A stretch of DNA of 64,000 bases, from assembly GCA_037355855.1 (NCBI GenBank), contig CM074761.1, positions 5,165,346 to 5,229,345 on the forward strand, written 5' to 3'. This DNA comes from Pseudo-nitzschia pungens. Taxonomy: Eukaryota > Bacillariophyta > Bacillariophyceae > Bacillariales > Bacillariaceae. Position numbers and translations under genes: made by a program. Below, piece by piece: positions 1 through 64,000 of this stretch. Position 1 is the first letter of the stretch. Every line of letters begins with the position of its first letter. The notes beneath the pieces are model-generated. The model did no database searches. It was given only the letters and a program-made list of their open reading frames with translations, and had not been told where the DNA came from.

Positions 1-1035
1 TATAGTAGGTAGGGCACGTATGTGGTTCCTCGGCGCAGAATTTGGTGGGGGACCGAAAAAAGAAAACAGAATTCATTCTGCGAATTTGACTTTCGGAGCG
101 CGAATTCTTCTCGTGGGCGATTTTGGTTTCCATTCGTGAGCAGACTGATGTCATCGCTGTCAATCTCTCAAATCAAAGAAGTTGTCGCTGTTCGCACTAA
201 TTACGGTACAGTAGTACGTAGCATTTTTTTCGTACAAGTAGTACGAATGAATCGCGTCGTGAATTAGGATGATGATGATGATGATGATTCTTCGATGCGA
301 TCCTTCGATTTTTATTGTCGTTGCTGGTTGGTTGTTGATCCGACGAAAGCAAGTTTCAACTTTCAATCAAGATTCGACTATTCGCTTTAATTATGGTAAG
401 GTTTATTACGATTCGATCGATGATTCCTTCTTGATTTTCTCCGTACGGTACTTTCTGTACGAGTCCCACGGCGTATCGTACTGGCATTGCATTCGCCGAC
501 TTTCTAACTTGTTCTCCTTCGGCCCGAACCTGCTGCGGAAGAAAAAACGAAAATAATATATTCAATATGTCTGCGTGTCGTGTCGCATCGTGTCGTACCG
601 TGTCGTAGTTTCTGTCCGGTCCCATCCGATGTTCCTGTCGATGTTTGACTCGGATGTCGTACTTACCGTAGATCCCACTGCAATGCAGTAGAGTCCTTGT
701 ACCGCACTCGTAAAAAGAATTCATTCCGTCAACTAACGAGATCGTTGTTGAAGAGAAAATCGGTTACTGTACCACACCGGAGCACGGCATTCCAAAGAAT
801 TCGAAAAAAAAAAGCACGGATCGCTTTCCTCTCCGCCGAGGTCACAATTCAAAAACGTCGACACCCAACCCAACCCAACCCAACCCAATCAATCGCAATC
901 AATCACAATCACAGTCTTCATTCGACGCATCGACTTTGATCGAACTCAATAACTCCAACTCCAACTCCAAACCCAATACACTCAGCCTTACGCAACCCAA
1001 TCGAACCGAACCGAACCAAACCAAACCGCCACACC
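1..1035. other. Non-coding upstream region with short tandem repeats
   Basis: No supported gene. The short open frames here are unrelated to known families and lack coding character. The stretch holds a GAT trinucleotide run near 269-288, a (CCCAA)n run near 866-890, and CAACT/CGAAC-type runs just before the first gene start at 1036. It is probably the promoter and 5' leader of the downstream cyclohydrolase gene. Confidence 0.6.
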
Positions 1036-4000
1036 ATGCCACCAGCCATTGTATCCTCCGGTCTCGCCGACGAAACCATGACGATCAAGAACATCGATAG
1101 CATCGACGAATCACTGCCCGCCAAGTCGGATGCGGGCGGTCCCGCCAAGAAGAAGACTCGCAAATCCAAGGGTGCGTCGTTTGTCGTTTGTCGTTTGTCG
1201 TGTCGTGTCGTGTCGTTTGTCGTGTCGACGTTTTGGCATGGCGGCAGCAATTTTTTATCCGTCTTCGGTGGCCCGTCGTTGTTCTACAATGGATTGATTC
1301 GCCTCTCACATTCCTCGTCTTCAATTGTCGTGTGTTGTTTTGTTGTGATTTTTGATTTGTTTTCAATTCCATTGTCGTGTGTCTTTTTGATTTGATTTGA
1401 TTCGATTTGATTCGATTTGATTCGATTCGAATCGCGAATTCTCGCATTCCCTTCGTTTTTGTTTTCGTTTTCGTTTTCGTTTCTTTTCATTTCAGAAGAC
1501 GACATTCCCGCGCCGGAATTCACGACCACCGACCACATCCCCATCACCACCCACACCAATGCCTTTGGGGTCGATCCGGTTCCCATTCTGTGGAGCCATC
1601 CCAATCCGCAGGTCCGGGGACCGGTCATTTCCACGGTCCGTCACTCGGCCCAGCGGAATTCCATCGGTGCCCACCAGGGCAGCTACTGCATCTACACCGG
1701 TTTGGCCGTTGCGGCAGGTGCGTACCGTGCGATATGCACGATTTGTACGATGCAATTCGTTGGAAAGGAAGGAAAGGAAATAGTGAAAGGAAATGAGCCG
1801 TGTTGTGTTGTCTTGTGTTGTGTTCGGCAGTGTCGTCGTTGCATTAGTCACTGCATTTCATTGCATTGTCATTGCATTTGTTTTGCCGCGTTTCGCGTTG
1901 CTGATTCCCCTCGTTGTTTGCTTTGTCATTGATTCACTCATTCCGCATCGAACGACAGGAAAACTCGATCCCGATTATGTCCCGAATTTCAAGGGGACCT
2001 CTCCCGTCTTCAAGATCGGACCACACCCGTCGTGGGCCGATCCAAAAAAGATTGCAGGTACGTGGAACGAACCAATTTGATGGAATGCAATGCAATGCAA
2101 TGCAACGCAATGCAATGGAATACTGAACCGTGGAAGGCAGTGGAATGGAAAGGGCGTTGGTGCCTGCCTGCCTCCCTGGCTGCTTTCTTGTCGTGCCAAG
2201 AAATTCTTTCTCAACACCGTACCGCGTGGCAATTCACTCTTTCATTCATTCATTCATTCTTTTAGCCCTGGATCCATTTGGACACGTTACGACCGAGGTG
2301 TACGGAGACTGGCTGAAAAAGGGCTGGTGAGTTGCAGCTGGGATACCGTTCCGTTCCGTGCCGTGGGTTCCGGTTTTTGGTGTTGTTTTTTGTTTTGTTT
2401 TTGTTTTGGGGTAATTTGGAGTGAACCTATGTCACAATGCTAAACAAACCGTTCGTTCGTTCCACACGCGCATTCTTTTCTTGTTTGTTTGTTGGTCGGT
2501 TGGTCGGTTGGTTTCAAAACCCCCACCGACGACACCAAATCGATGCTCCACGGTACCCATCAATACACCCATCAATACACCCATCAATTACCGCAGGGAC
2601 ATTCGCCCCACCATGGCCGTCACCAAGGCCCACCTGGACCTGCCGGAATGCCGGGAGGCCCTCGCCGCCGGGCGTCTCAAGGCCGACGGCAAGATTCTGC
2701 TCCCATCGGGACAGTCCATCGTTTCCAAGGCCGCCATCGAGCCCGTCTGGTATCTTCCGGAGATTGCCCGCCGATTCGAAACCACCGAATCGCACCTTCG
2801 TCGGTCCATCTTTCGCATGACCAACGGAATGTACCCCGAGCTCATCACGCGCCCCGACATCAAGGTCTTTCTCCCCCCGATCGGAGGTGCGTACTACTAC
2901 TAGTTTCGGCATGCCATGTTTGAGTTTGGTTTTGTTCTTCTTGTCTTGTTTCCGGTCATTGGTTGTGTTGTGTTTTATTGTATTGTGTTGGTGGTTGGTT
3001 GGTGGTTGGTTGTTTGCGAGTTCTGGATTGGAGCGGTCGATCCAAGGTGTCGAATGTTGTCCAAGGATGGCGTTTGGCTCGTTCACTCACTCACTCACTC
3101 ACTAACTCGTCGTTTGCGTGTCGATTTTCGTATCGATTGAAATGAATTGAATTGACAGGTCTGACCATTTACATCTGGGGTGATCCGGATACGATTCCCG
3201 ACGAAAACATCGAACTCACGTGCCGTGTCCACGACGAATGCAACGGAAGTGATGTCTTTGGCAGGTGCGTAACACAACGCAACGCGATGCACGCGATATC
3301 ATGTGGATGCCATGTGATGTCATGTGATGTCATGTGATGTCATGTGATGCGATGCAAAACCATCCGGTTGCCACCCACTCGTTGTTTGGTTTCATTGTTT
3401 GCGTTTGCCACAAATTCGACTTGCAATCCATGCCGCACCGTATCACTCTCACCGTTTTGGATACCACTTTTTTGCCCAACCTCCCACTCGCAAAACCAAA
3501 CGTTGTCGTGATGGTTCGTTCCGTGATTTTTTGTTGACAAACCCGTAGTGATATTTGTACCTGTCGCCCCTATTTGACGCACGCCATCGAGGAATGCATC
3601 AAGACGGCGCAAAAGGGAGGATGTGGAATCGTCATCTATTTCCGAAAAGAGGGGAGATCTCTGGGAGAAGTCACCAAGTATTTGGTCTACAACACGCGAA
3701 AGCGACAGGAGGGAGGAGATTCGGCGGAACGATATTTCGAGTGCACGGAGCAGGTTGCAGGTACGAAGAACGAATCGTGCAAAAGGGCTCGCACGCGCCT
3801 CTCTTTGTTGGGTACGAGTATCTCTTGTGCCTCGTTTGGATTTCGGTTCTAACTCTCGAGTGATTGATTGTTTCGTTTTGGGATTTTTCTCTCTGCAGGT
3901 GTCCAAGATACCCGCTTCCAGGCCCTGATGCCGGATCCCCTCCACTTTTTGGGCGTGACAAAGATCCACAATTTCATTTCCATGTCCGACATGAAGTACA

Positions 4001-4260
4001 ACGCCATTGTCAGCACGGGCATCAAGGTCGTGAACCGGGTGGAAATTCCTCCCGAAATGGTTCCCGACGACGCCAAGGTCGAAATCACCGCCAAGGTATT
4101 CCACGGGTACAATGCCGGAAAGGCTTACCAGGGCATTGATGCCGACAAGCTAAAGAACACGATGGGACGCGAATACGACCTCGAAACCGATGGAGACGGC
4201 AAGGAGGAAAAGAAGTGCTGCGCCAAGGGCGAGTGCAGCGCCTCGGACAGCGAAGAGTAA
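1036..4260 (+). CDS. URC1: GTP cyclohydrolase II / URC1-like protein, 8 exons
   Basis: Spliced protein of 495 residues. Exons: 1036-1171, 1496-1717, 1959-2057, 2266-2326, 2597-2886, 3159-3264, 3549-3760, 3899-4260; every junction is GT-AG and keeps frame. The N-terminal half (from about residue 46) matches the extra domain found in URC1-type cyclohydrolases (DHIPITTHTNAFG, VRGPVISTVRH, RNSIGAHQGSY). The C-terminal half is a GTP cyclohydrolase II core. Its HDECNGSDVFGSDICTC segment has three Cys at spacing 11 and 2, as in the zinc site of bacterial RibA, followed by RKEGRSLGEVTKYLVYN in place of the RibA QEGRGIG motif. Known members open the imidazole ring of GTP (riboflavin synthesis) or act in uracil catabolism; URC1-type is the better fit because of the extra domain. 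The tail is Cys- and acid-rich (KKCCAKGEC). It is intron-rich compared with its neighbours. Confidence 0.85.
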
Positions 4261-5517
4261 TCGATCGGGTTTCCACAACATGGCTTGAGTGAAACAATGG
4301 CGGATGCATGCATGCATGCATGCATGCATATCCACCTTTCTCGACAGTCATGGTGATGGTGGACGTGCCGAAAATGTGCTGTACCAACAACGATTGGCAT
4401 CTCCGAAAGAACAAAGAAAGGAAAAAGGAAAAAAAAAAGAAACGAAACAAAAAAGCTACAGAAAAATCAAATCCAAATATTGATTGCAATATTGAATGCA
4501 CGGGTAATAAAATAAAAATATACTGTATATAATATAGTAATGCCAACCATTTTAGTATTTTTGAAAACCGCTCATGATCTGCTCAGTTCTTGTGTTGAAC
4601 CATAACAGCGGTGCCCCGAACAGATCTCTGTGTTGATTTTAGATCAGTAATACATCATCAGTCTTCATTTCGTGGCAAATCCTGTTGGAAGACATCGCAT
4701 CACAAATAATGGATCCTGCAGGTACGTCACACACCAAGATTCGTGGGTGGAATACTCACGCAGTCCCTCCGTCACCACCGAGAACGATCGAACGCAATCA
4801 TTCCCGCACCGTGCAGTACGGATCGATCGGGAGTGTGGACAGCCTTCGTGATCAACGGCAGCGCAGGATGGATGGACGGTGCTTCCTACCGCGGACGGTT
4901 CGAATTTATTTGGTACGTAGTAGTGGTAACAACTAATGTATTCCGGAACGCTGGTGTGTGCACCCGGAACGCTGTGTGGCACACAGTTGCGAGAAGAAGA
5001 ATTAGACGCTGACAGTAGTGATTGGCAGCGTTCTTCTATCGTACGGTGCAAAACGCCGAAATTCGAATCGTACAATTGGTTACGCTGCTTTCCCACTTTC
5101 AGCACCCTTCCTTAGGGGAATGTAACAATGTGTGATATATTGTTTGTCACGAGATGTGCGTACGTAGTCGTACACAACGCTGAGCTAAGTTGTGTGGCGA
5201 TCCAGTGCTTTGCCGAACAGAGTTCGCACTGGAGCAAGGTACTAACTAGTAGTTGTGGACGAAAAAAACGAACTGAGACCGCTTGATTGTGTGTGTGTGT
5301 CGTAATCATGTGCTAGTTAAGGTCGTACTGGAAATGGAAGCATTCCTAGGACCGCACGGTGTAGGACTACGAACAGAGGCATACTTCGTGCACAGTTCAC
5401 GAAAGTGCAGCAAGCGGTACGCGCAATGGAATGGAATGCTCTCGAGCGGTGTGGTGGTGGAAAAGGTTTGGATCGATCGACCGAGCTAACAACCGACCAA
5501 TCTCAATCGCTGTTTGC
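4261..5517. other. Intergenic region between two convergent genes
   Basis: Lies between the 3' ends of the cyclohydrolase (+) and the light-harvesting gene (-). It holds a (TGCA)n run at about 4306-4328, A-rich sequence with AATAAA-like polyadenylation signals near 4505-4520, and a (GT)n run near 5287-5300. The open frames between 4665 and 5490 have no recognisable similarity, and I see no gene. Confidence 0.6.
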
Positions 5518-6326
5518 TTAGTAGTAGAATCCTCCGGTCCATTCGTTGACAATGTCCAACATGGGTTTGTTTTCGATAGCAGTGGCGAAAATAAGAGCAA
5601 TGAGACCCAACATAGCCAAGCGTCCGTTGATGATTTCGGCTTCCTCCGTAAGTCCGGTTTTGAATTCTGGCAAGTATCCGAATGGTTTGTTGTTTCGTTC
5701 CATCGACTTTTCGTAGGATTCGTCATCGGGGTCCAACAAGAGAGAGTCTCCGAAAGGAAGTGGGCAGATGGTGGCCATGAGTGAAATGGCGAAGAAGTGC
5801 ATGTTGGCGGCCAAGATGATGGCACGTCCCTGCGTGATGGTTCCCTTTCCGGTGATAGTGGCAAGAGTACCCCATTCCTTAAGATCCAAAGGAACATCCA
5901 TGTTGGGGATCAAACCGTGACCCTTGGCGTACGCGGTGGCGCAGATGAAGAACCATCCGAACATGGCGTGACGTCCGTTCCACTTTTCGGCGTGGACCGA
6001 AGGACCCCATCCCCATTTGGCCAAGGGGGCGAATTCTTCTTCCCATCGTGCCTGGGCCTCTTCGTAGACCTCAGGGTTGGCAATGTTCAAACTGACAGCA
6101 ACATCGAAACAATAGAAAATGGCAGGCAAAGAATACACGGGCATATGAGATCACCGCTTAGGGATACAAACTGATGGATCACAAGAGAGAAAACTCATGC
6201 ACCTTATCCAAGCGACGAAAGTCCTCACCTGCTGGTCTTCAAAGAGGTGGCAGGCTTCGAAGGAGCGAAGGCACTAGCGCCACCAGCACTAAGGAAAAGG
6301 GTGAAAAGAGTCTTGAGAGGCGCCAT
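5518..6326 (-). CDS. Light-harvesting complex superfamily protein, RedCAP-like
   Basis: Two exons, 6326-6229 and 6091-5518, joined by a 137-nt GT-AG intron in phase 2, give 223 residues. The leader (MAPLKTLFTLFL...) ends in GASAFAP, the diatom ASAFAP signal for import through the ER into the complex plastid. The mature protein has two LHC helices with the Glu/Asn/Arg chlorophyll-ligand pattern: EKWNGRHAMFGW (helix 1) and EEAEIINGRLAMLGL (helix 3). Between them is a hydrophobic helix around AIILAANMHFFAISLMA. It should bind chlorophyll and carotenoid in the thylakoid membrane. The helix 1 motif with KGHGLIP after it resembles RedCAP proteins of red-lineage algae more than standard fucoxanthin proteins. 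That subfamily call is from memory and less certain than the superfamily. The in-frame ATG inside the intron at 6144 is probably not the start, since it would lose the leader. Confidence 0.85.
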
Positions 6327-7518
6327 CTTGGTTTGGTTGTATTATGAATCTATCCTATAATGCACCTAGAGAATACTCGATCGGAATCGTATCGTATCGT
6401 TCAGGTTCAAACAGTACATGTCTTGTACGGGCCCCTTCTTGGTCTGTCATCAACATCCAAAAGACTTGCCAGAACGAACACACGTTGTTTCCATGCTCAC
6501 AACATCTCCCTCAACTTGAATTTTGTTCCCTCGCGATCTATTTTGAAAAGAGTAGGGGAAACACGTTTCCCCCAACCATGGAGAGGGATTTTTGGGGGTA
6601 ACGAGGTCAAATACGAACCCGACTTGGCTCTGTGGCTCATGAGAAGTTTGTTCATATCTTTAGTAAATAAGAGTTATATATATGATACTGATACTATATA
6701 TACTTAGGTAGCGTATCTGCAACCTGTCTGCAACTAGGTAAGAAGGGAAGAAGTACGAGGTACGAGTACTTACGTACATACCGATACATACGAGGCTACA
6801 AAGCACAAGAAATTCTGCACTGCTTTCTTCATGTTCGTTTGGGATGTTACCGTAAGGTTACCGTAACCTTACGGTAAGTTAAGTCTTACTGTACAGTTAT
6901 TCCTTACAATTTTAACCTGTTTTGAGACGAGGAGGTTCTATCGATTTTTCTCGAGTCGCGGAACGGTCGCACACCGTGAACTATCATTCACTATTTTGAG
7001 GAATTAATTCTGTGAGGCAATAGACAAGATAATCGTTGGAACGCTTCTTAAAAACAAGAATAAGGATACAACATACCTATTACAATCGGAAAACCTAAGC
7101 CTCACAATATTCGGGGACCTCAACAACGTAACACAAACTTGATCAGAGGCGCGCCGTCGCGATTAGCCGAAAATTTGGACACCAAATTCGTCTCGCCGAT
7201 ACCCAGTGTCCGATAAGCTTACTGGTACAAATAATAATAGACTTCGTATTGGTGGAAGATTGTAAATACGAGGAAGTTCCTTGCAATCGAGTGCATACTG
7301 AAAAGTCGATAGGATCATTAAGTACAGGTGCCGTACGAGTGAGGGTTCTGTGCTTCACCTTCTAAAATCGGGCATCAGGACCTGTTCTTTGACAATCAAA
7401 GCTCTCATTGACTATCCCACGCCTTGCCGTGTTATCGATGATCAACACTTGAGTGCAATTCTCACCGTGTTATCGATGATTAACTATTTCAAGCGAGGAA
7501 CATCATCACTCATTTAAG
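6327..7518. promoter_or_regulatory. Divergent intergenic region between the LHC-like and C2-domain genes
   Basis: No gene seen. The 1.2-kb stretch separates two divergent genes and so should hold both promoters. It contains a long imperfect palindrome at 6846-6883 built from TTACCGTAAGG and its complement. It also has a direct repeat of CCGTGTTATCGATGAT at about 7428-7443 and 7466-7481, just upstream of the C2 gene start. Function of either motif is unknown. Confidence 0.5.
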
Positions 7519-10500
7519 ATGGAGGATATCTCCTCTAGACCGAACGATAGTCTTGGAAACTGCGACGAGATTGTCTTCTTGTTTGAATTGGTGGGGGCAA
7601 GGCACCTTGTATTGCGTGACGAAGATGAAGTTGGTAGGGGAATTGACCCCAACTCATTGCAGCCCTTCTGTGTGGTCAAATATGATGGGAGGCGAATCCA
7701 TAAAACGGAGCCTTCCGAAGAGTTGGGATCCAATCCAATCTGGACGCCACATGCTTCGAAAAGCATATTCTTACTACGGACAACAGCCAAGGAGCTAAGC
7801 CGTTCAATCTTGAATATTTCGGTATACGTCAAGAAGGAAAGTTCGCTGCCTAGCATGCTTAGGACAGTCACCAGCGTGTTTATGGGGCAAGTCAATATCG
7901 ATTCCGCTATTCTACTGGCTCACTGTAACGAAGAGCGGTTCGAACTAAGCATCGAGGACGAACTCGGTGAGGTTTTAAGCAATTTAGGGAAACTTGCGTT
8001 GAGATGTCGCGTAGCCACTCCATCCGACATTGATATATTGGATGCCCTGGGCAAAAAAAAAGTGCCCACATCACACGCCGAGTTTGTTGGAGATATCTTA
8101 AGAGATGCTACAATACGGTCGAACGAAACGACTGTAAATGTTTTTCGGGACAGACCAGCTCGTCCTGTAGCGACACTGGTGACCGAGAAAGACGAGTCAG
8201 AGATTGCTCAACATTCTTTCATTCACTCTGTTGGAAATATTTTTGCAGCTCAATCCTCTACGTGCCCAGACACTGGGCAAATGATGCGGCGGGTAAAACC
8301 ATACCCCGATCCCGATAGACCAATAGAAACAGAGTTTCTACGGCCTTACGACATCAATGTCGAAACACGATTACCGTCTTCCAACTGGACAGAAGCTGGC
8401 TCTGGTTCGATAGGAAAATTATTCGTGGAAATATTGTCATGTGACGATCTTCCGAATATGGACTCAGGAGGGGAAGCAATAGGCAATTTCACTGACTCGT
8501 TCTGCGCATTGGTGTACGAGGATACCTGCGCAATGACCGACGTGATCGACGACGAACTGAGTCCGCGGTGGATGCCATGGACAAATAGAGCTTTTTGTTT
8601 CAATATCATACATCCAGCTTCAATCTTGTACCTGGCTGTATTTGATTTTGATGTACTCGGGACTCATGATCCGATAGGAAGAGTTGCTGTCAACGTTTGT
8701 AACCTTCAACGTGATACGATTCATACTCTCACGTACAATCTTTATCCCACTTCAAATGTTACCGAAAGGAAAGCAGCGGGAAGCATCACAGTACGAGTCA
8801 GATTGGAATGGTTCGATCCACGAGCGGCTCTTCTTGCAACATGGAAACCGAGACCCAATATGCATGTCAACGTTTCGAAAGAAAGAAGTTTTCGAGTCGT
8901 TCGTTACACTTGCTATGGTGAATACGGTGATAAGACAGAATTTGACGTGACTCTGACAAGGTCGTACGTTAATGAGATGTTTGAATACAAGTCAGCAGTG
9001 AGCTATGCTTTCTCAGATACGTTTAGATCTCTCGTACTTTGGAGAGGTCAGGTCGAAATCTGCTCTTTGATGCTCCCAGTACATTCTGCGATACTCTTTT
9101 TCTCCTTATCGAGGCTTGTGGAAAAACCACAATTGATTGTTCCCTACTCTCTTCTTGGCATTGCCTGGATAATGCTAGCTAACTTGAGCATACGACGGCA
9201 CCACCCTTCTCCGTGGGAGAGGCGCCTATCATTCTTGGACTACTTGAATATACTCCGAAGCGGGAAATCATCAATACCTGTCAAGTTCATAAAGGAGTAC
9301 GAGGGGGCAGAAGCAGCAAAAGCGTACGAAGCAGCATGGAAAAAACGAGTGGAAAAAGATTTAAAAATAGCGGAGAAAAAAGCAGAACTCCTTCAAGAAA
9401 TAAGCGACATTGGCGACGTCAACATTCACACTGAAGTACCCAATCAAGCGTTTATTCCTGTTGATTTATTGAACAGGCTTGCGAGGTACCAGGGTATACT
9501 TGGGCGCATGTGCAAGAAATTCCGTTTTATTAAAATTATTTTGACTTGGGAGGAAAGCGTTGTCTCGTTCTTCGGTGAGTTGAGACCTAAGCAAGCGCGA
9601 GGAGACCACGAAGTAGAGTGTTCGCTTAACTAACGCAGTGCCGTTTTCACCCGTGTTTGTAGTTACTGCAACATTCTTGTCAGCTGGACTATTGGCGCTC
9701 CTATTACCGTGGGGGTTTATCCTAACTTGGGTGGGTAGAATTGTTGTATGGGGGTTCCTTGGACCGCACATGAAAATAGTAGATCTGTTCTTCCGAGCAA
9801 ATGAGAAGAAAGATGGCAAACTCAATGAGCTAATTAGGGACTTTGATATCCAGAGTACTCATGCTCGTCTGAGACGAGAGGAAGCTCTTAAGATCAAAGA
9901 CATCAAAGAAATTGCGTTTGGAACTTACAGCGTTCAAGTTCCTTCATTCAATCTTTGTAAGTTCGAAAATTCCTTTCAGCCAAAGATCGTCCTTTCATTC
10001 CCAAAACAAGTCCTCTAATGTGTTTCATTGCTGCCCGACTCCTTCCTTGTACGAAGCTCGCCATCACGACCGACCCCTCCCCCAATCATCTTCGAGAATT
10101 TACCGGAAAGCTCCGCATCGTCACGATTCCAAACAGTTATCAGCGACCAAGTTCGGAATGCAAACCACTTTGATTCCAGGTCAACAATTGTATGGAGCCA
10201 TGATCCCCCGCCCAGAGTACGATGAAGAGATTTATCTGTATCAAAAAGGCATAGCAGAGAAGAAAATGGAATCGTTCAAAGAAGACATGAAACAAATAAG
10301 CAAAGTGGACGGTCTGTCGGATTACGAAAGGAGTCAATTGAAAAGGTTAGATACCCAGGCAGCGACGCCCATGTCTATCGGATACGAAGTCGTTCCCTTT
10401 GAAGTGTGCGAGGCCGAGTCGATGGATACAGAATCCACGGATGAGTCGAAGGGCCATCCGCCCAGATCGTGCACCTTGCGCAATGTCAGCGTCAAATTAA

Positions 10501-10802
10501 TGTCGGACAAGGTAGGGTACGTCGATCCGCGAGAGGCAAATGGTATGATTCTTCAAAGTGACGGGTTCAAAACGTATTGCGTGCCGGAAGGTTCCGGGGA
10601 AGAAGAAGAAGACCAAGGCATGGAAGTTATTGGAATTGGGCGGTTTGAAAGTTTCCCCTATAATCGGGACAATGGTGACGAGTTGACACATAGAAAGGAG
10701 GTAGGAAATAGACATTCGTGTGTCCTTGACTCTACTGAAAGCACCCAAGTAGTTTATTACGATGCCCCTGAGCATGGAGAATTGAAATTGAAAAACGAAT
10801 AA
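7519..10802 (+). CDS. C2-domain protein with C-terminal membrane segments (MCTP-like layout)
   Basis: Predicted exons 7519-9574, 9639-9956 and 10057-10802 give 1039 residues. The first intron (64 nt, GTGAGT...CAG) is phase 1. The second (100 nt, GTAAGT...AAG) is also phase 1; a 23-nt alternative ending at 9979 leads to a stop and was rejected. Two C2-like domains are visible, at about residues 15-150 and 295-430; the second has LFVEILSCDDLP and LAVFDFDVLGTHDPIG, the usual Ca2+-loop layout. Hydrophobic segments near residues 515-560 (one or two helices) and 690-730 come next, then a charged cytosolic tail rich in Glu and Ser. Two C2 domains plus paired C-terminal membrane helices is the layout of multiple C2 and transmembrane region proteins or ferlin-like tethers, which link membranes or act in Ca2+-dependent trafficking. 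The exact family is not certain. Confidence 0.75.
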
Positions 10803-10926
10803 ATTTGAATACCTCTAGTTAAATTCTACTAATTTCACATGGTTGAACGGACCTATGGGTGTAATTTGACCTGTTTACGGATGCTACACACCTTCTCGGC
10901 AAGATCGGATGTTAGCAAAAGACCCA

Positions 10927-11904
10927 TCATATTAGCTCTGATACAGGTGACACTGGCATATCCATTTCCGCTTCTGGCTCTGAGCTGTTGTCCATGATTG
11001 TATCCTCGGTTCCATCCAATAGAGGTGTATCGTCAACATCTACAGGTGGCGTGCTCTTCGGAAAAGTGCAGCATAGAACAGCCTGGATACAGCCAAGAAA
11101 AAACCCAATCCCATTTGGTCCGTAAATCACAATATTTTTGATTGCAATACCATACGCCCCCCAAAACCCTGCATTGATGCAGTTCAAAAGCATGGTGGGA
11201 GTATGAATGCTGTCGGAACATTTCTCCTGGATTACTATTTTGATTGTTTGCAATGGTGCTCCATAAAAGAAAAGCAAGTTGATGTTGACCAGTATCCCAA
11301 CGATCTCTTTCTCGTAACCTTTTGCTATTTTGAACCACCCGACAACCACTAGAGCTGATATCCAAAAACCCAAAATGCCAAGCACCAACTTGTCTTGTGG
11401 CATGAACACCAGCCCTTTTCTTACATTGTTTTCGACACCGTTGGATTCATTGATTGGTTTCACCTCTGCATAATACTGAAGCTTGGATGCACCTGCATTC
11501 AACCACACACTGACAAGCATCCCCGGGACATTGCTTGCCAACACGAATGGATCACCCGAATAGTACGCATATGCAAGCCATCCCAAGCAGTTGCCCATTA
11601 AGATTCCCCATGGTGTCGGATTCAAAGCTCCCAGACTTTTTCTTTCGAGTGCTGCCGCGAGCGACTTGAAAATAGCAAGCACGGGGGTTTGAAAAGGAAA
11701 AAAAAGTGCAGAAGACGGTTGAGTGCTTGCAACAGTCTCGTCTGGTCTCCTTCTTTCGGTTTTCCACGCATTGCAATTCGCTTGAACCGAATCGTCGATC
11801 ATTGTTGGACTTACTTTTACAGGTGCTGAATACAAAGCCGTAGAAATAAAGATGCCGATAGTGGGGCAGGCGTATTCGAATATGATTTTATTCCAGTTTG
11901 TCAT
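10927..11904 (-). CDS. SWEET (MtN3/saliva) sugar transporter
   Basis: Open frame of 325 residues, but residues 31-80 are probably a 150-nt intron (11814-11665) with donor GTAAGT after APVK and acceptor TTTTCAAG. It is a multiple of three and has no stop. Spliced, the exons 11904-11815 and 10927-11664 give 275 residues and restore the family's continuous APVK...KSLGALNPTPW spacing. Both MtN3 repeats are visible: the first with LGALNPTPWGILMGNCLGWLAYAYY, cited here as the pieces LGALNPTPWG and NCLGWLAYAY, and the second with FFYGAPLQTIKIVIQ and LLNCINAGFWGAYG. SWEETs are uniporters that move mono- or disaccharides across the plasma membrane or endomembranes. The C-terminus is short and acidic. 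It ends 124 bp from the C2-domain gene in convergent orientation. Confidence 0.88.
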   Translation of the reverse strand: MTNWNKIIFEYACPTIGIFISTALYSAPVKVSPTMIDDSVQANCNAWKTERRRPDETVASTQPSSALFFPFQTPVLAIFKSLAAALERKSLGALNPTPWGILMGNCLGWLAYAYYSGDPFVLASNVPGMLVSVWLNAGASKLQYYAEVKPINESNGVENNVRKGLVFMPQDKLVLGILGFWISALVVVGWFKIAKGYEKEIVGILVNINLLFFYGAPLQTIKIVIQEKCSDSIHTPTMLLNCINAGFWGAYGIAIKNIVIYGPNGIGFFLGCIQAVLCCTFPKSTPPVDVDDTPLLDGTEDTIMDNSSEPEAEMDMPVSPVSELI

Positions 11905-13266
11905 CTTAACAGTGGGACGTCACAGCCGGTTTACACAGAACATACACAGCCGATCACAGAGGCAAAAATCACTGCTATCGTAGTCTCGACGATTGGGGCA
12001 TTCGATTCTGATTGATTTTAGATTGGAAAAAATGAAAGCTGTCGATTGTTATGCGAAGACCCCCAACGGCTCGCATCTTGTGTCTACTAGGAACAAAGTC
12101 CTCGATCGTTCAAGTGCTTTGGCTTCGTTTCTTACTTGCGCATCTTACGACTAAATAATGCGTAAATGAAGGCGTGACACGACGGAGTTGAAATTCTGAT
12201 GACAGGGAACACGATTCGAATAGTCTTCCACAAAAATCAAAAATACGAGTAACAAGACAGTTTGTACATTGTGTCATTAATACCTGTACTTCCATTAGCA
12301 CCAGTCCACTTGGAGCAAATTGTATTGCTTTGGGCAAGGCAAGTAGGAAGGCACTCTAGATTCAAATAATGATTTAAGCAATTGACACTAGCTAACCACG
12401 TCCTGCTGGGCAGCTGGGCAGCTGGGCAGCTGGGCAGCTGGGCAGCTGGGCAGCTGGGCAGCTGGGCAGCTGGGCAGCTGGGCAGCTGGGCTGCTGGGCT
12501 GCTGGGCTGCTGGGCTGCTGGGCTGCTGGGCTGCTGGGCTGCTGGGCTGCTGGGCTGCTGTAGTGAGCGAAGGAACAGGGAGTTTCAAGTGGACCGTGAG
12601 CAGAAGTAGCAGGTGCTAGTACAGTGTGATGTAGTATTTGGCTGTGGTTGTAAAGCAGGTTCCAAGGTATGGTATACCCTCATCGTCGGTTTCGAAAGTT
12701 TGCCTTGATCCAACCATTAGACCAGCTAGAGCGTTCTGCAAAGAGTTTCTTGCCCTTTCCCGTCCTCGCAATTCATCGTATACACCTGCTCGGAGTTTTC
12801 GGCCACAAAGCCCCAAACCTGTGAGCACATGCGCATGCCGTCACATCTTTTCTCTCCGGTAGCTTTGTTTTGCCTTATCGATACTAGTCCTACCACAACC
12901 TAGAACCAGCAGCCCAATGGAACTGGGAGCTAGGAGTCCCGGTCCACAACCAACGACGGATCAAATCGGTGTTTGCTTGCTAGGGAACTCTCTGAGTCCG
13001 GGCATTCGGCGAAGCAGATTCGACATGATGTACTGGAAAATTGAAAACGCTGCATCAACAGCAGTAAGGTATTACTCTAAATTGATTAGGAAGGGGGGAA
13101 GAGCTGGATAGTTTGCATAAGTCTCAAGTCGCATTGAAGAAGTCTGTTGATACGGTTGAATCTTGAAATAATAATAATACGATGTTGCTTATCGGCGGAA
13201 GGGAGTCGGAAAGTACGTTGTTCATCTGTGATCACTATGTGCACATGTAATGAATTATGGATGAAA
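11905..13266. other. Intergenic region containing a GC-rich minisatellite
   Basis: Between the 5' end of SWEET and the 3' end of the hydrolase-permease gene. Apart from the 8-bp minisatellite at about 12408-12558, reported separately, I see no coding or RNA feature. Short open frames here are either the minisatellite read in frame or random. Confidence 0.5.
12408..12558. repeat. 8-bp minisatellite, two variant blocks
   Basis: About ten copies of CTGGGCAG are followed by about nine copies of CTGGGCTG. The switch between variants happens once, near 12488, which suggests two successive expansions of a single mutated unit. Because 8 and 3 share no factor, each strand reads open as an 8-residue repeat, but no start or flanking gene supports translation. 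Confidence 0.9.
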
Positions 13267-16200
13267 TTAGTTACTGTTTTCCGTTTCGGATTCGTCCTGG
13301 GTGCCCTCAATGGATTCCGTTTCGAATTCTTTGGGCTCAACGTATCCGTTTTCTTTTTCTTTTGTTCGTCCCTCCCGATCCACTTCGGACTCTTCGAGAT
13401 CTTCCTCTCCATCTTCTACAATTTCAATAGAATACACACTTTCATCGTCATCGCCTTTGGCTTCGGTGCGTCCTATATCAGGTTTTTCTTCGTCCGGACT
13501 GGCACCTTGTTGATCTTCTACCACTTCAATAGAAAATACACTACCATCATCGTCTGCCTGCTCTGGAGACGCTTTGTTTTCCCGGCATGCTATCCCAGCA
13601 GATCACTTTGAGATCCCACCGATGAGAAGGTTTCTCACCGTGTTTTTCGATCGGAAGTGGACCGGCAATGTATAGCCAGGAAAACAAGAATGTCATCGTA
13701 TACAAAAGTGCCATACCAGTGATAGAACAGATCAAGATGCCTAGCTCGATGAAAACCCAAGTACGACAACCAAATAGAAAAGCGCTCGCCCCCATTGTCG
13801 AGAGAGCACTGGCGACGATTGGTGACCCGACCGCAAAAATAGATTCCTTAATCTTTTCCTCCCTGTTGTTGCTTTTTGAATGATGGTAGGCATGAACAAC
13901 ATGGAGGCTGTTGTTTTGGCCACACATGAGAGAAAAGTAATTGATGTTGTGAGTTCAATATATTGTACGTGTACTGTTTTTTACCGAAAACAAACCGTAT
14001 TTTCTCGCAGAATCATACTTACGAGTAATTGGCACTAAGTCCTATGAAAATCGACACGCCTAATGCCTCTACCGGACCGAAAGGAATACGGTAGATCGCA
14101 AAAAGAAGCCCTCCGAGACAAAGTAAAATCAAGGTAATTGTCACCATGACCATGAACGAAAGAGCGAGATTTTGAATGAATAGGAGAATCACCAGCAAAC
14201 ACAATCCATTTGCAACAAACCATGTCGTCAGAGTTGAATCATACATTGCTTCTACTCTGTAGGCATCAAGGAAGATCGACGATTGCGCGGCAACCGGTGG
14301 TATGTCTGAGGGTGATGACTTGTTTGCTTCTGCAGCAAACTCGGTCCAATCTCTGTACAGGTCTTCACTCATCTCCCTTCCAGCGGCGTTAGCAGCATTC
14401 CCCACTTCGACAGCATCCACCATCATCGTGAGACTTGCAAAAGTAAAGTCGCCGGCTAGACCAGGAGCATTTGTACCAATTGCCTTTTTAATATCATCTT
14501 CAAGTGTGGGTTCTTTCAACTTCAGCAACTCGACATAGGTTGTAAACAAATCCTTTGGGATTGGAAATTCAACACCAGCATAAGCTGCGAAATCGCGAAG
14601 TTTTTCAATCCATGTTAGTTTGTCCTGTCGAACAAAAAGGTGCGGTTTGCTTTTCGCCATCTCTACAACTTTCAGAAGCCATTCTTGTGTCCGAGGTTCC
14701 GCGAGATCCAAACTAGAGGTCGAAAATTCTTCAGTCTCCGAATTGCTAGATTTTCGTCCTTTCGTGAGCCAGAGGCTCGAATCATCACTTCCGGTGTGGA
14801 CACCCCAAATAAGTTTGACATGTATTGTCTCTCTTCTCCTCATGTTGATAACTCCATTTGGTTTTGACATTGATGCTGCGGCACTTTCGTCGTAGTATGA
14901 ACCTGTATTTGAACTTGAACTTGAGCTGAACTTGCTTCCAGAACCCAAGCCAGTGTTTGATGAACTATGGTTATTGATAATACTACTACCGGCACCCTGG
15001 TTCGAACTTGAGCCTGGTTTAGAGACCTGGTTCGAACTTGAGCCTGTTTGAGAGACCTGGTTCGAACTTGAGCCTGGTTTAGAGACCTGGTTCGAACTTG
15101 AGCCTGTTTGAGAGACCTGGTTCGAACTTGAGCCTATTTGAGATGATTGCGCGACTGAATCATCTACTGCTTGAGGCTCTTCAGGGCTCGAATCTTCTGC
15201 TGCCACAGGAGCTGTTGCAGGTGGATTAGGCGTGGAGTCCAATTGCTCTGACGAGACTGCACCTGGAAGACCTGCAGCCACTGCTTCATCTGGATCCATC
15301 CACTGAATTGATGCAGTCATAGTTGGCACAGGTGGAGTTGAAACCGTAGGCGCAGGTAGAGGTGTGGGTGCAGGATAGGGCGCATACGTGGAAGGATTAT
15401 TTTCTTCAATCGTTGTGTAGACATCCTCACCATCGTTGTAGTACTTATCAATCACTTTTTCCAATCGACCTAGATTATACTTGCTGGAGTATAAAACAAT
15501 ACTGCCATCATTCACAGCGAACTTAGCTGCGCCACAAATACCAAGGATTATCGCCTTAAAGAAATTCAAGCAGAAACGAAGTTGAGTATAATTCACTATT
15601 TCTGAAGTTTCGAACGTACTCAATACGTACCAAAATTATCGTGGAAGACAAAAGGTAGTATGACCTTCTTGTGACAAAAGGTGCGTATTCTTCAAGGAGG
15701 TAGCGATCGGTCGCGTTCAGAGTCTTCTTGCTTTTCTCCCCTCCGTCACCAGTACCACCTTGCAAGCAACATTCAGTGTCGACAGGCAATGATTTACTGT
15801 ACTCGCCCTTTTCATCTGCATTTTTTCGGTGGTTAAGTCTGTTTGACAAAAGTTTCGACTTGCACCAGGTTATAAATCTTTCCTGAACTGAGGCGACATA
15901 AAGCTCGTTGACAAGAATTGAGCTAGGTAGAATTGTCATCACATGTATATAATTTGTCAAAACTACCATTCTTCATGAAGGAAGAGAGAATGAAGTTAGT
16001 TCGCGGAAGTTGAACAGAACGTAAACGATTTTAAAGCATATAGGACTTACCCCATGAAAATTCCGAACTCTTGTATAACAGTCAAAACTCCGAAACCGTT
16101 GCTGAAGAAGCAGATGGCTGTAGTAACGCTTGATACAAGCATCATGCTCCCAGCCTTTGAATAGGCCACCTTCATTCGCTTTTCAAGGACTTCAATTTTA

Positions 16201-19116
16201 GCATGCGTCTTTTCTTGATCACCCGGATCGCTGTCACCACTATTCACATCGGTGATTCTATCGTCGATAATTTCTTCGAACTCGTTCTTTGTGTGATCAA
16301 ATGAATCTACCATCAAGAAAATATCATCAGCGGCTATTCCTAGCATGACAAAAAGGCCGGCAACCCATATCAAAGTAATATCTTTGACGAAAAAGTGTAT
16401 CGAGAGCCAATAGTAGGACACAGTGAAAGCCAAAACCATTCCAAGCATCGAGAGAAAGACAACGAAGATACTCTGAACTTTGGCAAGAATCATCAGTGCA
16501 ACAAAGCAGAGACTACCTATAGCCCAGAGAGTATCATGGAATAAGGCATCATCAGCTTCCGTTGTTTTCATGACAAAATTGTTCCAAGTGTGTACAAATT
16601 CAGGATAGGTTTTTCTCCTGTAGTGTTTTGCCAAGAAATCCCGGTAGAACGACCTCAAAAATGGATGAGTGGCACTTTGATCTCCACCGACATTTCTCAA
16701 AAAAACAAATGATCTTGTCACATTGCTCCCCAAGTTGTCAGCTCCAAAGTATTGATCAAGCTTCCACAAAGCAGGTCGATCGGTTAAAAAGGAACGTAAA
16801 ACAGAATCAATATTCTCAACTAACTGGCCATTGGTAAAGAAGCGTGAAATAAGAGAGTCGATAGGAAAGCATCCACTCAAGCCGTAGCAATAGTCTTGAA
16901 ATCCCGGGAAGGCGTAAATAGATGATTCAAACTCATGAATCGCTTTGAGTACTTCTGGCTCGAACACGTTTCCCCCTTTCCGATTTTCATACATAATCGA
17001 AATCCATTCACCTGAGCGTAAGAGAGCAATAATAATAACATATTCGTGTGAGCGCCAGAGACAGAGAGACCCCATAAATCTTCAATGGTGACTCTTTCTC
17101 GACATTTGCATCATTGTACTGACCTCCCGAAAAATAGTTCAAGTTTTGTAAGCTGAGTTCTCGGTGATGATAAGAAAGCGCATGATACGGACTTTCGTTG
17201 TCGATCTGAACATCTAGGCCTAAATCGTGCAAGAGTTCTCGGTTGCCAAATATCGACTCATCGGGTGACTGCATTCTTTGATCAAGTTGATCAATGACAT
17301 CTGGATCATCTGAGAGTTTGCGCTTGCCAAAGCCAAAAATTGAGTTTCCGTATAAATTGCAATTGGCTTCTTCTATCTCAAGAGATGCTTCCTGATTTTG
17401 CTGAGCTCGTTCGAAGTTCCTTTTGACGTTTTCGAGATCGGTATCAACTTGCAGATACGAGTCAAAGTCCATGTTGACCCTTAGATGATTTTGAGACAAT
17501 CCGATGCAACTGAGAATAATGGGCACCATGAGAGATACGATAAGAAATGCGACAGGATGTTTTGTCAAAGCCATAAACCAAAGGTCGGTGGGAGATAATG
17601 GTGCGCTTTTCCCGTTTTGAGAGTTTTTGTGTTTACGAATGTAATATATTACCCAAGTCGTTGAAACAATGATGCCAAGCATCATGAAAATAGTAAAAAA
17701 TGTCAGTCGACCACGTGAATCATCACCAGCACCGGAATCTGCACGTGCAGACAAGGACATTTTTGGAATCAAATTAGTTGCAGATGATGATGATGATGCC
17801 GAAGACCAAGACATTGTTTGGATAATATCAGCGAAAAATTCTGCAACGCCCATATCAGAGTCTGGGAACGTATACAGGGAGCACCATTCGAGTTTCGTAT
17901 CGTTTCCTTCCATTTCTAGTGCGGTCGGTTCGAAAACATGAAAGTTTTCTCGGTGATTATTTGCTTGCTTCATAAACCAAAGTTCCTCTTCTTCTGAGGC
18001 TGTTCCTTCATTGGATGTCACCCAAATAAATTGGGTGTCTTTTGTGGAAGATTGAACCAAATCATCCACAGCTTCAGGCAAGCCACTTCCGGAAGGCAAA
18101 TCGATGGCATTCCAACGTTCTGCCATGACCTCTGGACTAGGCAGGTCGGGATCCCACAGACCCGATCCTTCCAGAACGACCAATGAGGATGGTGAAGCAG
18201 GTGGTGAGCTGCTCTCATCCGTTTCACTCTTCACTAGTTTCGCCGCTAACAAAGCAGGAGCTATGCTGGATGTCGTTGCCGGACCCGTACCGTCGTTGCA
18301 TCCACCAATTTGTCCTCCAGCTGTCGTCACGAGAGCGTCCAGACCCGATGGAAACTGCTTTCGGATCCAGTTCAATACCGCATCAACATTCGTCCCCCCT
18401 CTGTGATAGACTCCGTCGACTTTCATCGGATCATCGTCACAGCCAGTTATCAATTGGGGATATTGTTTATGCCCCAAATGCCAATCCATTGTACAATGTG
18501 GAAGCAAAATGTAACTCCAATCACGAATGTCTGATTCATTGCCTCCGAGTCTATCCCACCATCCTTCGTCACGGCGAAGAACAAGGGGAACATCATCAGC
18601 GGCAAAACTACCGATTCCGTTACTGTCGGAAAGAATGAACTCGGCACCTTCGGCGACAAAACCCGTAGAAACCCCTTTGCATGATCCCAATTCGGGGAGG
18701 GTCTTTCGGAAAATCACTTGATCCTTAAAAAAGGTCATGTAGTCGAGCCACGGGACTTGCCGTCTTCCATTCGCACCCGCAGAACTGCAACAAGAGGAAT
18801 CAGAACCATCGCCCCAGCAAGCAGGTCCGCCCTCAAACTCGATGATGAACTTGGAGACGTGTTCATCTGTTCCTCGGCGAAAGGCAAAACTGTACGGAGT
18901 TCCATCTGCGCAGATCGGATTCACCTTCGAATCGTTTTCGTTCACGGGAAATTCCAAAAAATAGAAGTTACCGGGTGCGGTCATCGCACTCAAAGGCACT
19001 CTCCTTGCATCCAAAAGCCTCGTAGGCGTGAAAGCTTCCACCACAGTCACTATGAAAAGAATGCAGATACCCACATCGTACGGTGACAAGATTTTCCTCG
19101 ACATCTTTACTCTCAT
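13267..19116 (-). CDS. Pectinacetylesterase/Notum-like domain fused to a Patched/Dispatched-like RND permease
   Basis: Predicted exons 19116-17124, 17011-16051, 15970-15631, 15554-14023, 13907-13607, 13557-13267 give 1805 residues; all five introns (112, 80, 76, 115 and 49 nt) are GT-AG and in phase. After a signal peptide comes a pectinacetylesterase/Notum-like hydrolase (about residues 45-420: CADGTPYSFAFRRG, FIIEFEGGPACWG, AGGQIGG). A membrane helix lies near 500-520. An RND permease of the sterol-sensing-domain type follows, with NYFSGGEWISIMYE, LGIAADDIFLMVDSF (acid pair D893-D894 of the GxxxDD proton relay) and GLSANYSLHVVHAYHH in the second half. A Ser-rich loop with 10-residue repeats interrupts the second extracellular domain. 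The tail is acidic. Patched/Dispatched relatives move lipids or lipid-linked cargo using ion gradients. Joined to a carboxylesterase-fold domain, the protein may cleave and export an acyl or lipid substrate; this is inference. At the esterase nucleophile position the usual Ser is Thr265. Confidence 0.82.
15000..15135. repeat. 30-bp tandem repeat inside exon 4 of the hydrolase-permease gene
   Basis: Four to five copies of a 30-bp unit containing GGTTCGAACTTGAGCCTG alternate between two variants (GTTTAGAGAC and TTTGAGAGAC). It encodes repeats of GSSSNQVS(K/Q) on the minus strand, in a loop predicted to face outside. Copy number may vary among strains. Confidence 0.85.
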
Positions 19117-21578
19117 TATTATTTTACATTCACGGATTGTTTTCTCTTTCGCGTCGGCCTTGTGGCTAGAATCCGATCCTTGGTTTCCCAGCAGAAGAAG
19201 AAAGAAAAGTGTGGTTTCGTGTAAGAATGTCTGTGGTTCGTTCCAACAGATATCTCCAGAGGTTAGGAGATATTATCGATCTATCTTCCGATGTTCGATA
19301 TCGGACGAAGAGAATTATGCACAACGAACAATCTGAGTAAGGGGAGAAAAAGTATTCCGGGCGATGTTGTGAAATGATGTGGTGATTTCGGTATTCGACG
19401 AAAGATTTTTTTCATTAGGTGACAACGAAAATAATACGAGTTACGTACGGTACGGGTAACCTTACCGGTAAAAAATTATAATAGATGATAATTGAATGGC
19501 CTTTTTCGCATCGGTCTTACTCAATTTTGTAATTGTAAGATTGGCATACGGTAACCGTACGGAACACGTAGTACAAAGAGTAAGGTTAACTTACCGTAAA
19601 TTGTGCTGTATGTTGTTGAAAATTCCAGTCAGAATCTCCAATCAGTATGTGGACGAAGGAATCGTGTAAAATTTGGAGAATCAATGGAATGGGATAATAC
19701 TTGTGCTATCCGATTGTGAGGGCAACTCGGAACCAGTAAGGCTTTAATCTCTTGCGAAGGTAACTGTTCACGTATAAAGTTTTTAGGTTCTTCTTCGGAA
19801 CAGATCTCGAGAGGTTATTTGTGCGTTTTCAAACAATAATTGTTTGAAATTGACAAAATGAGGAGGAATACACCTACACATTGACTGAAATGCAAGTATG
19901 TAGGGCCTTTCAGAGCGTTAAGGAATACTTCGTGAGGTTGCTTCTGGGCGCGGAGTCAACATTCGTTTCTGAAGATTAGAGGCATCACCAGTTTTGCGTC
20001 AGAAATGCAATTTGCGTGGAAAGTTAGTCGGGAGGTCGATGTTCAACATCACTACTAGTATTTGTCGGCAGACGGAAAATAGCAATCAATGTTGTTGGAG
20101 AAACAGTTTGAACACTACAATGCCTTTTGGTTCTGAATGACTGACTTCTTGTACTTGTTCGGAATTGATTTTAGATATTCTGATTGCCTCACTTCTTCTT
20201 CTCCAGTAGGAGGTGCTACTAGTACTACTACTACTAGTAGTAGTACTACTAGTAGTAGTACTACTACCAGCTCTCCTGAAATTCAAGAGGATACTACTAA
20301 TACTACTAACTACTAATATTATGGAAAGCAGAATTTGTACTACTACTACTATTAGAACTACTAGTAGTACTACTATGAACAGATTGACCTTGATTTCACT
20401 TGATGGTCAATTGTACGTCCTGTGAGAAAAGCAACACCAATCTACTTGAGATTCTTCTTTCATGCTTTGAAGGAAACTGCTGATCTTGCTCATCGATTTC
20501 GTCTTCATCAAAACCTAAGATTTTGTTTTCTTGCAGTAGACCGGGATCACATCCCCAATCATTCTTGTTCAACTTTTGGTGAGGGCCTTCAGTCCCCCTT
20601 TCGTAGGGGATTTTTGTCAAAACAGAAAAAGTACTAGTAGCGAATGAAACTACTAAGGAGATGCAATACTACTACTACTACTAGTAGTAGTAGTAGTAGT
20701 ACTAGTAGTAGAAGAATCTGCTCATTCTCTGTATTGAGTATGTAAGAAACCCAGCAGCAGCACCACCACCACCAGCCGCAGGACGAGGAGTCGTGCTGGG
20801 AAAGTAGCACGACTAGTACTAGTAGTACCGGTGGTGCTACTACTACTACTAGTAGTAGTACTAATAGAATTCTGTTTTTCTTTCGAGTCGTCGTCGTCAA
20901 GAACGTAACACATCCATTCGAAAGGTTTCCTCCTCATGGCATCTTGTCATGGTAATGACATTCTATAGACACTCCGACTTTCTATGCACGATCCAATCTA
21001 TTGAACAGAATCATTCTTCTGATATGACTTTATTTGTTCATACAATTATCGTTTTTGTCCCACAAAATACCGGTGTTCGATTCATTCGTATCTCTCTCTT
21101 GCTTCACAAGAATTCTCGACTACGGACTACATGTACCGGTAGTCGTACAATCGATACAGTCCACAGATTATTTCTTTTTGTCATGAAAAGGTAAGCGATC
21201 ACGCGGGTGCACCATAATCACGGATGGGGACTAAAGCCCTCTCTGTAATGGCCAGGAATCACACTTAATTTTACGAATGAAAACCAAAAATACCGCAGTG
21301 ACGAACACAAATATTCCATCCAACGGTAAAATCACGGCGAAGATATCAATTACCAGAACTTCGTTCATTTTACAGGTATGAAACCAAAGATGAGAGTTGA
21401 AACCAACCACCCAGCAATACTCACAAATTAGTTTCATTATGGAAAAGTGATATGCTGCCCTAAGGAGCATCCGAGACGACAACAAACAAACTGACCGCAC
21501 AAATATACGTACAAATCCAACATCCAACTTCGGACGAAGATTACGTATCTCTCACATTAAACTTTCTTACGATCGACA
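19117..21578. other. Intergenic region rich in TAC/TAG triplet arrays
   Basis: No supported gene. It holds the recurring ACCGTAAGG / GTACGGTAAC motifs (19445-19475 and 19550-19602) and two blocks of mixed TAC/TAG/CTA triplets (20205-20380 and 20660-20870) that are strongly self-complementary. The open frames through those blocks are artefacts of the repeats. The divergent promoters of the hydrolase-permease and exonuclease genes must lie at its two ends. Confidence 0.5.
20205..20375. repeat. Self-complementary TAC/TAG triplet array
   Basis: Runs of ACTACT followed by AGTAGT produce long perfect or near-perfect hairpins (for example around 20219-20268). A second similar block lies at 20660-20870. 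Shorter copies recur at 30793-30830, 33185-33225, 33470-33530 and 58260-58290, so this is a genome-wide microsatellite family rather than a local feature. Confidence 0.85.
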
Positions 21579-22379
21579 ATGAAGATAACAGTAGACCACA
21601 TACCAATTACATCTTTCAATTCATACGACAGTCACGAAAACAATATACCATCTCTCTCATCGGTTTCTTCCTACTCGACATCACCACCATCATCACCCTC
21701 TTCATCAACATCATCATCGTCACCACATTTGGGGTCACCGGGGACGAAAAATGGTTTGATAATTACACCCGACAAGCCCGAATACAACCAGTATCTGGCA
21801 AACAGAGCGGTAGCGTTAGATTGTGAGATGGTTGGGGTGGGTCCGAGGGGTAAGATTAGCGTCTTGGCACGCGTCTCTGTGGTAGATTACTATGGAAACT
21901 CGCTATTCGATAGTTTTGTGCACGTCGAGGAGCGAGTCACGGATTACCGAACACACGTGAGCGGGGTAACGGAATCGGATCTGAAAAATGGCGTCGACTT
22001 TGGAATCGTTCGGAAGAACGTCAAGCAGTTGCTGAAAAACAAAATAGTCGTGGGCCACGGCCTCGAGAACGACCTCCGGGCGCTGAAAATCGAGCAAGAC
22101 CACACCTGGTACAACATCCGGGATTCGGCAACGCAATACCAGCCGTACCTGCGACTCGATCAATACGGACACTGGCGACCCTATCGCCTGCGCGACTTAA
22201 CGTGGTATCACCTGGGAATTGTGATCCAAGAGGGAGGGAAGCCGCACGATTCGTTAGAAGACGCCCGCGCTGCCATGGCGTTGTACCGACACGCGCAACA
22301 AAGCTGGGATTACGAAATAGAATGTCACCGCCGGAGTGCGTTAGCAACATTTGCTAACTCCAAGCGAGGTCGATATTGA
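21579..22379 (+). CDS. DEDDh 3'-5' exonuclease, REXO4/ISG20-like
   Basis: Single exon of 266 residues. A Ser/Pro-rich N-terminal stretch (about residues 10-55) precedes the exonuclease domain. The DEDDh signature is complete: ALDCEMVGVG (first Asp and Glu), VVGHGLENDLRAL (second Asp), and HDSLEDARAAMALY (His and last Asp). The VSGVTESDL segment is also typical of the REXO4/REX1 group. Relatives trim structured RNA during rRNA and snRNA maturation in the nucleolus, or degrade RNA and ssDNA. REXO4/Rex4 is the best subfamily guess from order and length. It converges on the stomatin-like gene, 309 bp away. Confidence 0.88.
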   Translation: MKITVDHIPITSFNSYDSHENNIPSLSSVSSYSTSPPSSPSSSTSSSSPHLGSPGTKNGLIITPDKPEYNQYLANRAVALDCEMVGVGPRGKISVLARVSVVDYYGNSLFDSFVHVEERVTDYRTHVSGVTESDLKNGVDFGIVRKNVKQLLKNKIVVGHGLENDLRALKIEQDHTWYNIRDSATQYQPYLRLDQYGHWRPYRLRDLTWYHLGIVIQEGGKPHDSLEDARAAMALYRHAQQSWDYEIECHRRSALATFANSKRGRY

Positions 22380-22688
22380 AGGGAACGACCACCACGGACG
22401 AAAATGGACACAACGGTTGCAGATGATTGCGACGTTTCATACAATAAAAGTTAATAAATTTAAAGGTTTATATCGGGGAAAAGCACGGCTGTCAAGTCGG
22501 TACAGTACACCTAGCAATAGCTTTGTGCTCTATGATCTCTCTATACACGGAGAGGCGACAACATTTGCGGATAAGGAAAACCACTACGCAAGAGTTCCAG
22601 AATAAGTGGCGCCTTTGTTATGTGGATGGTAAGTTAGTCCTTTTATGCCTCTTCTTCGACGGGGGTTTGTTTCACCTGCCCCGTCCAA
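22380..22688. other. Short convergent intergenic spacer
   Basis: A 309-bp gap between the stop codons of the exonuclease (+) and the stomatin-like gene (-). AATAAA-like sequence near 22443-22455 could serve the exonuclease transcript. Nothing else seen. Confidence 0.5.
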
Positions 22689-24159
22689 TCATTTGGTCGC
22701 GGCGTCGCTATCGGTCCCGTCGGAGATCGATGCATTGGCCTGTGTCGCGGATTGTATCGCAACCATCGCCTGCGACAGCAACGCGTTGACGTCGGCGGGT
22801 CGGTCGTTGAACATGATCGTGTTGGATTTGGATCCCATTTCTCCGTACATGGAAACATACTCCCTGGCCAGAGCGAGTTTGGCGGCCTCGCTCCCGCCCT
22901 TTTTGTTGATCTGGTTCGTGATCAGCTCGAGCGCTTCCGCTTGCGCTCTAGCGGTGAGGCGGATGGCCTCGGCCTGTCCCTCCGCCTCGAGAAGGATCCG
23001 TTGTTTCGTCGCCTCCGCCTCGTTTTTCACCTTGACCAGATTACCCTCGGACTCGTTGGTGAGACTGATCTTGACTCCCTCCGAAGTGAGTTGCGCTCTC
23101 CTCTTGTCTCCCTCCGCTCGCAACACATTTTCTCGGCGGTCCCGTTCCGCGGCTGCTTGCTTGTCCATGGCGATTCGAATCTGGTGGTCCGGGGTGATTT
23201 CCGTGATTTCGTACCTTCGAACCTCCAGGCCCCAGGGCAGGGCGGCCTCCTGCAAACCGCCCTTGATGAGCGCATTCAACCGCGATCGGTTGTGCAAAAT
23301 CTCGTCCAGTTCCATCTCTCCGATTGCGGATCTCATGGCGGATTGCGCGTGCTATTACAAAAAGCAATGAGTTGGTCGTTTCCCAAATCCGACGGGACGG
23401 AATGGAATGGAATCACGGAAAACATTTGATTTGCAAGGTGTGAGTCTTGGTTCGAGTTGCATCGCCGCAGGAATCCACAACACAACAACTCGGCGGTGGC
23501 GCTCGAACGAACAAACAAAGGAACGAACACAACCAAGCAACCACAAAGCCAACCAGCCAACCAGCCAACCAGCCAACACGTGCTAGATTCGATTCGATTC
23601 CATTCGATTCGATTCGATTTTACGATTTCATTACCTGAGTGACACTATACAGCGGATTGAGAGCACCGTACGCCGCCTTTTCCGGATCCTGAAACTTTAC
23701 AAAGAGATTGCCCGACACTTCTACCGAAACGTTGTCGCGGGTAATGGCGGCTTGCGGCTCGATGTCGATGGCTCGTTCGCGCACATCAATGACGTAGGCA
23801 ATCTGGTCCACAAGCGGAATGGCCAGGAACCAGCCGCTCTCCTCGATGGAGTGCAGCTTTCCGAAGCGTTCGACAACGTACTTGTATCCCTGCGGCACGA
23901 TGTTGAAGATCGTGTTGGCCTTGGTCACCGGCCATCGCCCGGGGATTCCGCCGGTTGGGCCGCTGCCCCCGCGCCCAAAGCCATCGAGCACGTAGCTGCT
24001 GAATTGCCGCTTCGTCCCCATCGAGTGGGAACGCGGGGCGACATCTCTGGTTGCGGTTTGATCCGCGTGGACACCGCAGATGATTCTCGGCACGGCGAGT
24101 GCGCTGGCTCTTCGACCGATCGACAGCGATCTCGTTGTTATCGCCATGGCGTGGTTCAT
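22689..24159 (-). CDS. STOML2: Mitochondrial stomatin-like protein 2 (SPFH/band 7)
   Basis: Two exons, 24159-23635 and 23351-22689, with a phase-0 intron of 283 nt, give 395 residues. The N-terminus is basic, Ser/Arg-rich and free of acidic residues for about 30 residues, fitting a mitochondrial presequence. The SPFH domain starts at FNIVPQGYKYVVERFGK and runs through VRERAIDIEPQAAITRDNV and the junction SVTQ-HAQSAMRSAIG. The coiled-coil flotillin-like part (AAAERDRRENVLRAEGDKR) and the C-terminal IMFNDRPADV segment, characteristic of SLP-2, complete it. SLP-2 oligomerises at the inner membrane, binds cardiolipin and scaffolds prohibitins and proteases. The intron is packed with short repeats (ATTCG and AACCAGCC). 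A downstream Met at codon 5 is an alternative start. Confidence 0.92.
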
Positions 24160-25226
24160 GGCTCGCTTTTCCCAACGGGTTATAGTTGGTCACAGGGTTG
24201 TCGGAGGCAATGAGAGAGAGGATGGGATGCAAGGTCGGTCGAGAGATGCAATATCGTGCCGTGCACGCGTGTTATCTTCTCGATCAATATCCTTCCCGAT
24301 GGAGCGGTGGGAATGCACAATTCACTATGGGCACAGTCGGAGATGTGGATGCGGGATGAGGGCCCTTTCGTGCCGTAGCGGGAGTAAATTAACAATAATT
24401 ACTTCGGGGTAATTACTTCGTAAGGTTTACTTCGTAATATTCATTCATCGATGCACGAAGAAAAAAGTCGCGACGACCGAAACCCGAACTTGGTGACAAA
24501 AAAGCAGACGAGCCACAATCTGCTGGGAACCGAGAAAGCCAGCTCACACCCCGCAACCCCCAGCATTGTTATAGTATCTTCATAGCATATTAACATAGGT
24601 ATATATTTTCATTCTCTGAGTTCCAAAAGTTCCACTCATCACAACAACATGATAGTAACCTTAATAATATTACTAGTATTATCATCCAACATCTACCGGT
24701 AACTTACGGTAACCTTACGGCAATCGGGAGAACGTTACGAGAAAAATTGTGCTATGGTCTATTACATCAAGATTACTGTAGATTAATAGCCACTGTACTA
24801 TACTTTTTTTTTCTACCATAGCTATCGAGTTCCAGAGCAGCGCAGCGCAACGCAGCTCAGTGTAGTGTGCACAACGAATGGAACCCAGCATGGGATCGGC
24901 TTCTTTCATGGGGAACGATGGGATATTCCAACCCGGGACTCTTTCGAGACGAGGAGAAGCGCGGGTCCCATTGCTGCTAACGGAACCTCGTTTGCTACCA
25001 AAAAGACCTAGATTGCTGTACCAGGCACACGTGCGCCGCCCTGTGTTCGGTTGGCCATTCGATCGGTTGTCCCCTTGGTTTTCCATTTTGTCACGCACAC
25101 ACGCACGCACGCACAGGCGACGGAGCTCGCCGAATGGTTCTCGCTCGTTCGCACGGACCATCCTCCACGGCATTCTCTCTGTCGGTACCGACACAAAGGC
25201 ATGCGCGGTAAAGGTTCCCTCCTCCT
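24160..25226. other. Intergenic region, tail-to-head
   Basis: Upstream of the stomatin-like gene and downstream of the large minus-strand gene. It holds the recurring CGGTAACTTACGGTAACC motif (24694-24722) and a (CGCA)n run at about 25095-25112. No gene seen. Confidence 0.5.
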
Positions 25227-28200
25227 TCAGCCCTCCACCAAAAAGTCCTCCAAATCGGCATAGGCATCCCGGGCAGAGTTACGTCGGGGGCTGTTCGTGC
25301 CTCGGTCCAGGTCCATGAACATATCGACCACCCTGTTTCGGTTCGTCCGACGCAATCGTTTGGGTTTGGGTTTGGGTTTGGGTTTGAGCTTCGCCTTTGG
25401 TTTCGGAGTCTTGGTTTCCAACAGGGTCCTCTTTCTCCTCCCGGGGCCCGGCGGATCCGGGTCGACTCCGGTCTCGACCGACGGAAAATCCGGAAAGGAG
25501 TTGGTCGGATGCAGATCCCGCGGCACGACTCGTTTCAGCGAGAGCAGCTTCCGGCTCGCGAGACGGACCATCTCGTTCGACGCGTCCCCGCTCGCGAAGA
25601 AAAATCCCATCCATTCCGACGACCGCGAATCGCTGCCGAGGGAGCGGATGGTTTCGGGAACTAGTACATCGTCGAGTGCCAGAACCAATCGGTGGACGTG
25701 CTCCGAGACCGCGGACACCCGCCGGTGCAACTCCGCGGCATCCGAATTCCCGCTTCCCGCCGATTCACCCGGGGGCCGCTTCCTCGAAACGATGGACAGC
25801 CACTTGAAGAGTCCGACCGCAAAATCGTCGTCCGGATCGTCGCTTCCGAGGGACAGCCACGCGGATAAACAGCACATGGATTCCACCGCGGACAAATCCC
25901 GGGCTGCAACACCCGCGTCCCGGTGTGTGGAGCACAAATGCCGGATGGAACCAATCAGAACGCGGGAAACGCATTCGATGAGGCAGCAGAATCTCGATCT
26001 GGGAGCCGATGGAAGGTTCGTCGCCACCACATCGAGCGGAACTCGATTGCCCTCGCGATCGCGCTGCGCTAGAGCCGGAGCCGTGTGAAAAAAACGATTC
26101 ATGTCCACCAACGACTTTTGCAGGTCGATCTTTCTGGCCCCGAAAAACGTTTTCCAGTCCGCCAGCGAAGCGCGGCGGGGATCCCGGCCCTCGACCGCCT
26201 CCGGTGCCCGGATCGTCCGTTCCGATTCGAGCCACTTCTGTTCCAGGCCGAGAAGCGAACACGACAGGGCCCAGGACCAAACTTCCTTGGTTTGCAAGCG
26301 AATCCGACGCTGCCTCTTTCGGGGAAAAGGATCGGATGCGTGACGATTTCTCGGCGGTGATGGCACGTGAACAAACCTGGGAATAGCGCCATTGCGACCC
26401 ATCGGAGCGTTGCTGGGATTTCCGGGACAACTCTTGTCGTCCGGTGTTTCATCGGTTTCGACATTCGAATGATCAGGTCCTGCAATGTCCAACCAAGGGA
26501 TCAAGTATGGTTCTCTCAACGCCGCCCATCGATTCAATATCCCTAGACAATCGTTTAGAACCTCATCGAATATCGTTGAGTCGATGAGCGCCTCGTCGTC
26601 GGCAATCGGTGCTGATGAATCAGAATAGCAAAGGTTGCGACGAGTGAGATCGCGACACATGGATGGGAAAACGGCAGCAGCGAGTATAAACGTAGTTCTG
26701 AAGAGCACAGCGTCGCGGAGTGGAGTTGTAAGAAGAATGTTGGCGAGAGTTGACGCGACCTCTTTGAATAATAAGGAAATTGAATAATCCATAGATGGCT
26801 GCCTCTGGCTGAAAAGAAGGGATGCGCATTCTTCGATCAATACGCAGTAAGTGATGTACAACTCTCGAGGGAGCCCTCCGCTATTTCCGTTCAGACCTGC
26901 TCTTATATCCGTTGCGAGTGCTCCTAGTATACCACCAACAAGACCCCTGGAAATGCCTGAGTTGCTTTCCTCTGAATCTGACATGAAAGACAAGCAACCA
27001 AGGAAAGGTCGAAGGCAAGAGAGACGAAGCTGTTGTACTGTTTCATCGACATCGCTTTCGCTGTGTATCGAGCTCAACGAAAATGCACCGTCGTCACGTT
27101 TGATGGAAACCTCATCGTTTTCCAAAATGTGGGACTCAAGATAGCCAATGATTTTGATACATGCCTTTTCGCTAGCGACGGCTTGATAAAGATTCCAAAG
27201 ACTACCAAATATTCGTGCACAATCCAGAGATTCTGCTTTCTCCAGCGTCAAATGCAGGACTCGGCAATAGGAAACGGTTGAAACCAACAAATCTTCTAGC
27301 ACCGATAAAGCACAGTCGAGTCGAAAGGCTTTCCTGATCAGCAAAGAAGAAATCGAAAGAAAAGGCACTGCTGTTTCTTTGACTGTCTCGATGCTTATAG
27401 CTGATAGGGATTCCTGATTCGTTAGGAATCCTGTTGCCGAAATTACTTTCCACGACAGCGGGTCGTTGAAATCATGCGATTCTCGAGTGGGCAAAGGCAC
27501 CGAGAACAAGAATTCGATTAGAACATCCGATAGAAGAGGGACAAATTTCGACGTCTTGACTTGCTCCACAGAATCTGTTATTTCTGAGCGAAACTCGTGT
27601 TTAGATCCAGCACTTATCCAAAAAGGAAAGTTCGTTTTAGGATCCTGACAATTCCCAACTTTAACATGTAGATCTCTCTCCTCGATTTCTTTTATTTCAT
27701 TGATGAATCCGAGAAAAGAAGCATGCTCTTTTGCGAAGCAACCTTCATTGATACTTGGTTCGAAAGATCTTTTCAGGGACTGATGAAGGAGGCGAAAATT
27801 AACTTTCAAGAAGAGCAAATAACAAACAGAGAAACTGTCAACGTGTCCACCTTTCATCGACTCAAGTTTTTCCAGTATACCATCATGAAACTCATTCTGT
27901 GAAGTCTGGCCCTTTTTGTAGGAGAGTATGGATCGTAAAAATGCTTCACGTCCTTGTGCCAGCAGAATGTGTCGGCTTTCGTTGTATTCGTTCATACTTG
28001 CAAGAGCTCTGAGAATGATCGTCACTAACCTGTGAAGTGTTTTAATTTCGTCCGTTTGTTGAGAGTTCTTGAATTCTATATTCGACTTGGCATCATCCTG
28101 AACAAAAAATAAAGAAATTCGAGTTGTAGCCGCTCGAAGTAAATGATGCAGAGTCTCAGCACTGAAGATTCCATCGGTCACACTTGTTACCAAACTATCA

Positions 28201-30258
28201 AGAAGCCACCTTCGAATTTCACTTGGTAGTGGTGGGAGATCTTCCACAAGCGAGTCTGAAAGAATAGCCCATGCCTGAACTTCGTTGCTCTTCCAACGAT
28301 CACTTCGGACTAATTCCAACAAACCACGCAAACCATCGATATTTTGTTGCTGTGATTTTGCTGCAACAAAGTCTTTGCTGTCCCTCACAGTGTTTGTATG
28401 GCCTCCCCACGTCGAATATAATGGCGCAAGTGATTTCTTCGAACGACTCAAAATCCTGGCTTGAGAAAGTGGGAAGGTTGCAAACATACAACCCATGTAG
28501 GTCCCATGAGAGAAAGGGATGCTCTCGTCGATTATTTTTCTCCACCTGTCCAGCATTTCGGCATTGCTGTCAATCTTTTGGGCCGAGGTGGTGATCAAGC
28601 GTAGATTAGAGAAGTAAGAATTTTGGAGCCTTCCCGGCTCTGAAATACCTTGTTTGATTTTAAGTTCTAAAGTGGAACGCGATTCGGGCACTTCGAAGTA
28701 TATCACTGTCCTCACAATGATTGCGAAGACTGATGCTCGGAGCGAATGACGGTCATCAATGCATTTCTGTGCAATATCATCCGCCATGTTTACAAGACGC
28801 ATTCCACGCGGTAAAAGTGATGCTGACGGGGGATTATTCTTTATTGACTCTCGCGATGTACCAGCAATGATCTTCTTCAATCTAAGAGTTTGTATCACAA
28901 CACATGCACATGCAGATAAGGAATCGATGTTCATTTCGCCATCTTCTTCAGCATGGAATGATCCACATATCCTGTAGTACATTTTATCGATTTGTTGTTC
29001 TGGAAGAGAATTTCCTTCATTGCCAAAAAAGCAATTCAATATTGGTTGGTATTCTTGCTCTGACAATCGATATTCAGAGAATTTCGACTCTTCCACGTTA
29101 TTACCAATTATCATATCAACAAGCTGAGATCTTGATGACTTCTCTTCAGCACACAAAATATCAGTGCAGAGCGAGAGGATATTGCAGGGAAACCAAGCTG
29201 GAATCGTCTGGTGATTTGGAGGAATCGTTAATGAAGGATAGAAATCAGTTATTTCCATAATCCAATTCTTCAAAGAATCGGACGTCCATTTCTTCATCCT
29301 CGTGGTCAAATGTTTTTCGGTATGAATGTAACATTGCCCGGAGTGGTTGATCAAAATCTGATACAACGCAAAATACAAACTTTTTCTCCAAGCTTTGTAT
29401 AAATTATCAGGGGACTTTTTTTCTGAGCGATTGGGACTTGCCATTTGAACTGCAATATCCATAATAGAAGGTATATTCCGTACCAATGATGCTTTTCTTG
29501 GAACATCACAGAATATATCAACCATGATTCTTCCTACTTTCTCTACTTGCTCCACTGATAACATCGGATGGGATACTTTCACCAATTGTAGCCAAATCTT
29601 CATTCTCGCAGGAGAAGGCCGCTGTAGATATAAAGTGGAGACGATGCTATCAAATAAATCACTGCACCAACTTTTGGATACTGTAACAGTCGTTTGCATC
29701 AATTCTGATACAAGTTTGTCAAAATATGTGTCTCTGGTTCCATACTGGGCACTTAGTTTCTCGGAGAATTGGATCATTGAATCTCGAATACACCGCGGAA
29801 CATTTGATTGACTAACTTGGCTGCTCGAACCAGAAAATGGGAATTGCGCCTTCAACAGAAACTCCTCGATCGAAGATGCACAGTGAAGTATGTGAAGAAT
29901 CGACCCTGAAAAGTACGGAAGTGTCGTTGAAAATTCAACGAGTGCATTCCAGGGTGTTATGTATGAAGGATTCAATCATCAGTAAAGCTTGAAGAAGATC
30001 TTCTACAGTTAGGATACAACTTTGGTCACCATCTTCGCAACCTTCTCCCATTCCTTTAGACATTTTCGAACGCAACAAACTCAAGAGGACGCATGCCTTG
30101 GGAGTTGATGGAGCGATGTTGGAGCAAGTCGACGCGACTTGAAAGCGGGACTTTCTTGATTTGCACCCCAACAACGCGTTCAATCGAGTTTTGTTGGAAG
30201 TCGCCACCAGGTCTCGAATTTGAATATGGTCGTTTTGATTGAGATTCAGTTCTGCCAT
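25227..30258 (-). CDS. Large helical-repeat protein, possibly FANCI-like
   Basis: Predicted exons 30258-30030 and 29905-25227 give 1635 residues. The 124-nt intron (GTGACC...TTTTCAG, phase 1) was chosen because the upstream frame, which holds the only good ATG, runs into a stop in the overlap, and because it joins the two frames exactly. A weaker alternative donor nearby is possible. The protein is almost entirely amphipathic helices with no enzymatic motif. The C-terminus has an LKPKPKPKPK run (DNA TTTGGG repeats near 25360-25390), then RLRRTNRNR and an acidic end (DLEDFLVEG), which fits a nuclear protein. The spacing of helices around LSVEQVEKVGRIMVDIF...LVRNIPSIMDIAV and FVAAKSQQQNIDGLRGLLELV reminds me of the FANCI solenoid of the Fanconi DNA-crosslink pathway, but that is recalled pattern similarity only. 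Otherwise treat it as an uncharacterised solenoid protein. Confidence 0.7.
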
Positions 30259-31987
30259 TTTTTTCAATCACCGGCAGGTAAAGGCGAAATCATATCCTCG
30301 GTTTGGTGTGCCGAATCATCACCGCATTTTCCGTCTTCTATCGTGGTTACGTTCTCCCTACTCCCCAGGTGTGATTTTTTCCAAATACCTTGTACTTTTA
30401 CTTATGATTGCAAAGATGATGGCACGATTTTGTGAGCGAGTCGCATGCACCGTTCTCTGTGGAAGCTCCGATTTGTTTTGGATAAATTGTTACAAGGAAA
30501 ACTATTCTTCCGAGTGAACGTCGCGTACGTGTAGAAAATGTACGATGTCAGGCGTACAAAATCTTGCTTTTGCGAGGATGAAATCAATCAATCAATCAAT
30601 CAAAATCCATCGTAGGGTCCCAACTAACTGTTCTGGTGGGTAAGCTTACTTTATCTCAAGAGGACGTGAGAATACCAATTCTTACTGCGCGATAGCAACC
30701 ATGGGCTATACCGCATTGTAAGCTCGATGGCAGTTAGCAAACTATAGCCAACTATCCACAATGATATTATTGTGCCCATGATCTCAGAGATTCTACTACT
30801 AGTACTACACTACTACTACTAGTACTAAGCACTCTTTGCCAAATTTGATGCTTCCTCATCGTGGGCTCATATTGCCATTCTCTCCAGAGAAATAATTCAT
30901 TCTCTCAAGAGAAATACTTGCTTACATACCTTGGAGTGAGGAGCCTGTAATCATCCAGCCACATTAGGGATGCCCGAGTTTGAACGTCGTGAACTGTCAT
31001 TACACTAGTTTGAATAAAACTGTGCATACTTCTTCTTGGTGTATAAGAGCAATCTCGAACTACTATGCAGGAAGTTCTGGATGATGATTGCTCAATCTGA
31101 AATGTCTGGAACTATTTTATATCAGAAGTGGAGTATCACATGGGGCTCAAGATTTCTAATAAAGAAAAGTGTGAAAGTGATCCAATTTTTTGTAAACAAC
31201 TTCACCAGCATCAATTAAACATGACAGGAGGACATCACTCAACGTGAGTCTCTCATGATCCCCTACTATCTTCTGATTTGCAATATGATTTACTCTTGAA
31301 TTCAGGACAATCTCACAGTGACTCAGTGTGAAGTGCTTATTGAGCCAACCACACAAAGCATTTTGTTTCTAAACAGAGCATGGCATGATTTTTTGATTCT
31401 GTTCAACAACATGCCAATGCTCTTTTTGTTCTGCAGAAGAAATCAGACGGAATGATTAGGAAACCCTGATATTGAAAGAATGATTGTTTCGACTCCAGGC
31501 TCCCCACGACGCTAATCTTGGTTCCTGTATCAAGGTTAGGTTTTGTGGTACGTGTATTGGTGTAGTACAGGTTTATTATGAACAATGGTATGAAAAGCCT
31601 CTCAGGTTTCCGTCTTGAGTGAAAGAGAATACCCAATACGTAACATGCAATTTGTTTATTTTTTATCATCGATGTCTGTGTCAATAGCGATTGAAGCTCC
31701 AACCAACGCTGCAAATCAACCTTCCTTGCCAAGTAGTAGACTACGAGTACTCCCTAGAGAGCATTCCTATTCCCAAACAGGTCGAGCACGCATTGGATCT
31801 TACTTTTTTTCGAGTAGCTACTCGACGATACAATACTGGACTCCAATTGTACAGTTGATCGATTCGATTTGTAGAATTAATTCGATTTGTAGAATTATAT
31901 AGAATTATACTTCGTCACTTGGATATTGACGATTTGCCCTGAGAAGCCACAGTGAGGAACACAAAACTTGTTTCACTCGTGCCGAAA
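30259..31987. other. Intergenic region, no gene recognised
   Basis: Contains an (ATCA)n run near 30586-30602 and TAC/TAG triplets at 30793-30830. Short open frames between 31036 and 31902 have no family resemblance, though the local composition change near 31000-31750 could mark a decayed insertion. Confidence 0.4.
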
Positions 31988-32425
31988 TTATTTTGTCTTC
32001 GTCTCTCCCTCAGTTTGGAGAGCTGTCGGATCAGCAAGGTTGGAGATCACTTGCGCACTATCGAGAAATGACTGAATGTTTGGAATCATGCTCAACGATG
32101 CAACTCCTCCCGACTGCTCGACCAGAGTGATCAATTCGCGGCGAAGAGAAAAATTTTCTTTCGTGAGCAAAGTGTTATCATTCGTCAGTGTCTGCACGGA
32201 ATCGTGTAGGTCGGTGAGCAGCTTCTTTCGTCGCTCACGGCTCTCCCTCGCCGACCTTCGATTTGCCATGATGCGCCTCATCTTGCGAGCCTCGCGGCGT
32301 TTTTCCGGGTCGAGTTCGAACTCATTGTTGTTGTTGTCACCAGCAATACTAACACTCTTCTCGCCGTCCCCCGATGCACCCCGCTTATTCCCCGCCAAAG
32401 AAGTACTCTTATCCTTGCCCGCCAT
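31988..32425 (-). CDS. bZIP transcription factor
   Basis: Single exon of 145 residues. The basic region is KMRRIMANRRSARESRERRK, with the Asn and Arg of the N-x7-R signature that contacts DNA. A leucine zipper follows with heptad spacing over LLTDLHDSVQTLTNDNTLL and onward to LRREL. The N-terminus is Gly/Ser/Asn-rich and the short C-terminus has no LOV domain, so this is not an aureochrome. It should dimerise and bind an ACGT-like or related palindromic site in the nucleus. Its targets cannot be inferred. Confidence 0.92.
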   Translation of the reverse strand: MAGKDKSTSLAGNKRGASGDGEKSVSIAGDNNNNEFELDPEKRREARKMRRIMANRRSARESRERRKKLLTDLHDSVQTLTNDNTLLTKENFSLRRELITLVEQSGGVASLSMIPNIQSFLDSAQVISNLADPTALQTEGETKTK

Positions 32426-34823
32426 GATACTGCTGCTCTTGGAAAGGTAACTAACGCTATTACGCTCTTGTGAGAACTTGACACACCAGTCTCTCGAGAG
32501 AATGTACAGTTATTGCTACAAGGATATTGAAACAAAAGTGCCCCACTGTGTACTGCTCTGCTACCGTTTGTCGGAGAAGTCTGAACGGCATATTTTTTGA
32601 GAACGCTTGGGAAAGTCGTTTGAGCGGGTTGTGGAATCGTTCCGACAGCTTTTGGCCTTCTTCGTGCAAAATAACGATGGTACGAAGTACAGTACACGAT
32701 TGGCGACGAGTGTTCCATCGTTTGAGATTGGACAGGATTTTACTTATCGGTCGGGCGATGATGCATTTCTTTCATTCCAATTCGCCATTTTTTTTTTATT
32801 AAACTTTTGTTGACGCTTAGTTTTTCGTTTTTAGAATGTTTAGACGTACAAGTGCACTAGTGTAAAATTCTTACCGAAAAGCAGAAAGTACGAAGTAATG
32901 ACGTACACCTCCCATAGGATAACCTTACTTACCAGTAATCTTAGCCGTAGTTACACTTACGAGTAATTAACCTTAGAGCGCTGGAGCGCTCGTAGCGAAG
33001 TTCGTCGGACTGGCACTCATATCTATAGATATGATGTGCGAAAGATACAAAGCATACCGTAACGAATAGTACCTTTATCCGATTATTTGTGTATCATTAT
33101 CATACTGCGTTTGTTATTGGAGATAGGGTCAACATAGATTTCTACCACCAAGAGCTCCTGGATTGACTTTTGAGAGTACAGCAGCAGTAGTACTACTAGT
33201 CGTATTACTATCTACTAGTAGTGCTGGAGTGTTCATTTCTCAAGTTTGGATGGATCAGCCAAATGCAGCAGCCAATTGCTGCTGGCTGGCTGCCCTGCTT
33301 TCATCCAAGAAAGTCAATATGTTGGATTGACTTCAGTTGTATTCGTTGCAATGATTTGTTGGCCTAACTCAACCGCCAGTATTTTTCTCGAGAGCGCTGC
33401 CAGGAAGGAGCCAGCATGGATATTCAGCTTCAATCTGTTAAAAATTGAAATTCAACAGATCAACTACCGGCTACTACTACTACTACTACTACTAGCAGAT
33501 GTACTACTACTACTGCTAGTACTAGGCCATCAATCTCAGAAACTCCACGCAAATAGTACTACTATATTACTACTATTATTCGGTCATTTCTGAAGTAGTA
33601 CTAACAAGTTACTACACGTTTAGTACCTAATGACAATTGACAGCCTTGTCAATTAATTTTTGTTGCCATTAAGGTTCAGATTCAAATTACCCAATATTAC
33701 TCCAGGATTTTCTACAAATGTCTATTTCTTGATGAGTTTAGGTTGTTTGGTAAGCTTGGTGGTGCTATATTGGAGTGACAACAGCTCTCAGACAATCAGA
33801 AACAATTCAATTTTTCATGCATGTGCTTGCATTATTTGACCCAAAAGCAAACACTGACATACTCACTTGCCCCACATTGCTAATATGATGTCACATAGTA
33901 TGGCTCAACTTACTTCCATGAAGTTCAATTGATGGCATTGGACCTTTGCAGTACTTGCATTGTGTCTATTGCTTTGTTTTAAGCTAGGGATTACCGCTTG
34001 TCATTTTTTGAAAAATATTTCAAAAAATTGACTGCAAACTAGCCACAGAATGAAAATGGATGTGATGCTCCTACTACAACGAGAATTTAGAATGTTTTAG
34101 ACCACTACTATGTGAGCTGTTTGAAGCTCAAGTTTGAAGGGAATTGATTGAAAATTGAGTGAGTAATGATCATTGACCTAATTCACAACTACGTGCACCG
34201 TCAATTTTGACGTTTTGTCATTAGGTACTAAACGTGTACTAGATTATTATTATTATTTTGTATCCTCGACAACTTTTTGGGGGTTGCCCAGGTGTCAGCA
34301 GATGAGCTCGGCGCTGACCTTTATTGCCGGCGGTAACAAGAACAATGAAATACATTCTTCTGCAAAGTTTCTTGATATCAAATTCACAACAATGTTTCGA
34401 ATATGTTCGCCAAGTTTCACGAAGGAAGCTTTCAATGTAGTAGTAACCAATCTGAACAGGCTACTAGTAGTAGTAGTAGAACTCGTTATTTTTTGCAGAT
34501 AATGATACGTTCAAGCCTTGATGATGAATAAAGCATCGAAGAACAAAGGAAGTTCGTTATGTTTTTCGCCATCACGGTTTTTCATGTTCAAAGTTTGACA
34601 GCATTGAGGATCAAGCAATTTCGAATCTATGGGCGCACTTCACACGGATCAAAATCAACATACAAAATTATTTGACAGGGTGCTTTCTTTGAGAATCAAT
34701 GTATATACTAGTACTAGTATAGCGTAGATTATTCGGTTTACAGCGGGGTGTTCGCATTATTTGTAAATATCTATATTTGATTTGATTTTGTGTGGTAGCG
34801 AGAGGAATACGACATACACAGGA
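32426..34823. other. Intergenic region containing a MITE and triplet arrays
   Basis: Between the 5' end of bZIP and the 3' end of selenoprotein S. It holds TAC/TAG triplet blocks (33185-33225 and 33470-33560) and the TA-flanked inverted-repeat element at 33615-34236 described separately. No protein-coding gene is supported. Confidence 0.5.
33615..34236. mobile_element. Non-autonomous TIR element (MITE) with TA target duplication
   Basis: The 22-bp ends at 33615-33636 and 34215-34236 are perfect inverted repeats; the first 20 bases of the left end are CACGTTTAGTACCTAATGAC. They are flanked on both sides by TA (33613-33614 and 34237-34238). The 622-bp interior has no open frame of note. TA duplication is characteristic of Tc1/mariner-type transposition, so this is probably a deletion derivative mobilised in trans. 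The family is inferred only from the target duplication. Confidence 0.8.
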
Positions 34824-34894
34824 GTGGCTGTAGTGCAATGCAAGCTTCAATGATGGGAGGCTTCTTGGCCGACCATCACATCATTCACAGCCAC
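34824..34894 (-). promoter_or_regulatory. Candidate SECIS element of selenoprotein S
   Basis: Lies about 190 nt after the in-frame UGA in the predicted 3' UTR. On the minus strand it reads as a long hairpin. The lower helix GTGGCTGT (34894-34887) pairs with ACAGCCAC (34831-34824). The 5' core is ATGA (34884-34881) and the 3' core is GA (34848-34847). The upper helix is TGATGG with CCATCA, then a symmetric TC/TC loop, then GGC with GCC. The apical loop is CAAGAA and contains the required AA. This order (AUGA, upper helix, AA in the loop, GA) is the eukaryotic SECIS plan. The 3' side of the internal loop is longer than usual, so the fold needs checking. Confidence 0.65.
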
Positions 34895-35064
34895 GGTATG
34901 CAAAAACTCCGTCTTCTTGCCTCTATTGCGTTTGTTTCCAAGGGCACTACGCGACAAAAGGTTGTCGCAGACGATTGTCTCCGTTTGCTGGTGCCTCGGT
35001 CCCGTCTCTTTGGTGATTGGAAGGAGGATGCCAAGTCCCAACTCGATCGATACGAGCTGATCCA

Positions 35065-35946
35065 TTAACATCCTCGCGGACCTCACGCATTCGGGTTCCT
35101 CCTTGCGGGTCTGGGGGATTCGGAAAAATAGCATCAGCAAGAGCAGCAAGAGAAACCGGAGAATCAAAGCTCGGGATCAGACCCATTGTTCCGTTCCGAA
35201 TGCACGGAGATATGGACCATTCAATATTTGAAAAGAATATGATTGTTCAAAAGAACATGCAATAGAATACTTCGGTCGTACGTACCTGTAGGAGGAAGAG
35301 TTAGATGTCCACGGTTGCAGGGGATTGCGCCCACTTGTTCCGGTGAATCCTGCGCTGCTGCTAGTGTTGGTTGTGCTGCTTCCATCGCCGAGCCGGCTTC
35401 CGGTTTCTGGTTTGTTGTCCTTTGCTACATTATTCTTGCGCTCCTTTTCTTCGGCTTCTTTTTCCTTTCGTTTCCGCAGTGCCTCCTTCGCGCGTTCGTT
35501 GGCAATGTCCTGTTGCCGTTCCCGCACCCGTCTCATTTCTTCTCGGCGGCTGTCGCTGTCGTCCGCTGTCGTTCTTGTCGTCGACGAACGATCATTCTCT
35601 CCTTGTTGCCGTTGCCCCGATGACGACAAGACATAACCCTGTGATGACCAGCGACCAGGATCTATGGAACGGCGGATGGGAATAGTTCGCGGACGGAGGA
35701 GAAGAGACAACGGTATACATTCGTTCGTGAGAGTCTTCCTCGATCAACAAGGGGAAATTTCGCACCCACTGCACGACCCTTTCGATGGGTGCCATTGACT
35801 TCGTCATATTTTGTCTTACTTCGCGAGCGGATATAATAGACCCCCGCCAACAGAATTCCAATGGCGACCGCGTTATCCTTAAAATACGAAGTCACCGCGT
35901 CGATTAATCGATTTAGCGCCGATGCTACAGCGTTGACCGCATTCAT
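35065..35946 (-). CDS. SELENOS: Selenoprotein S (VIMP), Sec encoded by in-frame TGA
   Basis: Predicted exons 35946-35820, 35661-35286 and 35110-35065 give 182 residues, counting Sec177 at TGA 35085-35083 and ending at TAA 35067-35065. The plan matches animal selenoprotein S (189 residues). A short N-terminus is followed by one membrane helix (about residues 24-40, AVAIGILLAGVYYI). Next comes a long Arg/Glu/Lys coiled coil (RREEMRRVRERQQ through KRKEKEAEEKERK). The Gly/Ser-rich tail has GRNPLQPW and YRPARRNPNA-Sec-GPRGC, corresponding to the NPL and WRPGRRG...Sec segments of the animal protein. Selenoprotein S anchors p97/VCP and derlins at the ER membrane for ER-associated degradation and has thiol redox activity through Sec. 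The exon 1-2 acceptor is the least certain boundary. Reading TGA as a stop would remove the conserved tail. Confidence 0.85.
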
Positions 35947-36692
35947 CTTTCACTTTTCTGCCTACCGGTACGGTATCCGGAGATTTGGTTGTGCAAAGAA
36001 TTCTTTGTCGAGTCGGGTTTCAGGCTGTTCAACCGAAGCACCGTGACTGTTGATGATGCGAGAGTTGAGAACTTCTCGCATTCATTGTTGATCTTTGATC
36101 ATGATCTAATTTTTTTAAAAAAAAGCTCGAAGCACGAAACAAAGGTTGATACCCATAAGTAAGAATAAGAACATACCGTACGTACATACCGGTACGTACA
36201 GCATGCATACAACTTTTTATTGCTCTCGTGTCCCGATGATGATTCGTTCCCACGACGACCATGACTAAAAATATATTAGTCCGGCGAATCAAATCGAAAG
36301 AGAAAGACTTACTACAAAGTTCGATTGGCTTCGACTGAAAAAAATTAAAAATCGCAGGTCTTACCGTAAGATTTTTACCGTATCCTTCGTTCAAAGTGCG
36401 GGGTCAAGGGGTGCGAGAAAGATCATCTTTTCGACAACTGAGTGACGACGGGTGACGAGTAACAATTCACCGATACACCGACATCATAATACTAAAAGAG
36501 AACGTGCTTGTTTCTCAACAAGAGATCGTCTCAACACGATAAGCCAAAAGACTCCGGAACCATCCTCGGTCAAAGGATAAACAAACAGCAAATCCACAGA
36601 GGGAACAGCGGAAGACTGGATCCGTCTCGAATCTTTTGAATCGATAATCAATAATCACGACGCAACCGAAATCTACTGCGCGTCAACAAAAA
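35947..36692. promoter_or_regulatory. Shared 746-bp region between selenoprotein S and DOA1
   Basis: Divergent start codons flank this stretch, so both promoters lie within it. It contains a near-palindrome ACCGTACGTACATACCGGTACGTAC (cited in parts: CCGTACGTAC and CCGGTACGTAC) at about 36176-36200 and a TTACCGTAAG copy near 36361-36384. No TATA box stands out and there is no gene inside. Confidence 0.55.
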
Positions 36693-39173
36693 ATGCAGGT
36701 CGATTGGGAACTTTCCAGACAATTCGTATCGGATAGCCAGGGCATTCGAGTTGCATGCGTCCTTCCCCCTTCGGATCCGAGTGTTGATCAATATCGGATT
36801 GTGACTGGAAATCAGGGAGGTGGTCTTTGTGAATTCGGTGTCCCATCTGGAGCTCTCCGACCCATCGAGTTCCAGCACAATCATGCCGTGACGGCTCTGT
36901 TATCGTCATCGTCACCGTCACCGTCCTCTTCGTCTTCGAGCGACAATCCGGGGTTTTACGTTAGTGGCTGCAAGGATAATCTCGTGCGAGTCTTTGACTC
37001 TTCTACGCATCAGCTCAAGGCAACCCTGAAAGGGCACGAAAAGCCCGTCACGAGCATGGCATTTGCTTCTTCCGGAGCGGCAGAAGACGGCAAGCGGGGC
37101 GATTACCTAGTGACGGGATCCTGGGATGGGACCGCAAAAATCTGGGACATTCACAGGCAAGCCCTGCTGGCAACGCTTCCGGGTCACGAGAATTCAACCT
37201 GCGTGACGGGGTTGCCACCCACGAAGGACCAATCTTCCACAATTCTGAAGATTGCCACTGGTTCCGCGGGAGTTGCTCAGAACAATCAAATCCAGGATCA
37301 CACCGTCCGTATCTGGTCGGTGAACGTTCAAACAGGAGAGGTCCGATGCGTCCACTCGGTAGCCAATGACCACGACGGACCGATACGGGACATTAGCGTT
37401 TTGGGAGACGCCGCTGGCAGCACAAGCGGATTGATTGCCACCTGCTCCAACGACGGAAGTGTTCGGTTGCGATCGAGCGACACGGGAGCTTCTGTTTCGA
37501 TCCTTACATTTCTGCAGGAAAACTCGTCGCATCCACCGATGCTGCTTTCTGTGGCACCAATAGCAGAGATGGGAAATCTCACGACGGATATTGTATCAAC
37601 GGCAGAAGACGGTCACGTTGTGGCTTGGAACTATATGGAAAAAGAGGGTGGAACGAGTTCGGTTTCGGTGTCGGAACCACAAATCATGTTGCACCCATCT
37701 TGTGTTTGGCAAGCCATTGGTCTTCCAGACGGCGATTTTGCGACCTGCTGCCAAGATGGTACGCTTCGAATTTTCACCCGAGCCTCGAGTCGAATGGCAC
37801 CCCAAGCGGAAAAAGAAGCTTTCGCTAGCACCGTGCAAGAGGCTCACACAAAGAAACAGACAGGGCCGAGCGCGGAAGAAGTGGCAAAGCTCCCTCCCTG
37901 GGAGACGAATTTGCAGAAACGAGGAACCTCCGAGGGCCAGGTCCAATTATTCAACAAGAACAATACCGCCATTGCCGCACAGTGGAGCATGTCGTCACAA
38001 ACATGGATCGAAGTGGGGCAAGTCATGGGGTCGGCGGACGGTGGTACTGTCGACGGGGTCCAATACGACCACGTTCTACCCATCGAAGTCGACCAAACCG
38101 GAGGAGGTGTAGCGAAACTCCAAATCGGTTACAACAATGGTGAAAATCAATTCGTCGCAGCGCAACGTTTCATTGACGCTCACATGTTACCACAACATCA
38201 CCTGAGCGAAATTGCTAATTACATCGAGCAACGGGTGAAAAGCGAAGGACGAACGCTTGGGGGACCGATGGCAGGAGCCGCGGGCGGCAATCCGTCATCG
38301 CAATCCACACCGGCAGCAGTCACTGGCGTGCCCATGATTTGTTACGAACACCTGCCGGTACCAGCCTACAAATCGTTCGAACCGTCAGCGAAGGCAGCTA
38401 CGACGACCCTAGAAAAGATGAAGAACAAGATCCAAGAATATGGTCATCTCTCGGATTCACAACTGACGGTTGTTTCGAGCTTGATGGATACATTGGGAGC
38501 TACCAACCGATACCATTCGTCCCAGATCGAAATGGACAAGTTGAAAGCCATCGGCGACATGCTGGAAAGCTTTCCTCGCAACGAGGTCTTTCCTGCGCTG
38601 GACTTGGCCCGACTCACAGTGGCACACCCGGATGCAGCCAGGTTGAGCAACGGAAGCTACTGGAACGGCATCGTTTGCAAAGCTCTCTCCCTGTGTGCCG
38701 ATACTAGTGATTTGGAGGGACCGGCAGCGATTGCTATTCCCATGCTCTCGTTGAGGCTGTTTGCGAACGCTTTTCGTGGCGGACCTGGTTCGTTGCAGGC
38801 AGTTACAAGCCAACTCGAATCCGTTCTGAGATGCAACGAGAAATTCATCAAGTCCAAGAACAAAAACATCCGGTTGTCCGCTGCTACACTGCTGTACAAC
38901 ATTAGCTTTTACGTATTTTCAAAGGAAGCCGTCCCGTCCGGTGTTGGGTCCCAGGTCGTGCTGCAAGTCGACATGATACTCAAGTCGAAGATGTACGAGG
39001 CAGAAGCAATAATTCGCTCATTGATGGCTCTGGGGACGGTAGCGATGAAGAGTCCCGAGGCCAAAGAGACTGCCAAATCGAATTTCGTGGTGAGCCGGGT
39101 CGAGATGTCGGCTTCGCCGCATGGTGATCTAGCCAAGGCTTTGGCAAAGGAAGTGTACAACGTTTTGTCCTAG
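36693..39173 (+). CDS. DOA1: DOA1/UFD3/PLAA, ubiquitin-binding p97/Cdc48 cofactor
   Basis: Single exon of 826 residues with the full family layout. WD40 repeats fill residues 1 to about 370 (NLVRVFDSSTHQL, GSWDGTAKIWDI, HTVRIWSV, NDGSVRLRSS, QDGTLRIF). The PFU ubiquitin-binding domain lies at about 410-510 (GTSEGQVQLFNKN, WIEVGQVMGS, ENQFVAAQRFID). The PUL domain lies at about 546-826 (VPMICYEHLP, then an armadillo-like helical array ending in LAKALAKEVYNVL), which binds the tail of Cdc48/p97. The protein helps p97 handle ubiquitylated clients, maintains free ubiquitin levels and acts in endosomal sorting and mitochondrial protein degradation. Length is slightly above yeast Doa1 (715), mainly through Gly/Ser/Ala linkers. 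It is divergent from selenoprotein S, another p97 partner. Confidence 0.95.
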   Translation: MQVDWELSRQFVSDSQGIRVACVLPPSDPSVDQYRIVTGNQGGGLCEFGVPSGALRPIEFQHNHAVTALLSSSSPSPSSSSSSDNPGFYVSGCKDNLVRVFDSSTHQLKATLKGHEKPVTSMAFASSGAAEDGKRGDYLVTGSWDGTAKIWDIHRQALLATLPGHENSTCVTGLPPTKDQSSTILKIATGSAGVAQNNQIQDHTVRIWSVNVQTGEVRCVHSVANDHDGPIRDISVLGDAAGSTSGLIATCSNDGSVRLRSSDTGASVSILTFLQENSSHPPMLLSVAPIAEMGNLTTDIVSTAEDGHVVAWNYMEKEGGTSSVSVSEPQIMLHPSCVWQAIGLPDGDFATCCQDGTLRIFTRASSRMAPQAEKEAFASTVQEAHTKKQTGPSAEEVAKLPPWETNLQKRGTSEGQVQLFNKNNTAIAAQWSMSSQTWIEVGQVMGSADGGTVDGVQYDHVLPIEVDQTGGGVAKLQIGYNNGENQFVAAQRFIDAHMLPQHHLSEIANYIEQRVKSEGRTLGGPMAGAAGGNPSSQSTPAAVTGVPMICYEHLPVPAYKSFEPSAKAATTTLEKMKNKIQEYGHLSDSQLTVVSSLMDTLGATNRYHSSQIEMDKLKAIGDMLESFPRNEVFPALDLARLTVAHPDAARLSNGSYWNGIVCKALSLCADTSDLEGPAAIAIPMLSLRLFANAFRGGPGSLQAVTSQLESVLRCNEKFIKSKNKNIRLSAATLLYNISFYVFSKEAVPSGVGSQVVLQVDMILKSKMYEAEAIIRSLMALGTVAMKSPEAKETAKSNFVVSRVEMSASPHGDLAKALAKEVYNVLS

Positions 39174-39806
39174 TAGTAGGAGCCATCGATCGAGAGTTCG
39201 CATCGATTGCACGAATGAATAACAAGAATGATGCAAGCCACCCATTGGATTTTGTGCCACACTTCGCAATCGAGACGACCGAAGTGTTCTCTTCTTAATC
39301 TACGACGTAGTAGTGGTTTTACACTCGGTAGGGAAGTGAGTTCTTCTTGCCTTTTGCACTCATGACCTCAGTTCGTTGCACCAATACCGAACGTTCTAGT
39401 ACGTCACAGTGACTGTAGTGTTAGGTCCCGTCCTGTACAAATCGCTGAGTGTCTGTATCTTTGATGCGATGCGGTATAACAGAAAGTACTTACTACTGAA
39501 TTTCTGCACTTGTAATCGTTGCCATAACTAAGGATAAGTCCCGTTTCGTCGATTTCCCCAATGCCACCTACTATCCACACGCACCAGAGATCACAGGGTT
39601 TCATCCCCGGAGCGTTTCTTTATATTCGTTTTGCGGTGCCGACACAAGTTTCAACAGGTTCCGCAAGCACTCCGATTGTTCCACCAACAGAGACGCATTG
39701 TTGTTGTGCTTTGTGGGGATGGCCAAAATTGTTGCAGCATTATTACCATTTTGTTTTTTTCACAGCACTATTCTTACTACTATTGTTGCTGTTAGTATTA
39801 CTATTA

Positions 39807-39900
39807 CTACAAAATTCCTATCAGCTGTCCCCCGGTTCTACATCCCCAACTACTCCTCGTTTCTACGGAAGCCGGGGGACAGCTGATAGGAATTCCGTAG
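39807..39900. mobile_element. Fold-back element, copy 1
   Basis: Perfect 23-bp stem: left arm 39813-39835 contains CCTATCAGCTGTCCCCCGG, and right arm 39872-39894 is its exact complement, with a 36-nt loop. CTAC at 39807-39810 and GTAG at 39897-39900 extend the symmetry. It resembles a minimal MITE or fold-back transposon. It is too small to encode anything. Confidence 0.8.
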
Positions 39901-40122
39901 TACAGTTGTTTGATGGTATTTCTACAATACTAGTACTGTAGTACTGAAGTTTAGATGCATGAGTTGTATTTAGGAAGTAAAAGAGTGAGGAATGAGGACT
40001 GTGTGCTGTGTGCTGAGTGCTGAGTGCTGTGGGAGTGGTGTTTCACTAGTAACAGATAACTGCAGGTCAGTGTACGGTAAGAGTTTAGTGACTAAAGTCA
40101 ACGCTTTTTTCGTGACAGGTTA

Positions 40123-40213
40123 CTACAAAGTTCCTATCACCTGTCCCCTGGTTCTACATCCTCAACTACTAATTTCTACGGAAACCGGGGGACAGCTGAT
40201 AGGAATTCCGTAG
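40123..40213. mobile_element. Fold-back element, copy 2
   Basis: About 310 bp downstream of copy 1 and same orientation. The right arm is identical to copy 1 (CCGGGGGACAGCTGATAGG), while the left arm has several substitutions (CCTATCACCTGTCCCCTGG), so the hairpin is slightly mismatched. The loop is also related (GTTCTACATCC...AACTACT). Confidence 0.8.
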
Positions 40214-41203
40214 AATGAGCCACAGCAACAGCAAACGGTCCACTGTTTTCTCTAACTCTACTAGTAATAACTCTAACACAACAGCTTTAACACTATTACT
40301 TCGTATTATTTCATTATTTTATCCGATGACGCAATTGGCAAGGTCTTGATGAGCTTGCGCGCCAAGCCACAACTCCACTAATTATTCATTCAGAGAAAAC
40401 CGTAGACGCACTAGCTTAGTCCCAATCGGACAATCCGTTAGGATTAATCCGTTAGGATTGAGAGAGAGGATTCGTGAGAATGATTGGGTTGACGGTTGAC
40501 GGATGACGAGTGATTTTTTACAGTATTGGAATGATTGATGATTCTCTATGATTCTTTGTGATGATGATTCTCAGTTCTCATGCATCATCGATCATCGGTC
40601 GAATCAATCCAAACAATCTCAAAAAACATTTTAATCAAGAATCAATCAACCTCGAAGCCCGAAAGGAAAGACGGCAAAGGTGACGGTCCCTGTCTCCCTT
40701 ATCACTCACTCCACGGCACACTGTGGGCGACAACGAGCAAATACGATCATTCAGCATACCGGAACTCATCACGGGAAAGAGGGTTCATCTTGAACGTCGA
40801 GCGTCGAGTCATCCTGCCAGGCGAGAAAAGATTCTATCAAAAAATTGACAGATTCGTCGGTCTGCATTGGATCGATTTTTTTGGCACGTGATATTTGTTG
40901 CTTTCATCCCGCAAAAGCGCTCTCGCAAGTATGATCACAAGATTGTATCGAAAACAAATTCCCAGACACCGTTGTTTCACATGTTGTCTTGCCATTTTCT
41001 CATCACCACCATCATCAGTATCATCCACCTTCCTACCATCCTCTTCTGACCATACGACGACAACAGAAATGACGACGCTTTCCAAACGAAGAAGAACAAC
41101 TCTCGCGAGCTCTTCGTCGGACGCAACAACGCTCCGGCAACCGCGACGCAAACAAGGCAGATTGTCCGCGACTCCTCTTCGCTGCAACGCTCGCACTCGA
41201 AGG

Positions 41204-42187
41204 ATGCTGCGCCTGGCCGCTGCCGCGGCGGCGTTCTCGACGTCGGCAACAATCGGCCCGACCGCCAGCGCGTGGGTGCCGGGAGGCATTGCGTTGCACC
41301 GCTCTTCCGATCCGCGCTCGCCCTCGCACTGGCGCCCGCGCTCGCACTCGCACTCGGATCCCCTGGCAGCACTCGGAAGAACTCGAACGACGGCTCGTTC
41401 GACCGAAATGCAGACTCGCTTGTATTCGTCGTCTCGCATGCGCAAACAATTCCAAAGAGACAACAACAACAACGACAACGACGACGACCCCGACCGCAAG
41501 GAACTCTTTGGCTTTCGCAGGGCCGCCAAGAGCGTTGCCAGAAAAGTTCTTCCCACAAAATGGTTCGGAACCCAGAAAGAAAAGGATGCCCTGGAGAGAA
41601 AGCAAGAGGTCAAGAACCGCGTCCAGGGCGAGCTCGACCAGATGCTCAAGGGCGCCCCCCTCCCCCTTCGCATGCTCGGCAAGTTCGTGGCGGCGCCGCT
41701 CATGGGAAAGGTCGCCTCGAAGGTCGCCGAGGCCAGCTACCAGCAGGCCGAGACCATGGAGGCCATTCTCGACGAGACCCGCTCCTGCCTGATCAACGAC
41801 CGCACCACGGTGGATCTCCTGGGGATGCCCATCCAGCTGGGCCAGCCCCATTCCCAGTCCAGCGCGACCACGATCATCAACGGCAAGCGGCAGATGAGAA
41901 TGGAATTCGTGGTCGAACTCCATGGTCCCATGGGCAGCGGAATGAGCCGGGTGAGTGCCACCAACGAGGGCGTCGGTCAGGTCGTGGTAGAAGCCATGGG
42001 CAGGGTCTACCAGGTGGATTTGTCGTCCAGGACGGAGACCAAGTCGTCGAACCGGTTCCGAAGGACCTCGTCGGCGTCGTCGGCGGGATTTTCGCGGGGT
42101 GGCAGCGGGAGCAATCCCGCCTACACCAAGGGCAACGACGACAACATTATCGAAGCGGAAATCATCGACAAGAAGACGAATCGATGA
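41204..42187 (+). CDS. Plastid-targeted conserved-type protein of unknown function
   Basis: At this start the protein has 327 residues and begins MLRLAAAAAAF, a hydrophobic signal sequence ending in TASAWVPGG. That is an ASAFAP-like motif (W allowed at the key aromatic), implying import into the complex plastid. In-frame ATGs at 40931 and 41069 would add 91 or 45 residues of Ser/Thr/Arg-rich sequence ahead of the signal, which is why this start was preferred. After a disordered Asn/Asp stretch come helices (KSVARKVLPTKWFG, PLRMLGKFVAAPLMGKV). A final beta-rich segment reads TTVDLLGMPIQLG...MRMEFVVELHGPMG...VVVEAMGRVYQVDL. That segment recalls the fold of TIM21/Coa1-type assembly factors, but only weakly. 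The tail is Ser/Gly-rich. Function not assigned. Confidence 0.65.
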   Translation: MLRLAAAAAAFSTSATIGPTASAWVPGGIALHRSSDPRSPSHWRPRSHSHSDPLAALGRTRTTARSTEMQTRLYSSSRMRKQFQRDNNNNDNDDDPDRKELFGFRRAAKSVARKVLPTKWFGTQKEKDALERKQEVKNRVQGELDQMLKGAPLPLRMLGKFVAAPLMGKVASKVAEASYQQAETMEAILDETRSCLINDRTTVDLLGMPIQLGQPHSQSSATTIINGKRQMRMEFVVELHGPMGSGMSRVSATNEGVGQVVVEAMGRVYQVDLSSRTETKSSNRFRRTSSASSAGFSRGGSGSNPAYTKGNDDNIIEAEIIDKKTNR

Positions 42188-43076
42188 TCCAAGTTCATGC
42201 TATCATGCCAAGCATCGTTGGCTTTTCCGGCTCTTTCAAACAACATCTGTTGTTCCCTTTGCTTCTGGGGGACTCAAAAAGACCCCTACCGGTACCTGCA
42301 TGCACGCAATGAGTTGCAACGAGTCAACGAAAAAAAGAAGGTACGGGATTGGATTGGACTTTCTACAGTAATAACATTTGAAAAATTTACTCTTCATCGG
42401 CATGCAATGGATTCGTTGTCGTATGGAATTCTAGTGTCTACAGTACGTGTTATACCGCGATGCCCGTGTATTGGAGCTCAACCATCTGCAGTGTTCGATA
42501 GGTTCGGTTCGGTTCGGTTCGATACCGTTGTCGACACACTGCAAAACAATATCGCCATGATTTTTTTCCGTTCTTGCCGGAGGCAAGCCTTTCGGCCCCA
42601 CGCAAAGCTCGTTCTCCAACAGTTTCGTCATTCTTTGGAATCTATTCCAATGAATACAGCTCCACGGATAGCGGCGTCCCGGATGAGAACTTCTTCTCCT
42701 CCAACTCCCAGCGTCGGATTTCTTGCCTCGCATGCATCCCCGCCGTATCCTTTCCCTCGGATTATTTTGTTTGGAAGGGTTGGAACGCAATTCCCATGAA
42801 TTTATTTGATTACGTGTAACAGCCCGACTTCTGTTTAATTAACAACGACGCAAACAAAAAAAAGGCCAATGCGGATGGTTGTTTCTTGTTCTGCTGCTTT
42901 CATTTCATTTCATTTCATTTCATCGAATCGAATCGAACACACCGATCCGCTTCGCCTTTTGCCCCGTCTTGGCTTCGTTTTGCTCTCGGCACCCGATGCA
43001 TTCCGTTCCGTTTGAATTTGTTTCGTTTGAATTTGTTTCGTTTTGTTTAAATTTGTTTCGTTTTGCTTCGTTTCGC
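42188..43076. other. Convergent intergenic region
   Basis: Between the stops of the plastid protein (+) and the kinase (-). It holds a (GGTTC)n run at about 42504-42522, a (TTTCA)n run at about 42897-42922, and TTTGTTTCG repeats near 43015-43075. Open frames crossing it are repeat-driven and unsupported. Confidence 0.5.
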
Positions 43077-44489
43077 TCAAAAGAATTTTCCGCCCTGCTT
43101 GGAGGAGGCCTCGGACAACCTGGTGAGCGTCTCGAGGACCTCCCCCATGGTCGGTCGACTCGAGATCGATTCCGACCATCCCTTCCGCAGGAGCCTCCGG
43201 ATCGCCACCGGCCACGACCGGGGGATCGTCGGGCGCTCCCCAAAGAGCGAGACCGTCTCCTTGACCTGCGGCCCCAGGAGTCCCTCGTAGGGCTTGGAGA
43301 GGGCCATGATCTCCCACAGCAAAATGGAATAGGAAAAGACGTCCGCCTTGAGGTTGTACGGGTCCTTGCGAATGACCTCCACCGCCATGTACCGGGAGGT
43401 CCCCGTGTTGCCCGCGAGTTTGAAGGTCGTTTCGGGGTCGTCGTGGTGGGGTATCTCCACCGCCAGGCCGAAATCAAAGAGCTTGAGGACGTCCTCCCGG
43501 TCGAATCCAATGTTGGCCGGCTTGAGATCCCGGAACAATATCCGGCGCTCGTGCAGATAGGCCACGGCGGACGCAATGTCGATCGCCGCCCCCAGGCGGA
43601 CCAGAAACAACCGGTTCTTGGCGGCCTGCCGGCCCTTGGTGAGGCTTTTCCGGGAAGCCTCGTCCCCCCTCCACCGGGATATGCGCTTGGACAGGGTGGC
43701 GGCCAGGCGGTCCAGGATCAGAAAAAAGCCGTCGGCGCGGCCGGTGGAGGCGAATCCGGCGATTCCCTCCGCCGCCCAGCCCCGGAGCCGTATGATGTGC
43801 TCGTGGTCAAAGGCCGACAAGAAGTGCGCCTCCATGACGAGGTCCTTGGCGCCGACCACGAGTTTCTTGGGGTTGAAGGCGAGTTTTGGATTGAGGTGCT
43901 TGACGACGAATTGTTCCCGTGGCTCGGTGTGGTTGTTGTGGTTGGCATTTGTATTGTAATTTGTATTGGCATTTGTATTGTAATCGTCGTTGCCATTGTC
44001 ATCGCAATTGTCTTCCGAGTCCTCCGTCAGTGCCGAGTCCACTGTGAATCGCTGTATTCCGTACACGTTCGAAAACCCCCCAAAGGCGATCAATTCACCC
44101 AGCACAAGATCCTCCTTGCGAAACCTCGGAATGGAACCCAGGGTGCAATTGGTCCGGACAAACTTGCTGGATGCCACCACCTGGGACACCCTGGCCTCGG
44201 TTCGTTTCACGAGGCGGTCGGCCAGATCGGGTGCCAGCGCAAAGTCCGTGTCGTCGTCGTCGTCGTCGTCGCTGTTGTAGTTGTTGTTGCTATAGTGGTG
44301 GTTGGGATTGTGATGATGATTGTTGTTGTTGTTGTTGTTGTTGTTGCTGATGCTTCCCAGCGTGTCGATAGTGGCGTGGGTGTCTCGGTCGCAGCTCCTG
44401 TGGAGTTCGTAGGAGGGGTGACGATTGACGCGGCGCCGGCGATGGTTTTGGGCCCCGTTGCTTTCGATCGATTCGTCGGAAGACGCCAT
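43077..44489 (-). CDS. Serine/threonine protein kinase, TKL-like
   Basis: Single exon of 470 residues. A disordered N-terminus has poly-Asn/His and a seven-Asp run (about residues 48-82). The kinase domain starts near residue 128 with the Gly loop GELIAFGGFSNVYG and has the lysine in QFVVKHL, separated by a long Asn-rich insertion. The catalytic loop is ILFRDLKPANIGF, with Phe in place of the His of HRD. The DFG motif is LFDFGLAVEI, and the activation segment ends GTSRYMAVEVI (in place of APE). KADVFSYSILLWEIM is typical of the tyrosine-kinase-like group. All residues needed for catalysis (Lys, the catalytic Asp and the DFG Asp) are present. Substrate unknown, probably cytosolic. Confidence 0.9.
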   Translation of the reverse strand: MASSDESIESNGAQNHRRRRVNRHPSYELHRSCDRDTHATIDTLGSISNNNNNNNNNHHHNPNHHYSNNNYNSDDDDDDDTDFALAPDLADRLVKRTEARVSQVVASSKFVRTNCTLGSIPRFRKEDLVLGELIAFGGFSNVYGIQRFTVDSALTEDSEDNCDDNGNDDYNTNANTNYNTNANHNNHTEPREQFVVKHLNPKLAFNPKKLVVGAKDLVMEAHFLSAFDHEHIIRLRGWAAEGIAGFASTGRADGFFLILDRLAATLSKRISRWRGDEASRKSLTKGRQAAKNRLFLVRLGAAIDIASAVAYLHERRILFRDLKPANIGFDREDVLKLFDFGLAVEIPHHDDPETTFKLAGNTGTSRYMAVEVIRKDPYNLKADVFSYSILLWEIMALSKPYEGLLGPQVKETVSLFGERPTIPRSWPVAIRRLLRKGWSESISSRPTMGEVLETLTRLSEASSKQGGKFF

Positions 44490-45009
44490 TGTTGATTTTT
44501 TGTTTTTGTTTTTGTTTTTGTTGGTGTTTTTGTTGGTGTTTGTGTTGGTGTTGGTGTTTGTGTTGGTGTTTGTGTTGGTGTTTGTGTTTGTCTTTGTGTT
44601 TGTCTTTGTCTTTGTCTTTGTCGTTGTACTTTGTGGCTTGTTTGATTCGATTGTGGATGCATCACTCGTACCGTAAGGTAAGATCTTAAGGTTACCGCAT
44701 GGTTCGTGTCAGTAATTTAAGGTTACTGTGCAACCGAGTAACTTACTTGTACCGGTAAACCTTACCGATACAGATGCGAGACCGTACGGTAATTACGAGC
44801 AGTTGCACGGGAGTTTCGGTGGTTCGCGGAATGGGTTCGCGGGCTTTTTCGTTGGATGCGAGCCATGGAGATTGGCGCTCCGGTAAAGCGTGTGGAGTTG
44901 TAAATGTCCCGTCAGCGTGTGATTATGGTGCATTTTATAGCTATGCCCTTCCAGTAGGATTTGTACCAGATCTACGTACCCCAACTCTTAGCAACCCAAT
45001 ATCATTATA

Positions 45010-45599
45010 AGATGTACAGGATGCTAAGATAAGGACGGAACTGTAGAACTGAAAGGGGGATACTAGACAGGATGCTAGACAGGATACTAAACAGAATGCT
45101 AGGCCCTTCCAGTAGGATTTGTACCGGATCTACATACCCTAACTCTTAACAGCCCTAAATAATAAGATATATTGGATGCTAAGATACAGACAGAACTGAA
45201 GATCTGAAAAGGCGATACTAAACAGGATGCTAGACAGAATGCTAGGCCCTTCCAGTAGGATTAGTACCAGATCTACATACCCCAACTCTTAACAGCCCTA
45301 AATTATAAGATACACAGGGTGCTAAGATAAGGACGGAACTGTAGATCTGAAAAGGCGATACTAAACAGGATGCTAGACAGAATGCTAGGCCCTTCCAGTA
45401 GGATTAGTACCAGATCCACATACCCCAACTCTTAACAGCCCTAAATTATAAGATACACAGGGTTCTAAGATAAGGACGGAACTGTAGATCTGAAAAGGCG
45501 ATACTAAACAGGATGCTAGACAGAATGCTAGGCCCTTCCAGTGGGATTTGTACCAGATCCACATACCCCAACTCTGAGCAGACCTAAATTATAAGATAT
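45010..45599. repeat. 142-bp satellite, left block
   Basis: About four units of 142-159 bp, each starting near GATGCTAAGATAAGGACGG and passing through GATACTAAACAGGATGCTAG and CTAGGCCCTTCCAGTAGG. The last unit is cut at AAGATAT by the inserted transposon. The same unit continues immediately beyond the transposon at 59707. Confidence 0.92.
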
Positions 45600-45623
45600 C
45601 GTCCGAAAACTGTTTCGCGACCC
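45600..45623 (+). repeat. Left terminal inverted repeat of the 14.1-kb transposon
   Basis: 24 bp beginning CGTCCGAAAACTGTTTCGCG, identical to the complement of the right end. Four TCGCGACC- or TCGTGACC-like motifs follow within the next 45 bp (to about 45665). Confidence 0.93.
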
Positions 45624-46010
45624 ATCGTGACCAATCGCGACCCGATCGCGACCGGATCGCGACTTGTCTAAAAAAAATTCAACCCCAATTTTTTATTTCA
45701 CAACCTCTTTTTTATTATTCTCAACTTTTTTCCATTATTCTCAACCACATTTCTCCCTTTTCTCAACTCCCCCAACGAGTCGACGGAAATGTTCTGTTCT
45801 AGACCCTGACATTCAGTCCCTCTTCACACTTTCATTCCATTTTACACATTTGACACACTTGACTCAACACAACAAATAATTTTTAATCCAATTTACTTCA
45901 ATCACACCAAAGTGTTACGTCGTGCCCCTTTGTGAACTTTTTTTTTCAGTGGTGTCACATCACATACCGGTACCCCAGCTAAGAATCGCATCACAAAAAC
46001 ACACACCACC

Positions 46011-49000
46011 ATGCCGAAAGCTTCCTCCGACCCAAGGCACTTTGCCAATGAGCCCAGAATACCCAAGACATTCCATTGTCGCAACTGCATTGCCTCTGGA
46101 AGAAGAAGAAAATCAAAATCCTTCAAGGGATACAAACAAGAATCGAGCCACTTTCACACCTACCGATATGTATCTCAAGGCCTCTCCAGGCATCTCTATT
46201 CCAACAGCGATTGCCGAACTTATTATGTTAAGAACGATCTTATGGATTTTATTTCTTCTGCGAAAGCCGAAGTCACCCTCCCTTTGGTCCGACACACACC
46301 ATCACAGTATGGACTGACAATGACACAGAATGGACCACAAATCCCCCCCTCCCTTGCCGAAACGAACACCGCCGCAACAACTTCTATCCATACCTCACTC
46401 AATCCTCAAGTGATCGCCAATGTATTGATCCCACCCATGGACAGACAGGCAATCGAATCGCATATGGCTGAAAATGAGGAACAAATGAATGCAATCGATT
46501 CCGCTGTTGATGCCTCAGACCATTTTGATGCCAGTTCCGACACCGAAGTATCTGATTCCGAAATCACGAAACGCACCACCATTTCCATAAACGAAAGAGA
46601 GGAAACATTCCGGAATTGCACTCTGTTCCCTCCCCGTCCGGAACTTATTGCTGAAATCAACCTCCTCAACATTATATCACAATACAAGCTACCTCTTTCC
46701 ACTTATCAAACCATTTTCAATTGGGCAAAAGACAGCAACAATCTTCCCGGTTTTGATTTCAAGGTTACACCAACAAGAAAACGTGATGCCATTTTCCAAG
46801 AAATAAAAAAAAATCTTGGCATATCTTCCGAACCAAAATTTGAGCCCAAAATTGTGAATTGGCTTCCCGACAACAAACCCACCCAAATCTACGTCCGCTC
46901 TTTTCTGGATGCTTTGTATTCCCTTCTGTCGAACCCAGATTTAATGATGGAAGAAAATTTGTCATTCCCCAACAGCAACACCCCCTTGTCACCAGAGCAT
47001 TTCCCGGTTCGAACTGATTCCTGTCCCATCAAAGAGTTGCATCACGGATCATGGTGGTCGGATTCCTGGAGATCCCTTTGCATAGAAGAAAATTCTGAAA
47101 TCCTTGTTCCCATCATTTTTTACATGGATGGAATTAGCTTGGATGCGCACGGAAGACTATCACTGACTCCACTCAACATGACCCTAGGCATATTCAACAT
47201 TGAAACCAGGAAAAGGCCGGAAGCATGGACAACAATCTATTTTCATCCTGACTCTGATTTGGAGAGCATTCACCATTCAAGAAAACCATCTCCAAAAGAA
47301 TCAATCCAAAACCTCCATAATGCCCTAGAAGTGGCGCTCCGATCTTTCAAAGAAGCATGTGAGTCCACCCACGAAGGCATCCAATGGGATTTTCTCCCTT
47401 ATGCCGGCCAATTGTGGCAAGTCAAAATGAAATTTGCAATAGCCTATGTCATCGGTGACACCGAACTGCATGATAAATTATGTGGCAAATATGGTTCCCG
47501 GTCGAGTGGTGTACAAAAGCTTTGCCGACACTGTAACTGTTCCACCAAGGACATAAATATTCCATCAGCACAACAAACAGCCTCTCTTTGGGTCCCATCA
47601 GATTTTCATACATTTCCAGACTCAGATGCCACCACCACCAAGGAATATTTCAACAATATTTCTCACCACCAAATCAGAAATGCATTCCACAGTCTCAACT
47701 TTGGTACCAATGTAAACAATATCCACCTAGCCACGCCCGGTGAATGCCTCCACATGCACCAGCTGGGGTGTGCCAAACGAGAGGTTGAATCCCTGGAGCA
47801 ACTGATGAAGGGTTCAATACCATGCCCGTATGCTGATCACCTAAAGACAGGTGTTTCCACAGTAAATACAATTGGGCATGTCTCTCAAAAATATGGAGCC
47901 CTACTGTCAAGGCAGTCGGATCGTGACTTTCCCAGAACTAAATTCAGCTCCAATCTTCTATCTGTCACTAAAAAAGAGGGGCACGATTACAGTGGTATGC
48001 TGATTTCAATTCTTCTAACATTGGTTTCTGAATCCGGCAATGCAGTTTTGAGCGACCCCTCATTTGTGAAGAAACACATTGATGTCATCGAACAAATCAT
48101 CTCAATGGAAGAATTTCTCAAACACGGCCGGCCTACCACAAAGTGCATCAAAAATCTTCCCAAAACCATTATTCATTTCCTCAACTCTATCAATGGCACC
48201 TGCCTTAGGAAGGGAATGGGAACAAAACTGATCAAAAATCACCTCTACTTTCACATTCCAAAGTACATCAGTCTGTGGGGTCCAACATTAGGTTTTGATT
48301 CTGCATACAGTGAAAGTCACCACAAGACAGAAATAAAAGCACCATCCAAAAACACTCAACAAAATGCCGCAACCTTAGTCCATCAGACAACCCGTCGGAA
48401 AGAAGAAGCATCTCTCCTTCGACTCGCAACCTCTCATTACAAGTTGAAGAAAGTGGGTGGTGATCCTAAAGTCATATCCCCTCGTCCTACACAGTCTGGG
48501 TCCCGTTTCACCATTTTTCTGGATGGAACTAGAGGTTCAATGAAATGGGACTTAAGACGAAACTACAACAAACCATTTCATTCAAAAATTGTACTAGATT
48601 TTGTTTGTGACTCCGTCCTTCCTTTGCTGGATGACAGATCCAGCATATTTGGGTTCACCGAACACAACAGATGGGATTCTGTGAATCGCGTCAACTACCT
48701 GTTCCGATGTCACCCCTCATACAGGTCTGATTCAGGCCAAGTTAACAGTGTATGGTTTGACTGGGCAATGTTTGCAGTTGATGACAACACTGAAATCCCC
48801 TGTCAAATGCTGTGTTTTCTGCACGTGAAAGATTTGAAACAACCCACATCGGCTGTGAATGGATACAATGTCGATTCAGATGGCATCTACGCGGTTGTCA
48901 GAAAGTTTAGAGAAGATCCAAGGTCTACATCATCTCACTTTGTAAAAAGTGGCTATCTTGACAATACTTTATATTTATTCAACACTGACACTATTCTTTT

Positions 49001-49202
49001 GGAACTGGCAGTTGTTCCTGAACTGGACGAGAATGCGGAACCAGTAAACAATGGTCGGTGGTTCGTTGTTCACAATCGATTGCAATGGCTCGAATTCTTT
49101 GAAAAGAGGAATAATTCTATGACCTATACTACCTACGAGAGCCTCTACTCCGCTTGCCCTGTACAACGAGAGGAATCAGACAGCACCGGCATTGCTGAAT
49201 GA
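46011..49202 (+). CDS. DDE transposase of the CMC (CACTA/Plavaka) type
   Basis: 1063 residues, uninterrupted. The N-terminus has a probable zinc module: FHCRNC at about residue 24, then QGLSRHLYSNSDC near 62-74, the C2HC arrangement found in Plavaka-like transposases. The catalytic core shows the expected acids: YMDGISLD with Asp at about 373, followed by LTPLNMTLG; VIGDTELHDKLCGKYGS with Asp at about 483, followed by the CRHCNC knuckle; and SAYSESHHKTEIK with Glu at about 768. These fit a DDE triad with a large helical insertion between the second and third acids. The enzyme should bind the element's ends in the nucleus and carry out cut-and-paste movement. Placement as Plavaka/CACTA-like is from motif order; the termini do not begin CACTA. 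No frameshift or internal stop is visible. Confidence 0.85.
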   Translation: MPKASSDPRHFANEPRIPKTFHCRNCIASGRRRKSKSFKGYKQESSHFHTYRYVSQGLSRHLYSNSDCRTYYVKNDLMDFISSAKAEVTLPLVRHTPSQYGLTMTQNGPQIPPSLAETNTAATTSIHTSLNPQVIANVLIPPMDRQAIESHMAENEEQMNAIDSAVDASDHFDASSDTEVSDSEITKRTTISINEREETFRNCTLFPPRPELIAEINLLNIISQYKLPLSTYQTIFNWAKDSNNLPGFDFKVTPTRKRDAIFQEIKKNLGISSEPKFEPKIVNWLPDNKPTQIYVRSFLDALYSLLSNPDLMMEENLSFPNSNTPLSPEHFPVRTDSCPIKELHHGSWWSDSWRSLCIEENSEILVPIIFYMDGISLDAHGRLSLTPLNMTLGIFNIETRKRPEAWTTIYFHPDSDLESIHHSRKPSPKESIQNLHNALEVALRSFKEACESTHEGIQWDFLPYAGQLWQVKMKFAIAYVIGDTELHDKLCGKYGSRSSGVQKLCRHCNCSTKDINIPSAQQTASLWVPSDFHTFPDSDATTTKEYFNNISHHQIRNAFHSLNFGTNVNNIHLATPGECLHMHQLGCAKREVESLEQLMKGSIPCPYADHLKTGVSTVNTIGHVSQKYGALLSRQSDRDFPRTKFSSNLLSVTKKEGHDYSGMLISILLTLVSESGNAVLSDPSFVKKHIDVIEQIISMEEFLKHGRPTTKCIKNLPKTIIHFLNSINGTCLRKGMGTKLIKNHLYFHIPKYISLWGPTLGFDSAYSESHHKTEIKAPSKNTQQNAATLVHQTTRRKEEASLLRLATSHYKLKKVGGDPKVISPRPTQSGSRFTIFLDGTRGSMKWDLRRNYNKPFHSKIVLDFVCDSVLPLLDDRSSIFGFTEHNRWDSVNRVNYLFRCHPSYRSDSGQVNSVWFDWAMFAVDDNTEIPCQMLCFLHVKDLKQPTSAVNGYNVDSDGIYAVVRKFREDPRSTSSHFVKSGYLDNTLYLFNTDTILLELAVVPELDENAEPVNNGRWFVVHNRLQWLEFFEKRNNSMTYTTYESLYSACPVQREESDSTGIAE

Positions 49203-49851
49203 ACCATTCTACACTAGGCAGGTAACTAAACAATAAAAAATCTTTGTATCATTTGCTTCCGGCGTGATTGAAATCGATTGTCTTCGTCGTCATTAAAATC
49301 GTCGTCGCTCTTCGATTGGATTATCTTCGTCGTCATTAAAATCGTCGTTGCTCTTTGCTCCGATAGCCTTTCTCTTCGTCGTCCTTCCTAAAATCGTCGT
49401 TAATCGTTGTTCTTCCTTAAATCATCGTTGCTGTTCGCTCCGATCGACCTCATCGTCGCTCTTTGTTCCGATAGCCTTCCTCTTCGTCGTCCTACCTGAA
49501 ACTGTCGTCCTACCTGAAACCGTCGTCCCACCTGAAACCATTGTCTTCCCTAAAATCGTCGTTCCAATCATCTGCGTCGTCTTCCCTGAAATCGTCGTTG
49601 CTGTTCGCTTCGATCGTATTCGTCCTCCTTAACATCGTCGTTGCTCTTCGTCGTCCTCCCCGAAATCGTCGTTGCTCTTCGCTCCGATAGCCTTCCGCTT
49701 CGTCGTCCTCCCTAAAATCGTCATTCCTCTTCGTCGTCCTCCCCAAAATCGTCGTTCTCCCTGAAATCGTCGTTGCTGTTCGCTTCGATCGTATTTGTCG
49801 TTGTCCTTGAAATCGTTTGGGTTGGGGTTGCACTTCGCTCCGACAGATCGC
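49203..49851. repeat. Degenerate TCGTCG-rich tandem repeat, left of the 719-residue gene
   Basis: From about 49265 the sequence is a run of imperfect units of roughly 30-45 bp built from CCTGAAATCGTCGTTGCTCT and TCGCTCCGATAGCC. A related array lies on the other side of the 719-residue gene. Short Arg/Asp-rich open frames through it are repeat artefacts. Confidence 0.8.
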
Positions 49852-52011
49852 TCATCGAAATCCCCATCCCGAATCTGACTCCCAATCCGAATCCCATCCC
49901 GCACGCAAATCCTTTACCAAATCATCGTCAGCATCTTGCTCATAGAAATCCTGGTCAGACAAATCATCATCAGAATCTGAGCCTAAACCCGCATCCACAA
50001 CCCATTCCTCATCAGAATCTGAACCCGAACCCGCCTCCGCATCAGAATCTGAGCCCGAACCGGCATCGCCATTCTCTCCGGCTTCAGCCTGTGTAAGAGC
50101 AGCAACTGCATCATCAAAGACAACTTGGGCAGCGTCTCTGGCTGCCACAGCTTCATCACGAGCTGCTTGGGTTGCCATTTCTTCCGCCTCTGCCTCGTGC
50201 CTCTCATCCTGAGTGGCATTTTGATTCTCATCGATTTCTATCCAACGGTCCAACGCTGCTTGCCACTCAGCTTGTCTTTGCGTCAGCACTACTTGCGCTG
50301 CCTGCAAATTAACTTCGGCCGCACGTCTTGCTCTTCTGTGCTTGCCCCAATCAAGTAAGCAGAACACAAATGTTTGTGGACCACGACCCCCTCTTCCCAT
50401 TCCGTACTTTCCATAAAATTCAGGATTCTTGGTGGCAAAACCAATCTTATTTTCCAGACTGAAAACGGTACCTTCTTCATCTCTACCAAATTTGTCATAG
50501 TGAACACCGACCGGGTGTTGCACAAGTGTTGTGGAATTAAGGGAACAAAACTGATACAAAATTTCACCAATGTCATTCGAACCGGCACGGGTCATGGCTT
50601 TCTTATGGTTTTTCAACTCTCGCGCAACAGCAAGAGGCACCACATTCAGCACCCCTTCCACTCCTTCAACAACAATGTTGCTCAGCTCTCTCAGAAGTAA
50701 TGCACTGACTATCTTTGACTCTGTGAACGGCCGAAAGAATTTGTATCGCGAAAACAAATCCTTGGGGATTGGCCCGATCTGTCCTCCATACTGAGGGTTG
50801 GAATATGCCCAATGAATCGGACGTCCTCTTCTGTTGATGTAAAACACACGTATTTTATGGCCGTCTGGAATAACGAAGGTTGCATTTCCCTTCCTAGGTG
50901 TAACACTCGGGTTTTCAAGCATCTGGAAGAGGGCTCGAGTTGGTCCTTTGTACACTCCGCTGCTACCCCCGGTGCGACTCCTTTCTATGTGGTTATTCTT
51001 TGTCATTTTCTGGAGTTCCTGAAACAAGGATCCCACATGCTTTTGGTTCATTTGAAGGGCATCGCCTCCATGATAGAACCGAGCCAGTAGCAGGTTTTGT
51101 TTTTGTCCCAATTCAGGTGATTGAGAAAAACTGCCTACGATGATGGTAACATCACATTCTTCCCCACGATCCTTAACCGAAAACACCCTGGAATCTCTGA
51201 GAGATTGCACTGTATACACCGTATTATTGGCAATGGCTTTTGTACATGGAGTACCGTGCACCACAATCAGTTGCACCCGGTATGTTCTCTTTTTATTCGG
51301 ATTGGCAATGTCGGGACACTCGACATCGACCACATTTACCTTTGTTTGTACCACGTCGGAACTGGTAAGTTTGTAGGGTGTAACATCCATTGCTGCAGCT
51401 TCTCTAGCAAGATTGTACCCCACAACAAAATGTTTCACTCCAGCAAGGTTTGGCTCCTTCCCAAATCCATGGCAATCGATTACACTTTCCGAGATGAGGG
51501 GAGTGTCAATCATCACATTGTACTCTGGTAAAACGATGTAACCATCATACCTAAGCTGCACTTGTCTGCTTTCGACTTCGATGAAATAACGGTGGGACCT
51601 CATAACCTCCTGCTTTTGGTTATCAAAAATGCAGCCGTGACAGACCGAAACCTGACTCTGGTTGTTAATCAATGCATTTTTCATCTGTTGGATTCCGTCT
51701 GGCATATTGAAGCTATCACTTGTCCTTTTTTCTATGAGTCTAAAAATAGACCTCAGGCATTTGCTGCATGAAAATTTGTTACACCTTGTGCAAACAATGC
51801 CATCAGAGGTGCGACCACAGTTTCTAGTGCCCTTCTTCCCCCTTGTACTTGCCTGCGTCAACATCGCTATGCAACCCAAATTGCACCGGCATGTATTGTC
51901 CTTGCTCTTCTGCTCGTCCTTTCTCCTGAACCTCTCCTGCCTGATCTGTTTGTTTTCAACAATGTCTGTCCCAATTTTTTTGTTCTTCTTGGAAGATGTG
52001 GATCGTGTCAT
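49852..52011 (-). CDS. Transposon-borne Cys-rich and acidic protein, unknown function
   Basis: 719 residues in one exon, antisense to the transposase. I do not recognise the family. The N-terminus is basic. A Cys-rich region lies at about residues 40-130 (CRCNLGC, NCGRTSDGIVCTRCNK, CSKC, VCHGC), probably a zinc-binding treble of CxC/CxxC pairs. The middle (about 140-560) is globular and beta-rich with no motif I can name. Near 575-650 is a long Ala/Gln/Glu coiled coil (AAEVNLQAAQVVLTQRQAEW onward). The last 70 residues are an acidic Asp/Ser tail with GSGSDSDAEAGSGSDSDEE-type repeats. It is intact and flanked on both sides by matching TCGTCG repeats, so it may have been carried as a unit. A DNA- or chromatin-binding accessory role is inference. 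Confidence 0.75.
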   Translation of the reverse strand: MTRSTSSKKNKKIGTDIVENKQIRQERFRRKDEQKSKDNTCRCNLGCIAMLTQASTRGKKGTRNCGRTSDGIVCTRCNKFSCSKCLRSIFRLIEKRTSDSFNMPDGIQQMKNALINNQSQVSVCHGCIFDNQKQEVMRSHRYFIEVESRQVQLRYDGYIVLPEYNVMIDTPLISESVIDCHGFGKEPNLAGVKHFVVGYNLAREAAAMDVTPYKLTSSDVVQTKVNVVDVECPDIANPNKKRTYRVQLIVVHGTPCTKAIANNTVYTVQSLRDSRVFSVKDRGEECDVTIIVGSFSQSPELGQKQNLLLARFYHGGDALQMNQKHVGSLFQELQKMTKNNHIERSRTGGSSGVYKGPTRALFQMLENPSVTPRKGNATFVIPDGHKIRVFYINRRGRPIHWAYSNPQYGGQIGPIPKDLFSRYKFFRPFTESKIVSALLLRELSNIVVEGVEGVLNVVPLAVARELKNHKKAMTRAGSNDIGEILYQFCSLNSTTLVQHPVGVHYDKFGRDEEGTVFSLENKIGFATKNPEFYGKYGMGRGGRGPQTFVFCLLDWGKHRRARRAAEVNLQAAQVVLTQRQAEWQAALDRWIEIDENQNATQDERHEAEAEEMATQAARDEAVAARDAAQVVFDDAVAALTQAEAGENGDAGSGSDSDAEAGSGSDSDEEWVVDAGLGSDSDDDLSDQDFYEQDADDDLVKDLRAGWDSDWESDSGWGFR

Positions 52012-54278
52012 TGTTTTCGCGCCTATTCGTCGTCCTTGAAATTGTCGTCGCTATTCGTTTCGATCGTTTTGTCGTTGTCCTTGAAATCGTCGTCCTTCTT
52101 TGCTTCGATTGTATTCGTCGTCGTCCCTGAAATCGTCGTTGCTCTTCGCTTCGATTGTATTCGTCGTCGTCCCTGAGATAGTCGGCGCTCTTCGCTTCGA
52201 TTGTATTCGTCGTCGTGGTTGAAATCGTTGTTGCTCTTCGCTTCGATCGTCTTTGTCGTCGTCCCTGAGATAGTCGGCGCTCTTCGCTTCGATCGTCTTT
52301 GTCGTCGTCGTTGAAATCGTCGTTGCTCTTCGGTCCGATCGTTGCTCTGCGTTTCGATCGTGTTCGTTGTCAAGCAGTGGTTAGATGCCAAAAATGTTAG
52401 TACTAGTAATGCGTCTAAATCAAAGATGCATGATACAATACACCTACATCTTAATAGCAGAAAATACGAGAATATTTTTAGGGAACTATGCATACCTTTT
52501 CTGATCGCTCCGGTTATCGTCGTCGGTCCTCTTTGTTCCGATCGTCGTCGTCCCTCTTGCTTCCGATCGTGGTCGTTGTCCCTCTTGCTTTCGATCGTCG
52601 TCGTCCCTATTTGTTTCGTGAATGTAAAAAATAAACAACAGGCGGTTAGTCGTCATCGTCGGCCCGGTTGGCATCGTCGTCTCTCTCTATTCCGAACGGT
52701 ATTCAATTACGGTACCTTTTAGTGTCGTCGTCTTTGTTGCAATCGTCGTTTTTGTTTCGATTGTCGTCTCTCTTAGCTCCGATTGTCGTCGTCGTCTATC
52801 TTCGCTCCGATCTCTCCTGTGTGAATGTACAAAATAAACAAAAGGCGGTTAGTCGTCATTATCGTGTCCCGGTCGTCGTCCTTCTGGATGACGACAATTC
52901 GCTCGTCGTCATCGTCCCTTTCTGCCACGATCGGTATTCAATTACAGTACCTTTTAGTGTCGTTGTTCCGATCGTCGTCGTCGTCCTCTGCAGGTTCGTT
53001 CGCGCGTTGTACTGGTAGATGTCTGGTTAAGCCAGATGACCCAAGGTCTGCAGCCCACCCTATCTTGATAGCAAAAGATAATAGCAAGGATTTCAAGAAT
53101 GGCCAGTTCTATACTTTCTTTGCCATTTGTCTCTCCAAGATGGTACCAGGCGCCTTGTTCCCACTTTAAACTGGTCCGGCCAGAAAATTCCAACACGGAA
53201 ACGAAATCAAAAATTATGACACATCCTGTACGAGGGAGATGTGGGGCGGAAAATAAACACCGCGATAGTTACGTACTTTACAGTAGTCTACGGTACCGGG
53301 TGTACAGACTGCGTGAAAAAATGACATCAGTGTACGTAACTTGCAGTAGGAACTGTACATGCTGATGAGTACAAAAAAACGACTGGTTTGTAGAGTCTTG
53401 TATGCAGGGGATGTGTAGGTTTCCAGTACTGTGTACGCTGTACGTACGGTACTGGTACAAATCTTTTGGCGCGAAGTGGTGGTTGGTTGTCCAGCGTTGG
53501 TATGTATGGTATTAACCTTAGCATCATAATATTGCCCACTGCTGTATGCTGTAATATTATTTGCTAGTAGCATTGTAATAGTGCCCACTGTATGTTGCTA
53601 GCAGTAGGCTGTGATATTATTTGCTAGCATCATAATAATGCCGAACTGTATGTTGCTAGCACTAGGCTGTAATATTATTTGCTAGTAGCATCGTAATAGT
53701 GCCCACCACTGTATGTTGCTAGCACTAGGCTGTAATATTATTTGCTAGCATCATAATAGTGCCCACTGTATGTTGCTAGCACTACTAGTAGGCTGTAATA
53801 TTATTTGCTAGCATCGTAATAGTGCCCACTGTATGTTGCTAGCACTACTAGTAGGCTGTAATATTATTTGCTGGTAGTGACCACTGTATGTTGCTTGCAG
53901 TAGGCTGTACTACAATACATTTTAACACGATGACAACAGAAAGTGGTGGGAGTAACATTGATTTCTTTGCAAACCAACATGTTCCTCCTATTATTATTAT
54001 AACCCCCTAAACAAAACCTTGCCCATGACGCATGACCGACCCTTGACTGTTAGTAGTGCCTATGGACAACGGTTTTTTTTCCGTTTCCAAAACATTCAGT
54101 TCAAACTTGTTTTGTTCCACGGTGAAAAAAAGGATCATATCGTGTTTACATTTTAAACCTTTTGAGATCAATTGTTACGATCAAGCAATTGCCTAATGAA
54201 TTCATGCTTCGGAGCCTTTAAGATGAACAGACATAATTTCCATTTTCATACAGGAGCATCAGTTCACTGTGAAACATC
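52012..54278. other. Repeat arrays between the 719- and 870-residue genes
   Basis: 52030-52370 and 52500-53000 are TCGTCG-type degenerate repeats; within them a GCGGTTAGTCGTCAT segment with AATAAACAA recurs (about 52633 and 52834). 53000-53480 has no clear feature. 53500-53905 is a separate GCTAGCA-rich tandem array. 53906-54278 should hold the promoter of the 870-residue gene. Confidence 0.6.
53505..53905. repeat. GCTAGC/AATATTATTTGC tandem array
   Basis: Six to seven units of about 57-65 bp, each with GCCCACTGTATGTTGCTAGC, then AGGCTGTAATATTATTTGCT and AGCATCATAATAGT. Units differ by small insertions such as ACTAGT and TAGTAG. It lies upstream of the 870-residue gene, inside the transposon. 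Confidence 0.88.
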
Positions 54279-56891
54279 ATGGCAAGGCACAAAAGGAATA
54301 GAGATTCACCATCTCGTCGGTCTGGAAATCCATCTCGGTCCACACGGCGACGAACAACAAATCCTCCGAGAAGATCACCCCGTTCACCCCCCGAACGAAA
54401 CTATCGTGAGGATTCATCTAGCAGTGATGATGGTGCTGAAGCAGTACCTGCTCGTGACCAATATGTACCTCCACCAGTATCGGAGAATGAGGAGGAACTT
54501 GAGCAAGATTCCACCGACACTGAACAACCCCAACAAGAGAATGAGGAGGAAATTGAGCAAGATTCCACCGACACTGAAGAATCTTCTGATGGAGAATCGG
54601 AAAGTGAGAATGAAGACAGTGATTCGGAAAGTGAGAATGAAGACACTGAGGATGAAGACAACGACCAGGAATCGCAACGTGACACCCATCCGCGAATGCC
54701 TGACTTCCCATGGGAAAAAAATGACGAAACAACCAAAACAAATCCTACTCCCGTCGGGGCTAAGGGAGCCGACGATCCCAAAGATAACGAAGGCGAAGAT
54801 GATGAACAAAATAAAATCAGTCCTGTCGTCAGGGCTAAGGGAATCGACGATCCGGCGGATAATGAAGAGAACGCAAAAAATAAAACTAATCCTTCCGTCG
54901 GGGCTAAGGGAACCGACGATCCTGACAATGACCAAGACTGGGTAAGTGAGATAACAAATATCACTTTGCAGGAGGTTCTTCGCCATCCTCCGGCCCAGAC
55001 CAACAATTCTTTCGGGGCTCGCGGTGCCGACGATTTCAGCGAGGACGAAGACAGGGACCGAAACGAAAAGGAAAATAATGACGACGATTTGAGAGATGGG
55101 GGTGGGGAAGACGACGGTCCTAAAGCGAACGAAGACACAAACCGAAACATAGACATCGGGGGTGGGAAAGACGACGGTCCTAGTGGTGTCGACGATTCGA
55201 GCCAAGACGAAGACAAGGACCGAACCGAAAAGAAAGATAATGACGACGATTCGAGCGATGACGAAGACAAGGTCCGAAAGGAAAAGAAAGGTAATCCTCC
55301 CGTCGGGGCCAAGGGCAACGACGACCGCAAAACCAACAATTCTTTCGAGGCTCGTGGTGCCGACAATTCAAGCGAAGACGAAGATTCGAGCGATGACGAA
55401 GACAAGGTCCGAAAGGAAAAGAAAGGTAATCCTCCCGTCGGGGCCAAGGGCAACGACGACCGCAAAACCAACAATTCTTTCGAGGCTCATGGTGCCGACG
55501 ATTCAAGCGAAGACGACGATTCGAGCGAGGACGAAGACAAGGTCCGAAAGGAAAAGAAAGGTAATCCTCCCGTCGGGGCCAAGGGCAACGACGACCGCAA
55601 AACCAACAATTCTTTCGAGGCTCATGGTGCCGACGATTCAAGCAAAGACGACGATTCGAGCGAGGACGAAGACAAGGTCCGAAAGGAAAAGAAAGATAAT
55701 CCTCCCGTCGGGGCCAAGGGCAACGACGACCGCAAAACCAACAATTCTTTCGAGGCTAGTGGTGCCGAGGACGATGATGCCAAAGCCAACCACAGGGGTG
55801 GGGAAGACCACAAGCCTAGAGCGTACGGAGCCACAAACCGAAACAAAGCCATCGGGGCTGTGGAGGACCAAAACCAAACCATCGGGGCTGTGGAGGACGA
55901 CGTTCCTAAAGCGAACGAAGCCACAAACCCAAAAAAAAACAAAAAAATCGACTATGACAATGACCAGGTACGGATTGAACGCAGGCTCGGCCGCAAACAA
56001 AGTACACAGCCAAAAAATGCCAAGAACATGAAAGACAAAGGCGTTAGAGGAAAACTAACAACGGTTGCAAAAAACGTAAAAGAACTTCAGTTTTGCAGCA
56101 CCTATGGAGATAGGAAAAAGCAAAAAGAAAGTCCCGGCTTTATTAACTTTTTGGGTTCCTATGACGACATCATTCCAAGAACAAGTGCTAAATCAAATTT
56201 TGAGTCCGATTGGGACTATCAGAGAAAGAAAGGACCAAAACTCACATTTCTTGTCGATCCCGCGTTTGACCTATATAGAAAAAAAATTGGTGATCAATTA
56301 ATCAGTGCTGGCAATTGGTTTAAGGAGAACAAATGTAAAGAGACAGGACCATATCACACACAAACTGTGGAAGATTATTTCGATAGGAATTTCGGTGATG
56401 CTGCGCCGGCAACAAATGGGAAATTCAAACGTGATGACATCAAGAGTGTGTCCCCCTCTGAAATAGAAAAGTGGACGGAGAAACAGATGGAAGATATCGT
56501 TCAGGAGGAGACTAAAGCTATGACAACAGAAGAAAAAGGGTTGTTCCGACGCTCGGTGAATGCTGTGATGGGCGAGCAGCAACGCTACAAGAAGAAAGGG
56601 AATGGTGCGGTCCGTGAAGGAAAGAAAAATTGTTTTGTAGTCGCCCACGAGAACGTCAACAAGAAAAGAAGGGAGGACGAGAAGGAGAAGAAATTAGCAA
56701 GCCTCAGTAATAGTGTTCAAAACAAGGAACAGGAGACTGAACAAGACGGAGTGAAAAAGAAGAAAAGGAAAAAAAAGGGGAAGAGGATACAGAACTCAAC
56801 ATCCAACCTTCCACCGCATATGAAGAAGCATCCTCCACCAGGTCCACCGAAGCCAGAGAAAAAGCCTCCAGCAGGGGCACAACAGAAGTAG
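54279..56891 (+). CDS. Transposon-borne acidic repeat protein with basic C-terminal domain
   Basis: 870 residues, one exon, unrecognised. It starts basic and Arg/Ser-rich (MARHKRNRDSPSRRSG). A long disordered acidic region follows (about residues 45-540). This contains four copies of a 45-residue repeat with VGAKGNDDRKTNNSFEA and EDEDKVRKEKK, encoded by 135-bp units at about 55290, 55425, 55560 and 55696. The C-terminal third looks folded: LQFCSTYGDRKKQKESPGFI, GPKLTFLVDPAFDLYRKK, GNWFKENKCKETGPYH and helical charged sequence, ending in a Lys-rich tail (KKKKRKKKGKR) that could direct it to the nucleus. It follows the GCTAGC array and precedes the 181-bp array. A partner of the transposase in target or end binding is possible but speculative. 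Confidence 0.75.
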   Translation: MARHKRNRDSPSRRSGNPSRSTRRRTTNPPRRSPRSPPERNYREDSSSSDDGAEAVPARDQYVPPPVSENEEELEQDSTDTEQPQQENEEEIEQDSTDTEESSDGESESENEDSDSESENEDTEDEDNDQESQRDTHPRMPDFPWEKNDETTKTNPTPVGAKGADDPKDNEGEDDEQNKISPVVRAKGIDDPADNEENAKNKTNPSVGAKGTDDPDNDQDWVSEITNITLQEVLRHPPAQTNNSFGARGADDFSEDEDRDRNEKENNDDDLRDGGGEDDGPKANEDTNRNIDIGGGKDDGPSGVDDSSQDEDKDRTEKKDNDDDSSDDEDKVRKEKKGNPPVGAKGNDDRKTNNSFEARGADNSSEDEDSSDDEDKVRKEKKGNPPVGAKGNDDRKTNNSFEAHGADDSSEDDDSSEDEDKVRKEKKGNPPVGAKGNDDRKTNNSFEAHGADDSSKDDDSSEDEDKVRKEKKDNPPVGAKGNDDRKTNNSFEASGAEDDDAKANHRGGEDHKPRAYGATNRNKAIGAVEDQNQTIGAVEDDVPKANEATNPKKNKKIDYDNDQVRIERRLGRKQSTQPKNAKNMKDKGVRGKLTTVAKNVKELQFCSTYGDRKKQKESPGFINFLGSYDDIIPRTSAKSNFESDWDYQRKKGPKLTFLVDPAFDLYRKKIGDQLISAGNWFKENKCKETGPYHTQTVEDYFDRNFGDAAPATNGKFKRDDIKSVSPSEIEKWTEKQMEDIVQEETKAMTTEEKGLFRRSVNAVMGEQQRYKKKGNGAVREGKKNCFVVAHENVNKKRREDEKEKKLASLSNSVQNKEQETEQDGVKKKKRKKKGKRIQNSTSNLPPHMKKHPPPGPPKPEKKPPAGAQQK
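55255..55765 (+). repeat. 135-bp in-frame tandem repeat in the 870-residue gene
   Basis: Near-identical units begin at GGTAATCCTCCCGTCGGGG (about 55290, 55425, 55560 and, as GATAAT, 55696). High identity at silent positions points to recent expansion or gene conversion. Confidence 0.88.
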
Positions 56892-58358
56892 GAGTCTGCA
56901 AAATTTGGTACACCAAAAAAGAAAAGGAAGACAACGGGCGTGTAATGGAATATTATAAAAGATACTATAATGTGATTTGGTAATTTTCTAATAAATTGTG
57001 AATAATTCGTACTTTTTGAATACTTCTTTTTGAATACTTTAAATAATGGTGAGTATATGCATCTATTAGAATACTAAAAGGGTATAAAGTTGCTACCAAT
57101 TATATTTCAGATGTAAGTTCTGATTTCTTAGAGAAATTCTGGGAACACAAAATTACAGCACAGAATGTGCATATTTCTCACCCATGGGTGAAATTGTCCT
57201 AGATTATTTGTGTTCCGCACTGAATAATGGTCAGTATATGCATCTATTAGAATACTAAAAGGGTATAAAGTTGCTACCAATTATATTTCGGATGTAAGTT
57301 CTAATTTCTGAGAGAAATTCTGAGTACACAAAATTACAGCACAGAATGTACATATTTCTCACCCATGGGTGAAATTGTCCTAGATTATTTGTGTTCCGCA
57401 CTGAATAATGGTCAGTATATGCATCTATTAGAATACTAAAAGGGTATAAAGTTGCTACCAATTATATTTCGGATGTAAGTTCTGATTTCTGAGAGAAATT
57501 CTGAGTACACAAAATTACAGCACCGAATGTGCATATTTCCTGTGCATGGGTGAAATTGTCCTAGATTATTTGTGTTCCGCACTGAATAATGGTCAGTATA
57601 TGCATCTATTAGAATGCTAAAAGGGTATAAAGTTGCTACCAATTATATTTCGGATGTAAGTTCTGATTTCTGAGAGAAATTCTGGGTACACAAAATTACA
57701 GCACAGAATGTGCATATTTCCTGTGCATGGGTGAAATTGTCCTAGATTATTTGTGTTCTGTACTGAATAATGGTCAGTATATGCATCTATTAGAATGCTA
57801 AAAGGGTATAAATTTGCTGCAACTTATATTTTGGATGTGACACTTGCTTTGTAAAAAAAATCCTCGGTTGACCAAAATCCACCCCAAAATATGCTTTTTT
57901 CCGGAACGGGCATCATACTGACCAATGTTTTCTTGTCTTAGAGTGTTAAAAATGCATGGATACACAAGTGGCTATGTAAGATAATGGTGATTGTTTGGTT
58001 ACTGGTATGTCCAAGAATATAAAATAGAATAAAGCAGGATGAAAAATCTGACAAAAAAAATAGTAATCTAGCCCATTGGCGAAGAAAAATATAATTCTTG
58101 TGAAGGATTCCATCCTGCCGCATCTGATCCTTGTGACCACAATGCTACCACAGAGACGGTACGATCCTTTTGTTTCAGCCGTGGAAATTGTCATTATATA
58201 TTTGGTTCTATCACTGCCGGTACTACGGTACGTATGCGTAGTAGTTGAACTTCTGCTACTGCTGGTATACTTATGTAGTAGTACTACTACTAGTAATTTT
58301 TACCTACTGTCCCGCAGGGAATAGTAGAGCCAAAAATACAATCAATAGTGAATACCGT
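56892..58358. other. Non-coding transposon segment with 181-bp tandem array
   Basis: Holds the 181-bp array (57047-57840) and, after it, a spacer with a CTACTGC/TACTAC block at 58225-58290. An open frame enters the next gene without an ATG until 58359. Short minus-strand frames inside the array repeat with the unit and are not credible genes. Confidence 0.6.
57047..57840. repeat. 181-bp tandem array in the transposon
   Basis: Just over four units, starting around ATGGTCAGTATATGCATCTA, each with AAGGGTATAAAGTTGCTACC, TTCTGAGAGAAATTCTG and GTCCTAGATTATTTGTGTTC. Successive units are nearly identical except that CTCACCCATGGGTG in the first two alternates with CTGTGCATGGGTG in the next two. The last unit degenerates after 57790. 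Confidence 0.92.
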
Positions 58359-59414
58359 ATGGGTACAGTAGAGAATGAACAGAGATGTGCACAGGTGGAT
58401 AGAAAAAAATTATGGCGCGGGTGGGAATCCTCTAAAACATTTGGCCACGTCACCTACAATTTCCATAGTGAAGTGTATGCCATTACAAGTTGCGTGGATG
58501 GTGAAAGGAAAATGATTAACAGGTTTTTTGTTAGTAGTGAAAAAACTGTGTTCACAATTTTATGGCTTCACATATTTTTTTTACTTCCGACGCCCGAAAA
58601 AATGCCTACCGTATATGATGAGTATCAGCAAATAGAAAAGAAAGCAGATTGCAATGCACCAAGAAAGAATCGAAGTGGAAAAATTGTATCCAATGCTAAT
58701 ACAGGTGAGGATACTACTGCTAGTATTACCCATACGAAATCGAACCCAAAGACAAGTCGAAAACTACCACCCACCTCAGGTGGTGCTGATGAAAAAAATA
58801 AAAGAACCAAGAACAACCCGACCGCGGTTTTGGTTGGTATCACACCACCAACCAACAAACCCACCGCCCCGGGTGTTGTTACACCAAGACCTATTACGAC
58901 CGGTACCAAAATAACACCAAGACCCACATACGAAGCATTGCTACAACAGCTAAAAGAGAGCCAGCAGAAAGTAGCTTCTTTAGAGAGGGATGTGACAACA
59001 CTGCAGAAGGATACAAAAAAAGAAGAACCCACGCTGGAGGCAACTACAACAGGGAAGAAGCCAAAGCCACAGATGGTACGAACCGTAAGTGAAGCAAAAT
59101 TAGAGATAACTAAGGCGCAATCGGATAAACTTAGGAAACATCAAAAAGACGCGGGTTTGGAAGCACAGTTGACACGGCACATAAGAAATAGTTGGTTTCG
59201 TGGCATGAAGTTTATTGTGGATGAGAATAAGGTCAAAAAAATTTTGAAGAAAGCGATTGCGTCCCGAGCTGTCGTTCCACCCCATGGTATTTCATTTGAA
59301 ATTTTTTATGGGTTTAACAGAAGGTTGGTGTACAAGGGTCTTTCAAATCTGCGGCACAATGCTCAAACTTTGGCTAGAAAACATTTTCTCGGTACGTGCT
59401 TACTAAGTGAATAA
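58359..59414 (+). CDS. Transposon-borne protein of unknown function
   Basis: 351 residues from the first ATG of the frame. No family recognised. Around residues 1-90 it looks compact (LWRGWESSKTFGHVTYNF, FTILWLHIFFLLPTPEK). A low-complexity Thr/Pro/Lys linker follows (about 100-200), then a coiled coil (LLQQLKESQQKVASLERDV). A basic, helical end completes it (LTRHIRNSWFRGMKFIVDENKVKKILKKAI and LSNLRHNAQTLARKHFLG, cited as the parts RHIRNSWFRGMKF and ARKHFLG) that could contact DNA. It is the last gene before the right terminus, only 270 bp from the inverted repeat. The 5' end is uncertain: an upstream exon is possible because the frame is open back to about 58240. Confidence 0.55.
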   Translation: MGTVENEQRCAQVDRKKLWRGWESSKTFGHVTYNFHSEVYAITSCVDGERKMINRFFVSSEKTVFTILWLHIFFLLPTPEKMPTVYDEYQQIEKKADCNAPRKNRSGKIVSNANTGEDTTASITHTKSNPKTSRKLPPTSGGADEKNKRTKNNPTAVLVGITPPTNKPTAPGVVTPRPITTGTKITPRPTYEALLQQLKESQQKVASLERDVTTLQKDTKKEEPTLEATTTGKKPKPQMVRTVSEAKLEITKAQSDKLRKHQKDAGLEAQLTRHIRNSWFRGMKFIVDENKVKKILKKAIASRAVVPPHGISFEIFYGFNRRLVYKGLSNLRHNAQTLARKHFLGTCLLSE

Positions 59415-59682
59415 ATTGGTTGATATTACTGCTTGGTTGAGATTGATGGTTATTTTTTTTTTAAATGTTGATTAATTTGATTAAGTGACTGAAGAAAAAA
59501 AAATTGAGTCTTAAAAAAAAATCGGGTCGAGTATGAATTTTATTTTTTTTTTTCGTAATTTTCGTAATTGAGGTAGTTAGGCGGTCGCGATTGGGGTTGC
59601 GAATCGCGAGAGAGCTAGGAATTGAGCTACGTCAAAATGAGCCAGGAATAAATCGCGACCCCCCTAAATAAATTCTTGGGAG

Positions 59683-59706
59683 GGGTCGCGAAACAGTTTT
59701 CGGACG
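59683..59706 (-). repeat. Right terminal inverted repeat of the 14.1-kb transposon
   Basis: Exact 24-bp complement of 45600-45623. Just inside it are further TCGCGA motifs at about 59585, 59605 and 59652, mirroring the subterminal repeats of the left end. Confidence 0.93.
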
Positions 59707-60985
59707 ATATTGGATGCTAAGATACAGACAGAACTGAAGATCTGAAAAGGCGATACTAAACAGGATGCTAGACAGAATGCTAGGCCCTTCCAGCAGGATT
59801 TGTACCAGATCTACACACCCTAACTCTTAACAGCCCTAAATTATAAGATATATTGGATGCAAAGATAAGGACGGAACTGTAGATCTGAAAAGGCGATACT
59901 AAACAGGATGCTAGACAGAATGCTAGGCCCTTCCAGTAGGATTAGTACCAGATCCACATACCCCAACTCTTAACAGCCCTAAATTATAAGATACACAGGG
60001 TTCTAAGATAAGGACGGAACTGTAGATCTGAAAAGGCGATACTAAACAGGATGCTAGACAGAATGCTAGGCCCTTCCAGTGGGATTTGTACCAGATCCAC
60101 ATACCCCAACTCTGAGCAGACCTAAATTATAAGATATATTGGATGCTAAGATACAGACAGAACTGAAGATCTGAAAAGGCGATACTAAACAGGATGCTAG
60201 ACAGAATGCTAGGCCCTTCCAGTAGGATTAGTACCAGATCTACATACCCCAACTCTTAACAGCCCTAAATTATAAGATACACATGGTGCTACTAAGATAA
60301 GGACGGAACTGTAGATCTGAAAAGGCGATACTAAACAGGATGCTAGACAGAATGCTAGGCCCTTCCAGTAGGATTAGTACCAGATCCACATACCCCAACT
60401 CTTAACAGCCCTAAATTATAAGATACACAGGGTTCTAAGATAAGGACGGAACTGTAGATCTGAAAAGGCGATACTAAACAGGATGCTAGACAGAATGCTA
60501 GGCCCTTCCAGTGGGATTTGTACCAGATCCACATACCCCAACTCTGAGCAGACCTAAATTATAAGATATATTGGATGCTAAGATACAGACAGAACTGAAG
60601 ATCTGAAAAGGCGATACTAAACAGGATGCTAGACAGAATGCTAGGCCCTTCCAGTAGGATTAGTACCAGATCCACATACCCCAACTCTTAACAGCCCTAA
60701 ATTATAAGATACACAGGGTGCTAAGATAAGAACGGAACTGTAGATCTGAAAAGGTGATACTAAACAGGATGCTAGACAGAATGCTAGGCCCTTCCAGTGG
60801 GATTTGTACCAGATCTACATACCCCAACTCTTAGCAGACCTAAATTATAAGATATATTGGATGCTAAGATACAGACAGAACTGAAGATCTGAAAAGGCGA
60901 TACTAAACAGGATGCTAGACAGAATGCTAGGCCCTTCCAGTAGGATTAGTACCAGATCTACATACCCCAACTCTTAGCAACAATT
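59707..60985. repeat. 142-bp satellite, right block
   Basis: About nine units of 141-144 bp. Two unit types alternate: one with TTGGATGCTAAGATACAGACAG and one with CACAGGGTTCTAAGATAAGG (each cited in part). Groups of about three units recur as higher-order repeats, for example 59857-60139 closely resembles 60284-60560. It ends near CAACTCTTAGCAAC. Confidence 0.92.
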
Positions 60986-60999
60986 AGTAGTAGAATACA

Positions 61000-62140
61000 G
61001 TGCTATTAGTAGATTCATCTGAGGACTAGCCTAGAATCAACTGAGGATAGATCAACTACTACAACCACCAGTCACTACAACTACTAATACTACTAGTAGA
61101 GGGCAGTCACTACTACTAATACTGGTAGAGGGTGCTTTTAGTAGTAGTGAAGAAGAAGAAGAAAAAGAGCAAGATCCATCCGGTGGCAAGAGAAAATATA
61201 ACAATCCCTGCAGGATCCCAGGACACAACCACGATTGGTCCGAATGCCCAAAGAACAGATATTCCAAAAGGAGCCAAAGCAGCAACAACAGCACTGCTAC
61301 AACTCCTAGCAATAACACTGGAAGCACTGCTTGGAACGAATCCTTCAACGCCCACATCAGGCAAGCAGTAGAATCCTATTGCATGCAACATGGAGGCCGG
61401 GTCGGGCGACAATCTGATGGCAGCCTCACTTGGCAACCATAGCTACCATAAACAACTATGAACAAAAGGATCACAGTATCCAGCACCGTGCCTTCAGCTC
61501 CCCTGGAACTGAATGCCAAGAATCAACTGAGGATAGATTTACTACTTCAACCACCAGTCACTACTACTACTATTACTAGTAGAGGGCGCTATTAGTAGAT
61601 TCATCTGAGGACTAGCCTAGAATCAACTGAGGATAGATCAACTACTAAAATTACCAGTCACTACTACTAATAGTAGAGGGTGCTATAAGTAGTTGATTTG
61701 TCTATAGAGTAGCCTAGAATTAATTGAGGATAGATCTACTACTTCAACCACCAGTTACTACTACTACTAGTACTAGTATAGGGTGCTATTAGTAGTAGAT
61801 TCATCTGAGGACCAGCGTAGAATCAACTGAGGATAGATCAACTACTAAAATTACCAGTCACTACTACTAATAGTAGAGGGTGCTATAAGTAGTTGATTTG
61901 TCTATAGAGTAGCCTAGAATTAATTGAGGATAGATCTACTACTTCAACCACCAGTTACTACTACTACTAGTACTAGTATAGGGTGCTATTAGTAGTAGAT
62001 TCATCTGAGGACTAGCGTAGAATCAATTGAGGATAGATCTACTACTAAAACCACCAGTCACTACTATTAGTACTAGTAAAGGGTACTATTAGTAGTTGAT
62101 TTGTCTGAAGACTAGTCTAGAATCAACTGAGGATAGATCG
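61000..62140. repeat. Second satellite (TAGAATCAACTGAGGATAGA family)
   Basis: Units of about 115-125 bp contain CTAGAATCAACTGAGGATAG, CTACTTCAACCACCAGTCAC and GTAGAGGGTGCTATTAGTAG. The first unit is interrupted by a gag-derived segment (61120-61500). Two adjacent units (about 61660-61780 and 61860-61980) are almost identical. A further block occurs at 63545-63935. Confidence 0.9.
61033..61443 (+). pseudogene. Gag zinc-knuckle fragment of a copia-like retrotransposon
   Basis: An open frame ending at TAG around 61441 encodes SSEEEEEKEQDPSGGK, then NPCRIPGHNHDWSECPKN (a CxxxxHxHxxxxC knuckle resembling the gag of diatom copia elements), then a Ser/Asn-rich stretch and WNESFNAHIRQAVESYC. The frame upstream, back to 61035, is the satellite sequence itself read as NQLRIDQLLQPPV. 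No protease or polymerase follows, so this is a relic and not an active element. Confidence 0.65.
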
Positions 62141-62640
62141 GTGCATTACAAGGTGCATTTAGGAGTGCATTGTACGGTGCATTATTGATACAGGCTTATG
62201 TATAAGATTTGAAATCAAAAGTGATTTCAACTAAGTTACCATACCATACCATACCGTTTACATTACTTGTTCATTTTAATGTACGTTGCATTATATGGTA
62301 CATTTCACTGTGCATTTTACGTTGAATTATATCATGCATTTATTGTACGGTGCAATATGGTGCATTATTTTGCATTTTGAAGTGCATTGTACGGTGCATT
62401 ATTTTGCATTTTGAAATGCATTGTACGGTTCATTATTGATATAGGCTTATGGATAAGATTTGAAATCAAAAGTGATGTCAACTACCGTACCATACCGTAA
62501 ACCTTACTTGTTCATTTTAATGTACGTTGCATTATATGGTAAGGCTACTACATACATTTTACTGTGCATTTTAGGTTGAATTATATCGTGCATTTATTGT
62601 ACGGTGCAATACGGTGCATTTTGTTATGCTCGACAAACCT
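62141..62640. repeat. GTGCATT-rich satellite
   Basis: Two copies of a roughly 240-bp unit that begins GTGCATTGTACGGTGCATTA and continues through GATACAGGCTTATG, AAATCAAAAGTGAT and ACCATACCGT, then TTCATTTTAATGTACGTTGC. A third copy starts at 63938 and runs off the window. Confidence 0.9.
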
Positions 62641-62660
62641 TATTATTGTTCTTGTTGCGT

Positions 62661-62926
62661 TATGCGTCTAATAATTTTTCAGTTTACTACTGAGTTCTAC
62701 GCTAATTTGGACCAGTTGTGCGTCTAAAAAAATTTTAGACGCATAACTCTGTAGAATTGTACACACTTTAGTATATGTTTTAGACGCATAAGTTATGCGT
62801 CTAAAAATTTTTTAGACGCATAGTTATGCGTCTAATATTAGACGCATAGTTATGCGTCTAAAAAAGGTTTTAGACGCATAGTTATGCGTCTAAAAAAGTT
62901 TTTAGACGCATAATTTTAACGTCTAA
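62661..62926. repeat. Cluster of nested palindromes based on TATGCGTCTAAAA
   Basis: Five or more alternating direct and inverted copies of TTATGCGTCTAAAA and TTTTAGACGCATAA with only a few bases between them, so neighbouring copies form perfect hairpins (for example 62718-62746, 62792-62823 and 62821-62850). No open frame. It looks like repeated nesting of short inverted-repeat termini. Confidence 0.9.
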
Positions 62927-63140
62927 TAACAATTTTAACGGTTGTAGTTACGCGTGGTCCTCAAAAATCGCGCAAAAATAAAACCATCGGATGGCCCAGT
63001 TCAAATCTCCCTAGAAGCCTACTATTAAAAACTTTTAATTACCGTTTTTTTTTATTTCCACCTCTTGGACTCTCTCTTCTCCGATTTAAGAGCTACGTTC
63101 TAAAAAGGTCAAGAAAATTTCAAACTTTTTACAACTCCAC
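62927..63140. other. Unique spacer after the palindrome cluster
   Basis: About 210 bp of A/T-rich sequence without a repeat or gene that I recognise. It separates the palindrome cluster from the next satellite block. Confidence 0.4.
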
Positions 63141-64000
63141 TAATACAGACGCAACTGTAGAACTGAAAGGGGGATACTAGACAGGATACTAGACAGGATG
63201 CTAGACAGGAATCTTAGCACCCCCATATATTATTAGAGATACAGAGTGCTAAGATAAGGACGCAACTGTAGAACCAAAACGGCGATACTAAACAGGATGC
63301 TAGACAGAATGCTAGGCCCTTCCAGTAGGATTTGTACCAGATCTACATACCCCAACTCTTAGCAGACCTAAATTATAAGATATATTGGATGCTAAGATAC
63401 AGACGGAACTGAAGATCTGAAAAGGCGACACTAAACAGGATGCTAGACAGAATGCTAGGCCCTTCCAGTAGGATTTATACCAGATCTACATACCCCAACT
63501 CTTAACAGCCCTAAATAATAAGATTTATTGGATGCTAAGATAAGGACGGATTTACTACTTCAACCACCAGTCACTACTACTACTATTACTAGTAGAGGGC
63601 GCTATTAGTAGATTCATCTGATGACTAGCCTAGAATCAACTGAGGATAGATCAACTACTACAACCACCAGTCACTACTACTAATAGTACTAGAGGGTGCT
63701 ATTAGTAGTTGATTTGTCTATAGAGTAGCCTAGAATTAATTGAGGATAGATCTACTACTTCAACCACCAGTTACTACTACTACTACTAGTATAGGGGGCT
63801 ATTAGTAGTAGATTCATCTGAGGACTAGCCTAGAATCAATTGAGAGATCTACTACTAAAACCACCAGTCACTACTATTAGTATTAGTAAAGGGTACTATT
63901 AGTAGTTGATTTGTCTGAAGACTAGTCTAGAATCAACTCAGTGCATTACAAGGTGCGTTTAGAAGTGCATTGTACGGTGCATTATTGATACAGGCTTATG
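63141..64000. repeat. Second round of the composite satellite, truncated by window end
   Basis: 142-bp units at 63141-63545, the TAGAATCAACTGAGGATAGA family at 63545-63935 and the GTGCATT family from 63938 to the end. The order is the same as in 59707-62640, so the whole array has a multi-kilobase higher-order unit. Confidence 0.88.

Follow-up and report, generated by a model that had tools for sequence, protein, structure and literature searches.

Exchange of an accessory gene and its flanking tandem arrays between elements of a Plavaka-like transposon family in Pseudo-nitzschia pungens

We analysed a 64,000-nucleotide stretch of the Pseudo-nitzschia pungens genome (the window), in which positions 45,600–59,706 are occupied by a four-gene transposon. 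Comparison with related copies showed that one accessory gene, ORF2, has, judging from the sequences, been exchanged together with its flanking tandem arrays between elements, both within the family and with two transposase lineages of about 56% identity. The structural account, a Plavaka-like cut-and-paste family with shared ends, four genes and an exchanged ORF2 with its arrays, is very probable. The explanation as a whole is moderately probable; that the exchangeable ORF2 acts on the arrays of its own class, by which the element would stay expressed or accessible, is somewhat less likely than not.

Table 1. Features of the element and its flanks (positions in the window)
Feature	Position	Strand	Remarks
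143-bp satellite array, left flank	45071..45598	.	resumes at 59707-60976
2-bp target duplication (AT), left	45598..45599	.	right copy 59707-59708
Left terminal inverted repeat, 24 bp	45600..45623	+	identical to right end; genome-wide matches
Subterminal TCGCGAC repeats, left end	45615..45663	+	motif repeats; similar ones at right end
ORF1, Plavaka-like DDE transposase, 1063 aa	46011..49202	+	Pfam Plavaka; conserved catalytic motifs
Type-A tandem arrays, 3' side of ORF2	49376..49790	.	adjoin ORF2
ORF2, 719 aa	49852..52011	-	opposite strand to transposase
Type-A tandem arrays, 5' side of ORF2	52027..52769	.	46/92-bp units and shorter ones
ORF3, 870 aa	54279..56891	+	charged; internal 45-aa repeats
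Tandem array of 181-bp units, between ORF3 and gene 4	57042..57838	.	related arrays elsewhere
Gene 4, inferred exon 1	58602..59391	+	splice donor GTACGTGC at 59392
Junction of the ~1.1 kb deletion	59439..59479	.	break near 59450
Right terminal inverted repeat, 24 bp	59683..59706	-	identical to left end

The element is inserted between AAGATAT and ATATTGG, in register with the satellite array (45164 to 45593 = 3 x 143), and its termini are CGTCC..GGACG. The original prediction of perfect 24-bp termini, a two-base AT duplication and empty sites in the neighbouring satellite units was borne out: the terminal sequence matched twice in the window against no match in 100 shuffles, AT is present on both sides, and AAGATATATTGG occurs six times exactly in the window. 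Of the nine TCGCGA motifs in the element, eight are no more than 400 bp away from one end or the other. Genome-wide, the termini gave 228 + 232 = 460 matches with up to three mismatches, and the reversed control gave none. Identical 2-bp flanks of varied sequence were found at all 12 elements with both ends read, and the copies also have subterminal motifs in common. The window carries a cut-and-paste transposon that has hundreds of relatives in the same genome.

Ten other copies (E1–E10) carry the same four genes: the transposase, ORF2 (which runs on the other strand), ORF3 and gene 4. Several copies with the same ends, the same gene order and a duplication of two bases had been proposed beforehand as the mark of a family. 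Such copies exist in the genome, and the accessory system suggested at that time is seen in the recurrence of ORF2, ORF3 and gene 4 in these ten copies and in the presence of ORF2 next to other transposases. What had been named beforehand as evidence against a family did not turn up: the ends are common in the genome, and of 43 long ORF2 matches tested 36 have ORF1 or ORF3 nearby; three of the remaining seven are near another transposase of the group. The label "diatom-specific" is more than these data show: an organism is named for 10 of the 120 listed relatives, and all 10 are Pseudo-nitzschia. The family includes a non-autonomous element of 5,427 bp (L055) with an AG duplication. Beyond ends and arrays, it showed no DNA match to the coding parts of ORF1–ORF3 of the window copy, and it retains type-A arrays on both sides, in inverted orientation, without ORF2. 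Array sharing by non-autonomous copies may reflect descent alone.

The transposase frame, already described as intact, is open over its whole length. It scored 25.9 bits against the Pfam Plavaka model (E 7e-6), 0.4 bits short of the 26.3-bit cut-off, and a genome search with ORF1 gave 42 scored matches among 258 candidates. PF18759 was matched at 1e-3 by 15 of 18 aligned members including the window protein, 14 of the 17 relatives having been chosen because they bear that label. The motif set D, D, C(2)C, H(3-4)H, E was defined after the available passages of PMC12730594; D483, C505xxC508 and H744xxxH748 were invariant in the 18 aligned transposases, while D373 and E768 were present in 17, both being absent from P0121. 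Within the CACTA/CMC clade, the element most probably belongs to a Plavaka-like branch. The former assignment "CMC-type" stands in its wide sense. The fungal PlavakaA and PlavakaB elements (CMCT clade) are described, in the same passages, with termini TGT..ACA and CATCA..TGATG and with target duplications of 2 bp and 2–3 bp, respectively (PMC12730594); because of its CGTCC..GGACG termini, the present element was filed in neither.

Across the eleven copies the transposase is near-identical (dS of 0.04–0.14 for the pairs computed), yet four ORF2 classes are found beside it. The ORF1 and ORF2 trees conflict, the four ORF2 classes being rejected as ORF1 clades with p-AU values of 7e-59, 2e-29, 0.001 and 3e-24. 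The identity profile of E7–E10 was 90–99% in ORF1, fell mostly to 44–76% in the middle and rose again to 95–99% in exon 1 of gene 4, and four copies, located on three contigs, agreed in the borders of the exchanged block when read in steps of 300 bp. The two other transposase lineages, beta and gamma, have an ORF1 about 56% identical with saturated dS, and the ORF2 next to their transposases shows a dS of 0.09–0.17 to alpha copies. ORF2 and ORF3 occur in differing gene orders across the lineages. ORF2 was present within 8 kb of all 4 gamma transposases and of 5 of the 19 beta transposases. In beta, ORF3 and the array are 88–96% identical in DNA, and the gamma ORF3 is 26–27% identical to that of the window. 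Comparison of these sequences indicates that ORF3 accompanied ORF2 in the beta exchange and did not in the others. Since the gamma ORF3 is so distant and a long ORF2 is absent near 14 of the 19 beta transposases, the set is not indispensable.

ORF3 of the window copy begins with MARHK, as do its type-B and beta forms, and arrays related to the 181-bp array are present in E7–E10, L044 and L056. The three accessory frames formerly reported (719, 870 and 351 residues) are all open, but that of 351 residues is probably over-extended at its start, because the frame upstream of the start MPTVYDE (58602) is often broken. This start is present in the window and E1–E9 and absent from E10. A further open frame of 194–210 residues follows the gene 4 frame in all 10 of the other fetched copies and would splice to it in frame in the 9 copies with the start found, the end differing in E9. 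Gene 4 is therefore best read as a putative two-exon gene, with the 351-residue frame giving exon 1. The ~1.1 kb deletion took the inferred exon 2 from the window copy, along with some of its right arm, and the deletion junction, with up to three substitutions allowed, occurs once in the genome. The description of this copy as apparently intact has to be amended, the ten others having the putative exon that it lost, and it probably relies on them for the product. Exon 2 has a dN/dS near 1, on a dS of only 0.00–0.05.

The arrays beside ORF2 have one of two core motifs, each going with one of the two ORF2 superclasses. This agreement held at all 15 loci examined, and wherever arrays were present on both sides (13 loci) the same core was found on either side of ORF2, matching the superclass. 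The array motif is thus correlated with the ORF2 superclass, independently of the transposase; as the arrays adjoin ORF2, this agreement may be linkage alone. Type-B copies each have 1–5 type-A cores upstream of ORF2. At the right end, which is not part of the exchanged block, the arrays of E2, E4, E5 and E6 contain type-A cores, those of E1, E3 and E7 have none, and E10 has a single core of either kind, with E2, E3 and E8–E10 read without their extreme ends. Among the matches listed, 16 of 54 type-A repeats were located at most 1.2 kb inside a listed terminus, compared to 0.15 expected from random placement, and 38 were away from any listed terminus.

The ORF2 protein has a Cys/His-rich N-terminal part, a conserved core and an acidic variable tail. 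It gave weak Pfam matches (bMERB, 0.023; B-box zinc finger, 0.13), and a PDB profile search returned two non-significant zinc-finger chains for the N-terminal part (E 1.9 and 8.8). Pfam gave neither DUF1985 nor DUF287, up to an E of 1 for ORF2 and of 5 for P0001 and P0002, and the 53 pattern-matching stretches of IMG/VR did not code for a relative. With the 8000 best candidates scored per search, three outside relatives appeared, all unannotated and one from Psemu1, which we take to be Pseudo-nitzschia multiseries and which also holds relatives of the transposase. One ORF2 has a leader peptide encoded by repeats; used as query, this peptide matched widely through its minisatellite and was uninformative on ORF2 proper. 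The ORF2 dS among copies ranges from 0.015 to saturation, with dN/dS mostly 0.2–0.3 between classes and 0.47–0.59 for L054 against E7–E10.

We propose tentatively, from the company that ORF2 keeps with its arrays, that it is a class-specific factor acting on them. ORF2 would bind the arrays of its own class and would keep the element expressed or accessible, by anti-silencing or by activation; a role in anti-silencing in particular is on the unlikely side. The transposase would act on the ends of both autonomous and non-autonomous copies, and by exchange a successful transposase would change its silencing-escape system. The boldest form of this model, which is possible but doubtful, has portable silencing-escape systems (ORF2, once with ORF3, and the target arrays) swapped as a block between long-diverged lineages, and non-autonomous elements keeping the arrays and being served in trans, in a manner VANC-like, independent and modular. 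It is also quite possible that these are ordinary Plavaka-like transposons with accessory genes, made mosaic by ectopic recombination or gene conversion, with neutral minisatellites hitchhiking beside ORF2. The homologous flanks on either side of the exchanged block would permit such recombination, the arrays adjoin ORF2, and those of the right end are not diagnostic of its class. It accounts less well for a core motif that is the same on both sides of ORF2 and switches on both between superclasses (13 of 13 loci), and for arrays retained in a non-autonomous element that has no ORF2.

An enzyme removing or altering silencing marks, TET/JBP-like instead of a sequence-specific binder, is improbable: such dioxygenases are carried by some fungal Plavaka elements in the passages available (PMC12730594), and an H-x-D motif can be read in the core of three ORF2 proteins, those of the window, P0001 and P0003 (the stretch is absent from P0002), but neither Pfam nor PDB gave a match to the TET/JBP fold and no second conserved histidine is seen at the spacing usual for it. 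Large transposons can capture genes, so that ORF2, ORF3 and gene 4 might be captured host genes carried as passive cargo; we regard this as very unlikely given the few unannotated outside relatives of ORF2, its position beside ORF1 or ORF3 in most long matches, and the recurrence of ORF2 and ORF3 in different orders. Chimeric assembly of near-identical repeats is a concern for copies as long and similar as these, judged from the assembly alone, and is nevertheless highly unlikely, as the copies differ in their flanks, those read at both ends have matching 2-bp duplications, and the block borders coincide on three contigs. Finally, the ORF2 protein is far more divergent between copies than the ORF1 protein, as very fast evolution under positive selection in an arms race would produce without any exchange. 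The divergence of silent sites, which reaches saturation at most, the low dN/dS between classes, the conflict with the ORF1 tree and the occurrence of the same classes beside other transposases make this extremely improbable, and fast evolution in place of exchange was rejected on the dS values.

VANDALs are Mutator-like transposons. Those of Arabidopsis carry VANC anti-silencing proteins and, in the sections available of PMC5735166 and PMC10398659, resemble the diatom element in a conserved transposase gene beside a far more variable accessory gene and in noncoding tandem arrays that differ between related elements, the diatom arrays varying with ORF2 in a way confounded by linkage. The diatom system differs in that ORF2 lacks DUF1985/DUF287, the transposase is of another superfamily, gene and arrays are swapped as a block between distant transposase lineages, and everything here comes from DNA sequence. 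Plant CACTA (En/Spm) elements have short terminal repeats with subterminal motifs, encode TnpA and TnpD and make three-base duplications. They are similar in the short terminal and subterminal motif repeats and in the second protein beside the transposase, whereas the diatom element has two-base duplications, no CACTA ends and an opposite-strand, exchangeable ORF2. Fungal Plavaka elements, as far as the cited passages go, share the transposase motifs C(2)C and H(3-4)H, the 2-bp duplications and, in some families, extra genes; the ends, the four genes, the class-specific arrays and the lack of a TET/JBP match set the diatom element apart. The giant repeats of Amoebidium, as covered by the excerpts of PMC11244446, also combine a Plavaka transposase with further genes in long protist repeats, with gene clusters up to 50 kb and many tyrosine recombinase genes; no Pfam match to a tyrosine recombinase was obtained among the proteins scanned here. 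The open-licence PMC matches listed included no paper on diatom Plavaka by title, and the top matches in that literature no report of anti-silencing by a transposon of diatoms.

The best-known case of a transposon that counters silencing in a sequence-specific way is that of Arabidopsis. If an unrelated protein with matching arrays proved to be swapped between lineages for the same end, the strategy would be general and modular, and the factor-array pairs would offer ready tests of specificity. Even without a function, four ORF2 classes beside one transposase form a clean record, within one genome, of module exchange in DNA transposons. Swapping a helper gene together with its matching repeats may be how this family resists silencing.

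The genome (66.9 Mb, 28 contigs) was searched with the terminus of the window element. The two ends of this element, 24 bp each, are inverted and identical to one another. The element is inserted in register into a satellite with a 143-bp unit and has AT on either side. At up to three mismatches, the terminus pattern matched the genome at 228 places in forward and 232 in reverse orientation, and the reversed control pattern at none. All twelve elements with both ends read showed identical 2-bp flanks (see table). Five of them are pairs of listed termini, corresponding to every adjacent facing pair less than 20 kb apart among L001–L030; on contigs C1–C6, 28 such pairs were listed. Two wider pairs (25 and 30 kb) likewise matched in their flanks, one with the same flanks as L013/14, and were excluded from the twelve. 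Because the 2-bp duplications vary, the element ends were placed at CGTCC..GGACG. Two terminus pairs, 13 kb and 30 kb apart (C1:4755139-4768214 and C1:5058305-5088324), had the same 10-bp outer flanks at both ends and are read as a duplicated block that may contain a nested insertion. A protein kinase gene with long Asn/Thr/Asp-rich stretches (window 43080-44708, minus strand) adjoins the satellite array.

Arrays, target duplications, gene orders (strand after gene number) and repeats downstream of the window element. E1–E10, other long copies; L-numbers, listed termini or further loci.
Feature	Location	Sequence, order or repeat length
Type-A array	window, E1-E6, L052, L053	AATCGTCGT / TCGTCGTCC
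Type-B array	E7-E10, L051, L054	CCGTCGCTCC / CGTCGCTCCT
2-bp flank	window; E1; E4; E5; E6; E7	AT; TA; CA; TT; AA; GG
2-bp flank	L001/2; L006/7; L009/10; L013/14; L029/30	AA; CA; AG; TG; TA
2-bp flank	L055	AG
Gene order	alpha	1+ 2- 3+ 4+
Gene order	beta (three loci)	2- 3+ 1+
Gene order	gamma (three loci)	3+ 2- 1+
Downstream tandem array	window 61515-62139	about 100 bp
Downstream tandem array	window 62778-62937	32 bp
Downstream tandem array	window 63247-63938	143 bp

The transposase, ORF1, matched Pfam Plavaka at 7e-6, 0.4 bits below the curated cut-off. A database search returned 192 relatives; among the 120 listed, the ten organism-bearing names were all Pseudo-nitzschia. One named source was P. 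arenysensis (taxid 697910), and the label "Psemu1" presumably denotes P. multiseries. These relatives point to a diatom host. The window protein was aligned with 17 relatives, 14 of them picked with a Plavaka label. D483, C505xxC508 and H744xxxH748 were invariant in 18/18 sequences, and D373 and E768 were present in 17/18, the exception being P0121 (a gap and D, respectively). According to PMC12730594, the CMCT clade is marked by motifs of the D, D, CxxC, HxxxH, E type, and PlavakaA makes 2-bp target duplications. The termini CGTCC..GGACG match neither PlavakaA nor PlavakaB as described there.

Among 258 candidate ORF1 matches in the genome, 42 were scored, and ten further long copies (E1–E10) were picked from these to cover the range of ORF2 identity, so that class proportions among them are not representative. 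In all ten, ORF1 was open and was followed by ORF2 on the opposite strand, ORF3 and gene 4; in E6 ORF3 was split in two, and in E10 the frame of ORF2 had a late start. The gene-4 frame was followed in each by a further open frame of 194–210 residues, the distance from the donor GTACGTGC to an AG acceptor being 110–113 bp. In-silico splicing gave 493–495 residues in E1–E8, whereas E9 gave 479 and a different end; for E10 a start could not be recognised. The original prediction took the window copy to be apparently intact, and it proved to be damaged: the donor is kept, and the acceptor and second frame, present in E1–E10, are deleted. The deletion junction occurred once genome-wide (up to three substitutions allowed). 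The putative exon 2 of gene 4 (E1–E8, E10) showed an open frame and a dN/dS near 1 between copies with very small dS; it may be relaxed, diversifying or simply too young for a verdict. A gene-4 tandem triplication, with three matches at an exact spacing of 3,137 bp, lies at C4:6301987-6309130, next to an element whose ORF2 is of type B.

The divergence of ORF2, which falls into four classes and two superclasses, did not follow that of ORF1. Relative to the window copy, dS was 0.04–0.13 for ORF1 (largest among computed pairs, 0.14); for ORF2 it was 0.03 in E5, about 0.4 in E1, E2 and E6, 0.8 in E3 and E4, and saturated in E7–E10. The dN/dS ratio was 0.12–0.26 for ORF1; for ORF2 it was 0.18–0.27 between classes (measurable pairs) and 0.23–0.53 within them. 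In 300-bp bins, E7–E10 were 90–99% identical to the window copy over ORF1, mostly 44–76% at 3.6–12.3 kb, and 95–99% over gene 4 exon 1. In E4 the replacement was limited to the ORF2 part, ORF3 remaining at 95–99%. All four ORF2 classes had full support in the ORF2 tree, and each was rejected as a single clade in the ORF1 tree (AU p 7e-59, 2e-29, 0.001 and 3e-24). ORF1 may itself be recombinant, adding to this conflict.

The 43 longest of 62 ORF2 matches were compared with all 42 ORF1 and 43 of 98 ORF3 matches. A scored ORF1 lay within 6 kb of 27/43, on the opposite strand every time, and ORF1 or ORF3 was near 36; three of the other seven had a beta or gamma transposase within 8 kb. Conversely, of the 42 ORF1 matches, 27 had a long ORF2 at a distance of up to 6 kb, and the remaining 15 had none in that range. 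The beta and gamma lineages were delimited with the ORF1 of L053 as query (68 of 338 candidates scored): four gamma matches at 93–100%, the query included, and 19 beta matches at 66–70%. Both were about 56% identical to the window ORF1, with saturated dS. Four further matches at about 50% (C1:4835972, C6:4835358, C1:3247779, C10:2878621) had open frames above 1,100 aa. A long ORF2 match lay within 8 kb of 4/4 gamma and 5/19 beta transposases; at one such ORF2 match, C9:2653693, an alpha ORF1 was also just 0.8 kb away. As the other 14 beta transposases (e.g., C8:3990645, C4:5567382, C2:6061722) had none, a beta element without the ORF2 cassette may exist.

The ORF2 genes of these lineages were close to those of alpha copies. 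In gamma, dS was 0.15–0.16 between L052 and E3/E4, and 0.17 between L053, whose transposase runs into the end of another element, and E1/E2/E6. In beta, L054, adjoined by an incomplete transposase frame, gave 0.09–0.12 to E7–E10 (dN/dS 0.47–0.59). The ORF3 of gamma loci was 26–27% identical to that of the window, which indicates that ORF2 was transferred without ORF3. In L056, the one beta copy examined for it, a gene-4-like start was found downstream of ORF1; compared with E7–E10, its DNA was 88–96% identical over the main pieces of ORF3 and the array after it, and ORF1 was alignable in short pieces alone (70–74%).

ORF2 is flanked by short tandem units of two types. The array type corresponded to the ORF2 superclass in 15/15 loci, across transposase lineages, and agreed on both sides of ORF2 in 13/13 loci with two-sided arrays. 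Cores next to ORF2 were in antisense orientation relative to the gene, except for one in E5. Stray type-A cores occurred upstream in E7–E10 and L051 (1–5 each), L053 had one type-B core, and the window copy and E1–E6 had 2–13 type-A cores farther off on the other strand. The longer type-B unit had 138 genome matches; 100 listed places formed 20 clusters, 18 of which, in our reading, adjoin an ORF2 match. The two others, C10:2346677-2346842 and C11:1787495-1787572, are candidates for class-B non-autonomous elements. The type-A unit had 590 matches. From 83 exact places listed, the 54 on C1–C6 were set against 91 listed exact termini: 16 lay at most 1.2 kb inside a terminus and 38 did not, random placement, with clustering ignored, giving a mean of 0.15 and a maximum of 3. 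The non-autonomous element L055 has type-A arrays, inverted in orientation, at about 1.6–2.0 kb from one end and 0.6–0.8 kb from the opposite one, together with other arrays.

Linkage alone could produce the pairing of ORF2 with its arrays, as the two are neighbours. The array at the right end, the one that lies beyond the exchanged block, gave a mixed picture: in the sequence covered, E2, E4, E5 and E6 had type-A cores, E1, E3 and E7 had none, and E10 had one core of each type. A likeness exists with VANC, the anti-silencing protein of Arabidopsis VANDAL transposons, in that a gene of accessory-factor type is paired with tandem repeats differing between related elements; no homology of ORF2 to VANC was found. 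According to PMC5735166, VANC targets are often tandem repeats, variable between related elements. The observed structure is consistent with a transposon family of modular build, in which the pairing of ORF2 superclass and array, two-sided and maintained from one lineage to another, is the pattern expected if ORF2 were a factor and the array its target.
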